This document shows, one piece after another, positions 1 to 46,132 of a stretch of 46,132 nucleotides of DNA. The notes under the pieces were generated by a model. The model did no database searches, was not told the origin of the DNA, and saw nothing but the letters and a program-made list of their open reading frames with translations. Positions within the stretch are counted from its first letter, which is position 1, and every line of letters starts with the position of its first letter. A program made the translations under genes and the position numbers. Source of the stretch: Candidatus Lambdaproteobacteria bacterium RIFOXYD2_FULL_56_26 (GTDB lineage Bacteria; SAR324; XYD2-FULL-50-16); contig MFNF01000012.1 of the NCBI GenBank assembly GCA_001783715.1, forward strand, positions 1 through 46,132, read 5' to 3'.

Positions 1-75
1 AGTTCCCCCCAAAAGAAGACGGACCGGCGAAAAGGTCCACTTAGTACTCAAGTGAAGTAGTACATTCAACCTGAA

Positions 76-99
76 CTTGCAAGAAATTTTCTGCCCCCT
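76..99 (+). promoter_or_regulatory. Possible heat-shock (sigma-32-type) promoter of lon
   Basis: CTTGCAA (76-82) is followed after 11 bases by CCCCCT (94-99). This resembles the enterobacterial sigma-32 pattern of CTTGAA, a 13-15 base spacer, then CCCCAT. Lon is a classic heat-shock gene, so the location fits. The -35 has one mismatch, the spacing is at the short edge, and the sigma factors of this organism are unknown. It would give a leader of roughly 175 bases. Confidence 0.3.
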
Positions 100-284
100 G
101 ACCAAACCTACGGTTCTTCGCTTTCCGCCCTCATTTTTCCGGGTAACGATTTTTTCCCACCCAGGCTTTGTGGCACAAAATTTTAGACGGCTTTGGTTGC
201 CGGGCAAAAGATTTTTGTTTAGGATGGCCAGAAGCCGTCCCGATCCAGCAGCAAAAAGCACCAACCTCCTTTGGAACACAAGGC

Positions 285-3200
285 ATGAGCGACTCTGAAA
301 AGGATAAAGAAATCAAGCCGGTTAAAAAGAGGCGCAAACCCAAAGCAAAGCCCGACTCGGAGGTCCAACAAGGGGAAGCTATCCCCATGGAATCGGGAGA
401 GGTCATCTTGGACGGCGGCTCGGATGCAGGCAACTTCGGGGTGATCCTGCCCAAAGGGGAGTATCTCCCCGAGCAACTGGGGGTCATCGCCGTACAGCAC
501 CGCCCCTTGTTCCCACACATGGTGATCCCCTTGGTCGTGGAAGGGGACATCTACCAGCAGACCCTGCTGGAGGCTCAAAAAGGCTTGGGTTATGTAGGGA
601 TCTTCCTTTCCACCGCCGCCTTTGATTCGGAAAAACCCAAGGTTGCGGCCCTCCATAAATATGGGGTGGTAGCCCGGATTGCCAAGGTCTTTTCCCAGGA
701 CAACCACGGTTCTCAGGTTTTGCTTGATGTATTGGAGCGGATCCACATCGTTGAGGCGCTGCCTTCCAAAGACATCATGCGGGCTCGGGTGGAGTACATC
801 CACCAGATCCGCCCCAAGGTCAACGACGAGATTAGGGCCTACTCTCGGGAGATCCTCTCCAACATGAAGGAGTTGATCCGGCTCAACCCCTTGATCAAAG
901 AGGAGCTCAACCAATTTATCAGCCAGATTTCCATGGACGACCCTTCCCGTCTGGCCGACTTTGCCTCCACCTTGACCAGCGCCGACAAGGAAGAACTGCA
1001 GCAGATCCTGGCCACAATCCCGATTGTGGACCGGTTGGGCAAAACCCTGTTGCTGATAAAAAAGGAATTGGAGCTGTCCCGTCTGCAAGCGGAGATCAGC
1101 CAAAGGATCGAAGACCGGATCAGCGAGCACCAGCGGGAATTCTTTTTACGGGAACAGCTCAAGGAGATCCAAAAGGAACTGGGCCTGAGCAAGGACGAAA
1201 AAACCCAGATCATCGAAAAGCTGCAACAAAGGGCCAAAAAACTCTCCTTTTCCCAGGAGGTCAAGGAGCGGTTTGACGAGGAAATGGGCAAGCTGGCGAT
1301 TTTGGATGTCCAATCCCCGGAATTCAACGTCAGCCGCAACTACCTGGAATGGATCGTAGGCCTCCCTTGGGGGGTTTACTCCAAGGACAACCTAGACATA
1401 GTTCGGGCCGAAAAGATTTTGGAAGCCGACCACTACGGCTTGGAAGACATCAAGGAACGGATCATCGAATTCATCGCCTCCATGGCCTTGCGCAAGGAAA
1501 ATGCCGGAACCATCCTCTGTTTTGTCGGCCCTCCGGGGGTCGGAAAAACCTCAATCGGCAAGTCCATCGCCCGAGCGATGGGCCGGAAGTTCTTCCGTTT
1601 TTCGGTGGGCGGCATGAAAGACGAAGCGGAGATCAAGGGCCACCGGCGGACCTACATCGGGGCCATGCCGGGCAAGTTCATCCAGGCACTCAAGGGGGCC
1701 AAGTTTGCCAACCCGGTGATCATGCTCGACGAGATCGACAAGATTGGCAACTCCTTCCAGGGCGACCCGGCCTCGGCTCTTTTGGAGGTTTTGGACCCGG
1801 AACAAAACGGTAGCTTTTCGGACCATTACCTGGACCTGCCCTTTGACCTTTCCAAGGTCTTTTTTATCACCACCGCCAACCAACTGGACACCATCCCCCC
1901 GGCATTGCTGGACCGAATGGAGGTTTTGCGCCTCTCAGGCTACATCGCCGCCGAGAAGATGCACATCGCCAAAAAATACCTGATCCCCAAACAACGCAAG
2001 GCCCACGGCCTGACCGGCGAGCAGCTGGCCTTTGCCGACCCGGCCATCCGAGCGGTGATCGACGGCTACGCCAGGGAAGCGGGGGTCAGGAAGTTGGAAA
2101 ACATGATCCAAAAAATCTGCCGCAAACGGGCCACCGAAATCGTCCGGGGCTCGAAGCTCGAAGGCAGCCGGATTGGCTTGGCCGAGGTCAAGAAGTACCT
2201 GAAAAACCCGATCTTTGAAGACGACGAGATCCACGGCGAAGGCCGCTCCGGGGTCGCAACCGGGCTGGCTTGGACCAGCATGGGCGGCTCTATTTTGTCT
2301 TTGGAGGCCAACTGGGTTGCCTCTGCGGCCAAGTCGTTCCAACAAACCGGCCAGCTGGGCGAGGTGATGGTGGAGTCTTCCAAAATCGCCTACAGCTTTG
2401 TCATGGCCAATGCGGCTCGGTATGGTGGGGACCAGAACTTTTTTGACAACAAGGCGGTCCACCTCCACGTCCCGGCCGGGGCAACCCCCAAAGACGGGCC
2501 TTCCGCCGGGGTCACCATGGCTTCTGTATTGATTTCATTAATGTTGGACCAACCCCTGATCCCCAAGTTGGGCATGACCGGAGAGCTGACCTTGATCGGC
2601 GAGGTGCTGCCCATCGGCGGGCTCAAGGAAAAAATGATCGCCGCCCGAAGGTCGGGCCTCAAGACCATCATCGTCCCGGCGGCCAACAAAAAGGACTATC
2701 TGGAACTGCCGGACCACCTGAAGGAAAAGTTGGAAGTCCATTTTGCCTCAACCTACGACGATGTCTTTAAGGTCGCCTTTGGACGCAAGCCGGTTTTCCC
2801 CCGGCACAACCGTAGGCAGACCGACCATGCTGAAGCCCCAACCGGTCCGCCTGCCAAAGGAGGCGGCAAATCCAAGTTGGCCGGTCCGATCCCTCTGGTG
2901 GCCCAGCTTGAAGTTCAACCCAAGCGCAAACCGGGTAGGCCCAAAAAATCGGCGGCACCGACGGCACCAAAGGGCAAGCTCCGCAAACCGGGCAGACCCA
3001 AAAAGGTGGACTTGGCCAGTCCCTTGACCGGCAACCTCCCCTCGGAAGAAACGGCCCAACCGCCGGTCGGCAGAAAGCCCGGTCGGCCTCGGAAGTCGGA
3101 GGTTTCTACTCAGTTGACCTTGACCGGAGCGGAGAAACCCCAATCACCGGTAAAGCGCAAGCCGGGCAGGCCCAAAAAGACTGCTCCAACGGCAACGATT

Positions 3201-3338
3201 TTGGGAGAAAAAAAAACGGGGACCCGCAAACCCGGTAGGCCCAAAAAGGCGGAGCAGCCCGTTGCGTCCAAAGGCAAGCCCAAGAAGGACACCGCCGGAC
3301 AACCGAAGCGCAAACCGGGCAGACCCAAGAAGTCTTGA
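285..3338 (+). CDS. lon: ATP-dependent protease La (Lon) with a C-terminal AT-hook tail
   Basis: This is a cytoplasmic AAA+ serine protease for misfolded and regulatory proteins. I chose ATG 285 because upstream in-frame codons give non-Lon sequence; it yields 1017 residues. A basic N-terminus (KKRRKPKAKP) precedes the LON substrate-binding domain (about 65-260), a coiled-coil region (about 265-350), Walker A GPPGVGKT (415-422), Walker B around VIMLDEID (478-485), and the protease domain with the Ser740/Lys783 dyad (KDGPSAG; GGLKEK). All catalytic motifs are intact. The Lon fold ends near residue 836. The last 180 residues are a low-complexity Lys/Arg/Pro tail with six R-K-P-G-R-P-(K/R)-K AT-hook cores. 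Typical Lon is about 780-820 residues, so this tail is an addition that should tether the protease to DNA. The gene stands alone and is convergent with the next operon. Confidence 0.96.
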   Translation: MSDSEKDKEIKPVKKRRKPKAKPDSEVQQGEAIPMESGEVILDGGSDAGNFGVILPKGEYLPEQLGVIAVQHRPLFPHMVIPLVVEGDIYQQTLLEAQKGLGYVGIFLSTAAFDSEKPKVAALHKYGVVARIAKVFSQDNHGSQVLLDVLERIHIVEALPSKDIMRARVEYIHQIRPKVNDEIRAYSREILSNMKELIRLNPLIKEELNQFISQISMDDPSRLADFASTLTSADKEELQQILATIPIVDRLGKTLLLIKKELELSRLQAEISQRIEDRISEHQREFFLREQLKEIQKELGLSKDEKTQIIEKLQQRAKKLSFSQEVKERFDEEMGKLAILDVQSPEFNVSRNYLEWIVGLPWGVYSKDNLDIVRAEKILEADHYGLEDIKERIIEFIASMALRKENAGTILCFVGPPGVGKTSIGKSIARAMGRKFFRFSVGGMKDEAEIKGHRRTYIGAMPGKFIQALKGAKFANPVIMLDEIDKIGNSFQGDPASALLEVLDPEQNGSFSDHYLDLPFDLSKVFFITTANQLDTIPPALLDRMEVLRLSGYIAAEKMHIAKKYLIPKQRKAHGLTGEQLAFADPAIRAVIDGYAREAGVRKLENMIQKICRKRATEIVRGSKLEGSRIGLAEVKKYLKNPIFEDDEIHGEGRSGVATGLAWTSMGGSILSLEANWVASAAKSFQQTGQLGEVMVESSKIAYSFVMANAARYGGDQNFFDNKAVHLHVPAGATPKDGPSAGVTMASVLISLMLDQPLIPKLGMTGELTLIGEVLPIGGLKEKMIAARRSGLKTIIVPAANKKDYLELPDHLKEKLEVHFASTYDDVFKVAFGRKPVFPRHNRRQTDHAEAPTGPPAKGGGKSKLAGPIPLVAQLEVQPKRKPGRPKKSAAPTAPKGKLRKPGRPKKVDLASPLTGNLPSEETAQPPVGRKPGRPRKSEVSTQLTLTGAEKPQSPVKRKPGRPKKTAPTATILGEKKTGTRKPGRPKKAEQPVASKGKPKKDTAGQPKRKPGRPKKS
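2918..3338 (+). repeat. Six AT-hook motif repeats in the Lon tail
   Basis: Six near-identical copies encode (K/L/G/T)RKPGRP(K/R)K, separated by 12-30 residue Pro/Ala/Thr/Lys-rich linkers. A seventh degenerate copy reads KGKPKKD. The G-R-P core flanked by basic residues is the classical AT-hook that binds the minor groove of AT-rich DNA. The last copy ends directly at the stop codon. The linkers differ in length and sequence, so the motif is conserved rather than freshly copied. Confidence 0.9.
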
Positions 3339-3359
3339 CCGTAGGAGCAGCGGGGAGGG

Positions 3360-5807
3360 TCAACTGCTCCGCTGTCCCAGCCGGGCCAACCGCAACAGCA
3401 GGCCCGGCACTCGGGCGGGGGAGACGGAAAACTGGGTCAAGCCCATTTCCAGGAGTTCAAGCAGCTCTTCTTCCCCCAAAAGCTGTTCCCCACAAAACCT
3501 TCCGCCCAGGTCGGGCCGAATGCTCCGTCCCTCTTCCAGGCTCAGGCCCATCAGCCTCGCCACTTGGGGGTTGAGCTTTACGAAGGGGTCGCTCATCAAG
3601 TCCAACTGAGTGTAGGCGGTGCTGAACCGGCTCCAGTCTTCCCGAGAAAGGCCCAGGGCCGCTTGGGTCAGGTCGTTGCCTCCAAAGCTGAAGAAGCTGG
3701 CTTCCCTCGCCAGGTTGGCCCCATCCAGGGCCAGGGAGGGCAGCTCCACCATCACCCCCAATTCCAGTTCAAAGGGGGGCTTGGAAAAACCTCGCTCCAA
3801 GGTCCAGCGGTCAACCACCGCTTCGATCCCCTCCACCTCGTTGCGGCCCCGCCGTAAGACCTCAAACTCCGAGCCCAAGGCCACAAAGGGGACCATCAAC
3901 TGCAACCGGGGCAGCCTTGGGGTTTTGCGGTGCAACAGTTCGGCGGCCTCCAAAAAAGCCATCACCTGCAACCGGACCAAAAAGAAGTGGGACAACAACA
4001 GCCGTGCGCCCCGGTAGCCCAGCATCGGATTGGTTTCCCGGAAGGCCTGGAGGGAAAAAAACCAGTCTTGGGCTTCGGTGCCGGGGAAGTGGTCGGCCAA
4101 CCGGGCGGCCATTTTGCGGGAAGGGTCCCCAGGGGCGGGCAACAACTCGTGGCTAGGCAGGTCCAAAAGCCGCAAGCAAAAGACCCCGGTCCCCACCGGC
4201 TCCATCCGGGCCAACAGCGCCCGGCTCAGGGTTTGGGACAGTTGGGTCAACATCTCGGTCCGGCCTTGGTCGCCGTTTAAAACTAGGCCGAGTAGCAGGG
4301 GAAAGAAGGGTTCTTGGACCAACAGATTTTCCATCCGCACCAATCCGGCCCCTTGGGCACCCCAAGCCATGGCCTGGGCGATCCGGTCCGGCTCGTCGCC
4401 ATTGACCAGTACCTTGGCGGGCAAGGGCAGGGTCAACAGCCGAGCCGCCAACCGTTCCAGCACTTCGCTTTTTCCTTGGACCAACCGGGCCTTCCCCCGG
4501 AAGAACTTGGCCGGACCTTGGGTTGGTGCCTCCAGGCTCAACCACTGGCCTTCTTGGACCATCTGTCCCCCAATGCGGACCTGGGTCGCTTCCAGTTTGG
4601 CCTCGGGCAACAACAAGGCCGGCTTGCCCAGGCTCCTGGCCATCACCGGGCCGTGGGAGCTAAAGCCCCCTTGGGCGGTCAAGATCCCTCGGGCCACTTT
4701 GAGAGCCGGAAAGTCCTGGGGAAACGTTTCGGCAACAAACAGTAACTTTGGCCCCGGCTCAGCGGCCAACAAGGCTTTGGCACTGAAATAGACCTTTCCT
4801 ACTGCGGCTCCGGGCGCTCCGGTCAAGGCCGAGCCCTGCCCCAAAGGCTCCAACAGGTCCGTCTCTTCCAGCCGGTCGGCCATCAGGCCTTCCACCTCCT
4901 GGGGGTGCAGAGCCATCGCCAGTCCGGGGGCATCCAAACGGCCCTGCCGGTTGAGGTCCAGCAACATCTCCAACCTCGCCTCCGGGGCCGGGTTGGCCGG
5001 GAAACCAAGCCCCAAGGGCCAGAATCTCCCGGAACCGGCCACAAAAGTGAGGGTAAAAAGGTCCAAACACTGGCCTTCCAAGGTGGCTACGGTTTGCTCC
5101 AAGGCCGGGGCAAAGGCCAGGGCTTCGGTCGGCGGCCAAGCCTCGAAGGGCTGAGGGACAAAGTTGCAGGAGTCAAAAGGCAAAAAGGGTCGGGCCCAAA
5201 ACACCGGGGCCCCCAAGCCTGTTTCCTCGGCTCTGGCCCGGAATTGCCCATAAACCCAGTCTTCCCCTGCCGGTACCCAAGGTGCCGGTTCAAGCAGCAA
5301 CAACCCCTCTTCACCTGCTTGGGCCAACAATAGACCCAACAGCTCTTCAACCTGCCGCTTCGGCCCCACCGGGAACCCTTTGGCCCGGCCCAGGAGCAAC
5401 AGGTTTTTTTTCTCTTCAAAGGTCCCGGTCAGCCGGGAAGGCTTTTTCCCCGACAGGTCGCCGAACCTTTCGAGTAAACGAAGCCAAGCTTCCTGAGCCA
5501 AGGGGCCGGGGAGATTTTTTAGTCCCCCTTCGGTCAGGCCCAGGTATTCCAAAACCCCCACCGGCTCCGGGGAAAGGGGGCCAAAGCAGCGAGCCAGCAA
5601 AAAAAGATTCTCCCCAAACTTGGCCCCGGTTGCCTGCTCCAACTCTCCGAGCCACAAGGCCACTTGGCCGTCCCGCTCCCTCCGCTCCTTGCCGTTCCAT
5701 TCGGCCCCAGTGGTTGAATAGACCGGCAGACCGTCGGGCCGTTGGCAGTACAGATTGAACCACACCGGTTGGGACGGGTGGGGCTGGGCCAGGGTGAACA
5801 GAGTCAT
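3360..5807 (-). CDS. Pyruvate phosphate dikinase-like protein lacking a functional ATP-grasp domain
   Basis: The protein has 815 residues against about 875-900 for PPDK. The C-terminal two thirds align motif by motif with PPDK: the APGAAVGKV segment (331-339), the phospho-histidine loop GGFSSHGPVMAR (His385), GLVRMEN (488-494) for GLxRTE, NPMLGYRG (593-600), FSFGGNDLTQ (706-715), and FCGE with the catalytic Cys772. The N-terminal region still shows PPDK landmarks (LEQATGAKFGEN near 56-67; VLEYLGLTEGGL near 85-96). However, the nucleotide-binding SVRSGA segment between them reads ARCFGPLS, the N-terminal Gly-rich ATP loop is absent, and the usual WxLQTR motif has become WPLGLG. It probably handles PEP/pyruvate and phospho-His but not ATP. 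It starts inside the upstream gene (ATGA overlap) with AAAGG 8 bases before the ATG, so it is probably co-translated with the HPr-like protein. Confidence 0.8.
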   Translation of the reverse strand: MTLFTLAQPHPSQPVWFNLYCQRPDGLPVYSTTGAEWNGKERRERDGQVALWLGELEQATGAKFGENLFLLARCFGPLSPEPVGVLEYLGLTEGGLKNLPGPLAQEAWLRLLERFGDLSGKKPSRLTGTFEEKKNLLLLGRAKGFPVGPKRQVEELLGLLLAQAGEEGLLLLEPAPWVPAGEDWVYGQFRARAEETGLGAPVFWARPFLPFDSCNFVPQPFEAWPPTEALAFAPALEQTVATLEGQCLDLFTLTFVAGSGRFWPLGLGFPANPAPEARLEMLLDLNRQGRLDAPGLAMALHPQEVEGLMADRLEETDLLEPLGQGSALTGAPGAAVGKVYFSAKALLAAEPGPKLLFVAETFPQDFPALKVARGILTAQGGFSSHGPVMARSLGKPALLLPEAKLEATQVRIGGQMVQEGQWLSLEAPTQGPAKFFRGKARLVQGKSEVLERLAARLLTLPLPAKVLVNGDEPDRIAQAMAWGAQGAGLVRMENLLVQEPFFPLLLGLVLNGDQGRTEMLTQLSQTLSRALLARMEPVGTGVFCLRLLDLPSHELLPAPGDPSRKMAARLADHFPGTEAQDWFFSLQAFRETNPMLGYRGARLLLSHFFLVRLQVMAFLEAAELLHRKTPRLPRLQLMVPFVALGSEFEVLRRGRNEVEGIEAVVDRWTLERGFSKPPFELELGVMVELPSLALDGANLAREASFFSFGGNDLTQAALGLSREDWSRFSTAYTQLDLMSDPFVKLNPQVARLMGLSLEEGRSIRPDLGGRFCGEQLLGEEELLELLEMGLTQFSVSPARVPGLLLRLARLGQRSS

Positions 5808-6616
5808 CGGAAAAACCTTTGCCCCGATTTGAGCATCACGGAGTAATTGCCGCTACAGGCCTTGGTCATCCAGGCCTTGAGCCGGGAGAGGTCCGAAAAG
5901 GCCGGGCCTTCCACCCAAAAGGAGATTCGGTCCCCCATCCTGACCCGGCCCCACTGGAAGAGATTGTAAAGGTCTTGGACCGGTTGGCCTTGGTGGGAAA
6001 GCCGCACCTTGAGCAGGGGGTAGGTTTCTTCGTAGTCTCGCAGCACTTTGCCCAACGCCTCCAGGTTGCCGTGGTGAAACAGCTCGTTGGTCACCTCCAC
6101 CAGGTGTTTGGGGCTTTTGTTTTGCAAAACCGCCGGGGCCTTGCCAAACCCCTTTTGGGGCCAATCGACCGGCTCGGCTTTCAGGTGCTCCAGGTCCAAA
6201 GGGGTGCGCAGCCGCAGCAGGTCGGACAAAGCCGCCAGCAGGGTGCCGGGGGAATGTTTGGGGTCGGGGGTTGACTCCTTGAGGTAAAGAACCACCAACT
6301 CCAAGGGCTCCAAGGAGACCCGAGAAGCGGCCAAGGAGGGCAGGACCCAGACCAGCCCGGTCGTACGGGGCAGCAAAAAACAAAGCTCGAACCCCGCCAA
6401 GCGCTTGAGTTCGACCCACAGGGCTTCCCAGGTCAAAAAAGTGGATTTGAGGTTCAAACTCCGGCAGGCAAACCCGGAGGCACAAAGGTAGCGGTGGACC
6501 GCCCCCTGCCCTTGCCCGGCCAGTTGGGCCAGGGCATCGGGTAAGGAGGGGCTGGGAGGGAGGTCGGGACCTGTCGGTGCAAAAGCAAGTCCCGCCGTCA
6601 CGGTCTCGGAACCCAA
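5804..6616 (-). CDS. Putative degenerate EIIA-like / HPr-like two-domain protein
   Basis: The protein has about 270 residues from a TTG start at 6616; a GTG at 6601 is equally possible and would give 265. Residues 170-252 follow the HPr pattern. VEVTNELFHHGN aligns with the HPr active-site loop (VxNxxGLHARP), placing His182 at the phospho-His position but without the following Arg and Pro. It is followed by QGQPVQDLYNLFQWG and MGDRISFWVEG, which match the HPr S46 helix and GDEIxIxxEG strand. Residues 75-150 weakly resemble a PtsN-type EIIA domain (CFLLPRT where ALPHAR is usual, so the phospho-His is an Arg). These are fold-level resemblances read by eye. It lies 4 bases after the CfpA-like gene and overlaps the PPDK-like gene by 4, which supports a shared pathway. 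Confidence 0.5.
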   Translation of the reverse strand: MGSETVTAGLAFAPTGPDLPPSPSLPDALAQLAGQGQGAVHRYLCASGFACRSLNLKSTFLTWEALWVELKRLAGFELCFLLPRTTGLVWVLPSLAASRVSLEPLELVVLYLKESTPDPKHSPGTLLAALSDLLRLRTPLDLEHLKAEPVDWPQKGFGKAPAVLQNKSPKHLVEVTNELFHHGNLEALGKVLRDYEETYPLLKVRLSHQGQPVQDLYNLFQWGRVRMGDRISFWVEGPAFSDLSRLKAWMTKACSGNYSVMLKSGQRFFR

Positions 6617-6620
6617 CCGG

Positions 6621-8495
6621 TCAGGTCCGGGCAGTCAACCCGGGAGAGCCGACGAAGCTGGGGGTGTATTGGTCCGCAGTCGCCGCTTCCAAGTGTTTTT
6701 CCCGAGAAAGATCGGAGAAGCCGGTGCTGACCGAGGCCAAAAACTCGGTGATCACGTTGCTGACCGCCTGCATGGTATTTTCCTTGCGCTTGATCGTGGT
6801 CAGGTTGATCTCCAAGAACAGCCCGGCCCGCAAATGGTAGGGGTTCACCTGCCGGTTGTAGGTCTCGAACTGGCCTTCCAGAAAGTCCAACCGCTGGTCT
6901 AAGATCAGCCGCTCCGGCGGGTTGTCGTACTTGAAGGTGTCGTGGATCTTGCCCCGCAACAATTGGAACTTGCGGGTCAAGTATTTGCGGCGCTCCGCAA
7001 AGGTATCGTTGAGCTTTTCCATCTCGCTTTTCTTGGGCTGGACAAAAAAGACTTCATCCCATTCCTTGACCGGTGCAGCTTCAACCGGTTCGGCCACCGG
7101 CTGTGGGTCCGAGCCCCGTTTGCCCCGTTCGTCTTTGGCCGCAGGTTCGGCTCCGCCCAAAAACATCTTGGCTACCGATTGGTAATCCAAAAAGCCCTGT
7201 TCCGCTTTGTGGGCCTCATGGACCCGCTCGTAAACGTCCCAAAGTTTTTTGGCCTGCTGATCAAACTCATCGATCTGGACGCAGTAGGCGTTCCTTTGTT
7301 CCCGGAGTTGTTTTTCATCATAATAGACCAAGGTGGCCGAATACCGCTCATCGGGCAGGTTGTGGATCGACAGCTCCGAATACTCCCGGATCACCACCTT
7401 CCTGGCCTGTTTGAAGTTTTCGATGTGCTGGTAGCCCAGTCTGGTTTTATCCAGGATCTGGGTCAAGGCGGTCACCGCTTTGTTGAAGCCCCGGTTGCGC
7501 AGGTTTTCCCGGTCCACGATCCGTTGGATGTTCTCCCGAACGTTGAGCGGATCGGGCTGCCCGGCTTGGGAGTCGGAACCGATCCCCACCAGGGTCTTGA
7601 GGAAATCCTTAGAGACCCATTTGTACTGGGGGGACTCGTTGTTGTCCTCAAAATCGATGTATTTTTCCAGCCGCTTGAGCTTCTCGATGATCTGGTCCGC
7701 CTCGCTCAGCTCCACCTGCCCATCTTCGGCCAGCTTGCGGTTGAGGCTGCTGATCTCTTGGTCCAGTTGGCGGGTGATGTAATCGCTCAAGATCTCCCGG
7801 ACAATCGATTCGGTACCGATCTGGAAGTGGAAGATCGGGTTGAGCAATTCCGATTCGGCCACGTTGATCGAAAGGCAAACATCGGTCACCGTGTCCGGCT
7901 TGATTTTGTTGTCCGAGTAGTGGCCTTTGACCAGGGTGAAGGCGTTTTCGGTGCCCACCATCAGGCCGATATCGGTTTTTTCCCGCAGCAGTTTGTTGGT
8001 CCGGGCTTGCAGGTCGGTCACCCCGTGTTCCAAGTGGCCTTGGAGGTGGTTGTAGATGTTGACGATCGACCGTTCCAGCGCCGTGTTGTTGAACTGTTCG
8101 AGACCACCGATCTCGTCGATCAGTTCGCCCACTTCCTGGGGGGTGTAGCGGTTGAGGTTCTTGAGTTCCTCTTGGTCCACCAGATCCCGCAGCTTCTTGG
8201 ACATCTCGTCTTCGACGGTGACCAAGTAGCGGCTGTACATGTTGTGGAAGCCCTGGTTGAAGTAGTTGTGCAGGATTTCCTTGATTGAGCCACTGACATG
8301 CAACTTTTCAAGCACCTCGGGGGGCAGCTTGGAGTTGACATGGTTGAGGATCTTATCGACTTCTTCATCGATAATCCTTTGACTCTCTACATACTCGTCC
8401 CGGTTGTCTCGATTCAGACTGTTCCTAGAGCCCACCGCAGAGGGTTCTTCGGGATGGAACCGGTTAGAGCCGTGAGCTTTTTCGTCTCGAATCAT
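6621..8495 (-). CDS. CfpA-like cytoplasmic filament protein
   Basis: The predicted protein has 624 residues, is acidic and mostly helical, and lacks a signal peptide or membrane segment. From memory of treponemal CfpA, the resemblance is extended and collinear. It covers NxKLPPEV, NMYSRYLVTVEDEM, LNRYTPQEV, GGLEQFN, SIVNIYNHLQGHLEHG, KTDIG, TENAF, DPLNVRENIQRIVD, NRGFNKAVTALTQILD, NLPDERY and the C-terminal EQRLDFLEGQFETYNRQVNPYH. CfpA forms ribbon-like filaments under the inner membrane of treponemes and is needed for normal chromosome distribution and cell division. The gene has its own good promoter and a GAGG site before the ATG. It is first in an operon with the HPr-like and PPDK-like genes. 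The C-terminal acidic tail seen in treponemes is not evident here. Confidence 0.7.
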   Translation of the reverse strand: MIRDEKAHGSNRFHPEEPSAVGSRNSLNRDNRDEYVESQRIIDEEVDKILNHVNSKLPPEVLEKLHVSGSIKEILHNYFNQGFHNMYSRYLVTVEDEMSKKLRDLVDQEELKNLNRYTPQEVGELIDEIGGLEQFNNTALERSIVNIYNHLQGHLEHGVTDLQARTNKLLREKTDIGLMVGTENAFTLVKGHYSDNKIKPDTVTDVCLSINVAESELLNPIFHFQIGTESIVREILSDYITRQLDQEISSLNRKLAEDGQVELSEADQIIEKLKRLEKYIDFEDNNESPQYKWVSKDFLKTLVGIGSDSQAGQPDPLNVRENIQRIVDRENLRNRGFNKAVTALTQILDKTRLGYQHIENFKQARKVVIREYSELSIHNLPDERYSATLVYYDEKQLREQRNAYCVQIDEFDQQAKKLWDVYERVHEAHKAEQGFLDYQSVAKMFLGGAEPAAKDERGKRGSDPQPVAEPVEAAPVKEWDEVFFVQPKKSEMEKLNDTFAERRKYLTRKFQLLRGKIHDTFKYDNPPERLILDQRLDFLEGQFETYNRQVNPYHLRAGLFLEINLTTIKRKENTMQAVSNVITEFLASVSTGFSDLSREKHLEAATADQYTPSFVGSPGLTART

Positions 8496-8554
8496 TTCAA
8501 CCTCGGTTGCTGTTCATGCGCAATCATAGCGCACCCCATAAGGACTTTCGACCG

Positions 8555-8583
8555 ATGATAGGGACCCTTTTGGGCTGAGTCAA
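8555..8583 (-). promoter_or_regulatory. Sigma-70-type promoter of the CfpA-like operon
   Basis: On the minus strand, TTGACT (8583-8578) and TATCAT (8560-8555) are separated by exactly 17 bases. Transcription would begin near 8548, leaving a leader of about 50 bases before the ATG at 8495. The same arrangement (TTGACT, 17, TATCTT) precedes hldE. Confidence 0.6.
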
Positions 8584-8616
8584 GCCCAATCCTTTTTTGG
8601 GGTTTTGACTTTTTCC

Positions 8617-8647
8617 CCACATCCTGTGCACAGTGGAACCAAGGTTC
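8617..8647. promoter_or_regulatory. Pair of inverted repeats upstream of the ccm run
   Basis: CTGTGCACAG (8624-8633) is a perfect 10-base palindrome nested in CCAC...GTGG. GAACC-AA-GGTTC (8636-8647) follows immediately. Both lie 75-105 bases before the first plus-strand gene and about 50 bases behind the divergent CfpA-operon promoter. An operator role is inference only. Confidence 0.25.
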
Positions 8648-8722
8648 AGCCGGACAAGGGCTGGGCGAAAGGATGGGGCCTCTCCTCAAAGGACCTTTGA
8701 CCTACCAGCCTCGTTTTCCAAA

Positions 8723-9181
8723 ATGGCCGTAAATCCACTTGACCAAGCCTACAAACCAACCCAAGATCCCAAGTTGCTCAAGCAGCTGGAGGAGTGGATT
8801 TTGTTGGTCCTAGAGGGCCACAAAGATTTGGTGGAGAAGATCCAGCCCCACATTTGGCGGCTTGAGCAGCCCGGGTACAAGCTGCTGCTGGTGGTCACCC
8901 ACCTTTTGGTCCTGTTTGACGTACCTATGTTCGTCCAGCTGCCCAAGGACAAAAACGGCCTTTTCGAGGAGCTTTTGTCCCTCAACTCCCATCACGTTAA
9001 AAATGCCAAGCTCTGTTTGGTCAAAGGTCAGGTACATTTGAGGATCGTTTGTGAACACAAGGAGCTGAACCAAGGTTCCTTTGAGGCCTACTTGGCCGAA
9101 CTCAAGGACCTGTTCCCGCTGCTCTTTGAGCGGCTGGTCAAGCGGTTTTACCCGGACGGCTACGATGAGGAGGAGGTTTGA
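8723..9181 (+). CDS. Small YbjN/chaperone-like protein upstream of ccmA
   Basis: This predicted 152-residue acidic soluble protein starts at ATG 8723 (MAVNPLDQAY). A GTG at 8633 is in frame, but the added residues are arginine-rich and look untranslated. The layout resembles YbjN and type III-chaperone-like folds: an N-terminal helix, a strand block (FVQLPKD, LLSLNSHHVKNAKLCLVKGQVHLRIVCEH), then a C-terminal helix with LPLLFERLVKRFYPDG. In those proteins the middle strand pair takes the form 'xKFxLxxGxVxLR'. The function is unknown. No clear ribosome-binding site is visible. Its TGA overlaps the TTG start of ccmA by 4 bases, so it is translationally linked to the cytochrome c maturation genes. 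Confidence 0.75.
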   Translation: MAVNPLDQAYKPTQDPKLLKQLEEWILLVLEGHKDLVEKIQPHIWRLEQPGYKLLLVVTHLLVLFDVPMFVQLPKDKNGLFEELLSLNSHHVKNAKLCLVKGQVHLRIVCEHKELNQGSFEAYLAELKDLFPLLFERLVKRFYPDGYDEEEV

Positions 9182-9885
9182 GCGCCCCTTTGCTGTCGGT
9201 CCAGGGGGTCGTCAAGGATTTTGGCTACCGCAGGGTGCTCAAGGAGGTTTCCTTTGACCTCCACGGCGGGGACTTCACCTTGCTTTTGGGGCAAAACGGG
9301 GCCGGCAAATCCACGTTGCTGAAGATCCTTTGCGGCCTGATGCGTCCCACCTCCGGCCAAGTCCTCTTTGAGGGCCGTTCGGTCAGCGAAAACCCCGATG
9401 CCCTGCGCCAAGCATTGGGCCAAGTGTCCCACCAACCCCAGGTTTATGGAGACCTGAGCGCCAAGGAAAACCTGCGCTTTTTTGCTTCCTTGCGCAACAT
9501 CGAGGACGGAGCCGCCAAAGTGGACAAAGCGCTGGCCCAGGTGGGGCTGGAGAAGGTGGCCAATGCCCAGGCCAAGAACTTCAGTTCCGGCATGTTCAAA
9601 CGGCTGGGCATCGCCAAGCTGATGCTCGCCAAGCCCCGGCTGCTGCTCCTTGATGAGCCCTACACCGGTTTGGACTATAAGTCGGTAGGGTTTTTCAACC
9701 AATTTTTGGGCCAATTCGTCCAAGAAGGCGGAGCCGTGCTGATGATCACCCACCAGCTGGACTGTTGTTTTGAGCTGGCCAGCAAAGTGGCGATTCTCGA
9801 ACAAGGCAAAATCGACTCGGAACATGGCCGAGCCCAATTCAACTACGAAACCCTGATCGAACACTACCAACGGGCCACCCAATGA
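9178..9885 (+). CDS. ccmA: Heme exporter ABC ATPase CcmA
   Basis: This is the ATP-binding subunit of the CcmABCDE machinery that releases holo-CcmE for c-type cytochrome maturation on the cytoplasmic side of the inner membrane. It has 235 residues: Walker A LGQNGAGKST (about residues 37-46), a Q-loop region at VSHQPQVYGDLS, signature FSSGMFKRLGIAKLML (the usual LSGGQ reads FSSGM), Walker B LLLLDEPYTGLD and the H-loop ITHQ. The start is poorly fixed. TTG 9178 overlaps the preceding stop, but AGGAGG (9171-9176) ends only one base before it; TTG 9190 is an alternative. A four-base overlap with ccmB supports the assignment over a generic ABC-2 ATPase. Confidence 0.85.
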   Translation: MSAPLLSVQGVVKDFGYRRVLKEVSFDLHGGDFTLLLGQNGAGKSTLLKILCGLMRPTSGQVLFEGRSVSENPDALRQALGQVSHQPQVYGDLSAKENLRFFASLRNIEDGAAKVDKALAQVGLEKVANAQAKNFSSGMFKRLGIAKLMLAKPRLLLLDEPYTGLDYKSVGFFNQFLGQFVQEGGAVLMITHQLDCCFELASKVAILEQGKIDSEHGRAQFNYETLIEHYQRATQ

Positions 9886-10553
9886 TCCGTGCCATCCTGG
9901 CTATTTTGCGCAAAGACCTGACCTTGGAGCTGAGAAAGGCAGAGAACTTCATCGCCATGATGTTTTTTGCGGTGATCATCCTTTTGATCTTCTCCTTTGC
10001 CCTGCCACCAGACAACGACAACCACAAGAACTTGGCCCCCGGCGTTTTTTGGGTGACCTTCCTGCTTTCGGGCATCCTGGGGCTTTCCAAGAGTTTTGCC
10101 CTGGAGAAGGACCTGGGCTGCATGGAGGCCCTGTTGCTCGCCCCGATCAGCAGAGGGGCGATTTTTTTGGGCAAGATGCTGGGGACCCTGGTCTTCCTTC
10201 TCTTGATGCTGGCGCTGTTGATTCCTTTGTTTTCCCTGCTCTTTTACCCCGAAGCATTGCCCTACTTTTTTGAGGTCCTGGGGCTTTCCATGGTGACGGC
10301 GCTGGGCTTTTCCAGCCTGGGGACCCTGCTTTCGGGCCTGACCACCGACGTGAGGTTCAAGGAGATCCTGCTGCCGATCCTGCTGTTCCCCCTTTTGATC
10401 CCCCTCCTGCTGGCCTCGGTGGAGATTTTGGCCGGGATTTTTGCCGGTCGGGGTTTCCAAGGGGAGCTGGATTGGTTAAAGTTACTGGTCGGCTTCGACC
10501 TGATCTTTTTGATTGCCTCTTACCTGACCTTCGACTTTGTGATGGAGCTTTGA
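9882..10553 (+). CDS. ccmB: Heme exporter membrane subunit CcmB
   Basis: This is a 223-residue integral membrane protein with about six hydrophobic segments and a short cytoplasmic N-terminus (MIRAILAILRKDLTLELR), typical of CcmB. The diagnostic stretch ALEKDLGCMEALLLAPISRGAIFLGK matches the CcmB pattern 'E(R)DxxxGxLExLLLxPxxxxxxxxxK'. It partners the upstream ATPase in the CcmAB complex. ATG overlaps the ccmA stop (ATGA), and its own TGA overlaps the ccmC ATG (TGATG). Confidence 0.93.
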   Translation: MIRAILAILRKDLTLELRKAENFIAMMFFAVIILLIFSFALPPDNDNHKNLAPGVFWVTFLLSGILGLSKSFALEKDLGCMEALLLAPISRGAIFLGKMLGTLVFLLLMLALLIPLFSLLFYPEALPYFFEVLGLSMVTALGFSSLGTLLSGLTTDVRFKEILLPILLFPLLIPLLLASVEILAGIFAGRGFQGELDWLKLLVGFDLIFLIASYLTFDFVMEL

Positions 10554-11227
10554 TGAAACTGGTTCGTATTTTGGGTCTGGCCTCGGCCCTGGGCCTGGGG
10601 ATTACCGCTTGGCTGGTCTTTTACTGGGCTCCTCTGGAGCAGGCGATGGGCTTTGTCCAAAAGATCATGTACATCCACGTCCCCAGCGTATTGGTCTGTT
10701 ACCTCGCCTTTTTTATCAGCTTCCTGGCCTCGGTAGGTTACCTTTGGAAACGTACCGAAGGGTACGATGTGGTGGCCCTTTGCTCCGCCGAGATCGGGGT
10801 GATCTTTTGCGGCATCACACTGGTAACCGGAGCCATCTGGGGCAAGCCGACCTGGAACACCTACTGGACCTGGGACGCAAGGCTGACCACCACCTTGATC
10901 CTGTTTTTGATCTTTGTGGGATACCTTTTGCTCCGGCGGTTTGTGGAGTTCAGCGAACAGCAAGCCCGGTTTGCCGCCATCATCGCCATCATCGGGTTTT
11001 TGGACATCCCCTTGATCCACCAAGCGGTTACCTGGTGGCGGACCTTACACCAAACCTCGACCCTCTTTTCCATGAAGCCCGGCGGAGCGATTGACGATCC
11101 GCTCAAATGGATGTTGTACGTTGCCATGGTGGCCTTTTATCTCTTTTTTGCCTATCTTCTGACCAAACGGATCCAACTGGAGCGGCAAGAACGGGAACTG
11201 CGGCGGACCCTGGCGGCGCTGGAATAA
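10553..11227 (+). CDS. ccmC: Heme handling protein CcmC
   Basis: The protein has 224 residues and six predicted membrane segments. CcmC loads heme onto CcmE in the periplasm. The WWD tryptophan-rich heme-handling motif is present as WGKPTWNTYWTWDARLTT. The two conserved axial histidines lie in IMYIHVPS and in the WWRTLHQ segment. The start is ATG 10553, overlapping the ccmB stop. No ccmD or ccmE follows; a strong terminator sits 10 bases downstream, so the remaining maturation genes must lie elsewhere. Confidence 0.95.
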   Translation: MKLVRILGLASALGLGITAWLVFYWAPLEQAMGFVQKIMYIHVPSVLVCYLAFFISFLASVGYLWKRTEGYDVVALCSAEIGVIFCGITLVTGAIWGKPTWNTYWTWDARLTTTLILFLIFVGYLLLRRFVEFSEQQARFAAIIAIIGFLDIPLIHQAVTWWRTLHQTSTLFSMKPGGAIDDPLKWMLYVAMVAFYLFFAYLLTKRIQLERQERELRRTLAALE

Positions 11228-11232
11228 AGGAC

Positions 11233-11260
11233 AAAAAAAAGGCCCCCGGCGGGGCCTTTT
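11233..11260. terminator. Bidirectional intrinsic terminator between ccmC and the DUF3047-like gene
   Basis: AAAAGGCCCC (11237-11246), loop CGGC, GGGGCCTTTT (11251-11260) form a perfect 10-base stem. Four T's end it on the plus strand. On the minus strand the stem is followed by a run of eight T's (complement of 11233-11240), so termination should be stronger for the minus-strand operon. Confidence 0.8.
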
Positions 11261-11299
11261 GGGCAGGTTATGTTGGCCTTCAGCAAAAGCACCGGCCCC

Positions 11300-11971
11300 C
11301 TAGGGCAGGAACTCCACCTTTTCCACAAAGGCCTTTGCTTCCCCTTCGGTATCCCTGGTGTCGATCTCCAGGGTCAACCCGGTGATCGGCGGCATGGTCC
11401 TGCCAAATTGCTCCATAAACGTTGCCGCCAAGTCCACCTCGGTGGTCACCGCTTGGCCCACAGGATTTTGGCAGGGCCGACAGAAGTACCTGCCCCCCTT
11501 CTTAAAATAGTTGCCCAGGTAAACCTTGGTGCTGTCCTCTTTTTCGCCCAGGAAAAAACCCAGGAAGTACGGCACGTTGGGCACAAAGCTGCTGCCCGAA
11601 TCCATCTTCTCGTCTCCAAAGGAGACCACTAGGCTGATCGGCTCTCGGAGCTTGCCTTGCGCCCAATTGGCCCCTTTGGAGTAAGCCAGGACCCCCCAGG
11701 TGACCCGCAGCTTCCTGACCCCTACCAACCGCAGTTCCTTGCCAAACAGGCCCAAGGTGCCCTCAGGGGTCGTAAAAACCAGCCGCCCGCCCTCAAAGTT
11801 GGTTTTGATGGAATCGGCATCCCGTTCCATCTTAAAGCCTTGGGCCTTCAACCAGCCGTTGGCAGGGCCATTTTTTTGCCCGGAAAAATCATAACTCGGC
11901 AAAGCTTGGGCCCACAGGGCGGGAGTCCAACCAAGCAACAAACCGACCAGACAACATTTTAAAGGACTCAC
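11300..11971 (-). CDS. Secreted DUF3047-like protein
   Basis: This 223-residue protein has a clear N-terminal signal peptide (about residues 1-21, ending LWAQA). Its body resembles the DUF3047 family: a KLRVTWGVL strand, a region about an uncommon reaction to cold or stress stretch LVVSFGDEKMDSGSS..., and the C-terminal ITGLTLEIDTRDTEGEAKAFVEKVEF, in line with the 'GIxIxTDxDxTGxxAxAxYxDIxF' ending of that family. An internal YFCRPCQ contributes two cysteines. The biochemical role of the family is unknown. It follows the exonuclease gene by 60 bases on the same strand and ends at the terminator, so it is probably the last cistron of that operon. Confidence 0.6.
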   Translation of the reverse strand: MSPLKCCLVGLLLGWTPALWAQALPSYDFSGQKNGPANGWLKAQGFKMERDADSIKTNFEGGRLVFTTPEGTLGLFGKELRLVGVRKLRVTWGVLAYSKGANWAQGKLREPISLVVSFGDEKMDSGSSFVPNVPYFLGFFLGEKEDSTKVYLGNYFKKGGRYFCRPCQNPVGQAVTTEVDLAATFMEQFGRTMPPITGLTLEIDTRDTEGEAKAFVEKVEFLP

Positions 11972-12031
11972 TTAGGTGCTCCACAAAAAATTTAAGCTGT
12001 TTCATCCACTGTTGCAAAACGCCCTTGCACT

Positions 12032-12739
12032 CTAAGGTACCAAGGTTTTTTCCACCTCAAAAGGCAGAGCTTTGGGGTCAAAAAGATGAGCCCGAATCTG
12101 TTTCTTCCATTTTTTTGAGCTGCCGTCCCACCGAAAGCCCAGGTCCTTGGCCTGTTGCCGGTTCTCGTACGACACCAGAGCTACCAACTCCAACTTGGGC
12201 GAGGAAGCGTTGGCCCAAACCTCTTCGATCTTGTAGTGACTCAAAACCCGAAACATGGAAAGCACATCGGTCACCGCCCGGTGGGCGAAGGGGTTCACAA
12301 ATCCATGGACGGCACTGAGGTAAACCAAACTTTTGGAAGAAACCGACTTTGGGTAATCTACATCCAAAAGGGTACAAATCCAAGTCTTTTCAGGCAGCTC
12401 ACGTCCCCAGCGGCTGTAGAAGCGGGTTAAAAAGCCTTTGTCAAAAGCGGCATTGTGGGCCACACAGCCATCGGCCTGTTCCAACAAAGAGCCCAGGGCG
12501 GAAAAAAAGAGGTCGTCCGGGGCCTTGCCAAACCGGTGCAACATCTGGGTCCGAATCCCGGTCAACTCTTCGATTTCCTTAGGCAAGGCCAAGTCCGGTT
12601 TTTCCAGGATCATCTCGCTGAACAGCCGGACCGGTTGGTTGGCCTCCGTGTCCCAGAGCACCGCCCCGACCTCAATCACCAAGTCTTTGTTCGGGTCCAG
12701 CCCGGTGGTTTCCAAATCCAACCCCAACAACAACATCAA
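12032..12739 (-). CDS. DEDDh 3'-5' exonuclease with a DUF5710-like C-terminus
   Basis: This 235-residue DnaQ-superfamily exonuclease shows Exo I LGLDLETTG (Asp8, Glu10), Exo II AHNAAFD and Exo III HRAVTD, giving the D-E-D-H-D set for two-metal catalysis. The last about 55 residues (VALVSYENRQQAKDLGFRWDGSSKKW and on) look like a DUF5710 module, which is often appended to DNA-processing enzymes. It is therefore neither the plain polymerase III epsilon subunit nor RNase T. It overlaps the HypB-like gene (ATGA), forming an operon with two hydrogenase-accessory-like genes; that association is hard to explain functionally. Confidence 0.85.
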   Translation of the reverse strand: MMLLLGLDLETTGLDPNKDLVIEVGAVLWDTEANQPVRLFSEMILEKPDLALPKEIEELTGIRTQMLHRFGKAPDDLFFSALGSLLEQADGCVAHNAAFDKGFLTRFYSRWGRELPEKTWICTLLDVDYPKSVSSKSLVYLSAVHGFVNPFAHRAVTDVLSMFRVLSHYKIEEVWANASSPKLELVALVSYENRQQAKDLGFRWDGSSKKWKKQIRAHLFDPKALPFEVEKTLVP

Positions 12740-13431
12740 TCCCCCTGTTTTTTAGCCTGTACAGCAATCCATTCGATCCATTCGTCCATCCCTTCGCCGG
12801 TCTCAGCCGAAAGCTCGATCAACTCCGCCTTGGGATGCACCAGCTTCAACGCCCGGACAAAGGCCGACTTGTTGAAGGACAGGTAAGGCAGAAGGTCGGA
12901 CTTGGTGAGGATCACCAGATCCGAGCCCTTGACCCGGTGGCTGAACTTAAAGGGCTTGTCTTCCCCTTGGGTGGGGCAAAAGAGGCTGACCTTGGCGGTC
13001 TCGCCCAAGTCCAGGTCCATAGGGTAGGCTTTGGCTCCGATCCCTTCGATGAAGACCATCCCCTTGTCCTTGAGCGGTCTGGCCAAGATGGTCTGACCGA
13101 CCAGCTTGGCATCCAACCGGCCTTCCTCGCTGGCTTTGACCCCCAGGGCATTGATCCCGGCCTTGGAGTACCGCCCGGCATCCAAACCGGCACAACCGTA
13201 GGAATCGATGACATTGATGTAATATCTTTTTTTGATCCGCTCGATGGTTTTGAGCAACAGCTGGGTCTTCCCGGCACCAGGGCAGGAGAGCAGGTGCAGG
13301 GCCAAAATCCGGTGGACCTGGAAAAATTCCCGGTTCAGCCGAGCCGCCCGGTCATTGTACCGCAGGAATTCCCGCTCAAAGCGTTTTAGCTCTTTGCGCC
13401 CAAAATCTGTGGGGCCAGTGGATTCACTCAT
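12736..13431 (-). CDS. HypB-like GTPase lacking the nickel ligands
   Basis: This 231-residue SIMIBI-class GTPase starts at ATG 13431, overlapping the upstream stop (TAATG). It matches HypB across its length: P-loop SCPGAGKT (49-56), MVFIEGIGAKAYP (125-137) where HypB has LFIENVGNLVCP, DLGETAKVSLF, QGEDKPFKF, TKSDLLPY for NKxDLLPY, and LSAETGEGMDEWIEW. The residues that define HypB metal binding are missing. The GCHLD motif reads EGRLD (103-107), NLVCP has Tyr136 in place of Cys, EGD of switch I reads IDS, and there is no N-terminal CxxCGC motif. It keeps GTPase features but should not carry nickel in the known way. It pairs with the HupK-like gene. Confidence 0.85.
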   Translation of the reverse strand: MSESTGPTDFGRKELKRFEREFLRYNDRAARLNREFFQVHRILALHLLSCPGAGKTQLLLKTIERIKKRYYINVIDSYGCAGLDAGRYSKAGINALGVKASEEGRLDAKLVGQTILARPLKDKGMVFIEGIGAKAYPMDLDLGETAKVSLFCPTQGEDKPFKFSHRVKGSDLVILTKSDLLPYLSFNKSAFVRALKLVHPKAELIELSAETGEGMDEWIEWIAVQAKKQGD

Positions 13432-14645
13432 TACAACTCTTCTTCCTGAAGGATTTTTACCGGCATTTCCAAAAAGGGGTCCAACGCCTTGGACCAAGCC
13501 CGTGCCAACCGAGCCAGACCCGGTTTGTCGCTCCCCTTGACCCCGACCAGGGCCTGCAAAAAGACTCCCTTGGGGCAAAGGTTCCACTGCTGGGGAGAGA
13601 TGATCTGGTACTGCAAGATCTTGTCGGCCTCCACCCTCAGCCGGTGGACCAGCCTGCCCCGTGCGGACTCGACCTGAGCCAGCCCCAGGCCACTTTTTTT
13701 GCTCACCCCGGTAGAGGCTACCGCAATCTCCAGACCTTGGGACAAAAATTTAAGACTTTGCCCCAAATCCACCAGCCTCGCCAAGACCCGGCTGACCGCC
13801 AGATTGGGGTTGGTCTTGAGGTATGCTTGCAGCAACGGGCTTTTTTCGGTCCGGGCAAAGGCCCCGGTTTCCTGGGGTTTGCCTGCCAAAACCGGGTGGT
13901 ACAACATCCCCACCGCATCGGCCGAAGAAAGCACCTTATGCCATTCCTGCTCCGATGCCCAGGGCAGAATGGGGACCAACGGATTTTTTAGTGCCGGAAG
14001 TTGCCGGTAGTACCGGAGCACCCTGGCACCCAAGGCAGAGTCGTTTTCCAGCCATTGGGCCCACTGGCCTTGGGTCCATTTGAGGAACAAGTCCAGCGAG
14101 GTGCCCAAGAGCCTCTCCTCAAGCCCAGTCCTGGCCTCCAAGGCCACCTCGCCAATCACCCGGACATCCGCCTTGGGGGTGAAGTCGCCAAAGAAAAACG
14201 GGGGGTGGTCTCCGTACAGCGCCCGGGTCAACCGTTCTTCCAGCAGCCCCACTGGCGGCAAAACCGGGGCCGGATTACCCAAAAGTTTGGCCCAGTCCTG
14301 CTCTACCCGGACCCAGGTTTGGGCCAGATTCTCAAAATGGACCAGCAAGGCTCTGGCCTTGTGGTGGTAAGGATTGGGATGCAGGCCATAGGCCTCTTCC
14401 AAGGCCAGCAAGGCCGCAAACACCTGGGCCTTTCCCCCGATGGGGTACAGCCGGGCCAACAGCTCCAAAACCTCTTCGGGCCCACGACCGACCAAAAGAT
14501 TTTGGATCTCCAAAGGCCGTTTGCTGTGCAACACCGCACGGGTCACCTGCCCTAAATTTTGGTAAAGGACCAGTTCAAAACTGTCGTCAACAAGCAACAT
14601 TCCCATGACCCTGTTTTGGCCGTTTGTATAAGACCCAGGCGACAT
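13431..14645 (-). CDS. HupK-like protein (degenerate [NiFe]-hydrogenase large-subunit paralogue)
   Basis: The protein has 404 residues and no signal peptide. ARLYPIGGKAQVFAALLALEEAYG (around 64-87) occupies the position of the large-subunit 'RICGICxxxHxxAAxxAxExAxG' motif, with both cysteines replaced. ARALLVHFENLAQTWVRVEQDWAKLLG follows as in HupK. The C-terminal GLAQVESARGRLVHRL and YQIISPQQWNLCPKG match the HupK 'VExARGRLxHR...YRIxAPTxWNFHPxG' pattern. HupK proteins assist [NiFe]-hydrogenase assembly in proteobacteria without binding the metal centre. No structural hydrogenase or other hyp gene lies in the window. The alternative ATGs 14606 and 14600 cannot be excluded. Confidence 0.7.
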   Translation of the reverse strand: MSPGSYTNGQNRVMGMLLVDDSFELVLYQNLGQVTRAVLHSKRPLEIQNLLVGRGPEEVLELLARLYPIGGKAQVFAALLALEEAYGLHPNPYHHKARALLVHFENLAQTWVRVEQDWAKLLGNPAPVLPPVGLLEERLTRALYGDHPPFFFGDFTPKADVRVIGEVALEARTGLEERLLGTSLDLFLKWTQGQWAQWLENDSALGARVLRYYRQLPALKNPLVPILPWASEQEWHKVLSSADAVGMLYHPVLAGKPQETGAFARTEKSPLLQAYLKTNPNLAVSRVLARLVDLGQSLKFLSQGLEIAVASTGVSKKSGLGLAQVESARGRLVHRLRVEADKILQYQIISPQQWNLCPKGVFLQALVGVKGSDKPGLARLARAWSKALDPFLEMPVKILQEEEL

Positions 14646-14826
14646 TAGTGCAATTTCCTCAAGTTGGGAAGGAGGTTTCTAGCCCCTTCTCCCTAGGGCC
14701 GGACCGGGGGCTTTTTGGTTGCTCCACCCTAGGATTTGGGCTAGAGTTTTAGAAGCTTGGAGCCCCTTCCCCAGGTGGGGAGTTCGGGTTGTTCCCTTTG
14801 GGTTTTGCCCAGGATTCGGGGTTTGT

Positions 14827-15816
14827 ATGGATCGTTTGTTTATCATCAATTCCAAGGGTTCCAAACGAACCGCCCGGTTTTTCCGGCGCAATCAGGCCCA
14901 GTTGCAGGCGGCCTTTGCGGGCTGCGAATTTTTGCCGGTAGATGCGGCAAAGCTCCAGGGGCTGGAGTCTTACCAGGAATTTGACCAACTGGTGCTGATC
15001 GGCGACGATGCCTTTTTCCACCAGGCGGTCAACCAGTTCCACGGTGCCCTGTTGGAGCGCAACGGCCAACAAAGTTACGCTTTCATCCCCGACCACAAGG
15101 ACGGCTCGGTGGCCTGTTGCCTGGAGCTGCCTTCCTCGCTCAAGGGGCAAATCGAGCTGTTGAAAAAATCTCCGACCCTGCCCTTTGACCTGATCCGGTG
15201 CCACTGCATCGGCACCGACGGGCTGCCGACCAACCACCTGATCCTCAACGATGCCCTGATCCGCATGCCCCAGCTCAAGTTGCCCTTGCTGTTTAAAACC
15301 CTGGTCTCCTGGTTTCGGACCTACTCGGGGCTCTTTGACCGCCGGACCCCCACCAGGATCACCTTGTTCGAGAAAGGGGAAAAACGTTTTGAAGGGCATT
15401 ACCTCTACGCCATTTTGCTCTTGGGCAACAAGATCACCGACGGCCCTCGGTTGAGCCACAAACGGAGGTTCCTGCAAAAGCGGTTTGCCTACTACCAGTT
15501 GAACGGACAAGACCTGATCCGCTCCACCGCCAATCTGGCCCAGTTGTTTGCCGATGATGGGGAGGAAAATCCCAACCTCTTCCGAGGCCAATTTTCCGAC
15601 CTGGAGATCCGGGGCTTGGGGGACGAGAACACCATCGTTGCCGATGGAGTACCGCTGGGCCGTTTGCCGGCGAGCTTCACCCTGCTGCCCAAGGCGCTCA
15701 ATGTGGTCAGCCCCATGACCCCGGTCCAAAAACTGGAACCGGCGGGGGTAGAGTTGGGCAAGGCGGTCAAGACGGTCGGCAACTTGCGGATGAAAAACCC
15801 CCCAATGGGGGCCTGA
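14827..15816 (+). CDS. Diacylglycerol/lipid kinase-like protein with an altered GGDG motif
   Basis: This protein has 329 residues from ATG 14827. It begins FIINSKGSKRTARFFRRNQ like the DagK/YegS/LCB5 catalytic domain ('IxNPxxGxGxxxxx'). The C-terminal segment NTIVADGVPLGRLPASFTLLPKALNVVSP matches the typical 'DGExxxxxPxxxxxxPxALxVxxP' end of that family. The nucleotide-binding loop normally 'GGDGTxNEVxNGL' reads IGDDAFFHQAVNQF, so the second Gly and the Thr are lost. It could phosphorylate a lipid or sphingoid-like substrate with altered efficiency, or be a non-catalytic homologue. It has its own transcription unit, convergent with the beta-barrel gene, whose terminator overlaps its last codons. 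Confidence 0.7.
   Translation: MDRLFIINSKGSKRTARFFRRNQAQLQAAFAGCEFLPVDAAKLQGLESYQEFDQLVLIGDDAFFHQAVNQFHGALLERNGQQSYAFIPDHKDGSVACCLELPSSLKGQIELLKKSPTLPFDLIRCHCIGTDGLPTNHLILNDALIRMPQLKLPLLFKTLVSWFRTYSGLFDRRTPTRITLFEKGEKRFEGHYLYAILLLGNKITDGPRLSHKRRFLQKRFAYYQLNGQDLIRSTANLAQLFADDGEENPNLFRGQFSDLEIRGLGDENTIVADGVPLGRLPASFTLLPKALNVVSPMTPVQKLEPAGVELGKAVKTVGNLRMKNPPMGA
15793..15811 (-). terminator. Intrinsic terminator for the beta-barrel gene
   Basis: Read on the minus strand, CCCCC-ATT-GGGGG is followed by TTTTT (complement of 15793-15797). It lies about 35 bases after the stop at 15847 and inside the 3' end of the convergent kinase-like gene. Confidence 0.5.
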
Positions 15817-15846
15817 GCGTTTGGAGCTTTTCCAAGGCGAGGTGGG

Positions 15847-16431
15847 CTAAAAAGAAAAGACCAGCCCCAGGTAAAGGCCGGAAGAAACAAGGGCCTTTTT
15901 GCTGCCGCTTTCGGTGGTCACTTGGATGGCGGTGTATTGGAAGGCCGGGATCACGGTAAAGCTGTCCCCAAAGGCAAACCTGCCGCCCAATTCCCCTACC
16001 GGCCCCACGCCGGTGCCGCTGGTCTTGCCGACCGAGCTGCCCGGATAGGTATAGTCCAAGGCGTAAGAGATCACGTTGACCCCAAAGCCCAAAAAGGGCT
16101 CGATGTCCCCTCGGTCGTCCAAGGCAAACCGGTATTCGTAGCCGCCGGTAAAGGTCGTGGTGGCGGCGGTCAGGGTGTAGATGCTGCCGTTTGGGCCGGG
16201 GAAGTTTTCTTGTGCCGAACCGTCGGCGGCGGTCACAAACCAAGCCCAGTGGGGGTCATACAGACGTTTCACCCCCAAAGCCACCCGAGAGCCCACCAGA
16301 CTGTGCTCCCCATCACTGAGCTGGTAGGAGCCAAAGGCCAGATGGGTGATGGTGGTGGAGCGGTAGGCAGCCCACAGGGGGGCCGAAAAACCGAAGGTTG
16401 CCAGCAAAAAGACCAGGACCAGTTTTTTCAT
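15847..16431 (-). CDS. Small outer-membrane beta-barrel protein
   Basis: The protein has 194 residues with a signal peptide (MKKLVLVFLLATFGFSAPLWA, cut before AYRST). The mature part is a series of amphipathic strands ending in an aromatic residue: HLAFGSYQL, VALGVKRLYD, TTFTGGYEYRFAL, IEPFLGFGVNVISYALDYTY, GELGGRFAFG, and a C-terminal VSSGLYLGLVFSF. That is the usual signature for insertion by BamA. It resembles OmpW/OmpA-like eight-stranded barrels in size and layout, but I cannot name a subfamily. It is a single gene with its own terminator, convergent with the lipid-kinase-like gene. Confidence 0.7.
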   Translation of the reverse strand: MKKLVLVFLLATFGFSAPLWAAYRSTTITHLAFGSYQLSDGEHSLVGSRVALGVKRLYDPHWAWFVTAADGSAQENFPGPNGSIYTLTAATTTFTGGYEYRFALDDRGDIEPFLGFGVNVISYALDYTYPGSSVGKTSGTGVGPVGELGGRFAFGDSFTVIPAFQYTAIQVTTESGSKKALVSSGLYLGLVFSF

Positions 16432-16497
16432 CTTCCGGGGGAGTAAAGGGTTTCCTTGGGTTATAAGGCTTTATTTGGAAACTGAAAAGCCCGGAGA

Positions 16498-16526
16498 TTG
16501 ACTTGCCCTCCCACCCCCGCTATCTT
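16498..16526 (+). promoter_or_regulatory. Sigma-70-type promoter of hldE-rsmD
   Basis: TTGACT (16498-16503), a 17-base spacer and TATCTT (16521-16526) lie 32 bases before the hldE ATG, with GAAGG (16546-16550) as ribosome-binding site. Confidence 0.6.
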
Positions 16527-16557
16527 GGCCCAAACCTAACGGCTCGAAGGCCCGACC

Positions 16558-17979
16558 ATGACCGACCCGCACATCAAAGACCGTCTGATTCGCTTCATTT
16601 TGGATTTCAAGCCCTTGACCCTGTTGGTGGTCGGGGACCTGATGTTGGACCAGTATTCCTGGGGCGAGGTGGAGCGGATCTCCCCCGAAGCGCCGATCCC
16701 GGTGGTCAAAATGGGCCGCCAGGAGCACCGTCTGGGCGGAGCGGCCAGCGTGGTCAAGAACCTCCAGGCCCTGGGCTGCAACCCGATTGCCGTGGGCCTG
16801 TTGGGCCAGGATGAGCCGGGCCGCCAGTTCTTGGACATCTTCCGGGAGTCCGGCCTAGACCCCAGCGGACTGGTGGTGGGCGAAGATTTGACCACGGTGG
16901 TCAAGATCAGGGTACTGACCCGCCAACAACAGATGATCCGGCTGGACTACGAAGGGGACAAGACCGTGCCCCAAAGCGCCAAGGACCGCCTCAAGGCCAA
17001 GGTCGCCGAGATGCTCCCCAAGGTCTCGGCCGTGGTGCTTTCCGATTATGCCAAAGGGGTCCTGGACCCGGAGCTGATCCGCTTTTGCATCGACCAAGCC
17101 AACCGCCTCCACATCCCCATTGTCGCCGATCCGGGCAAGGGCGTACCCATCGAAACCTACCGGGGGATCACCAGCATCAAGCCCAACCGCACCGAAGCCG
17201 AAGCGGCGGTCGGAACCAAGATCACCGGCCCCGAATCGATGCTCTCGGCGGCTCTTTTGTTGCAAGAAAAGGTCTCAGCCAAATTCCTCTGCCTCTCCCT
17301 GGACAAGGACGGCCTGCTGTACTTCCAAGACAGCCAAAGGCACCAGCTGCACCCCACCGAAGTGCGGGAGGTGTACGACGTAACCGGGGCGGGAGACATG
17401 GTGGTCACCATCTTGGCGGTCATGTTGGCCGCCGGAGCGGAACCGGAGTTGGCCTTCCCGATGGCCAATCTGGCGGCGGAATTGGAGATCGGCCACATGG
17501 GCGTGGTCCCTCTGCCTTGGTCGGAGATCTTGGCTCGGATCGAATCGGGGGAATCTTTGGTCAAGCTGCGCAGTCTGCCCTTTTTGCTCAAGGAAACCCC
17601 GGATGCCCCTTCCTCTTGGGTCTTTACCAACGGATACTTTGACCGGATCCACGCCGGGCACCTCCGGTTTCTCCTGGAAGCCGGGAAGATTCCAGGCCGT
17701 CTGGTGGTCGCCATCAACTCGGACCGCACCATCACCCGGCAACGGGGCAGTGAACCTCTGCTCGGCGAGATGGACCGGGTCAGGCTCCTGGCCTCGCTGG
17801 TCAACGTGGACCGGATCCTGATTTTTGACCAGGAGGATGCCTCGGAATTGATCCTGGCCCTCAAGCCCAAGGTGGTGGTCAAGGGAGAGAACTTCAGGGG
17901 GGAAACCCTGCCCGAAGCGCAAGCCATCGCCACGGTTGGGGCACAAGTGGTTTATATCCCCCACTTTCCCTTTTCATGA
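16558..17979 (+). CDS. hldE: Bifunctional heptose-7-P kinase / heptose-1-P adenylyltransferase HldE
   Basis: This enzyme makes ADP-heptose for the LPS inner core. The N-terminal PfkB ribokinase domain (about 1-320) has VVGDLMLDQYSWGEVERISPEAPIPV, the LGGAASVVKNL loop and the GAGD anion hole with catalytic Asp. The C-terminal nucleotidyltransferase domain (about 350-473) begins FTNGYFDRIHAGHLRFL, with the HxGH motif intact but Tyr where FTNGCFD is usual. It then has NSDRTITRQRG and KVVVKGENFRGE. The protein stops at IPHFPFS, just where other HldE proteins continue with 'GYSTTxxIxxI', so the last about 12-15 residues are absent. It overlaps rsmD by 4 bases. Confidence 0.93.
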   Translation: MTDPHIKDRLIRFILDFKPLTLLVVGDLMLDQYSWGEVERISPEAPIPVVKMGRQEHRLGGAASVVKNLQALGCNPIAVGLLGQDEPGRQFLDIFRESGLDPSGLVVGEDLTTVVKIRVLTRQQQMIRLDYEGDKTVPQSAKDRLKAKVAEMLPKVSAVVLSDYAKGVLDPELIRFCIDQANRLHIPIVADPGKGVPIETYRGITSIKPNRTEAEAAVGTKITGPESMLSAALLLQEKVSAKFLCLSLDKDGLLYFQDSQRHQLHPTEVREVYDVTGAGDMVVTILAVMLAAGAEPELAFPMANLAAELEIGHMGVVPLPWSEILARIESGESLVKLRSLPFLLKETPDAPSSWVFTNGYFDRIHAGHLRFLLEAGKIPGRLVVAINSDRTITRQRGSEPLLGEMDRVRLLASLVNVDRILIFDQEDASELILALKPKVVVKGENFRGETLPEAQAIATVGAQVVYIPHFPFS

Positions 17980-18545
17980 AGCCCCCCAGCCTTAGGGTCA
18001 TCGCCGGGCGGTTGCGGGGCAGGCGTTTTTTGGCCCCCAAGGGACAGGACACAAGGCCCAGCCTGGAAAAAACCCGAGGCATGATCTTTGACGTATTGGC
18101 GGCAAGGTACGACTTGAGCCTCTACCAGGGGGCGGACCTCTTTGCCGGGTCCGGCGCACTGGGCCTGGAGGCCTACAGCCGGGGGGCGGAGCCGGTGGTT
18201 TTTACCGAAACCGGCGGGGCCTTTGGTCCCCTGAGCGCCACCTTGAACCAACTCTTACCCCAGGGAGCGTTTTTCCTGGCCAAACAAGATGCCCTCAAGT
18301 GGCTGAAACTCTGCCCACCAGGGGCGGCCAAGCCCTGGCTCCTGTTGCTCGACCCGCCTTACCAGAGTGGGCAGGGCCACATGGCCTTGCAGGAGATTTC
18401 TCGGCGGTTCGAGGTTTTTTTGGGCGCTCTGGTGGTTTTGGAGGCCAGCCGGGCGACCGAGCCTCCCGCACTCGACCACCTGCACCTTTGGTCCTCCAAG
18501 CTGGTGGGCCAAAGCCGGGTGGACTTTTTTTTGGTAGAACCATGA
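17976..18545 (+). CDS. rsmD: 16S rRNA (guanine966-N2)-methyltransferase RsmD
   Basis: This 189-residue class I SAM methyltransferase modifies G966 of 16S rRNA. It begins LRVIAGRLRGRRFLAP and RPSLEKTRGMIFDVL, the family hallmark ('RPTxxxxREALFNIL'). The SAM loop is ADLFAGSGALGLEAYSRGA, and the catalytic motif is LLLDPPYQ. The start ATG overlaps the hldE stop, and its own stop overlaps the start of the next gene, so the three genes form one operon. Confidence 0.93.
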   Translation: MKPPSLRVIAGRLRGRRFLAPKGQDTRPSLEKTRGMIFDVLAARYDLSLYQGADLFAGSGALGLEAYSRGAEPVVFTETGGAFGPLSATLNQLLPQGAFFLAKQDALKWLKLCPPGAAKPWLLLLDPPYQSGQGHMALQEISRRFEVFLGALVVLEASRATEPPALDHLHLWSSKLVGQSRVDFFLVEP

Positions 18546-19267
18546 AACATCTTGGGCTGTTGCTCTGCTTGACCCTGTTTCTGCCTTGGGGTGCCAGGGC
18601 CGAATTGGGGGCTTTTTTTGCGAACAAGTCCACCTATGGCCGGACCGAGCTCAATGGAGGGCAAAAAAAGCTCATCCCCGCCAAGTCGATTTACCCGGTC
18701 GTAGCGCTGGAGGTGGCGGAAAAGAACCATGTCCTCTACCGGCTGCTCTACCCCGACACTTCGGTCAGCACCGGTTCGGGTTTCATCGTGGAAACCGACC
18801 AGGAATTGCAGGAAAAAAAGGAAGGGCTGATCAAGGTGTACAAAGAGGTACCCAACAAAAAAACCGACCTGACCCAGTTCACCTGGGTGCCCTTAGAAGC
18901 CCTCCTGGTCACCGGGCGGCTGGAACAGTCCCCGGACTTCCCCAACCTAGTTTTCCGGGCGGCCAACTACAAGGGGCAACTCCCCTTGCAGCTTTGGGTA
19001 GAAGACTGGGCGGGTATCTACAGGCCGGACAAGGATGCCAACTACCTCACCTTGACTTGGGCGATGTTAGAGCAAATGCAAATCTCCAGGGGCAAAAAGC
19101 AGCGTATCCTGATGGGCTTGGTGGAAACCGGGTTCAGCAAGGACGAGGTCAAGCTGGCTTTGGGCGCACCGCTCAAAGAAGAGCCCTTGCCTTCGGGGGA
19201 GTTGCAATGGCTCTACCCGGACAAAAAGGTGATCTTTTTGAACGGCCAAGTGGTCCGGGTGCTTTAA
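18542..19267 (+). CDS. Secreted protein of unknown function
   Basis: The protein has 241 residues with a signal peptide (MKHLGLLLCLTLFLPWGARA), starting at an ATG that overlaps the rsmD stop. I do not recognise the family. It has an N-terminal basic/polar segment (TELNGGQKKLIPAKSIYP), a mixed strand region, and a C-terminal helix-strand block (GLVETGFSKDEVKLALGAPLKEEPLPSGELQWLYPDKKVIFLNGQVVRVL). The C-terminal block is reminiscent of SmpA/OmlA-type modules (BamE-like, 'GMTxxqVxxxlGxPxxxxxxxxxxxWxY'). A BamE-like end on a periplasmic protein suggests an envelope role. Confidence 0.7.
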   Translation: MKHLGLLLCLTLFLPWGARAELGAFFANKSTYGRTELNGGQKKLIPAKSIYPVVALEVAEKNHVLYRLLYPDTSVSTGSGFIVETDQELQEKKEGLIKVYKEVPNKKTDLTQFTWVPLEALLVTGRLEQSPDFPNLVFRAANYKGQLPLQLWVEDWAGIYRPDKDANYLTLTWAMLEQMQISRGKKQRILMGLVETGFSKDEVKLALGAPLKEEPLPSGELQWLYPDKKVIFLNGQVVRVL

Positions 19268-19276
19268 CGGTTCCTC

Positions 19277-19981
19277 TCAACGTTTCTTGAAGTGTGGCTT
19301 GGCCAATTTGGGCGGAGCCGGGTCCACCACCAAAACAAATTCCTGTTTGGGCGGCTCTTGGCCAATTTGGGCCAACAGTTCGGTCAAGGAGCCAACAAAG
19401 ATTTTTTCCTCCGGTTGGGTCAGAGCCATAAAAAGCCTGACCGTCCGGTCCGGGTGCAGCTCGGCCACCAAGTCTTCTACCAGCGCCTTGAGACGGTAGG
19501 GAGCCTCATAAACCACCACCGGACATTTGAGCGGGGTCCAACGACGGATCGCTTTTCTTCGCTCTTCCCGGCTTCGGGGCAAAAAACCTGCATAAAAGAA
19601 CTCTTTGAGGGGCAGTCCGCTGGCCGAAAGTGCTGCCGTTAAAGAGCTGGGACCGGGAACTGGAATCACCTGCACCCCTTTTTGGTGGCAAAGATCGACC
19701 AATTTGGCACCAGGGTCGGCAAAACCGGGGGTACCGCAGTCGGAAACCAAAGCCAGGGTCTGGCCCTCCAACAGCAGTTGGATCAACGCTTGGGCTCCCT
19801 CGGCTTCGTTGTGCTCGTTGAGGGGAAACATTTCTTTGAAGACCCCCAGGCTTTTGGCCAGTTGCCTCGCCGCTTTTGGCTCCTCGACGATCCATTGGCT
19901 CGCTTCTTGGAGCAGTCTTTGGGCACGGAGGGTCAGATCCTCGGGGTTGCCGATGGGGGTGGCGATTACATAAAGCGGCAT
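19277..19981 (-). CDS. rsmI: 16S rRNA (cytidine1402-2'-O)-methyltransferase RsmI
   Basis: This tetrapyrrole-methylase-fold enzyme 2'-O-methylates C1402 of 16S rRNA in the decoding centre. MPLYVIATPIGNPEDLTLRAQ, LVSDCGTPGFADPGAKLVDLC and VPGPSSLTAALSASGLP match the family. It has 234 residues, shorter than the about 280 of E. coli RsmI, mainly because the C-terminal domain is reduced. CGGGAG sits 4-6 bases before the ATG. It is convergent with the rsmD operon (9-base gap). Confidence 0.93.
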   Translation of the reverse strand: MPLYVIATPIGNPEDLTLRAQRLLQEASQWIVEEPKAARQLAKSLGVFKEMFPLNEHNEAEGAQALIQLLLEGQTLALVSDCGTPGFADPGAKLVDLCHQKGVQVIPVPGPSSLTAALSASGLPLKEFFYAGFLPRSREERRKAIRRWTPLKCPVVVYEAPYRLKALVEDLVAELHPDRTVRLFMALTQPEEKIFVGSLTELLAQIGQEPPKQEFVLVVDPAPPKLAKPHFKKR

Positions 19982-19998
19982 GGGCTCTCCCGGCTAGC

Positions 19999-20027
19999 TT
20001 GCTTAAACGCAAACCAATTGTTAGATT
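19999..20027 (+). promoter_or_regulatory. Possible promoter of the CsgG/FGE fusion gene
   Basis: TTGCTT (19999-20004), a 17-base spacer and TAGATT (20022-20027) lie 70 bases before ATG 20097. Matches are moderate. AGGGGG (20084-20089) is the ribosome-binding site, 7 bases before the ATG. Confidence 0.3.
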
Positions 20028-20096
20028 GGGCTTTTGAAGCGAAGGCCCATCTTTGCCACAGCAAAAGGTTTTCCACAATCCCCAGGGGGATGCTTG

Positions 20097-21683
20097 ATGA
20101 TTCGTTTGTTCCGCCCCGTTTTGGCCCTGATCTGTTTGGGCCTCTTTGCCATGCCCGCCCTGGCGGTGACCTTGGACACCGAAAAGCTGGCCGATAAAAT
20201 CGCCAAGTCCATCGCCCAGGTGGCTAACCCCAAGTACGCCACCGTTGCCTTTTCCCGAATCCAAGGGGGGCTGGACCTGGAAACCAAAAACGAGCTGATC
20301 GACTTCACCAACGTCTCGATCGTCCGCAGCCGCTCTTTCCGGGTGGTGGACCGCAGCAAGCTCAACCTGATCATCGCCGAGCAAAAGTTCAACCTCTCGG
20401 GCATGGTCAGCCAAGACACCTACAAGGAATTGGGCAAACTGCTGGGGGTGGACCTGTTCATTTATGGCCGGTTCTACAAGGATGTGCTGGTGATGAAGGC
20501 CATAGATACCGAGCGCTCCACCTTGGTCTGGTCAGAGATTTTCCAACTCACCGAGCTGACCCCCCAAACCGTGGCGATCAGCCAGCTGGCTTCCCAGTTT
20601 TCCGACTCCCTCAAAAAGGATGCCAAACGGCTCAAGTCCTCCAAGATCGGCCAGCTCAGCTTTTGGAACATCGCCAGCCCCTTCGACGGGGACCTGATGG
20701 TGGACTTCCTCTCCGCCGCCTTGACCAAAGACGGGAACTTCCAGGTAGTGGACCGGGAGAATCTGGCCCTGATCCTGGAGGAACAAAAGCTCTCGATGTC
20801 CGATTTCATCGATGAGCAAAAGGCCAAAAAAATGGGCGAGCTTTATGGGGTGGACGGCTTTATTTACGGCAACATCACCCAAAAGCGGGGCCAGTGGGTC
20901 GCCTCCTTCAAGTTGCTCAACATCTACAGCGGGGTCATCGAATGGGCGGACCTGCTGCGTTTTGGGGAAGAACAGTCCGATGACCGCAAACCGGTAGCCA
21001 CCCAAGTTTCCCAATCCAACCTGGAAATGGCTCTAGTTCCGGCCGGAGAGTTCATCATGGGCAGCGATGAGGGGGACCTTGTCTCGGCCCCAAAGTTTCG
21101 GATGCAGTTGGGCAGCTTTTTGATCGACAAGACCGAAGTCAGCAATTCCGCCTACGCTGCCTACACCCAACGGTTCCAACACCGCACCCCGCCCCATTGG
21201 CAAAACGGCATGGTGCCCAAGGGGCAAGAGGATTGGCCGGTGGTCAACGTCAACTGGCAGGATGCCAAACGTTACTGCCAAACCGAAGGCAAACGTCTGC
21301 CCACCGAATCGGAATGGGAAAAGGCCTACCGGGGGACCAACGGCAACACCTACCCTTGGCCGGGCTCCCAGTTTGACCGGGATGCCGCCCGGACCGTGGA
21401 ATCGGGGGTGCTCAACCCGATGGGGGTGGACGAATCGAACAGCGACATCTCTTCCTTCGGGGCCAAGCACATGGCGGGCAACGTCCGGGAATGGACCGAA
21501 TCCACCTTGCTGCCCTACCCCAACAGCAACTACCGCAACCCCAAGATGGGCCGGGAAAAGGTGATCCGAGGGGGCTCCTGGGCGGAGGTCCAGGCTGCGG
21601 CGGTAGGTTGGATGCGGGGCAGTTCGGACGAGAAGTTCGCCTGGAAGGATGTAGGCTTTCGGTGCGCCAAAGACGCTTTCTGA
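20097..21683 (+). CDS. CsgG-like double domain fused to a formylglycine-generating-enzyme/sulfatase-modifying-factor domain
   Basis: This 528-residue exported protein has a signal peptide ending at PALA (about residue 22). Two similar CsgG-like modules follow (roughly 25-165 and 170-300). Each has the pattern of a conserved VVDR segment (FRVVDRSKLNLIIAEQK and FQVVDRENLALILEEQK), a 'KxxGxLxGVDxFIYG' stretch, and a final strand pair. The C-terminus (about 310-528) is an FGE-sulfatase domain: MALVPAGEFIMGSDEGD, VVNVNWQDAKRYC, LPTESEWEKAYRG, MAGNVREWTES, VIRGGSWAE and a final GFRCAKDAF. It lacks the paired active-site cysteines of true SUMF1, so it is more likely a PvdO-like or structural variant. 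An outer-membrane or periplasmic assembly role is inferred. Confidence 0.85.
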   Translation: MIRLFRPVLALICLGLFAMPALAVTLDTEKLADKIAKSIAQVANPKYATVAFSRIQGGLDLETKNELIDFTNVSIVRSRSFRVVDRSKLNLIIAEQKFNLSGMVSQDTYKELGKLLGVDLFIYGRFYKDVLVMKAIDTERSTLVWSEIFQLTELTPQTVAISQLASQFSDSLKKDAKRLKSSKIGQLSFWNIASPFDGDLMVDFLSAALTKDGNFQVVDRENLALILEEQKLSMSDFIDEQKAKKMGELYGVDGFIYGNITQKRGQWVASFKLLNIYSGVIEWADLLRFGEEQSDDRKPVATQVSQSNLEMALVPAGEFIMGSDEGDLVSAPKFRMQLGSFLIDKTEVSNSAYAAYTQRFQHRTPPHWQNGMVPKGQEDWPVVNVNWQDAKRYCQTEGKRLPTESEWEKAYRGTNGNTYPWPGSQFDRDAARTVESGVLNPMGVDESNSDISSFGAKHMAGNVREWTESTLLPYPNSNYRNPKMGREKVIRGGSWAEVQAAAVGWMRGSSDEKFAWKDVGFRCAKDAF

Positions 21684-21705
21684 CCGGACCTAAGGCACCA
21701 AAAGC

Positions 21706-22407
21706 CTATTTGATCGGCAGGTAACGCAAGGGGTTTTGCGGCTTGTCGTTGAGCCGGACTTCAAAGTGCAGGTGCGGACCGGTGCTGCCGCCGGTGTTGC
21801 CGATCTTGCCGATCTCCTCTCCCTGCCGAACCCGGCGGCCTTCCCTGGTTTTGATCCGAGACAGATGTGCATACAGGGTTTTGATGCCCCGGCCATGGTC
21901 GATGATCAAGGTATTGCCGTAGCCGCTTTTGCGCCCCGCAAAAACCACCCGCCCCGCTCCGGCGGCGATGACCTCCCAACCCAGGTCCTTGGTCAGATCA
22001 ATCCCTTCGTGCATCTTGCCGTGCCGGACTCCGAACCCGGAGGAGATAGTCCCTTTGGCGGGCCAAACAAACCGCTTCCCGCTGTTGAGGACCGGGTCCT
22101 TCTCGTCCAGTTCGGGGTAATTGGCCTCCCGCTTCTCCCCGGCCCTGGATTTGGCACCAGGGATAAAGATCATGTTGCCCGGCCCTAGATCTTCGGGGTC
22201 GTAGATCTCGTTGCGTTCCAAAATCGCCCGAACTTCGACCTGATAAGAGGCAGCGAGTTCCTCCAGCCTGTCGCCCTTTTGAAACTCAACCCAAACCCCC
22301 GGCTCTTTGGGGTTGAACCTGCGCCCCGCACAGCCGCCGACCAAGGCCCAAGCCAAACCAAGGATCAGCAGAATTTGGCCAAATTTTTTAAAGGAAATTC
22401 GGGTCAT
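21706..22407 (-). CDS. LysM-M23 murein endopeptidase lipoprotein (NlpD/EnvC-like)
   Basis: The protein has 233 residues. The signal peptide ends in a lipobox (VGGC, Cys26). A LysM module follows (VEFQKGDRLEELAASYQV...NEIYDPEDLGPGNMIFIP, about 38-84). An M23 domain (about 110-228) follows with HEGIDLTKD and the HLHFEV zinc/catalytic motif, plus LYAHLSRI. All LytM catalytic residues look present, so it may be a real D,D-endopeptidase rather than an inert amidase activator. It is divergent from the 1032-residue orphan and convergent with the FGE gene. Confidence 0.9.
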   Translation of the reverse strand: MTRISFKKFGQILLILGLAWALVGGCAGRRFNPKEPGVWVEFQKGDRLEELAASYQVEVRAILERNEIYDPEDLGPGNMIFIPGAKSRAGEKREANYPELDEKDPVLNSGKRFVWPAKGTISSGFGVRHGKMHEGIDLTKDLGWEVIAAGAGRVVFAGRKSGYGNTLIIDHGRGIKTLYAHLSRIKTREGRRVRQGEEIGKIGNTGGSTGPHLHFEVRLNDKPQNPLRYLPIK

Positions 22408-22447
22408 TACCTTAGGGTCTGAAGTAAAAAAAGAGACTCATCGGCCC

Positions 22448-22471
22448 GCTAGACGTTGCAACTTCGCTAGC
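22448..22471. promoter_or_regulatory. Nested inverted repeats in the divergent promoter region
   Basis: GCTAG (22448-22452) and CTAGC (22467-22471) flank an 8-base palindrome GTTGCAAC (22455-22462), between the two divergent start codons. TTGCAA (22456) and TAAGAT (22480) could be a weak plus-strand promoter with an 18-base spacer. The operator reading is a guess. Confidence 0.2.
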
Positions 22472-22584
22472 AGAAAGGCTAAGATTTCTCCCATGTTCCC
22501 ATGGTCTGGCGAGGAGGGCAAGGGGATGGGCCTAAAAATTGAATGGTCTTTCGTCTAATTTTGTTGATCTGACCCCCACCGGCC

Positions 22585-25500
22585 ATGAGCGAATCGACCC
22601 CCAAACCGACCGAATCCCCGTCCAAAAACGGTGATGCGCCCAAGTCCAAGGACTTGTGGATTCGTTTTGTCAGCCTGACCGACCGCCGGTTGGTCTCGGG
22701 TATGGACTTGATCCAAAAGGTCCTGGATGCCCAGGGCTTTAACGTGGATTTCCAGGAATACAAGGTCACCACCAAACGGGAAATCACCCGGCCCATCAAC
22801 CCAAAAAACAAAAATGGCCCTTCCGAGAAGGTACTCCTGGAGGAAAAGGTCAGTGTCTCGGCCCACATCAAATACCTCCGGCAGCTCCAATGGCGGGCCG
22901 CCAAAGACCCGGAAAACCTGCTTTTGGTGCAGATTGAGCGGCTCAAGGGGGAGCCGGTTTCCGTTCCCTTGATTTTTGGCAGCCTCTTGGCCGAACAAAG
23001 GCCGATCTTGGTCACCGGGCTGACCAAAACCGTGCACAGCCAGCTCCTGGCCAAGCCGGACCCCAGCTTTGCGACCATCCCCGAACCGGTCGCCTCCGAC
23101 CCGGTGGCCTTGGAAGAGATTTTGAGCCGGAGCAAACGCAAAAAAGGCATGCAGTCCACCGCCCGGGAGATCATGGACCTACAGGGCTTCAAGCCGGAAG
23201 TGGCCCAGATCATCGTCAACGTGGCTACCGCCAAACCGGTCCCCTTGAGCGACGCAGAGGCGGTCAACCTGATCCTGATTTCGGACCTCTTTTCCCGTTA
23301 CCAACCTTTGTTGGTCCAGTTCTTCCAGGACCTGTCCCAAAAAAGCCAACCCCCCCAAGCGCTGGCCAAGCAGTTTTCTCTGCTGTTGGAAGGGGTGCCG
23401 GTGGCGGGGTTGGTCAAAAAGTTTTCTCCCTACCTGGAGGTGGAGAAAAGCTACAAGACCTTGGAGGCGCTGTTTGGCGGGCTCTACGCCTGGCTCCAAG
23501 CGATCAAGGACAAACCCAGTAAGGACAGCAAGCTGTCCCCCACCTCCTTGTTTTCCTGGATCAAAGGCCTGAGCGTCTTGGCCCGGTGCCAGCAGGACCC
23601 CGACCTTTGGAGCCAGTGCCAGTTCTTTTTTGCCCTGGACGACGAACGAAGCCCCAACGCCCAAAGTGTCGAAGCCTTGGTGCAGGTGGCCCAGAAAATC
23701 AAAAACGAGGCCCTCAAAGCCGCCGCCACCGGCAACCAAAGTCTGCAAGACCTCTATGATGCCGGGAACGCCGACCGTTACCTCCAGGAATTTGGTCTCC
23801 ACTTTGCCCAGGCGAGCCCCGAAGACCGGGGATTTTTGGAGCAGGTTTTGTCCCGGCAGTTTGGCTACCACCTCGCCGTGGCCGGGAACCCGATCCTCCA
23901 ACTTTTTACCGCCGCACAACCAGCCTTTCCCGAGCTGCAACACCCCTTGCCTAGCTTGGGGGCCGTTTATGGGCACCTCCTGTTCCGCCGACTGGAGGCC
24001 TTGACCCAGACCTTTTTCTCTCCGGGACTCGAAAGCCTGACCCAACGGTTTGGGGATGAGTTTTTTGACATCTGTTACTTCAAATGCGTCTTTGAGCAGG
24101 CCTTGCCGGTTTCCAGAAAGCAGTTTGCCGGTTGGCTCCGGCACCAGGGACTGGTCACAGATTTCGGTGCCCTGGGCTACCAGGAAGACCTGGAAGAAAA
24201 GCCCCTGGACGAATGGATCACCGATGAGGTCCTGCGGGGCAGCGGTGATTCGATCGTGGCCAAAGAGATCGGCCCCGATGAGTTCAAACAGGGGTTCCTC
24301 AAAGCCGAGCAGAACTACCGGGGATTTTTGGCCAAGTTGCAGAGCTACCAGTTTAAGGGCGGAGAGGAACTGAATCCGGCCAAGATTCTGCTCCAAACCT
24401 TTGGCCAAGGACTGACCGATATCTCCAGCCCCTTGTTCCGCAAGGCCCTAAAAGGGACCTATCTGGCAGAAGAGTTGGAAGAGGTGATCGAGAACAGCAC
24501 CACCGAACTGCGGGAGGAAATGGAGCAGGCCGCCAAGGCCCGGAAGTTGGTTTTGGTGCTGCCCGAAAGTCTGTGCGGATTTTTTTATTTGGCCCAAAGG
24601 TTCAACCTCCGTGGCCCGACCGGAACCATCAAGGTGCACCTTCTGATCGGCTCCCAGAAAAAATCCGGCCACCTGTCGGGGCTGAACAAAACCTTTGCCG
24701 CCAACCTGACCAAGTACCTGCAGGAAAGCACCGATCCCTACCGCCAGGGATTAGTCCAGTGTATCTCGATGCTCAACGAGTACCAAAAAAGCTCCCAGGA
24801 ATACCTGCGTTATTTGGGGATCCTCTTTTTTGACCGGTTTTTGAGTTCCTACCACGAACTGCAAACCAAAAAGTCCACCCAAAGCCCCGAGCACATCAAG
24901 TTTTGGTTCCCCGATGGCCGCAAGATGGTGCTCGGCCACACCAAGCAGTTGGCGTTGGGCAAACTGATCACCCCAGGCGGCGAGCGGGCCGCCAAAGACG
25001 GGCAGCCCATTGCCAACCAATCGCTGGCCCAGTTTTTACAAGGAATCTATTATTACCATGCCGCCCAAAAGGGGCTCAACAACTGGCGGAAAAAAGTCGG
25101 CCAGTTGCGCAAGTTGTTTGGCCGGTTTTCCCAAACCATGCGGGAGTCGGAGGAATACATCCAGTACGACAAGCTCTTGGCCAACTTCGCCGAGCGCCTT
25201 TCCAAACCGATCCCGGAGTTTACCGACCGTTACCTCACCGACCTGGGGGACCTGACCAGCGCAATGAAAACAAAGCTGGAAAGCTCCGAAGGGGTAGATT
25301 CACCGGTCACAAGGCTGTACAAGGAATGGATGGCCCGAAACCCCCAAGACGAAGTGATCATCAAGCCCTACAAGGCATTCAGCCACGAGCGGCACAAAGG
25401 GGATAACTTTTTGATGGAATTGGCCAGCGCCCGAGACCTGCTCGGCCAGTTGGCCAACAAACGCTGCTTGATCTTTGCGCTGGATGGGGGCAAAAAAAAT

Positions 25501-25683
25501 CAGTTGGACCAAGTGGTTGAAATCCTGCCTTTCCTGCGGCAGGTTTGCCCGGAAGCGGCTTGGTACCTGGAAGACTCCAACCTGGACCCAGAGGCCAAAC
25601 GGCACTTGGCCAAGCACATCAACCCAGCCCACTTCTTTGCCGGCACCAAGCTGGAGCCCAAACCCAAGCCCCAGCAGGGCTAG
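22585..25683 (+). CDS. Large 1032-residue protein of unknown function
   Basis: I do not recognise a family. There is no signal peptide or membrane segment. A disordered basic/Pro N-terminus (first about 20 residues) leads into FVSLTDRRLVSGMDLIQKVLDAQGF and a basic, Lys-rich region (35-85). The remainder is mainly helical, with many aromatic/Leu-rich helices, a probable coiled coil near 640-670 (ELEEVIENSTTELREEMEQA), and a C-terminal globular segment ending with disordered KPKPQQG. The first ATG with a plausible frame is used; no clear ribosome-binding site is visible. Its stop overlaps that of the convergent GH77 gene (CTAG). The large soluble helical protein alongside the CfpA-like gene hints at a cytoskeletal or surface-independent structural role, but this is speculation. 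Confidence 0.75.
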   Translation: MSESTPKPTESPSKNGDAPKSKDLWIRFVSLTDRRLVSGMDLIQKVLDAQGFNVDFQEYKVTTKREITRPINPKNKNGPSEKVLLEEKVSVSAHIKYLRQLQWRAAKDPENLLLVQIERLKGEPVSVPLIFGSLLAEQRPILVTGLTKTVHSQLLAKPDPSFATIPEPVASDPVALEEILSRSKRKKGMQSTAREIMDLQGFKPEVAQIIVNVATAKPVPLSDAEAVNLILISDLFSRYQPLLVQFFQDLSQKSQPPQALAKQFSLLLEGVPVAGLVKKFSPYLEVEKSYKTLEALFGGLYAWLQAIKDKPSKDSKLSPTSLFSWIKGLSVLARCQQDPDLWSQCQFFFALDDERSPNAQSVEALVQVAQKIKNEALKAAATGNQSLQDLYDAGNADRYLQEFGLHFAQASPEDRGFLEQVLSRQFGYHLAVAGNPILQLFTAAQPAFPELQHPLPSLGAVYGHLLFRRLEALTQTFFSPGLESLTQRFGDEFFDICYFKCVFEQALPVSRKQFAGWLRHQGLVTDFGALGYQEDLEEKPLDEWITDEVLRGSGDSIVAKEIGPDEFKQGFLKAEQNYRGFLAKLQSYQFKGGEELNPAKILLQTFGQGLTDISSPLFRKALKGTYLAEELEEVIENSTTELREEMEQAAKARKLVLVLPESLCGFFYLAQRFNLRGPTGTIKVHLLIGSQKKSGHLSGLNKTFAANLTKYLQESTDPYRQGLVQCISMLNEYQKSSQEYLRYLGILFFDRFLSSYHELQTKKSTQSPEHIKFWFPDGRKMVLGHTKQLALGKLITPGGERAAKDGQPIANQSLAQFLQGIYYYHAAQKGLNNWRKKVGQLRKLFGRFSQTMRESEEYIQYDKLLANFAERLSKPIPEFTDRYLTDLGDLTSAMKTKLESSEGVDSPVTRLYKEWMARNPQDEVIIKPYKAFSHERHKGDNFLMELASARDLLGQLANKRCLIFALDGGKKNQLDQVVEILPFLRQVCPEAAWYLEDSNLDPEAKRHLAKHINPAHFFAGTKLEPKPKPQQG

Positions 25684-27680
25684 GCCATTGCCGGCCAAAC
25701 CAGGAAATGGTGGATTTGGTGGGGCGCAAGCCGGAAAAACAAGCCGTTTTGCTTTAAATCCCCGTTACGGTTCAGGTAAACCACTGCCTTTTGGTTCAGG
25801 TCACAAAAGGCGTGACCGCCAAAATTGCCCAAGTCCAAAACCCGGTCCAGCCGCAAAAACCCTTGGACCGTATCTTCTCCCAGGTTGGCGATCACCAGTT
25901 CCCTCAGCCCCGGCCTAGTTCGCTCCGGCCCCCGGTAAAGCTCCCACTGCCCTTCGCTCAGCTGCAGAATCTCCCTGCCGGTAGGGTCGCCAAACAAAAC
26001 CTCCAAGGGCTTCTGGACCTCCAACGTGACCAAAGGTTCAAAGGGTTTGAATCTCCTTTGGCCCAGGCTGCGCAACGTTGCTTGGAGTTCCGGTTCTTCA
26101 AGCAATTCGATGGGCGGAGAGAAAAAGGACCAATTCCCCTCTTCGTTGCCCACTTCCCCGCTGGTGCCCGGCAGCACATTGATGTTGTTTGTTTTGCTGG
26201 GGTTGCGATGGGCCGGGGAAAGCCAGCTCAAAAGGCTGGGCAAGGTCATGACAAACTCCTGGGCCGGGCTGCCCAAAGCTAACCTAGCCAAGATTTCCCG
26301 GCAAAACTCATCGGTCAACTGCTCCAAGGACAAAGGCACCTGGGGCAAAAAGACCGGCAGACCCAACACCTGCCGACAAAACTCCAGCAGGTCCCACTGG
26401 CTCACAAACTCCTTGTGCCGCCCCTTTTGGTTGATCAGGTATTGCAGCAAGGTCGAGGTGTCGTGGGTTTCGACCATCAATAAGGACTGGGCCGGGTAGT
26501 CCTTGAGGGCCAACATTTGTTTCCCTTCCCGCTCCCACCGGGGGACCCGCATCAGGTGGATCGGCGCACCCGCCTCAATCCGTTGCAACACCCCTTGTTG
26601 GGTGGCCTGGACCCGGGCTTGGTCTCCGGCGACTTCGCCCAAGATCCGCAACCCCTGGGACAGCACCAGATCCAAATACCACAGGATGTTGGCCTCCCGC
26701 TCTGCCGGGTCTTGGGTCAAAAAAGATCCGCTTTGCTGACCCGGACTGGGGACCACCCCTTTGTCCAATACATATTGACCGCACCAGCCGACCAAGTGGT
26801 CGATAAAGATACCGTCGCTGAGCCGGGCCAACCACCCCATCCGGGCCTTGAGGTACCGCTCCAGCCCAGCGGAGCGCTCTTTGTACACCGGCATGCCCCA
26901 AGCCTGTTCGGGGTATCCGTGTTCCGGCTCCGGGGAGCAACCGACTTGTTTGCTCAGGTCAAAGGCTTCGGGGTGAAACAGAGCATCGGGGCTGTAAAAA
27001 TCCACCCCAAAGGGCAAGTTGACGATCAACCCAATGCCCAAGGCTCGCAAATCTTTGAGCAGCGCCAGCCGTTGCTCGAAACAGAGAAATTGGACGTAAC
27101 GGTGGTAGCCGATCCGATCCGCCTCTTTGAGTTCAAAGGCCTCACGGACCACCGGAACCTCCATGGTCTTGAGGGCCGCCTCGCCCAACCCCGCTTCTTT
27201 GGCCGCCATAAACAAGGCATAGTCCTTGAGCCAAAAATCGGCCTCGGTTACAAAAGTGCGGTACTGCTCCGCCCGTGCGCCCCCCCGGTGGGCGGAAAAC
27301 ACCTGGAAGCAGCCTTCCAAAATCCAGGGCCACAAGGTCCGCTTGAGTTGGTAGGAGAGAGACCTTTGGCCTCGGAAACATTGGTTGTAATTGCGGCTCA
27401 GCGCCTTGAGGGGCTCAAACACCGGGTTGGACGGGTTGAGCTCTGGGATCTGGTTGAGGTTCAGTTCGTCGGGGTTCAGGGCAAAGCCGCTGTTGATCGA
27501 AAAAGGGCTGGCCATGCCCGGATTGCGACTGCCGTTGGGCAGGTCCAGGATGTCCCCCTGGATCCCCGCCTTGGCCAGCAACTCGCCCAAATGTCGCAGC
27601 CCATCGGCGCTACAAGAACCAAAGGACTTGGCCCGGAGGCTATTGATCTGGGAGGTCCCAACCAAGAGATTGAACTTCAT
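25680..27680 (-). CDS. 4-alpha-glucanotransferase-like GH77 enzyme
   Basis: The 666-residue protein is a (beta/alpha)8 GH77 enzyme that rearranges alpha-1,4-glucans. The start ATG 27680 has GGGAG 7 bases upstream, so a 41-base overlap with the upstream gene is real. GH77 markers include SGFALNP (64-70), WLKDYALF (150-157), YVQFLCFEQRLAL (195-207), NLPFGVDFYSPDA (221-233), WGMPVY, and the catalytic residues IDH (Asp294), LGEVAGD (Glu349) and ETHDTSTLL (Asp407). The conserved Arg before the nucleophile ('RIDHFRG') is Phe here (IFIDHLVG), and the acid/base motif EDLG is GEVAG. The C-terminal about 120 residues are a beta-sandwich-like extension. Activity is plausible but the altered motif is notable. 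Confidence 0.78.
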   Translation of the reverse strand: MKFNLLVGTSQINSLRAKSFGSCSADGLRHLGELLAKAGIQGDILDLPNGSRNPGMASPFSINSGFALNPDELNLNQIPELNPSNPVFEPLKALSRNYNQCFRGQRSLSYQLKRTLWPWILEGCFQVFSAHRGGARAEQYRTFVTEADFWLKDYALFMAAKEAGLGEAALKTMEVPVVREAFELKEADRIGYHRYVQFLCFEQRLALLKDLRALGIGLIVNLPFGVDFYSPDALFHPEAFDLSKQVGCSPEPEHGYPEQAWGMPVYKERSAGLERYLKARMGWLARLSDGIFIDHLVGWCGQYVLDKGVVPSPGQQSGSFLTQDPAEREANILWYLDLVLSQGLRILGEVAGDQARVQATQQGVLQRIEAGAPIHLMRVPRWEREGKQMLALKDYPAQSLLMVETHDTSTLLQYLINQKGRHKEFVSQWDLLEFCRQVLGLPVFLPQVPLSLEQLTDEFCREILARLALGSPAQEFVMTLPSLLSWLSPAHRNPSKTNNINVLPGTSGEVGNEEGNWSFFSPPIELLEEPELQATLRSLGQRRFKPFEPLVTLEVQKPLEVLFGDPTGREILQLSEGQWELYRGPERTRPGLRELVIANLGEDTVQGFLRLDRVLDLGNFGGHAFCDLNQKAVVYLNRNGDLKQNGLFFRLAPHQIHHFLVWPAMA

Positions 27681-28632
27681 GGATTCTCCCTTTTTTTCTT
27701 AGGTTGTACTCTATGATCTTAAGCTCTAAATCAAAGGGCCCCAATGAGTCCAGCCCCAACCGTTCGATCACGGCGGGAAGGTTGGTGACCGGTGCCCCTG
27801 GGGGCAACAGGGCGGCCAAAGGACAGAGGCCCACCAGCTCGCTGCCCCCCAGCTTCAGACCCATTCTCTGCGCCTCTATACCCACCAGCTCGTACAGCTG
27901 CCCTGGGTCCATAAGAGGGTAGTCCAAGAGGTTGGTGCTGATTTGGGCCATCTGGTGGGAGTCCAAATACCAGCCCAGGAACCGCACCGACACCAGCCGT
28001 TTGTCGGTCTGCCGCAGGCTGCGCAACCGCCGGGCCAACGCTTTGGCGGCGGGCAGTTGGGCACCCGGAAGATTCAGGTTGTAGGCAATCAGGATCGGTC
28101 TGGCCCCGACGATCGAAGCCCCCAGTTTGGGCTGGAACGAAGCCGGACCAAAGTCCGGTTGCCACAAAGGGTCGGCCAACCGTTGGGCCAAACCTTCGTA
28201 CCCTCCACGCCGGAGGTCGGCCAGCTCCCGTCTCTTTGGGTCTTTGGCGGCAGCGGCATACAGATACACCGGCAGAGAGTGGCGCAACGCCAGTTCTTGG
28301 GCCAGTTGACAAGCGAACTGGACGGTTTCCTCCAGGTCGATCCCGGCCAAGGGAACCAGGGGGCAGACATCCAAGGCACCGATCCTTGGATGGTTGCCTT
28401 GGTGCCGGGTCATGTCGAGGTAGCGGAAGGCAACGGAAGCCGCTTCCAGGAGAGCCGCCACCACTGCTTCCGGTGGCCCCACCAGGGTGTAAACCGTCCG
28501 GTTGGCCGATTGCCCCACATCCACATGGAGCAGGGTCACCCCAGGGGCACGGAAAAAAGCCTGGGCAATCGCCTTTACGGCCAAAGGGTCTTGGCCTACG
28601 GAGAAGTTGGGGACCGCTTCGATCAAACGCAT
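27640..28632 (-). CDS. ftcD: Glutamate formiminotransferase (FTCD N-terminal domain family)
   Basis: This protein has 330 residues from ATG 28632 (MRLIEAVPNFSVGQD, the family's usual start). It transfers formimino from formiminoglutamate to tetrahydrofolate. RTVYTLVGPPEAV, GNHPRIGALDVCPLVPL, LRRGGYEGL, PKLGASIVGARPILIAYNLNL and KRLVSVRFLGWYLD match the formiminotransferase domain, including the substrate His (NHPRIGALDVCP). It lacks the cyclodeaminase domain of the fused animal enzyme. It overlaps the GH77 gene by 41 bases, an odd partner; otherwise it would belong to histidine catabolism. Confidence 0.92.
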   Translation of the reverse strand: MRLIEAVPNFSVGQDPLAVKAIAQAFFRAPGVTLLHVDVGQSANRTVYTLVGPPEAVVAALLEAASVAFRYLDMTRHQGNHPRIGALDVCPLVPLAGIDLEETVQFACQLAQELALRHSLPVYLYAAAAKDPKRRELADLRRGGYEGLAQRLADPLWQPDFGPASFQPKLGASIVGARPILIAYNLNLPGAQLPAAKALARRLRSLRQTDKRLVSVRFLGWYLDSHQMAQISTNLLDYPLMDPGQLYELVGIEAQRMGLKLGGSELVGLCPLAALLPPGAPVTNLPAVIERLGLDSLGPFDLELKIIEYNLRKKGRIHEVQSLGWDLPDQ

Positions 28633-28666
28633 CGTTACGGTGGGGGATCGGGGGAAGAGAAGGAAC

Positions 28667-28702
28667 AAAAAAAAAGGCTGCCGTTTTGAGGCGGCAGCCT
28701 TT
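28667..28702 (-). terminator. Intrinsic terminator of the porin-cytochrome gene
   Basis: AAAGGCTGCCG (28673-28683) pairs perfectly with CGGCAGCCTTT (28692-28702) around an 8-base loop. On the minus strand it is followed by a T-run (complement of A's 28675-28667). It separates the porin-cytochrome from the ftcD operon. Confidence 0.8.
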
Positions 28703-28729
28703 CCTTTGACCTTAGGCTTTCAACTCAGA

Positions 28730-30001
28730 CTAGAAGCCAGAGAAGAGAGACAAGGTGGTCATAGAGGTCTTATCACCGGTGCCGACAACATCACCGCTGA
28801 AGCCCGACTGATAGACTTCCAACTTGATGTTTTGGGCAATGTGGTAAGTGGTCCCCAGGGTATTGCGGACATCAGACAACTCAGAGGAGTTCTTTGCACT
28901 GTTGGTTGCAAAGTACACTTGCCAGCCTTCACCTACACCCAATTTAGCAGCCACAGCGGTAGCCGATTTGGCAGCACCACCCTGGTTGTAATAGGTAGTG
29001 GTAGCATCATCCCCAGCTTTGGGTACGGAACCGGTGGAGAAGTAAATCCCCAAAGGCATCCCAGCAACTTCACCTTGAGTTTGAGCATCAATCACTTGGC
29101 CAGCCAAAGCAACCTTGGCATCGGTTTTGTGGTCGCCACTGTCCAATTTAGCAGTCCCGGTCATCATTTGGATACCAACGGCGGTGTCCAAACCAGCCAA
29201 GTCAAACATGTAAGCACCGCGGAGGTAGCCAGCCAAACCGGTCAATTTTACGTCCAAGTGACCGGCACCAGGGCCCCACATGGAGTAGTTAACAAACCAG
29301 TTGGGAGCAGCTGCAACCAAGGCGATACCGGTAGCAGCACCGTCAAAGCCCAAGTATTGAGCGGCAGACATTGCCTTGCGCTCTTCCATCGGGCGCTGTG
29401 ACCTTTGAGCGCCGGTGTTCAGCAACTCGAAGCCATAAGCGACACCCAAAGCGTCAGTTTGGAAAGGGATCACAGACAACTGGACATCCCCAGCCTTGGC
29501 AGCCAAGAAGGCAACTTTAAAAGACAAGAAACTACTGGCTTCAACAGCGCCATCAGTCAAGTCAGCTTCACCTGCAACGCCAAACAGGGCGACTTCAGTC
29601 AAGAAACCTGCGTTGGCAGAAGCACGACCACCGATCAAAAGAGCGGCTTCGTCAGGCCATTGAAGTTGGCCGTAGTCGGTCGCTTCAGCAGCTTCACCAT
29701 TGGAAGACTGGTGCCGAATTTTGGTAACCAAAGACAAGTTTAGGCTAGCGGGCAATTTCAAGGCGTTTTCGCCTTCGATCGAAGCCTGAGACCCTTCCAT
29801 GGTATAGCCTTCAGCCCTAAACCCGCGACCCATAGCGTTCAAGGATGGGAAACCTTGAAAGTGGCAAGCGTCACAAGGCATGCCAGTTTGGCGAGCGAAT
29901 GAAGGAACCGCTTGAGCGTCGTTAGCCGAGAATGCCCCAGCAGCAACCAGGCCAAATGCGGCCAAGGAAATGCTTAAACTTTTTTTGAAATGATTTCGCA
30001 T
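28730..30001 (-). CDS. Outer-membrane porin-like protein with one c-type heme
   Basis: This 423-residue exported protein has a signal peptide (to about residue 31, DAQA). VPSFARQTGMPCDACHFQGFP follows: one CxxCH heme site (Cys43-x-x-Cys46-His47) in the 'ARQTGxxCxxCH...FPxLxxxGRxFxxxGYT' context of a known family of porin-cytochromes in iron- and methane-oxidising and related bacteria. The rest is a long beta-barrel-like sequence with short Asp/Gly/Ser-rich turns and a C-terminal Phe (TTLSLFSGF). Codon and residue use (Ala, Gly, Thr rich, AT-richer) differs from neighbours. AGAGG sits 7 bases before the ATG. Heme attachment needs the Ccm system, present at 9-11 kb. Confidence 0.8.
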   Translation of the reverse strand: MRNHFKKSLSISLAAFGLVAAGAFSANDAQAVPSFARQTGMPCDACHFQGFPSLNAMGRGFRAEGYTMEGSQASIEGENALKLPASLNLSLVTKIRHQSSNGEAAEATDYGQLQWPDEAALLIGGRASANAGFLTEVALFGVAGEADLTDGAVEASSFLSFKVAFLAAKAGDVQLSVIPFQTDALGVAYGFELLNTGAQRSQRPMEERKAMSAAQYLGFDGAATGIALVAAAPNWFVNYSMWGPGAGHLDVKLTGLAGYLRGAYMFDLAGLDTAVGIQMMTGTAKLDSGDHKTDAKVALAGQVIDAQTQGEVAGMPLGIYFSTGSVPKAGDDATTTYYNQGGAAKSATAVAAKLGVGEGWQVYFATNSAKNSSELSDVRNTLGTTYHIAQNIKLEVYQSGFSGDVVGTGDKTSMTTLSLFSGF

Positions 30002-30677
30002 CGGATACCTCTATGATACCATTGAAAGGTTTCTACTCCACCGAGCTTTGCTCGAAGGGTAATTGGAACCTGTGTGACTGAACCAAGGGCGTTATGCACA
30101 AACTAGCCCATTTCGCCTAAAATCACACGGTAGTTTGGGATCCTTTCCCCTCCATCCCAAGAGGAGTCCGTTTCCCAACTCAAAGCTCCTGAAGCGGATT
30201 CCCGTCTTCAGGTTGAAAGCCAAAGCACATTTTCTTTGGTTCCAAAGAACCAACCCTGCAATGATCATATGCTTTGAACATCTTCTTTTACGCTCAGGCC
30301 AGAGACTCAACCAACTGGGTGCCAGTTGTCAAGCTTTTTTCAAAACCGACCTCAACCAAAAGTTAGCCATAGCTAGCACAACCATATTTCTTGTTCCAGA
30401 GGTTTTTTTTGCCTTCCCTAGGTTTTTTTCCATAAAATCCGCTGTATCCCTTTATTAAAGGCGGTTTATGGGCTTTTCCCCCAAAACAAAAAATTTGCCT
30501 TTTTGGGGATTTTTTGGTGGTTTTTAAAAAAAGCCGGGAAACCGCCGGTTCTTTCTCCGGTCAAAGACAAGCTTGGCACAGATTAAGCTTTTCCTCTGCC
30601 AGACCGGTAAAAGGTGCTGCCCCGCAGGGGGAATGGCCCGCCGCAACACTTATATATGTAACCCTATGGGAGTGACC
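30002..30677. other. Long non-coding stretch between the porin-cytochrome and pentapeptide-repeat genes
   Basis: There are 676 bases without a credible gene. A short open frame at 30135-30458 has no ribosome-binding site and no family resemblance. A hairpin CGAGC-TTT-GCTCG (30042-30054) lies in the cytochrome leader. A CCCCAAAA/TTTTGGGG stem (30479-30486, 30501-30508) followed by six T's could end a short transcript. 30560-30650 is GC-rich and structured. The region is AT-richer than its surroundings. Confidence 0.6.
30479..30515 (+). terminator. Possible AT-rich terminator hairpin
   Basis: CCCCAAAA (30479-30486) pairs with TTTTGGGG (30501-30508), followed by a T-run to 30515. No gene is seen upstream on this strand, so it may close a small RNA or be fortuitous. 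Confidence 0.3.
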
Positions 30678-31211
30678 ATGAAAGCAACCAAACCTGTCCT
30701 TTTGGGCTTTTGCCTTTTTCTTGCTGCCGGGCCAGTTCTGGGCTTTGAAAAAAAAGACTTGGAAGAATTCAAAAAAAGCAAAAAATGCGTTGGTTCGACC
30801 TTTTCCAGCTGCGACCTCTCCGGGGCTACCTTCAGCGGCCTAACGCTCAACGGGGCGGTGCTCGACGGGGCCAACCTGGAGGGAGCGAAGATGGAAAACC
30901 TGGACCTCACCAAGGCGAGCCTGATCGACACCAACCTCAAAGGGGTCAAGATGGTCAAGGTCAACCTGGACGGCTCCATCTTCAAGACCGCCAACCTGGA
31001 AGGGGCCAGCCTGTTGGCGGTTTCCTGCGAAGGCTGCGACCTCACCGAAGCGAAACTCAAAGGGGTGGCACTCAAGGGCGTGAGCCTAAAAAACTCGATC
31101 CTCAAAGATGCCGTCTTGGAGAATACCGACCTCAAGGAAGTGAACCTGACCGGAGTAACCGGGATCAAAGAGGAAGCCTGCAAAGCCCGTTCTTTCGGGA
31201 TCTGCAACTGA
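30678..31211 (+). CDS. Secreted pentapeptide-repeat protein
   Basis: The protein has 177 residues from ATG 30678, with GGGAG 6-7 bases upstream. The signal peptide is about residues 1-22 (ends VLG). The body is an unbroken run of A(N/D)LxX-type pentapeptides from about 40 to 165 (for example DLSGA, TFSGL, TLNGA, VLDGA, NLEGA, KMENL, DLTKA, SLIDT, NLKGV), which forms a right-handed quadrilateral beta-helix. Cysteines in KKCVGSTFSSCD and SCEGCD could form disulfides in an exported protein. The partner or function is unknown. It is convergent with the giant coiled-coil gene. Confidence 0.85.
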   Translation: MKATKPVLLGFCLFLAAGPVLGFEKKDLEEFKKSKKCVGSTFSSCDLSGATFSGLTLNGAVLDGANLEGAKMENLDLTKASLIDTNLKGVKMVKVNLDGSIFKTANLEGASLLAVSCEGCDLTEAKLKGVALKGVSLKNSILKDAVLENTDLKEVNLTGVTGIKEEACKARSFGICN

Positions 31212-31266
31212 CCGGGGACTGCTGTTCTTTGACCGGAACAGGAGGGGGGGGCGTTGGGCCAACCCC

Positions 31267-34200
31267 TCATTTGCCGTGGAAAAATTGGTTGACCACCTGC
31301 AAGGAGATTTGCTCCGCAGTGGCCCCAAAGGTTTGGTCGATCAAAGCTTCAAAGATCGACTCCCGGTTGTCGTAAATCTCGACCCCGTCCACATCCACAA
31401 AGACGTTGCTCATAATCGCCAAGTGGTACTGCTCTCTGAGGGCCGCATCGTCCCTAAGCTTGTGGGTCGGCAGCTTGCCTACATAAACCAGAACCAGGGA
31501 GTTTTTTGACTTCCTCGGTTTGGGCTCCTTCATACACAGCTCTTCCTTGTACCGGCACAGCTCCAGCGCTTCCTCAAAGAGGGTAACCGCAGGCAGGTAC
31601 AACACCCGTTCGGACAACTCTCCGTTCCAGATCCGGTTGATCCGCCCCTTGATCGTCTCGATTCCCTTTGATTCCGCCTTACCCAGCCCTGCCCGTTCTT
31701 CGTAAACCAGAGCCGGGGTACAGCCGACCGGGTATTTCTCCACCAGCAGTGAATAGGCGGCGGCAATGTTTTTTTCCGTATGGCTTTTGGTGGGCTTGGT
31801 GGTTTCCAAAATCACCGCCCCCAACACAAACTGGGGAAAGGCATGGCGCTTGCGGAAAAATCCGTCCACCAGTGCGGTTTTCAGCGCTTTTTCCTTGCTG
31901 ATCACCTCGCCCAAAAACTGGTTGGCCCGAGAGAGCATCTTGGTCTCCCGTTCCAAAAGCGGGATGTATTGGGTTTTAAGCAAAATCCGGGTCGAAGGCA
32001 GGGCCTTGGACATGGCGACCTTCTCCAGGTTGCCTTCCTGGGAGGCCAGATAGGCCAACTCCGCCTTTTCACCGGCGATCTCTTGGCCAATCGCCTTGAG
32101 CCCTTGCCGCCAGTTGACCATCTCCTTGGCCAGTTCGTTGATCTCTTCCCGCTTGGCGGCTTCTTCCAACAACTCCACATAGTTGAGCACCTTCAACTGC
32201 CGTTCCGGGCGCAGAGCCTCCTTAAAGGCGGTTTGGGCTTCGTTCAGCTTGGCCCGCAGCTCATTGAGCTCTTGGCGGATCTCCTTGGGCACCTCCTCCT
32301 TGGAGGTCAGCAGTTCCTGCAACTTGGGCAACGAGGTGGGGTCCTGGAGCAGGGTTTGGGCGGCTTTGAGCCTGAATTTGTTGTAGTCGAACTGGACCCT
32401 GGCCTCGATCCAATCGTTTTGGGCCTTGAACAGTTCGTTTTCCAGCTCCCCCAACCTTGCGGTCACCTTGTTTTGCTGCCCGGCCAGGGCAATCAGCCGC
32501 TCGGTTTCAGCTTGGTAGTACTTCATGAAGGCAAAGAGGTTGCCTCGCTCTTTTTCAGGGTCCTGGAACATGCCTTTGATCGAGATGTTGCGCAACTCGG
32601 TCAACTGGGCCTTCAGCTCCTTGGACAGGGCCAAGACCCTTTCCTTGGCCTGTTCCTGGGTTTGCGGTTGGTCTTGGGCGACTACGGCGCTCAGTTTTTT
32701 TACCTGCAACTCCAACCGCTCCGCTGGCATGTCGGCCAACTCCCCGGCAAAGGCCTTGACCTGCTCGAACATCTTTTGCCGCTGCCGCACCCAAAGGGCC
32801 TTTTGGAACAGGCTGGTGTAACCCAGGACCTTGTCAAAGTACTGGAAGGCAAATCCATGGGCCCGAGAGAAGGGGTTGTAGATGTTGACCACCTGCAACT
32901 TCTTGGGTTTGTGGGCCTCCAGGATGGCTTTCCGCAAGGCCTCCAGTTCCCCGGTCAGCTGGACCAAAAAGGCCTCCAGTCCCTCAGGGGTCAAGCTGCG
33001 CCCCAAAAGCTGCTCCAGCCTTTGGTGCCCTTGGTCGTGCCGGGTTTGGATCTCCGCCTGCTCTTCCGAGAGCTGGTCGATGTTTTTTTGTTTCCCCGCC
33101 AACTGGGCCAAAAAGATCCCCTTGATCTTTTCGAGCAGCACCACATAGGCCTGTTCCTTGTTGGCCGGGTCTTCCAGGAAGGACAGCTCCTGGGCCAAGT
33201 GGTGCTTTTGCTCGTCCGCCAGATAGGTCAGCTCGGCCAAGGTGTGCTTGTACTGGTGGTGGAAGCTTTGGTTCAGTTCCTTGGCCTTTTCATTCACCTT
33301 TTGGGTGAAGCCCCGCATGAACTGGATGAAAAGCAGTTCCTCCTCTTCGCTTTCCGACAAAAAGATCTCGGTGTTGAGCACCCCGTTCAAACAAAAGGCC
33401 GGGTAGGCGGTATTTTGGTAGTGAGTGATCAGGTCCTTGCGTTTGGTGAAGACCACCAAGTCCGGGTGGAAGTCCGGGTTGAGCGCCAGCTCCCGGATGT
33501 TTTTCAGGTAAAAGTACATCTTTTCGCACAACAGCCGAGCCCGCTGGACCAATTCCCTTTTTTTGAAAAAATGGAAGTTGCCACTGATAAAGTCCCGAGA
33601 GGCCGGATCCAGACGGAACTCTTCTTCGTCCTTGGCCAAAAGGTCGGAGTCCTCCACTTGGTCGGTGCCCATCTCCTGGTCCACCTGAAGGTCGTCTTGG
33701 AAACGGTTGTGCAGGTTCAACTTAAAAAAGTCGTCCATGTACTTGGTCAGGTCGCCCAGCTCGGTGACCATGCCTTCCAAGACACTGGGGGTGGCTTCCT
33801 TGGGGTTTTTGAGGCCCAGGTAGGCACGGGTGTTTTTGGTGAGCCGGTCAAAGTCGTGGCGGGTAAAATTGGGGCTTTGGCTCAGGTCCAAGATCTGGGT
33901 AAACAATTCCTGGATGGTCTGGTGCAGTTTGCCGAAGTCCTCTTCCATCTTGCCGGGGTTTTTGAGGTCCAACGGATCAAACCCGACGCAAGGGGAGGAG
34001 AGGGGCAGCACCTGCAAGGTGTTGAGCGCCGACAAGACCAACTGGGCCGAGAGGTCCCCGGCCACCACCTTGCGCTCCTTGAGCATCTCCAGTTCCAACC
34101 CGGACCGACGCAGCAGCCGGGCTTTTTCATATTCCACATACCGGGCGGCCAAAAACTGTTCGGCCAAGACGAAGTTGGATTCCCCTCGGTTGAAGGGGAC

Positions 34201-35256
34201 CACCTTGTGGATCACTGCCGTTTCTTCCTCCCGCCAAAGCTTCAGCCGCTGGACCCGAGCGATGTGGTAGTCCTTGGAGCCCACCCCACGGGTGAAAAAT
34301 ATCTGTTGGGTGTCCAGGTTGACTTCGATTTCGGTGATTTCGGCCGGGGTCAAGTCCAGGGTCTGGTTGCCCACCCGGACCCGGAAGAAGTCGATCTCTT
34401 CGGGTTTGTAAACCTTGGCGCTGATGTTGGCGGTGACAAACTGCCCGGTGCCAATGAACTCCCCACCCACCGAAACGCCCAAAAAATAGCGGCTTTGGGC
34501 CGAGGCAATCTTGAGCCCAGCGATGTCTTTCCAGCCCAGGAACAAGGAATGTTTGGTCTGGCTCAACATACCCGAGGAGTCCTTCTTTTTGCTGAAGTAC
34601 CCCAGAGCGGTTCTCAACTTGCCAATGGGGAACTGCATCTCCTTGTCCACCCCCCCTTGGGTCAGTTTGAGGTGGATGTCCGAAAAAAAAGGTTTGTCCA
34701 AAATGGCCGGTGGCCGTTTGCCCCGCTCCAGGTTGCCGAACTCTTCGGGCTTGAGGATCGACTTCCAGGGCTCGGGTTTGTTTTCCTCATAAAAGTCCAC
34801 CCTACGGTTTTTGCCGTTGGGATGGGTCAAAAAGGCGCTGAGGTATCCGAGCAGGTCGTCGTCGGACATGTGGGTCAGGACAAAGGGAGGGAAGTTGAAG
34901 TCCCGGTCCAGCTGGAAAGGCAATTCAAAGTAGGAGACCACTTCCTTGTTGGCGATGTTGCCCAGAATGTAGGCCAGCACCTTCTCTTCGTTGGCCTTGA
35001 GGGCCTTGATCATCTCCAGCTTGGTCTTGCCGTCCACCTCCTTGCCCACCGCCAGACTCTTGGGCACAATCAGGCTTTCCAGACCTGCCGGGACATATTC
35101 GTTGGTGTTTGCCCCGTTAAAAACCACCAGTTCGCAGGCGGTCTCCATCTCGCCAATGGGCAAGGGACGCTCCTTCAACTCCTTTTTGGCCCGAGAGAGC
35201 AGCAGGGCTCGGTCCGCCTCTTCCAACCTTCGTTGGGCCTCAAAGAAGTGTTTCAT
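31267..35256 (-). CDS. Giant 1329-residue coiled-coil protein of unknown function
   Basis: I do not recognise a family. There is no signal peptide or TM segment. Residues 1-about 640 are mixed alpha/beta (for example an NISAKVY...VRVGNQTLDLTPAEITEIEVNL strand block around 275-320). Residues about 660-1110 are dominated by heptad-like helices rich in Glu, Gln, Lys and Leu (LAGKQKNIDQLSEEQAEIQ; AEIAGEKAEL; ELNELRAKLNEAQ). The final about 200 residues are globular again (SLVLVYVGKLP; VFVDVDGVEIYDN). The 3990-base gene overlaps the permease gene upstream (ATGA), so it is translationally coupled to it and to the ligA-trkA run. The long antisense frame it carries is a compositional shadow. Confidence 0.8.
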   Translation of the reverse strand: MKHFFEAQRRLEEADRALLLSRAKKELKERPLPIGEMETACELVVFNGANTNEYVPAGLESLIVPKSLAVGKEVDGKTKLEMIKALKANEEKVLAYILGNIANKEVVSYFELPFQLDRDFNFPPFVLTHMSDDDLLGYLSAFLTHPNGKNRRVDFYEENKPEPWKSILKPEEFGNLERGKRPPAILDKPFFSDIHLKLTQGGVDKEMQFPIGKLRTALGYFSKKKDSSGMLSQTKHSLFLGWKDIAGLKIASAQSRYFLGVSVGGEFIGTGQFVTANISAKVYKPEEIDFFRVRVGNQTLDLTPAEITEIEVNLDTQQIFFTRGVGSKDYHIARVQRLKLWREEETAVIHKVVPFNRGESNFVLAEQFLAARYVEYEKARLLRRSGLELEMLKERKVVAGDLSAQLVLSALNTLQVLPLSSPCVGFDPLDLKNPGKMEEDFGKLHQTIQELFTQILDLSQSPNFTRHDFDRLTKNTRAYLGLKNPKEATPSVLEGMVTELGDLTKYMDDFFKLNLHNRFQDDLQVDQEMGTDQVEDSDLLAKDEEEFRLDPASRDFISGNFHFFKKRELVQRARLLCEKMYFYLKNIRELALNPDFHPDLVVFTKRKDLITHYQNTAYPAFCLNGVLNTEIFLSESEEEELLFIQFMRGFTQKVNEKAKELNQSFHHQYKHTLAELTYLADEQKHHLAQELSFLEDPANKEQAYVVLLEKIKGIFLAQLAGKQKNIDQLSEEQAEIQTRHDQGHQRLEQLLGRSLTPEGLEAFLVQLTGELEALRKAILEAHKPKKLQVVNIYNPFSRAHGFAFQYFDKVLGYTSLFQKALWVRQRQKMFEQVKAFAGELADMPAERLELQVKKLSAVVAQDQPQTQEQAKERVLALSKELKAQLTELRNISIKGMFQDPEKERGNLFAFMKYYQAETERLIALAGQQNKVTARLGELENELFKAQNDWIEARVQFDYNKFRLKAAQTLLQDPTSLPKLQELLTSKEEVPKEIRQELNELRAKLNEAQTAFKEALRPERQLKVLNYVELLEEAAKREEINELAKEMVNWRQGLKAIGQEIAGEKAELAYLASQEGNLEKVAMSKALPSTRILLKTQYIPLLERETKMLSRANQFLGEVISKEKALKTALVDGFFRKRHAFPQFVLGAVILETTKPTKSHTEKNIAAAYSLLVEKYPVGCTPALVYEERAGLGKAESKGIETIKGRINRIWNGELSERVLYLPAVTLFEEALELCRYKEELCMKEPKPRKSKNSLVLVYVGKLPTHKLRDDAALREQYHLAIMSNVFVDVDGVEIYDNRESIFEALIDQTFGATAEQISLQVVNQFFHGK

Positions 35257-36392
35257 TGGTCCTGGCTTTTCAGATTTTCGCTACCGTACCTTTTGTGGTA
35301 CAGGTTTACAAAGGTCAAAAAGATCGACATGACCAGGGGGCCGTAAAAGATCCCCAAGGCTCCGAAGGCGGTCACTCCGCCGATGATACTCAAAAAGACC
35401 AAGACCGAATGGATCTTGACCCTTCCCCCCACAAACCGGGGTTTAAAGCCCTGCTCCACTGCAATGGCGATCAAACTGCAACCCAAAAAGACCCCGACCG
35501 CCTCCGTCTGTTTGCCCACCATCCAAAGGTACAAGGAGGCGGGGATGAAGCCCACGCTCATGCCCACCATGGGGACAAAGGCCAAAACGATCATGGTGGC
35601 GGTCCACAAAAAAATCGACTGGATCCCGGCCATCCAAAAGATCACCCCGGCAGCCACTCCTTGGATGACCCCGCCGATCCCGTTGCCCACCAGGGTAACA
35701 TAGTTCATTTGGTTGAACTTATCGATCACCAAATCTTCCTCGTCCGCAGGCAGAGGACTCAGTTCAACAAAAAACCGCTTGATTGCCTCCCCTTCGGCCA
35801 GGATGCCGTAGAGGGTCACCATCATCACCATAAAGTTGACCAAAAACCCCAGCAGGTTGCCCAGCCAATTGTTGATCGAATCCAAGAGGTAACTGCTGGC
35901 GTTGCGGGCCCAATCCAAGATCAGGCTTTGCAGGCTGCTAACATTGTACTTGAGGTTGAAGACCTCGAAGATCTGGGCCAACAACTTGGGCAGCAGTCCT
36001 TCCCCAAAAAACAATTCTTCGATCGTCTCTTCGGTGACGTTGGTCTTCACCTCCCCAAACAGGATCACCGCCTCGTCGGTCAGCTCCAAGGCCAGATAAA
36101 CCATCGGTGCAAAAAAGGTGCAGACAATCACCAACATTACCAGAACCACCGCCAACCGGTGGGGAACCTTCCAGCGCCGTTTGAGGTACTGGTGCATGGG
36201 CATGAAGGTCCCGGCCAGGATCGCCCCGAAGACGATAGAATCCAGATAGGGGTAAAAGATCAGGGCCATCAGATAAAACAACGCCCCATAGCCGATCACA
36301 AAGGCGATGTTGGACTGGAGGCTGTGTTGTTTTCTCCGTTCGGTCGGCAGGTGGCCCAACTGGGGAGCTTCGTATTCTTTCAGGTCAGGCAT
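35253..36392 (-). CDS. AI-2E family permease (PerM/YdiK type)
   Basis: This 379-residue inner-membrane protein of the AI-2E (UPF0118) family has about seven or eight membrane segments. Early segments include FVIGYGALFYLMALIFYPY, DSIVFGAILAGTFMPMHQYLKRR and LAVVLVMLVIVCTFFAPMVYL. A central soluble helical part precedes LGNLLGFLVNFMVMMVTLYG. The late block carries the family signature PMVGMSVGFIPASLYL and GALGIFYGPLVMSIFLT. Members export autoinducers, IAA or sodium/protons; the substrate is not predictable. It sits 57 bases after trkA and overlaps the 1329-residue gene by 4 bases. Confidence 0.9.
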   Translation of the reverse strand: MPDLKEYEAPQLGHLPTERRKQHSLQSNIAFVIGYGALFYLMALIFYPYLDSIVFGAILAGTFMPMHQYLKRRWKVPHRLAVVLVMLVIVCTFFAPMVYLALELTDEAVILFGEVKTNVTEETIEELFFGEGLLPKLLAQIFEVFNLKYNVSSLQSLILDWARNASSYLLDSINNWLGNLLGFLVNFMVMMVTLYGILAEGEAIKRFFVELSPLPADEEDLVIDKFNQMNYVTLVGNGIGGVIQGVAAGVIFWMAGIQSIFLWTATMIVLAFVPMVGMSVGFIPASLYLWMVGKQTEAVGVFLGCSLIAIAVEQGFKPRFVGGRVKIHSVLVFLSIIGGVTAFGALGIFYGPLVMSIFLTFVNLYHKRYGSENLKSQDQ

Positions 36393-36422
36393 TTGGGGTC
36401 GGGTCTAAAGATCAATATTTAC

Positions 36423-36441
36423 CCTAGGCTTGGAGCCTAGG
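36423..36441. other. Perfect hairpin between trkA and the permease gene
   Basis: CCTAGGCT (36423-36430), loop TGG and AGCCTAGG (36434-36441) form a stable 8-base stem with no following T-run on either strand. It lies in the 57-base gap of an operon, so an RNA processing, stability or attenuation role is more likely than termination. Confidence 0.45.
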
Positions 36442-36449
36442 CCACAAGG

Positions 36450-37853
36450 TTAATCCAAGCCGGAGCGAGGGGGCAAGCGGTCTGTCCCGGTTTTTTTCCC
36501 TTCGATCAATTCCTTCAGTCTAGGCACGCCTTCAGGCAAGGTGAGCATCACCACCTGGTTGCCCGCTTCGATCACCGTCTCCCCATCGGCGATGATTGCC
36601 TGGTTCCCCCCTCGCAACAAGGCCCCCACCAGAGAACCGGCCGGAAGCCGGAGATTTTTGAGCGGCATCCCCAGGATCGGTGCCCCCTCTCCGGCGACCA
36701 TTTCGTGGACCTCCATGTGGGTCTCGCTGATGGTGGTAAAGTTCAACTCCCCTTGCCCGCCGTACAGGGCCTTCCTAACCTTGCGGGCGGTGGAAAGCCT
36801 GGGGCTGATCACCCCGTCGATCCCCGAAACTCGGGCCACCCGAGCGATGTCCTCCCGGTTGACCAAGGCAATGGTTTTTTTTGCTTTGAGGTACTTGGCG
36901 CAAAGAGCTGCAGCCAAATTCAAAGGGTCGCTTTGGGTGACGGCGATAAACAGGGCGCAAACCGGTACATCCAACTCCAACTGGAGCTTGACCGAGTCCG
37001 CCTCGCCACTGACCATCTGGAAGTGCGGATTCCCGTGGACCTGCTTTTTGATCTCCAGCGGTTCCCCTTCCCCAACGATTTGGGTCACTTCATAGTGGGA
37101 CTTCAACAACCCGGCCACCACCCGAGCGGCAACATGCCCCCCCCCAGCCACCACGGCCCTACGGCTGAGCGCCACCTTGACCTGCAAAAACTCATTGAGC
37201 GACTCCATCTTTTCCTTGAGTACCAGGATGTAGATGTAGTCTCCGGCCTTGAGGGTGTCCCGGCCCGAAGGGATGAAGGACTCCCCGTCCCGGACGATCG
37301 AGGCGATCAAAAAGTCCCGTTTTTGCGCCCCCCCGCGGAGTTCGTTGAGCGGACGGTTCACCAGATGGGATTCTTGGCGCATGTTGTAGCCGATCAACAT
37401 GACGTTTTTCTCCCCAAAGGCCGAAACCTCCGCCGCCGAGGCAAAGGCCGCCAAGTCCAGTATCTCCTTGGAGGCAACGATGGAACTGTTGATGATCTCG
37501 CTGATCCCCGATTCCAGGTACTTGGCGATCAGGTTTCGTTTGACGAAGGATTCGGTCTTGGTCACCGCAATCTTGGTTTTGACCCCATAAAGCCCCGCCA
37601 ACAGGCAGCAGATCAGGTTGGTTTCGTCCTGGTCGGTGGCGGCGATGACCACGTCGGTCTCGGCGATTCCCGCTCGTTCCAAGACCGTCAGGCTGGTCCC
37701 GTTGCCCCGAACGCAGGCGACGTTGAGTTCCTTTTGGGAGTTGGCCAAATGGATGGGGTTTTCGTCCACCAAGGTCACGTCCAAATGTTCTTCGCTCAAC
37801 TCCTGGGCGATGTGGTTTCCGGTCTCTCCGGCTCCGATGATCAACAGTCTCAT
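36450..37853 (-). CDS. trkA: Trk potassium uptake regulator TrkA
   Basis: This 467-residue cytoplasmic gating subunit of a TrkH/KtrB-type potassium channel has two tandem RCK units. Each has a Rossmann TrkA_N domain: the first opens MRLLIIGAGETGNHIAQELSE, with the acidic ribose-binding residue in VTLVDEN and a second GNG element. The second opens AVVAGGGHVAARVVAGLL. Each is followed by a TrkA_C regulatory domain. Potassium uptake would be NAD(H)- or ATP-regulated. It overlaps ligA by 4 bases (ATGA). No trkH is present in the window. Confidence 0.93.
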   Translation of the reverse strand: MRLLIIGAGETGNHIAQELSEEHLDVTLVDENPIHLANSQKELNVACVRGNGTSLTVLERAGIAETDVVIAATDQDETNLICCLLAGLYGVKTKIAVTKTESFVKRNLIAKYLESGISEIINSSIVASKEILDLAAFASAAEVSAFGEKNVMLIGYNMRQESHLVNRPLNELRGGAQKRDFLIASIVRDGESFIPSGRDTLKAGDYIYILVLKEKMESLNEFLQVKVALSRRAVVAGGGHVAARVVAGLLKSHYEVTQIVGEGEPLEIKKQVHGNPHFQMVSGEADSVKLQLELDVPVCALFIAVTQSDPLNLAAALCAKYLKAKKTIALVNREDIARVARVSGIDGVISPRLSTARKVRKALYGGQGELNFTTISETHMEVHEMVAGEGAPILGMPLKNLRLPAGSLVGALLRGGNQAIIADGETVIEAGNQVVMLTLPEGVPRLKELIEGKKTGTDRLPPRSGLD

Positions 37854-39889
37854 GGTCCGGTCTCGATCAAGTGGTGCATAGCCTCTTCGTCCAAAATCGG
37901 GACCCCCAATTCTTGGGCTTTTTTCAATTTGGAGCCTGCCTCAACTCCGGCCAACAAGTAGTTGGTCTTAGCCGAAACGGCGCTGGTGACCGTAAAGCCC
38001 AACTGTTCCAGTCGGAACTTCCAATCGCTCCGTTTTTCCTGCAAGGTACCGGTGATACACAGGGTCTTGCCCGCAAAGGGCTGGTTCTTGGGCCGTTCCA
38101 GCAAGGCGGGACGTAACCCCAGGTCCAACAATTCCCGGACCAGGGCTCGGTTTTTTTCTTCCCCGGTCCAGCGGAGCAATTGGCCTCGCAACACCTCGCC
38201 CAGGTTGGCCACCTTCACCAGGTCCGCTTCGGTCAAGGCCAGCAGGCCCTGAAGGTCCGGGAGCTCTTGGGCCAACAGTTTGGCCGCCTTTTCGCCGACC
38301 TGGGGAATCCCCAACCCGTAGATCAAATGGTTCAAGGGCCGGGTCTTGGAAGCCTCGATGGCTTCCAAAAGCTTGGTCACCGAAAGCTTGCCCAGCCCTT
38401 CGATCTGTTCCAAGATTTCCCGCTTTTGCGCCAGCCGGTATAGGTCCGCAATGCCGCCGATCAGCCTCTTTTCCAGCAGCAGGTGGCTCATCTTTCCGCC
38501 CAAGGTTTTGATGTCCATGCCCTTCTTGGAGACAAAATGTTCCACTTGTCCGTCCAGGACCGCCGGGCAAGCCGGGTTGACACACCGGAGGTCCACCTCC
38601 AGTTCCGGCTCTTGGCCTTCCTTGGGCTTGGAGCCCGCCTTGGGCAGCCGGGTCAAGGCCGTAGCGCAGGAGGGGCAAACCACCGGTGCCTCCAAGGGTA
38701 CCGCTCCGGGCACCCGGTCCAAAACCTCCACGGCCAAGACCTTGGGGATGATGTCTCCCCCCTTGACCAGATAAACCGAATCCTGTTCGTGCAGCCCCAG
38801 GACCTCACAGACCTGCTTGTAGTTGTGCAGGCTTGCCCGGCGCACCGTGGTTCCGGCCAGCTCTACCGGGGAGACCACCGCCACCGGCGTGACCACACCG
38901 GTCCGGCCGACGCTCTGCTCCACCTTGATCAACTGGGCCTTCGCCCGCTCTGGCCGAAACTTCCAAGCCCGAGCCCAGACCGGGAACTTGGCGGTCCGCC
39001 CCAGCCTTGCCCGTTGGCCCAGGTCCATGATTTTGATCACCACTCCGTCGATCTCAAACTCCAGGTCCTTGCGTTTGGCCTCCATTTGGGCGCAAAACTC
39101 CAAGACCTGGGCCAAGTCCCCGGTGACCAAACGGTGCGGGTTGACCGGCAGGCCCCAGGACTCCATCTTTTTTAGGTTCCCTTCGTGGTTGGACTCAAAG
39201 CCGGGGGTGACCAGATCATACAGCAGGATCGAAAGTTTTCGTTGGGCCACCGCTTGGGGATCCTTGAGCCGGAGCGAACCGGCGGCGGCATTACGGGGAT
39301 TTTTGAAGGGCTCCTCTCCCGCCTCTTCCAAAGCTTGGTTCAACCGTTCAAACTGGGCTTTTTTGAGCAACACCTCCCCCCGCAGTTCCAGGTCCAGCGG
39401 TTCTTGGAGCGCCAGGGGCAGTTCGGGGATGGTAGAGAGGTTGGGGGTCACCAGATCCCCTTGTTCCCCGTTGCCCCGGGTCACTGCCTGGGCCAGTTTT
39501 CCCTTTTGGTAAACCACCGAGATGGAAAGTCCGTCCAGTTTGGCTTCACAACAAAAAACCGGAACCAACCCCTCCAACTCCTTGTTCAGCCTCTCTCCCC
39601 AGGCAAGCAGTTCCTCAGGAGTGGAGATATTTTCCAAGGAAAGCATCGGGGTCTGGTGTTTGGCCTTGGGGAACAGGTCGAGAGGCTCGGTACCGACCCG
39701 CCGGTTGGGCGAATCCGGTCGGGCCGCCTGGGGATACAAGGCTTCCAGCTCGGCCAGTTGGCCTGCCAGCAGGTCATATTGGTCGTCGTCGAGCAGGGCG
39801 GTACCGGTATTGTAGTAGGCGCTCGCCGCTTGGGACAAGAGGTCGGTCAGTCGGTCGATCTCTGCTTTGGCCTGGGTTGCAGTCAGCAT
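37850..39889 (-). CDS. ligA: NAD-dependent DNA ligase LigA
   Basis: This 679-residue replicative and repair ligase starts at ATG 39889. The adenylation domain has CEAKLDGLSISVVY with the nucleophile Lys117. NPRNAAAGSLR, EFEIDGVVIKI, ARAWKFRPE and EQSVGRTGVVTPVAVVSPVEL mark the nucleotidyltransferase and OB folds. A four-Cys zinc finger (VVCPSC...RCVNPACPA), HhH repeats (FVSKKGMDIKTLG, IEGLGKLSVTKLLEAI, LGIPQVGEKAAKLLA) and a C-terminal BRCT domain (about 600-679) complete it. Every family block is present. Confidence 0.96.
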   Translation of the reverse strand: MLTATQAKAEIDRLTDLLSQAASAYYNTGTALLDDDQYDLLAGQLAELEALYPQAARPDSPNRRVGTEPLDLFPKAKHQTPMLSLENISTPEELLAWGERLNKELEGLVPVFCCEAKLDGLSISVVYQKGKLAQAVTRGNGEQGDLVTPNLSTIPELPLALQEPLDLELRGEVLLKKAQFERLNQALEEAGEEPFKNPRNAAAGSLRLKDPQAVAQRKLSILLYDLVTPGFESNHEGNLKKMESWGLPVNPHRLVTGDLAQVLEFCAQMEAKRKDLEFEIDGVVIKIMDLGQRARLGRTAKFPVWARAWKFRPERAKAQLIKVEQSVGRTGVVTPVAVVSPVELAGTTVRRASLHNYKQVCEVLGLHEQDSVYLVKGGDIIPKVLAVEVLDRVPGAVPLEAPVVCPSCATALTRLPKAGSKPKEGQEPELEVDLRCVNPACPAVLDGQVEHFVSKKGMDIKTLGGKMSHLLLEKRLIGGIADLYRLAQKREILEQIEGLGKLSVTKLLEAIEASKTRPLNHLIYGLGIPQVGEKAAKLLAQELPDLQGLLALTEADLVKVANLGEVLRGQLLRWTGEEKNRALVRELLDLGLRPALLERPKNQPFAGKTLCITGTLQEKRSDWKFRLEQLGFTVTSAVSAKTNYLLAGVEAGSKLKKAQELGVPILDEEAMHHLIETGP

Positions 39890-40082
39890 GGATCGGAAGT
39901 CGAGGAGCGGGGTGCCACTTGGGTTTGCTTTTTCGTTTCTTCCGCTCTATAGTTCGGAAGCACTGGACCGATCTTATTGTATATAAGAGAGGTCGATTGA
40001 CTTGTATCTGATCCGTCTTTGACCCGCAACCAAAAAGCCCCAAGCGCCTGGGCACCCTTAGGCCAACTGTGAGCTAGGCCCG

Positions 40083-41648
40083 ATGAGCAAAAAACCGACC
40101 CGCAGCATCTTTTACCTCCCCTTTGACCTGATCAAAGCCTTTTTGTTTACCTTTAAGGTTTTGACCGCCTTCATGAAGGAAGCCCGAGAGGTGACCTTTT
40201 CGGACACCGAAGAGCAGAGCATCGACGAACAGATCAAGCTCAAGGCCCGAAAACTCCTGCAAACCCAGGTGGAAAACTACGGTTCCAAGGTGATTACCCC
40301 CAGGGTGGAAGACGAGGTCAAGGAAAAGCTCAACCAAAGGTTCCTGGACTATGCCAACGACCCGGACAACCAACCGATCAAAACCAAGATCGACGAACTG
40401 TTGCGCAACTACCTCAAGGGCTTTGACCTCAAACGGTTGGCCAAGGAAACCGGGGAACAGTTCGAGCTGCACCTCAACGCCAAATTCTTAGAAGTCAGCT
40501 GCCAGACCGACCCGTCGGAACACAAAGCGGTAGCCGAAAAAATCGAAAGCCTGCTGCTTGAGTTGCTGACCCAGATCGGCCAACAGGACATCTTCAAGGA
40601 AACGAGGCTGGAGATCGACCGGCACCTGAACCAAAAGATCCTCACCTTGGCTTGTGCCACCCAAAACCCGGTGGTTACCCAGAAGATCGAAGAGTTGACC
40701 TCTGGGTACATCAAAGGTTTGACCCAAGTGATCTTGACCGCCGAGACCCTGGAGTCGATCCGCAAGATGGTCAACGAAAGGGGCTTGGGCTGGACCGCCT
40801 TGGCCGGGATGGTGGAGATCGAGAAAAAGTCCCAGGAACTCTTTACCCATTTGATCGGCTCCCTCCAAACCCAGGCGGTTTCGGCCGAAGTGGTGGAGGT
40901 GATCAAGGCCACGGTTTCCACCGCCATCCAAAAAATCGCCAGCCTGCCCGAAAACGCCGAGGTTTTGGTCCGGGCCAAGGAGCTTTCGGCCCAGATCATC
41001 GGGCAACTGACCCAAGCCGAGGTGGCCAACACGACCCAGGCTTCGATCATCACCCATGTCAACCAAGAGCTGCTCAAGTTCGCCTGCGAACAAAGCAACG
41101 GCATCATCAACAACCGTCTGGTCGGGATTCTCCAGGAACTGGTCAACGGCATGGGGCCCCATTCACTCTACCCGGAAACCGAAAACGCCATTCGGCTCAA
41201 CCTCAACACGAGGGCCGTGGATCTGGCCCAAATCCCCAACAACCCCGAGATGATCCAAGGGGCCGAGGAGCTGCTACACATCTTCCTGCAAAGTTCGGAG
41301 AACAAGGAAGTGGTGGAGCAGGGGTCCTTGGCGGCCATCAAGCGCACCCTCAACGAGGTGCTGGTCGAACTGATCCAAGAAACCGGCAAGATCGAAAAGG
41401 AAGCCAAACGGGTTTTCAACGAAATCCTGGAAAACTGCGGTCCCGGCAACATCGATCCTTTGGTGCGTATGAAGGTCGAATCGGTGTTGTACCAAGTGCT
41501 GGTCAAACAGCTGGCGGTTTACGGCAACAAGGAACTGACCCACAAGGCCTTGGAACTGATCCAAGAGGTGGCCCAGAGCCTGCCCCATGAATCTTCGGTC
41601 AACGACCTGATCATGAGCCACAAAGTCCGGCAACCCAGCCAAGTTTAA
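40083..41648 (+). CDS. Repeat protein of about nine 48-residue helical units
   Basis: The 521-residue protein has no family I recognise. The N-terminus (IFYLPFDLIKAFLFTFKV, 9-26) is a hydrophobic/amphipathic segment that could anchor it to the membrane face; no cleavable signal is evident. The rest is a tandem repeat. Units begin near residues 83 (LNQRFLDYA), 131 (LNAKFLEVS), 182 (LNQKILTLA), 230 (VNERGLGWT), 278 (VSTAIQKIA), 326 (VNQELLKFA), 374 (LNTRAVDLA), 423 (LNEVLVELI) and 471. This gives a period of 48 with little slack. Each unit has a first helix, a turn with Pro/Asn, then a K-x-E-E-L-L helix and an acidic E-T-x-x-x-I end. An alpha-solenoid or helical rod is likely. Confidence 0.8.
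   Translation: MSKKPTRSIFYLPFDLIKAFLFTFKVLTAFMKEAREVTFSDTEEQSIDEQIKLKARKLLQTQVENYGSKVITPRVEDEVKEKLNQRFLDYANDPDNQPIKTKIDELLRNYLKGFDLKRLAKETGEQFELHLNAKFLEVSCQTDPSEHKAVAEKIESLLLELLTQIGQQDIFKETRLEIDRHLNQKILTLACATQNPVVTQKIEELTSGYIKGLTQVILTAETLESIRKMVNERGLGWTALAGMVEIEKKSQELFTHLIGSLQTQAVSAEVVEVIKATVSTAIQKIASLPENAEVLVRAKELSAQIIGQLTQAEVANTTQASIITHVNQELLKFACEQSNGIINNRLVGILQELVNGMGPHSLYPETENAIRLNLNTRAVDLAQIPNNPEMIQGAEELLHIFLQSSENKEVVEQGSLAAIKRTLNEVLVELIQETGKIEKEAKRVFNEILENCGPGNIDPLVRMKVESVLYQVLVKQLAVYGNKELTHKALELIQEVAQSLPHESSVNDLIMSHKVRQPSQV
40329..41582 (+). repeat. 48-residue tandem repeat region
   Basis: Unit starts at residues 83, 131, 182, 230, 278, 326, 374, 423 and 471 give intervals of 48, 51, 48, 48, 48, 48, 49 and 48. 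Shared positions are an opening L/V-N, a hydrophobic-x-x-A near +8, P-x-N near +12, a K-x-x-E-L-L block near +20, and a closing E-T-x-x-x-I near +40. DNA copies have diverged, so this is an old duplication. Confidence 0.8.
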
Positions 41649-41698
41649 GGTCCGGCAGACCGTTTTCAGTTGAGTTTTTTGTAGTCTAAGGAAAAAAA

Positions 41699-42526
41699 AT
41701 GGAACCACTTACCGTCAGTCAACACCCCAGAAAATCCAACCTGGGCAAATGGATTTACCCAGTCAACAGCCGTCGGGCCGGGGGGCTTTCCTTGGGCATC
41801 AACCTCAATGGAGACCAACGCTGCACCTTTGACTGTTCCTACTGCCAAGTTGAGCGCAAGCTCCCCTCCCAACTGGAAAACCCTCCGGTGCAGCTTTTGC
41901 TCAACGAGGTCCGGGTTTTTTTGACGGAATATGTCAAGGCCGGGCACTGGCATGAAATGCAGCTCAAGGACATCGCCCTGGCCGGAGACGGGGAGCCGAC
42001 CTTGTTCCCGGAACTCCACCGGCTGATGGAAGGGCTGGTGGCACTCAAAAAAGAATTGGCCTTGGACTGCCGACTGGTGTTGTTCACCAATGGCTCCAAC
42101 CTACACCGCCCCGACTTGCAGGAACTTTGGCCCCGCTTTTTTGCCGCCCAAGGAGAGGTTTGGGCCAAGTTGGACTTTTGGGACCAGGAGAGCTTCCAAC
42201 GGATCAACGGCAAAACCTTGGACCACCAAAGTATCTTGGACAACCTGCTCCACCTGGGGACCCAACACCCGCTCACCTTGCAGGCCTGTTTTTTTAAGAC
42301 GAGGCCCGACCAAGGCCCCAACCTGGAGGAGGTCGCCCAGTGGGCCGTTCAGTTTGACCGGCTGGTCGCTTCGGGGTTGAAGGTGGACCGCATCCAGGCC
42401 TACACGGTCGCTCGGGCACCCAGAGACCCCCAGGTCCTGCCCTATTCGGACCAGGAAATGGAAGAAATCGGCAATGACCTTTGCCGGTTGATTGGCCACC
42501 GGGTCGAGCTTTTTTTCTCTCACTAA
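41699..42526 (+). CDS. Radical SAM protein
   Basis: This 275-residue protein has an AAGGA site before the ATG. The [4Fe-4S]/SAM cysteines are CTFDCSYC (Cys42, Cys46, Cys49) after SRRAGGLSLGINLNGDQ. This opening ('PSRRLGxSLGIDxxxxxxCxxxCxYC') is that of a widespread stand-alone radical SAM group. The GDGEPTLFPEL segment supplies the SAM-binding GGE-like motif (here GDGEP). LVLFTNGS matches the next barrel strand. The substrate is unknown; it is not MoaA by length or C-terminus. It is 27 bases upstream of pyrD. Confidence 0.88.
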   Translation: MEPLTVSQHPRKSNLGKWIYPVNSRRAGGLSLGINLNGDQRCTFDCSYCQVERKLPSQLENPPVQLLLNEVRVFLTEYVKAGHWHEMQLKDIALAGDGEPTLFPELHRLMEGLVALKKELALDCRLVLFTNGSNLHRPDLQELWPRFFAAQGEVWAKLDFWDQESFQRINGKTLDHQSILDNLLHLGTQHPLTLQACFFKTRPDQGPNLEEVAQWAVQFDRLVASGLKVDRIQAYTVARAPRDPQVLPYSDQEMEEIGNDLCRLIGHRVELFFSH

Positions 42527-42553
42527 TCACTCCCTTTGTTCCGCCCAAAACCA

Positions 42554-43642
42554 ATGTTCCGATTCCTCAAGCCTCTGCTTTACCAGTTGGAACCCGAATG
42601 GGTCCATGAGGCCACCTTGGGGGTTTCTCGTGCGGTCGGCTCCTCCAGGCGGTTGGAGCGGCTGGTGGAGATCCTCTACGACTTTGAGGACCAACGGTTG
42701 GCGGTGGAACTGGGTCCGCTTTCCTTCCCCAACCCGGTGGGTCTGGCTGCCGGGTTCGACAAAAATGGGGTGGCCCTTTCTTTGCTCTATGCCTTGGGTT
42801 TTGGGGCGGTCGAGGTCGGCACCGTGACCCCCAGGCCCCAGCCGGGTAACCCCAAGCCCCGGCTCTTCCGGTTGGTGGAAGACCAAGCGATCGTCAACCG
42901 CATGGGGTTCAACAACCACGGGGTGGAAGCCTTAGTCGCCCAAGTCCAAGGCCGCAAGTTCGGCCGCCCCTTAGGGGTCAACCTGGGCAAAAACAAGGAC
43001 ACCCCCAACGAACAAGCCGCCCAAGACTACTGCATCGGCCTGGAAAAGGCCTACGAAGTGGGGGATTACTTCACCATCAATATCAGCAGCCCCAACACCG
43101 TGGGGCTCAGAGACCTGCAATCCGAAGAAAGTTTGGTCCCCTTGCTCAAGGCGATTTTGGAGCATCGGCAAAAGTTGGCCAACCGGAGTGGGAACAAAAA
43201 GCCCCTGTGGCTCAAGGTCGCCCCGGACCTGAGCCAAGAAGCGCTGACCGTCGTCTGCCAGATCGCCTTGGAGCTGAGGCTGGATGCCTTGGTCCTGACC
43301 AACACCACGCTGGAGCGGCCTGGACTTTCGAGCCTCAACGGCTTGCAGTCCGGCGGCCTTTCAGGCAAACCGCTGGGCCCTTTGAGCAACCAAGCGCTGG
43401 ACTTCGCTTTTGGACTGACCGGGGGCAAGTTGCCGTTGGTGGGGGTAGGCGGGATTTTCTCCGCCCAAGATGCCTGGGCCAAGCTGGCACTGGGGGCCAG
43501 TTTGGTGCAGGTTTACACCGGGTTGATCTTCGAGGGGCCCGGTCTGGTCCGCAACATCAAGCAAGGGCTGGTAGAGCGGCTCAACCAACAGCGGGCCTAC
43601 GGTTTGCCCAAAAGAGTTGTGCAAAGCAAAGGGACGGTTTAG
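42554..43642 (+). CDS. pyrD: Dihydroorotate dehydrogenase (quinone), class 2
   Basis: This 362-residue FMN enzyme of pyrimidine synthesis starts at ATG 42554; the upstream TTG adds only six residues. The N-terminal helical membrane-association segment (FRFLKPLLYQLEPEWVHE) is the class 2 hallmark. NPVGLAAGFDKNG, VEVGTVTPRPQPGNPKPRLFRL, NRMGFNNHG, the active-site serine in NISSPNTVGLR (178-179) and VGVGGIFSAQDAW are all present. Electrons go to the quinone pool. Confidence 0.96.
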   Translation: MFRFLKPLLYQLEPEWVHEATLGVSRAVGSSRRLERLVEILYDFEDQRLAVELGPLSFPNPVGLAAGFDKNGVALSLLYALGFGAVEVGTVTPRPQPGNPKPRLFRLVEDQAIVNRMGFNNHGVEALVAQVQGRKFGRPLGVNLGKNKDTPNEQAAQDYCIGLEKAYEVGDYFTINISSPNTVGLRDLQSEESLVPLLKAILEHRQKLANRSGNKKPLWLKVAPDLSQEALTVVCQIALELRLDALVLTNTTLERPGLSSLNGLQSGGLSGKPLGPLSNQALDFAFGLTGGKLPLVGVGGIFSAQDAWAKLALGASLVQVYTGLIFEGPGLVRNIKQGLVERLNQQRAYGLPKRVVQSKGTV

Positions 43643-43673
43643 GCTCAACCTCAAGCAACTTTCAGGGACCGGT

Positions 43674-44156
43674 ATGGCGACCTACCAAGAAAACTACGAA
43701 CAACTCAAGGTGATGCGCTTTTCGGTCGGAACCATCGGTTTCGCCATCGCCATCACCGAGATCAGGGAAGTCATTTCCCCCACCGAGATCCGCAAAATTC
43801 CCAAGGCCCCCAACTTCATCGAAGGGGTCTTGAGCCTGCGGGGCGAGATCATCCCCGTGGTGGACCTGCGCCGCCTCTTTGAGGTGGATTCCCAAGGCAC
43901 CGATTACCGCATCATCCTGCGGGCGGTCAAAGGGGTCACTATCGGCTACATGGTCGATCAGGTCTCCAATGTAGTGCAAATCGAAAAAAAGAATATCCTG
44001 CCAAGGCCACCGGTCATCATCCAAGGGCTGTCCAAGGAATGTATCTACGGTTTGTTTGACCAAGAGGAAGACAACGTCCTTTTGATCGACCTTTCCAAGG
44101 CCATCAGCGGCAAAGAGGTTGAGGCCTTGAACTCCCTTGTAAACCAACACTCATGA
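43674..44156 (+). CDS. cheW: CheW chemotaxis adaptor
   Basis: This 160-residue protein starts at ATG 43674 with CAGGGA upstream. The whole length is a CheW domain: FSVGTIGFAIAITEIREVI, IRKIPKAPNFIEGVLSLRGEIIPVVDLR, YMVDQVSNVV and LLIDLSKAI. It couples methyl-accepting receptors to CheA. It is isolated from any cheA, receptor or flagellar gene here and overlaps the TlpA-like gene by 4 bases. Confidence 0.95.
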   Translation: MATYQENYEQLKVMRFSVGTIGFAIAITEIREVISPTEIRKIPKAPNFIEGVLSLRGEIIPVVDLRRLFEVDSQGTDYRIILRAVKGVTIGYMVDQVSNVVQIEKKNILPRPPVIIQGLSKECIYGLFDQEEDNVLLIDLSKAISGKEVEALNSLVNQHS

Positions 44157-44692
44157 AGAAACTGATCCTGATTGCCCTGATGGGGCTGAGTCTGGCCGCC
44201 TGTGAAACCAAACCCAAGCCCAACAGGGATTTTGCCACCTTTGCCAAAGAAGCGGGCATGGCCCCCGAAGAGCCGGGGCAGTTGGCGATGGATTTTGAAT
44301 ACAAACTCTTGGGCGGACCGACCGAAAAACTTTCGGACAACCGGGGCAAGTTTGTGTTCCTGAACTTTTGGGCCACTTGGTGTTACCCCTGCAAGCAAGA
44401 GATGCCGGACATCGAAAAGCTGCTGGCCCACATGCAGGGCAAGCCCTTTAGGGTCTTGGCGGTCAGCGTCGGCGAAGGGGCGGAAAAGGTGGCCCCCTTC
44501 AAACGAGACTTCCCTTACAGCTTTGACTTTGTGTTGGATGGGGACGCAAAAATTTCGGACCTGTACAAAGTTCGTATGTTGCCCACCACCTTGTTGATCG
44601 ATCCCCAAGGCCGGATCATCGCCAAGGCCGTTGGCCCCCGCCAATGGGCGGCCGAAGAGTTTTACCGTGAATTGGACCCGCTGGTCTTGTAG
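44153..44692 (+). CDS. TlpA/ResA-like thioredoxin lipoprotein
   Basis: This 179-residue envelope thioredoxin has a signal peptide with lipobox LAAC (Cys17). The redox motif is NFWATWCYPCKQEMP (Cys77, Cys80), with the cis-Pro in MLPTTLLIDPQG. TlpA/ResA-type proteins keep apocytochrome cysteines reduced for heme attachment, which would serve the ccm products elsewhere in the window. It overlaps cheW by 4 bases. Confidence 0.92.
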   Translation: MKKLILIALMGLSLAACETKPKPNRDFATFAKEAGMAPEEPGQLAMDFEYKLLGGPTEKLSDNRGKFVFLNFWATWCYPCKQEMPDIEKLLAHMQGKPFRVLAVSVGEGAEKVAPFKRDFPYSFDFVLDGDAKISDLYKVRMLPTTLLIDPQGRIIAKAVGPRQWAAEEFYRELDPLVL

Positions 44693-44701
44693 GAGACATC
44701 A

Positions 44702-45109
44702 ATGTTCAACATTGGGATGACCGAATTGTTGTTGATCGGGGCCATCGCCCTGGTGGTCCTGGGGCCTTCCAAGCTGCCCCAGTTTGCCCGGGCCTTGGGC
44801 CGTGCATTGACCGAGTTCAAACGGGCGACCAACGAGTTCAAGACCACCCTCAAAGACGAATTCGACCAAGCCACAGGCCCCCAGACCAAAGATTTGGCCC
44901 TGTTGGCCAAAGAGGTGACCCAAGGACTGAAGCCTCACAAAGACATCACCCATGCCTTGGAAACGGCGGCCAAAGTTTTGGAATCCGGGTCCACCGCTTT
45001 TGAACGCAGGCCCCTGGTGGCCAAGGAAATCCCCAATCCGCCGACCGAAGAAACCCAGCCCCTCCCGACCGAGGTTCCAACCAAGGAACCGAACAACCAA
45101 CCCTCTTAA
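44702..45109 (+). CDS. Twin-arginine translocase TatA/TatB-family protein
   Basis: The protein has 135 residues: an N-terminal single membrane span [22 protein letters not shown], the hinge Gly-Pro, then an amphipathic helix [24 protein letters not shown] and a long charged Pro-rich tail. The start MFxIGxxELLLI and the tail length favour TatB over TatA. No tatC is seen here. GGAGA lies 5-6 bases before the ATG. It is 9 bases after the TlpA-like gene. Confidence 0.88.
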
Positions 45110-45121
45110 GGTTTAACCAAG

Positions 45122-45646
45122 ATGGAAGAACTCAAAGGTTTTATTCGTAACATTCCCGACTTCCCCAAAAAAGGGATCCAATTCAAGGATGTGACCACTT
45201 TGTTCCAAGACCGCTACGGCTTCCAGATGTGTCTGGACGCTTTTGAGTCGATCTTGCGCTACATGCCCATCGACAAGGTGGCGGGGATCGAATCCAGGGG
45301 GTTTGTGTTGGGTGCCGCTTTGGCCGACCGGCTCAAGTGCGGGATGGTCCTGGTCCGCAAAAAAGGCAAACTGCCTGGAGAAACAATCCGGCAGTCCTAT
45401 GAATTGGAATATGGCACCGACGAGCTGGAAGTACACCTAGGTGCCGTCAAACCGGGGGAACGGGTCTTGTTGGTGGACGACCTTTTGGCCACCGGCGGGA
45501 CTTTGGAAGCGGCGGCCAAGTTGATCGAAAAGTTGGGCGGCAAAGTTGAATCCATGGCCTGCATCATCGAGCTGACCGGCCTCAATGGCCGCAAGAAGCT
45601 GGGCAAAACCCCCTTCATCTCCTTGATCAGCTACGACGAAGATTAG
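45122..45646 (+). CDS. apt: Adenine phosphoribosyltransferase
   Basis: This 174-residue purine salvage enzyme converts adenine and PRPP to AMP. It has the family opening FIRNIPDFPKKGIQFKDVTTL, the flexible loop with LVRKKGKLPGETIRQSYELEYGTDELEVH, and the PRPP-binding motif VLLVDDLLATGGT. It is the last gene of the run starting at the radical SAM gene, with a 12-base gap. Confidence 0.97.
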   Translation: MEELKGFIRNIPDFPKKGIQFKDVTTLFQDRYGFQMCLDAFESILRYMPIDKVAGIESRGFVLGAALADRLKCGMVLVRKKGKLPGETIRQSYELEYGTDELEVHLGAVKPGERVLLVDDLLATGGTLEAAAKLIEKLGGKVESMACIIELTGLNGRKKLGKTPFISLISYDED

Positions 45647-45670
45647 CAGTTTATTACATTTGTCTAATTA

Positions 45671-45690
45671 GGCCAACCTCCGGGTTGGCC
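45671..45690. promoter_or_regulatory. Inverted repeat upstream of the MqsR-like gene
   Basis: GGCCAACC-TCCG-GGTTGGCC is a perfect 8-base inverted repeat. Its AACC...GGTT centre recalls the AACCT-spacer-AGGTT operator bound by E. coli MqsA. It overlaps a candidate -35 (TTGGCC 45685-45690, 17 bases, AATTAA 45708-45713). It could also act as a weak terminator for apt, though no T-run follows. Confidence 0.4.
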
Positions 45691-45726
45691 AAATTGTGGA
45701 CGGGGGAAATTAAACAAAAATCAAAG

Positions 45727-45742
45727 GTTGACGATCGTCAAC
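45727..45742. promoter_or_regulatory. Perfect 16-base palindrome before the MqsR-like gene
   Basis: GTTGACGATCGTCAAC is fully self-complementary and ends 13 bases before the toxin ATG. Its location fits an autoregulatory operator of a toxin-antitoxin operon. Confidence 0.55.
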
Positions 45743-45755
45743 TGAATGAGAGAAT

Positions 45756-46061
45756 ATGGTGAGACCAACTAATCAGCTAAAAACGGTTCGCGATTTGCTC
45801 AATCAGGGTCTGTACCGGATCAATCCAGATGTACTACAGAAAGCCAAAGTGGATTTCGGTTGGGAAGAAGGAGAGATCATCAAGGCAGTCAAAAAACTTA
45901 ACGTCTCGCAATGTTACAATACTGTCCCTCACACTCTTGCCCCTACCTGTTGGGTTGACTATTATCGGGCCAAAAACTTGCATTTAGAGAGGGACGTATA
46001 TCTGCACTTTTACGTTCATGCGGGCACCGTGGTGATCAACAGTTTTAAAAAAGGGTCTTGA
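45756..46061 (+). CDS. MqsR-like mRNA interferase toxin
   Basis: This 101-residue protein matches the MqsR layout. An N-terminal helix TVRDLLNQGLYRINPDVLQKA is followed by a helix-turn DFGWEEGEIIKAVKKLNVSQCYNT. The diagnostic C-terminal part is WVDYYRAKNLHLERDVYLHFYVHAGTVVINSFKKG, compared with 'WQDVYxxxxxxxxLYxKFxxxxxxIIxSFKE' in MqsR, a RelE-fold ribonuclease that cuts at GCU. A putative ribosome-binding site (GAGAG) precedes the ATG. The region from 45650 on is clearly AT-richer than the rest, suggesting recent acquisition. Confidence 0.75.
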   Translation: MVRPTNQLKTVRDLLNQGLYRINPDVLQKAKVDFGWEEGEIIKAVKKLNVSQCYNTVPHTLAPTCWVDYYRAKNLHLERDVYLHFYVHAGTVVINSFKKGS

Positions 46062-46097
46062 CTAGCATAGCAGAGATAAAACCTGCTAGACATAGTC

Positions 46098-46132
46098 ATG
46101 GAAAGACTCAACAGGTATGCAAAGCGTTCAAA
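46098..46132 (+). CDS. Possible start of the cognate antitoxin (partial)
   Basis: ATG 46098 opens a frame (MERLNRYAKRS) that runs off the window; an alternative ATG 46116 (MQSVQ) is also open. MqsR operons have the antitoxin second, so a partner is expected here, but these few codons cannot identify it. Confidence 0.2.
   Translation, partial: MERLNRYAKRS

Follow-up and report, generated by a model that had tools for sequence, protein, structure and literature searches.

The window, a 46,132-nucleotide stretch that is part of the 3.08 Mb genome of Candidatus Lambdaproteobacteria bacterium RIFOXYD2_FULL_56_26, carries three minus-strand genes in the order cfpA, a partner gene and a gene for a protein resembling pyruvate, phosphate dikinase (PPDK-like; Table 1). 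cfpA, the product of which passes the NF040882 cut-off for cytoplasmic filament proteins, is apparently the first gene of the operon. It ends 4 bp before the partner gene, and the partner stop overlaps the start of the PPDK-like gene by 4 bp (ATGA), bearing out the coupling of these two genes that a preliminary description of this DNA had proposed. The adjacent cfpA and the conserved three-gene set were absent from that description. The host genome has three cfpA copies (contigs C12, C48 and C44), only one of which lies beside the pair, and the same holds in most genomes of families f1 and f4.

Table 1. Features of the cfpA operon in the window
Feature	Position	Strand	Basis
cfpA, cytoplasmic filament protein CfpA	6621..8495	-	NF040882, 638.4 bits versus cut-off 500
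Partner, 270 aa read from TTG 6616	5804..6616	-	Conserved pair with PPDK-like gene
Partner N-terminal domain, not EIIA by profile search	6197..6613	-	Alignment A6 searches
Partner C-terminal HPr-like domain (alignment A1, ~100 residues)	5807..6118	-	41-member alignment; AF2 topology; no family match
Partner His181, near-invariant (ELFHNGNVEAW in relatives)	6074..6076	-	Alignments of relatives
PPDK-like protein, 815 aa	3360..5807	-	Pfam, NCBIfam and PDB searches; residue tables versus true PPDKs
Shortened, diverged N-terminal region replacing the ATP-grasp domain, ~residues 1-320	4848..5807	-	No PPDK_N; K22, D321, E323 and Q335 not conserved
His385, phospho-acceptor (PPDK His455)	4653..4655	-	Alignment; present in every copy examined
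PEP-binding barrel PF02896 with Arg491, Arg546, Glu688, Asn711, Asp712 and Cys772	3393..4418	-	Profile and residue alignment

Elsewhere in the window, the plus strand encodes a Lon-type protease (168-3338) with a C-terminal tail of repeated AT-hook-like KRKPGRPKK motifs, which suggests that this Lon may be DNA-bound, and a CsgG/LpoB-like region fused to an FGE-sulfatase domain (20034-21683). On the minus strand, a protein of 404 aa, the C-terminal part of which weakly matches NiFe-hydrogenase (PF00374), is encoded beside a CobW/HypB-like GTPase (12736-14645), and a 1329-aa ORF with no Pfam match (31267-35256) lies opposite an 1188-aa open frame (31780-35346).

Profile searches of the PPDK-like protein returned PEP-utilizers_C (E = 1.9e-38) and PEP-utilizers (E = 2e-10) from Pfam, with no match to PPDK_N, and its PDB matches were PPDKs, spanning residues 242-807. 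The protein scored 270.6 against the PPDK model TIGR01828, which has a cut-off of 843.45, and partially matched the PTS enzyme I (EI, PtsI) model TIGR01417 (E = 1.8e-26). Alignment to PPDKs revealed an intact PEP side, with all seven residues from His385 to Cys772 present and these two aligning exactly with the catalytic His and Cys, whereas the ATP-grasp residues K22, D321, E323 and Q335 were missing or replaced (Clostridium symbiosum PPDK numbering and residue functions). An Arg aligned at R92 in the window protein and in one relative (G003), in a changed and unrelated context. The preliminary description had likewise reported a phospho-His loop, PEP site and Cys772 in a protein lacking ATP-grasp signatures. 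The likeness to PPDK (solved chains 1kbl and 2dik) lies in the His domain and the PEP/pyruvate barrel, and the window protein differs from PPDK in its lost ATP-grasp residues, its score below the family cut-off, its linkage to cfpA and its co-encoded His-bearing partner. With EI it shares a homologous C-terminal barrel and, presumably, PEP-to-His chemistry without a nucleotide, but it has the PPDK domain order and no match to PF05524 (PEP-utilisers_N, HPr-binding), for which the sole match in the host genome is at C1:384963. The host separately encodes a true PPDK (C66), EI (C1) and HPr (C42), and its own PPDK is 33% identical to the PPDK-like protein over the C-terminal half. Residue by residue, the comparison shows a PPDK paralogue with a non-functional ATP side and an intact PEP/pyruvate side and swivelling His.

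A controlled comparison with true PPDKs revealed the same asymmetry in spirochaetes. In all 33 spirochaetal cfpA-type copies, K22 was replaced by R, R92 by V or I, and E323 by K, R, M or I, and Q335 was also lost, whereas H455, R561, R617, E745, N768, D769 and C831 were kept in 33/33; together with six copies from the window's family, the ATP half was dead and the PEP half and His were retained in 39/39. Eight true PPDKs (seven spirochaetal and the host genome's own) kept K22, R92, D321, E323 and Q335 as well as the PEP side. Identity among spirochaetal cfpA-type copies was 0.38 in the N-half versus 0.60 in the His and PEP half, compared with 0.62 and 0.60 among true PPDKs. An N-half motif (MVYGNxGxxSxSG-TRNIxTG) partly persists in spirochaetes. 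The cfpA-type copies of 20 genomes scored 269-711 against TIGR01828, all below the cut-off of 843, and 15 of these genomes encode a separate PPDK above it. Scores against alignment A4 separated the PPDK-like copies (1055-1387 bits) from true PPDKs, which came next at 786 bits or less, with the exception of one fragment (G589, 811 bits). Myxococcal matches were set aside as true PPDKs not linked to cfpA and served as the outgroup. In a quick tree, one branch with support of 100 set all true PPDKs apart from the PPDK-like copies, which are therefore a single lineage provided that the tree is rooted within the true PPDKs; finer placements in this tree are unsure owing to long branches (the window, L057 and L061).

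The partner protein carries a second conserved histidine. The consensus of the 41 sequences in A1 (TNELFHNGNVEAWKxIIESY...SLFKWGKVKHGxxIxFxVxG...LQKYLxEGAS) includes a His present in more than 90% of members, the single exception being a stand-alone paralogue (L073). This residue is His181; the preliminary description had placed the phospho-His at His182, a position that is Asn in most partner relatives. AF2 models, built from two-sequence alignments only and of low confidence (46.5 and 66.6), predicted a beta-alpha-beta-beta-alpha-beta-alpha-beta order for the C-terminal domain (pLDDT 66.6, pTM 0.59) and placed the conserved His just before helix 1, at the predicted N-cap. The domain shares with HPr (PF00381) the predicted beta-alpha-beta-beta-alpha-beta-alpha order and a His where the first helix begins, but differs in an invariant Gly at the equivalent of HPr Arg17, a longer first helix, an extra C-terminal strand and fusion to an N-terminal domain with no family match.

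Searches did not assign the partner to either PTS family. None of the 41 C-terminal domains matched the Pfam HPr profile (PTS-HPr), no HPr or EIIA profile in Pfam or NCBIfam matched the window partner, and the domain profile did not find HPr in the PDB. With hhalign, comparison with true HPrs gave a probability of about 1%; only 4 of 200 column-permuted controls equalled the real score, but this is no evidence for HPr, because unrelated PPDK slices scored higher than the real comparison. Foldseek returned no HPr among the top 50 matches of the C-terminal domain model, and with the full-length model ranked an HPr (1y4y, TMt 0.62) 25th among matches that were not HPr-specific. The signals for HPr from profiles, hhalign and Foldseek were not significant or not specific. 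The EIIA-like N-terminal domain of the preliminary description gained no support: EIIA was not among the first 25 of 36 families listed for 39 partner N-terminal domains, nor was it found when alignment A6 was searched against the PDB. As the sequence and fold searches failed to identify HPr, we call the C-terminal domain HPr-like in layout only. Its HPr homology is unproven, and what stands of the earlier HPr-like assignment is the near-invariant His and the predicted order of elements.

We searched 218 Spirochaetota genomes, collected through a spirochaete marker, for all three genes. CfpA was found in 97, the partner domain in 93 and the PPDK-like protein in 93; 88 genomes had all three, 118 had none and 12, mostly incomplete assemblies, had some, counts that are not phylogenetically independent. 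The 36 neighbourhoods read mostly ran cfpA, partner, PPDK-like gene with short gaps (9-55 bp between the latter two in most). In family f273 the PPDK-like gene lies about 6 kb further downstream, and in family f270 the three genes are unlinked, on different contigs. Among 58 relatives searched for the PPDK-like protein and the partner, the two are adjacent in G002, G003, G006, G008 and G009, and likewise in family f4, where one genome (G034) has a partial partner. The window's own family has the pair together in six genomes and jointly lacks it in four (G001, G004, G005 and G007) that keep CfpA, so that some genomes have CfpA but not the pair. The module is not a product of local decay.

We propose that the PPDK-like protein takes the phosphate of PEP onto His385 and releases pyruvate, a reaction that its retained residues make probable. 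As this phosphate should have no path onward to AMP and PPi, its likeliest acceptor would be the near-invariant His181 of the partner encoded alongside, an assignment that we hold tentatively. The pair, phosphorylated or PEP-loaded, would then alter how CfpA filaments assemble, anchor or bundle, and filament state would track the PEP:pyruvate ratio; gene linkage and co-occurrence make such an effect about an even prospect. Such a pair would work like EI plus HPr while standing outside the PTS, and the term 'PTS-like' used in the preliminary description is misleading, since the genome has its own EI and HPr and the conserved neighbour is CfpA rather than a sugar permease. For the whole reading, in which a PEP-fed phospho-His module would act on CfpA filaments and both the transfer and the target are inferred, we estimate a probability of roughly 0.4. 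Its broadest form, in which a relay pairing an ATP-dead PPDK with a non-PTS His carrier would control the intermediate-filament-like CfpA cytoskeleton according to PEP:pyruvate from spirochaetes, including Treponema pallidum, to Lambdaproteobacteria, is unlikely.

Family f4 complicates this proposal. Its eight copies (L065-L072) have lost R561 (to A, P, G, K, Q and others) and D769 (to M, T or I) and have partly lost N768, R617 and C831, yet in f4 the operon persists, together with His455 and the His of the partner, despite the loss of both the ATP and the PEP sites. Judged by these residues, the f4 pair cannot take phosphate from PEP, so the earlier idea of a PPDK remnant acting like EI fits the 39 ATP-dead copies with an intact PEP half and His but not this family. 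With the PEP site gone and both histidines kept, catalysis cannot be the full account: in f4 the pair may be structural, or may accept phosphate from another donor, or its histidines may have a second role. Separately, f4 loci often carry another cfpA, flanking the pair from the opposite side. Stand-alone relatives of the partner C-terminal domain also occur in f4 genomes (L073, 5293-5709 on the plus strand; G029:C20; G039:C328); in the L073 copy the His is missing (EFVYGN), and the L073 and L074 loci lack cfpA.

The retention of the operon in f4 after loss of both active sites, together with near-strict co-occurrence with CfpA, is consistent with a structural pair, in which the PPDK-like protein would be a pseudoenzyme that at most senses PEP/pyruvate, and both proteins would serve CfpA filaments as accessory, bridging or anchoring parts without any phosphate transfer; a paper title cited in PMC3398590 names components that bridge and anchor treponemal filaments. 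We consider this somewhat unlikely, as it does not explain why the PEP residues and His are perfect in 39/39 non-f4 copies while the ATP half drifts. This perfect retention of the PEP site outside f4 is likewise left unexplained if the partner were phosphorylated by the ordinary EI and HPr of the cell, with the PPDK-like protein draining or buffering phosphate by reverse flow or as a phosphatase or sensor. True EI is encoded in 19/20 genomes and true HPr in 51/58 relatives, and such a donor would account for the two histidines of f4, but the module was not seen linked to genes for EI, HPr or permeases, and we regard this alternative as improbable.

The PPDK-like protein of T. pallidum has been discussed as a glycolytic PPDK, TP0746, converting PEP, AMP and PPi to ATP (PMC10013896). 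Published values are 901 aa for TP0746, with nt 810772 and 811414 and PF02896 at 521-874, and 678 aa for TP0748 (PMC3373638, PMC10013896). In a T. pallidum-type genome (G429; one 1,139,633-base contig), the PPDK-like protein is 901 aa (810,671-813,376) with PF02896 at 521-874 and CfpA is 678 aa, and in lengths, position and domain span the two match TP0746 and TP0748. The TP0746-type protein (locus L141, 2672-5377, minus strand) has K22 replaced by R, R92 by V, D321 by E, E323 by R and Q335 by E with the PEP side intact, and scores 608 against the TIGR01828 cut-off of 843; no PPDK above this cut-off was found in G429, which has EI only. A metabolic role for the PPDK-like protein as an active PPDK, making pyruvate and ATP from PEP, AMP and PPi, agrees with annotation, that literature, the overall architecture and the partly persisting N-half motif, but is very improbable given the five unconserved ATP-half residues, the sub-cut-off scores and the separate PPDKs described above.

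The module starts with CfpA, as do the loci of T. denticola and T. pallidum, where the gene order is the same, and in T. denticola, for which there is a cfpA mutant, TDE0842-44 (cfpA, a hypothetical gene and a 'PPDK') were repressed together (PMC3914990). A literature search of partial coverage returned no paper naming a role for the pair, and the papers found on treponemal CfpA filaments do not describe a filament role for the two companion genes. The module ties two uncharacterised genes to the CfpA cytoskeleton, the regulation and accessory parts of which seem undescribed in those papers. As TP0746 lacks the ATP-half residues, metabolic models that use it as an ATP-making PPDK would need revision. 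If the PEP-fed phospho-His module is real, it would give the phosphate of PEP a second route to a carrier protein, alongside that through EI.
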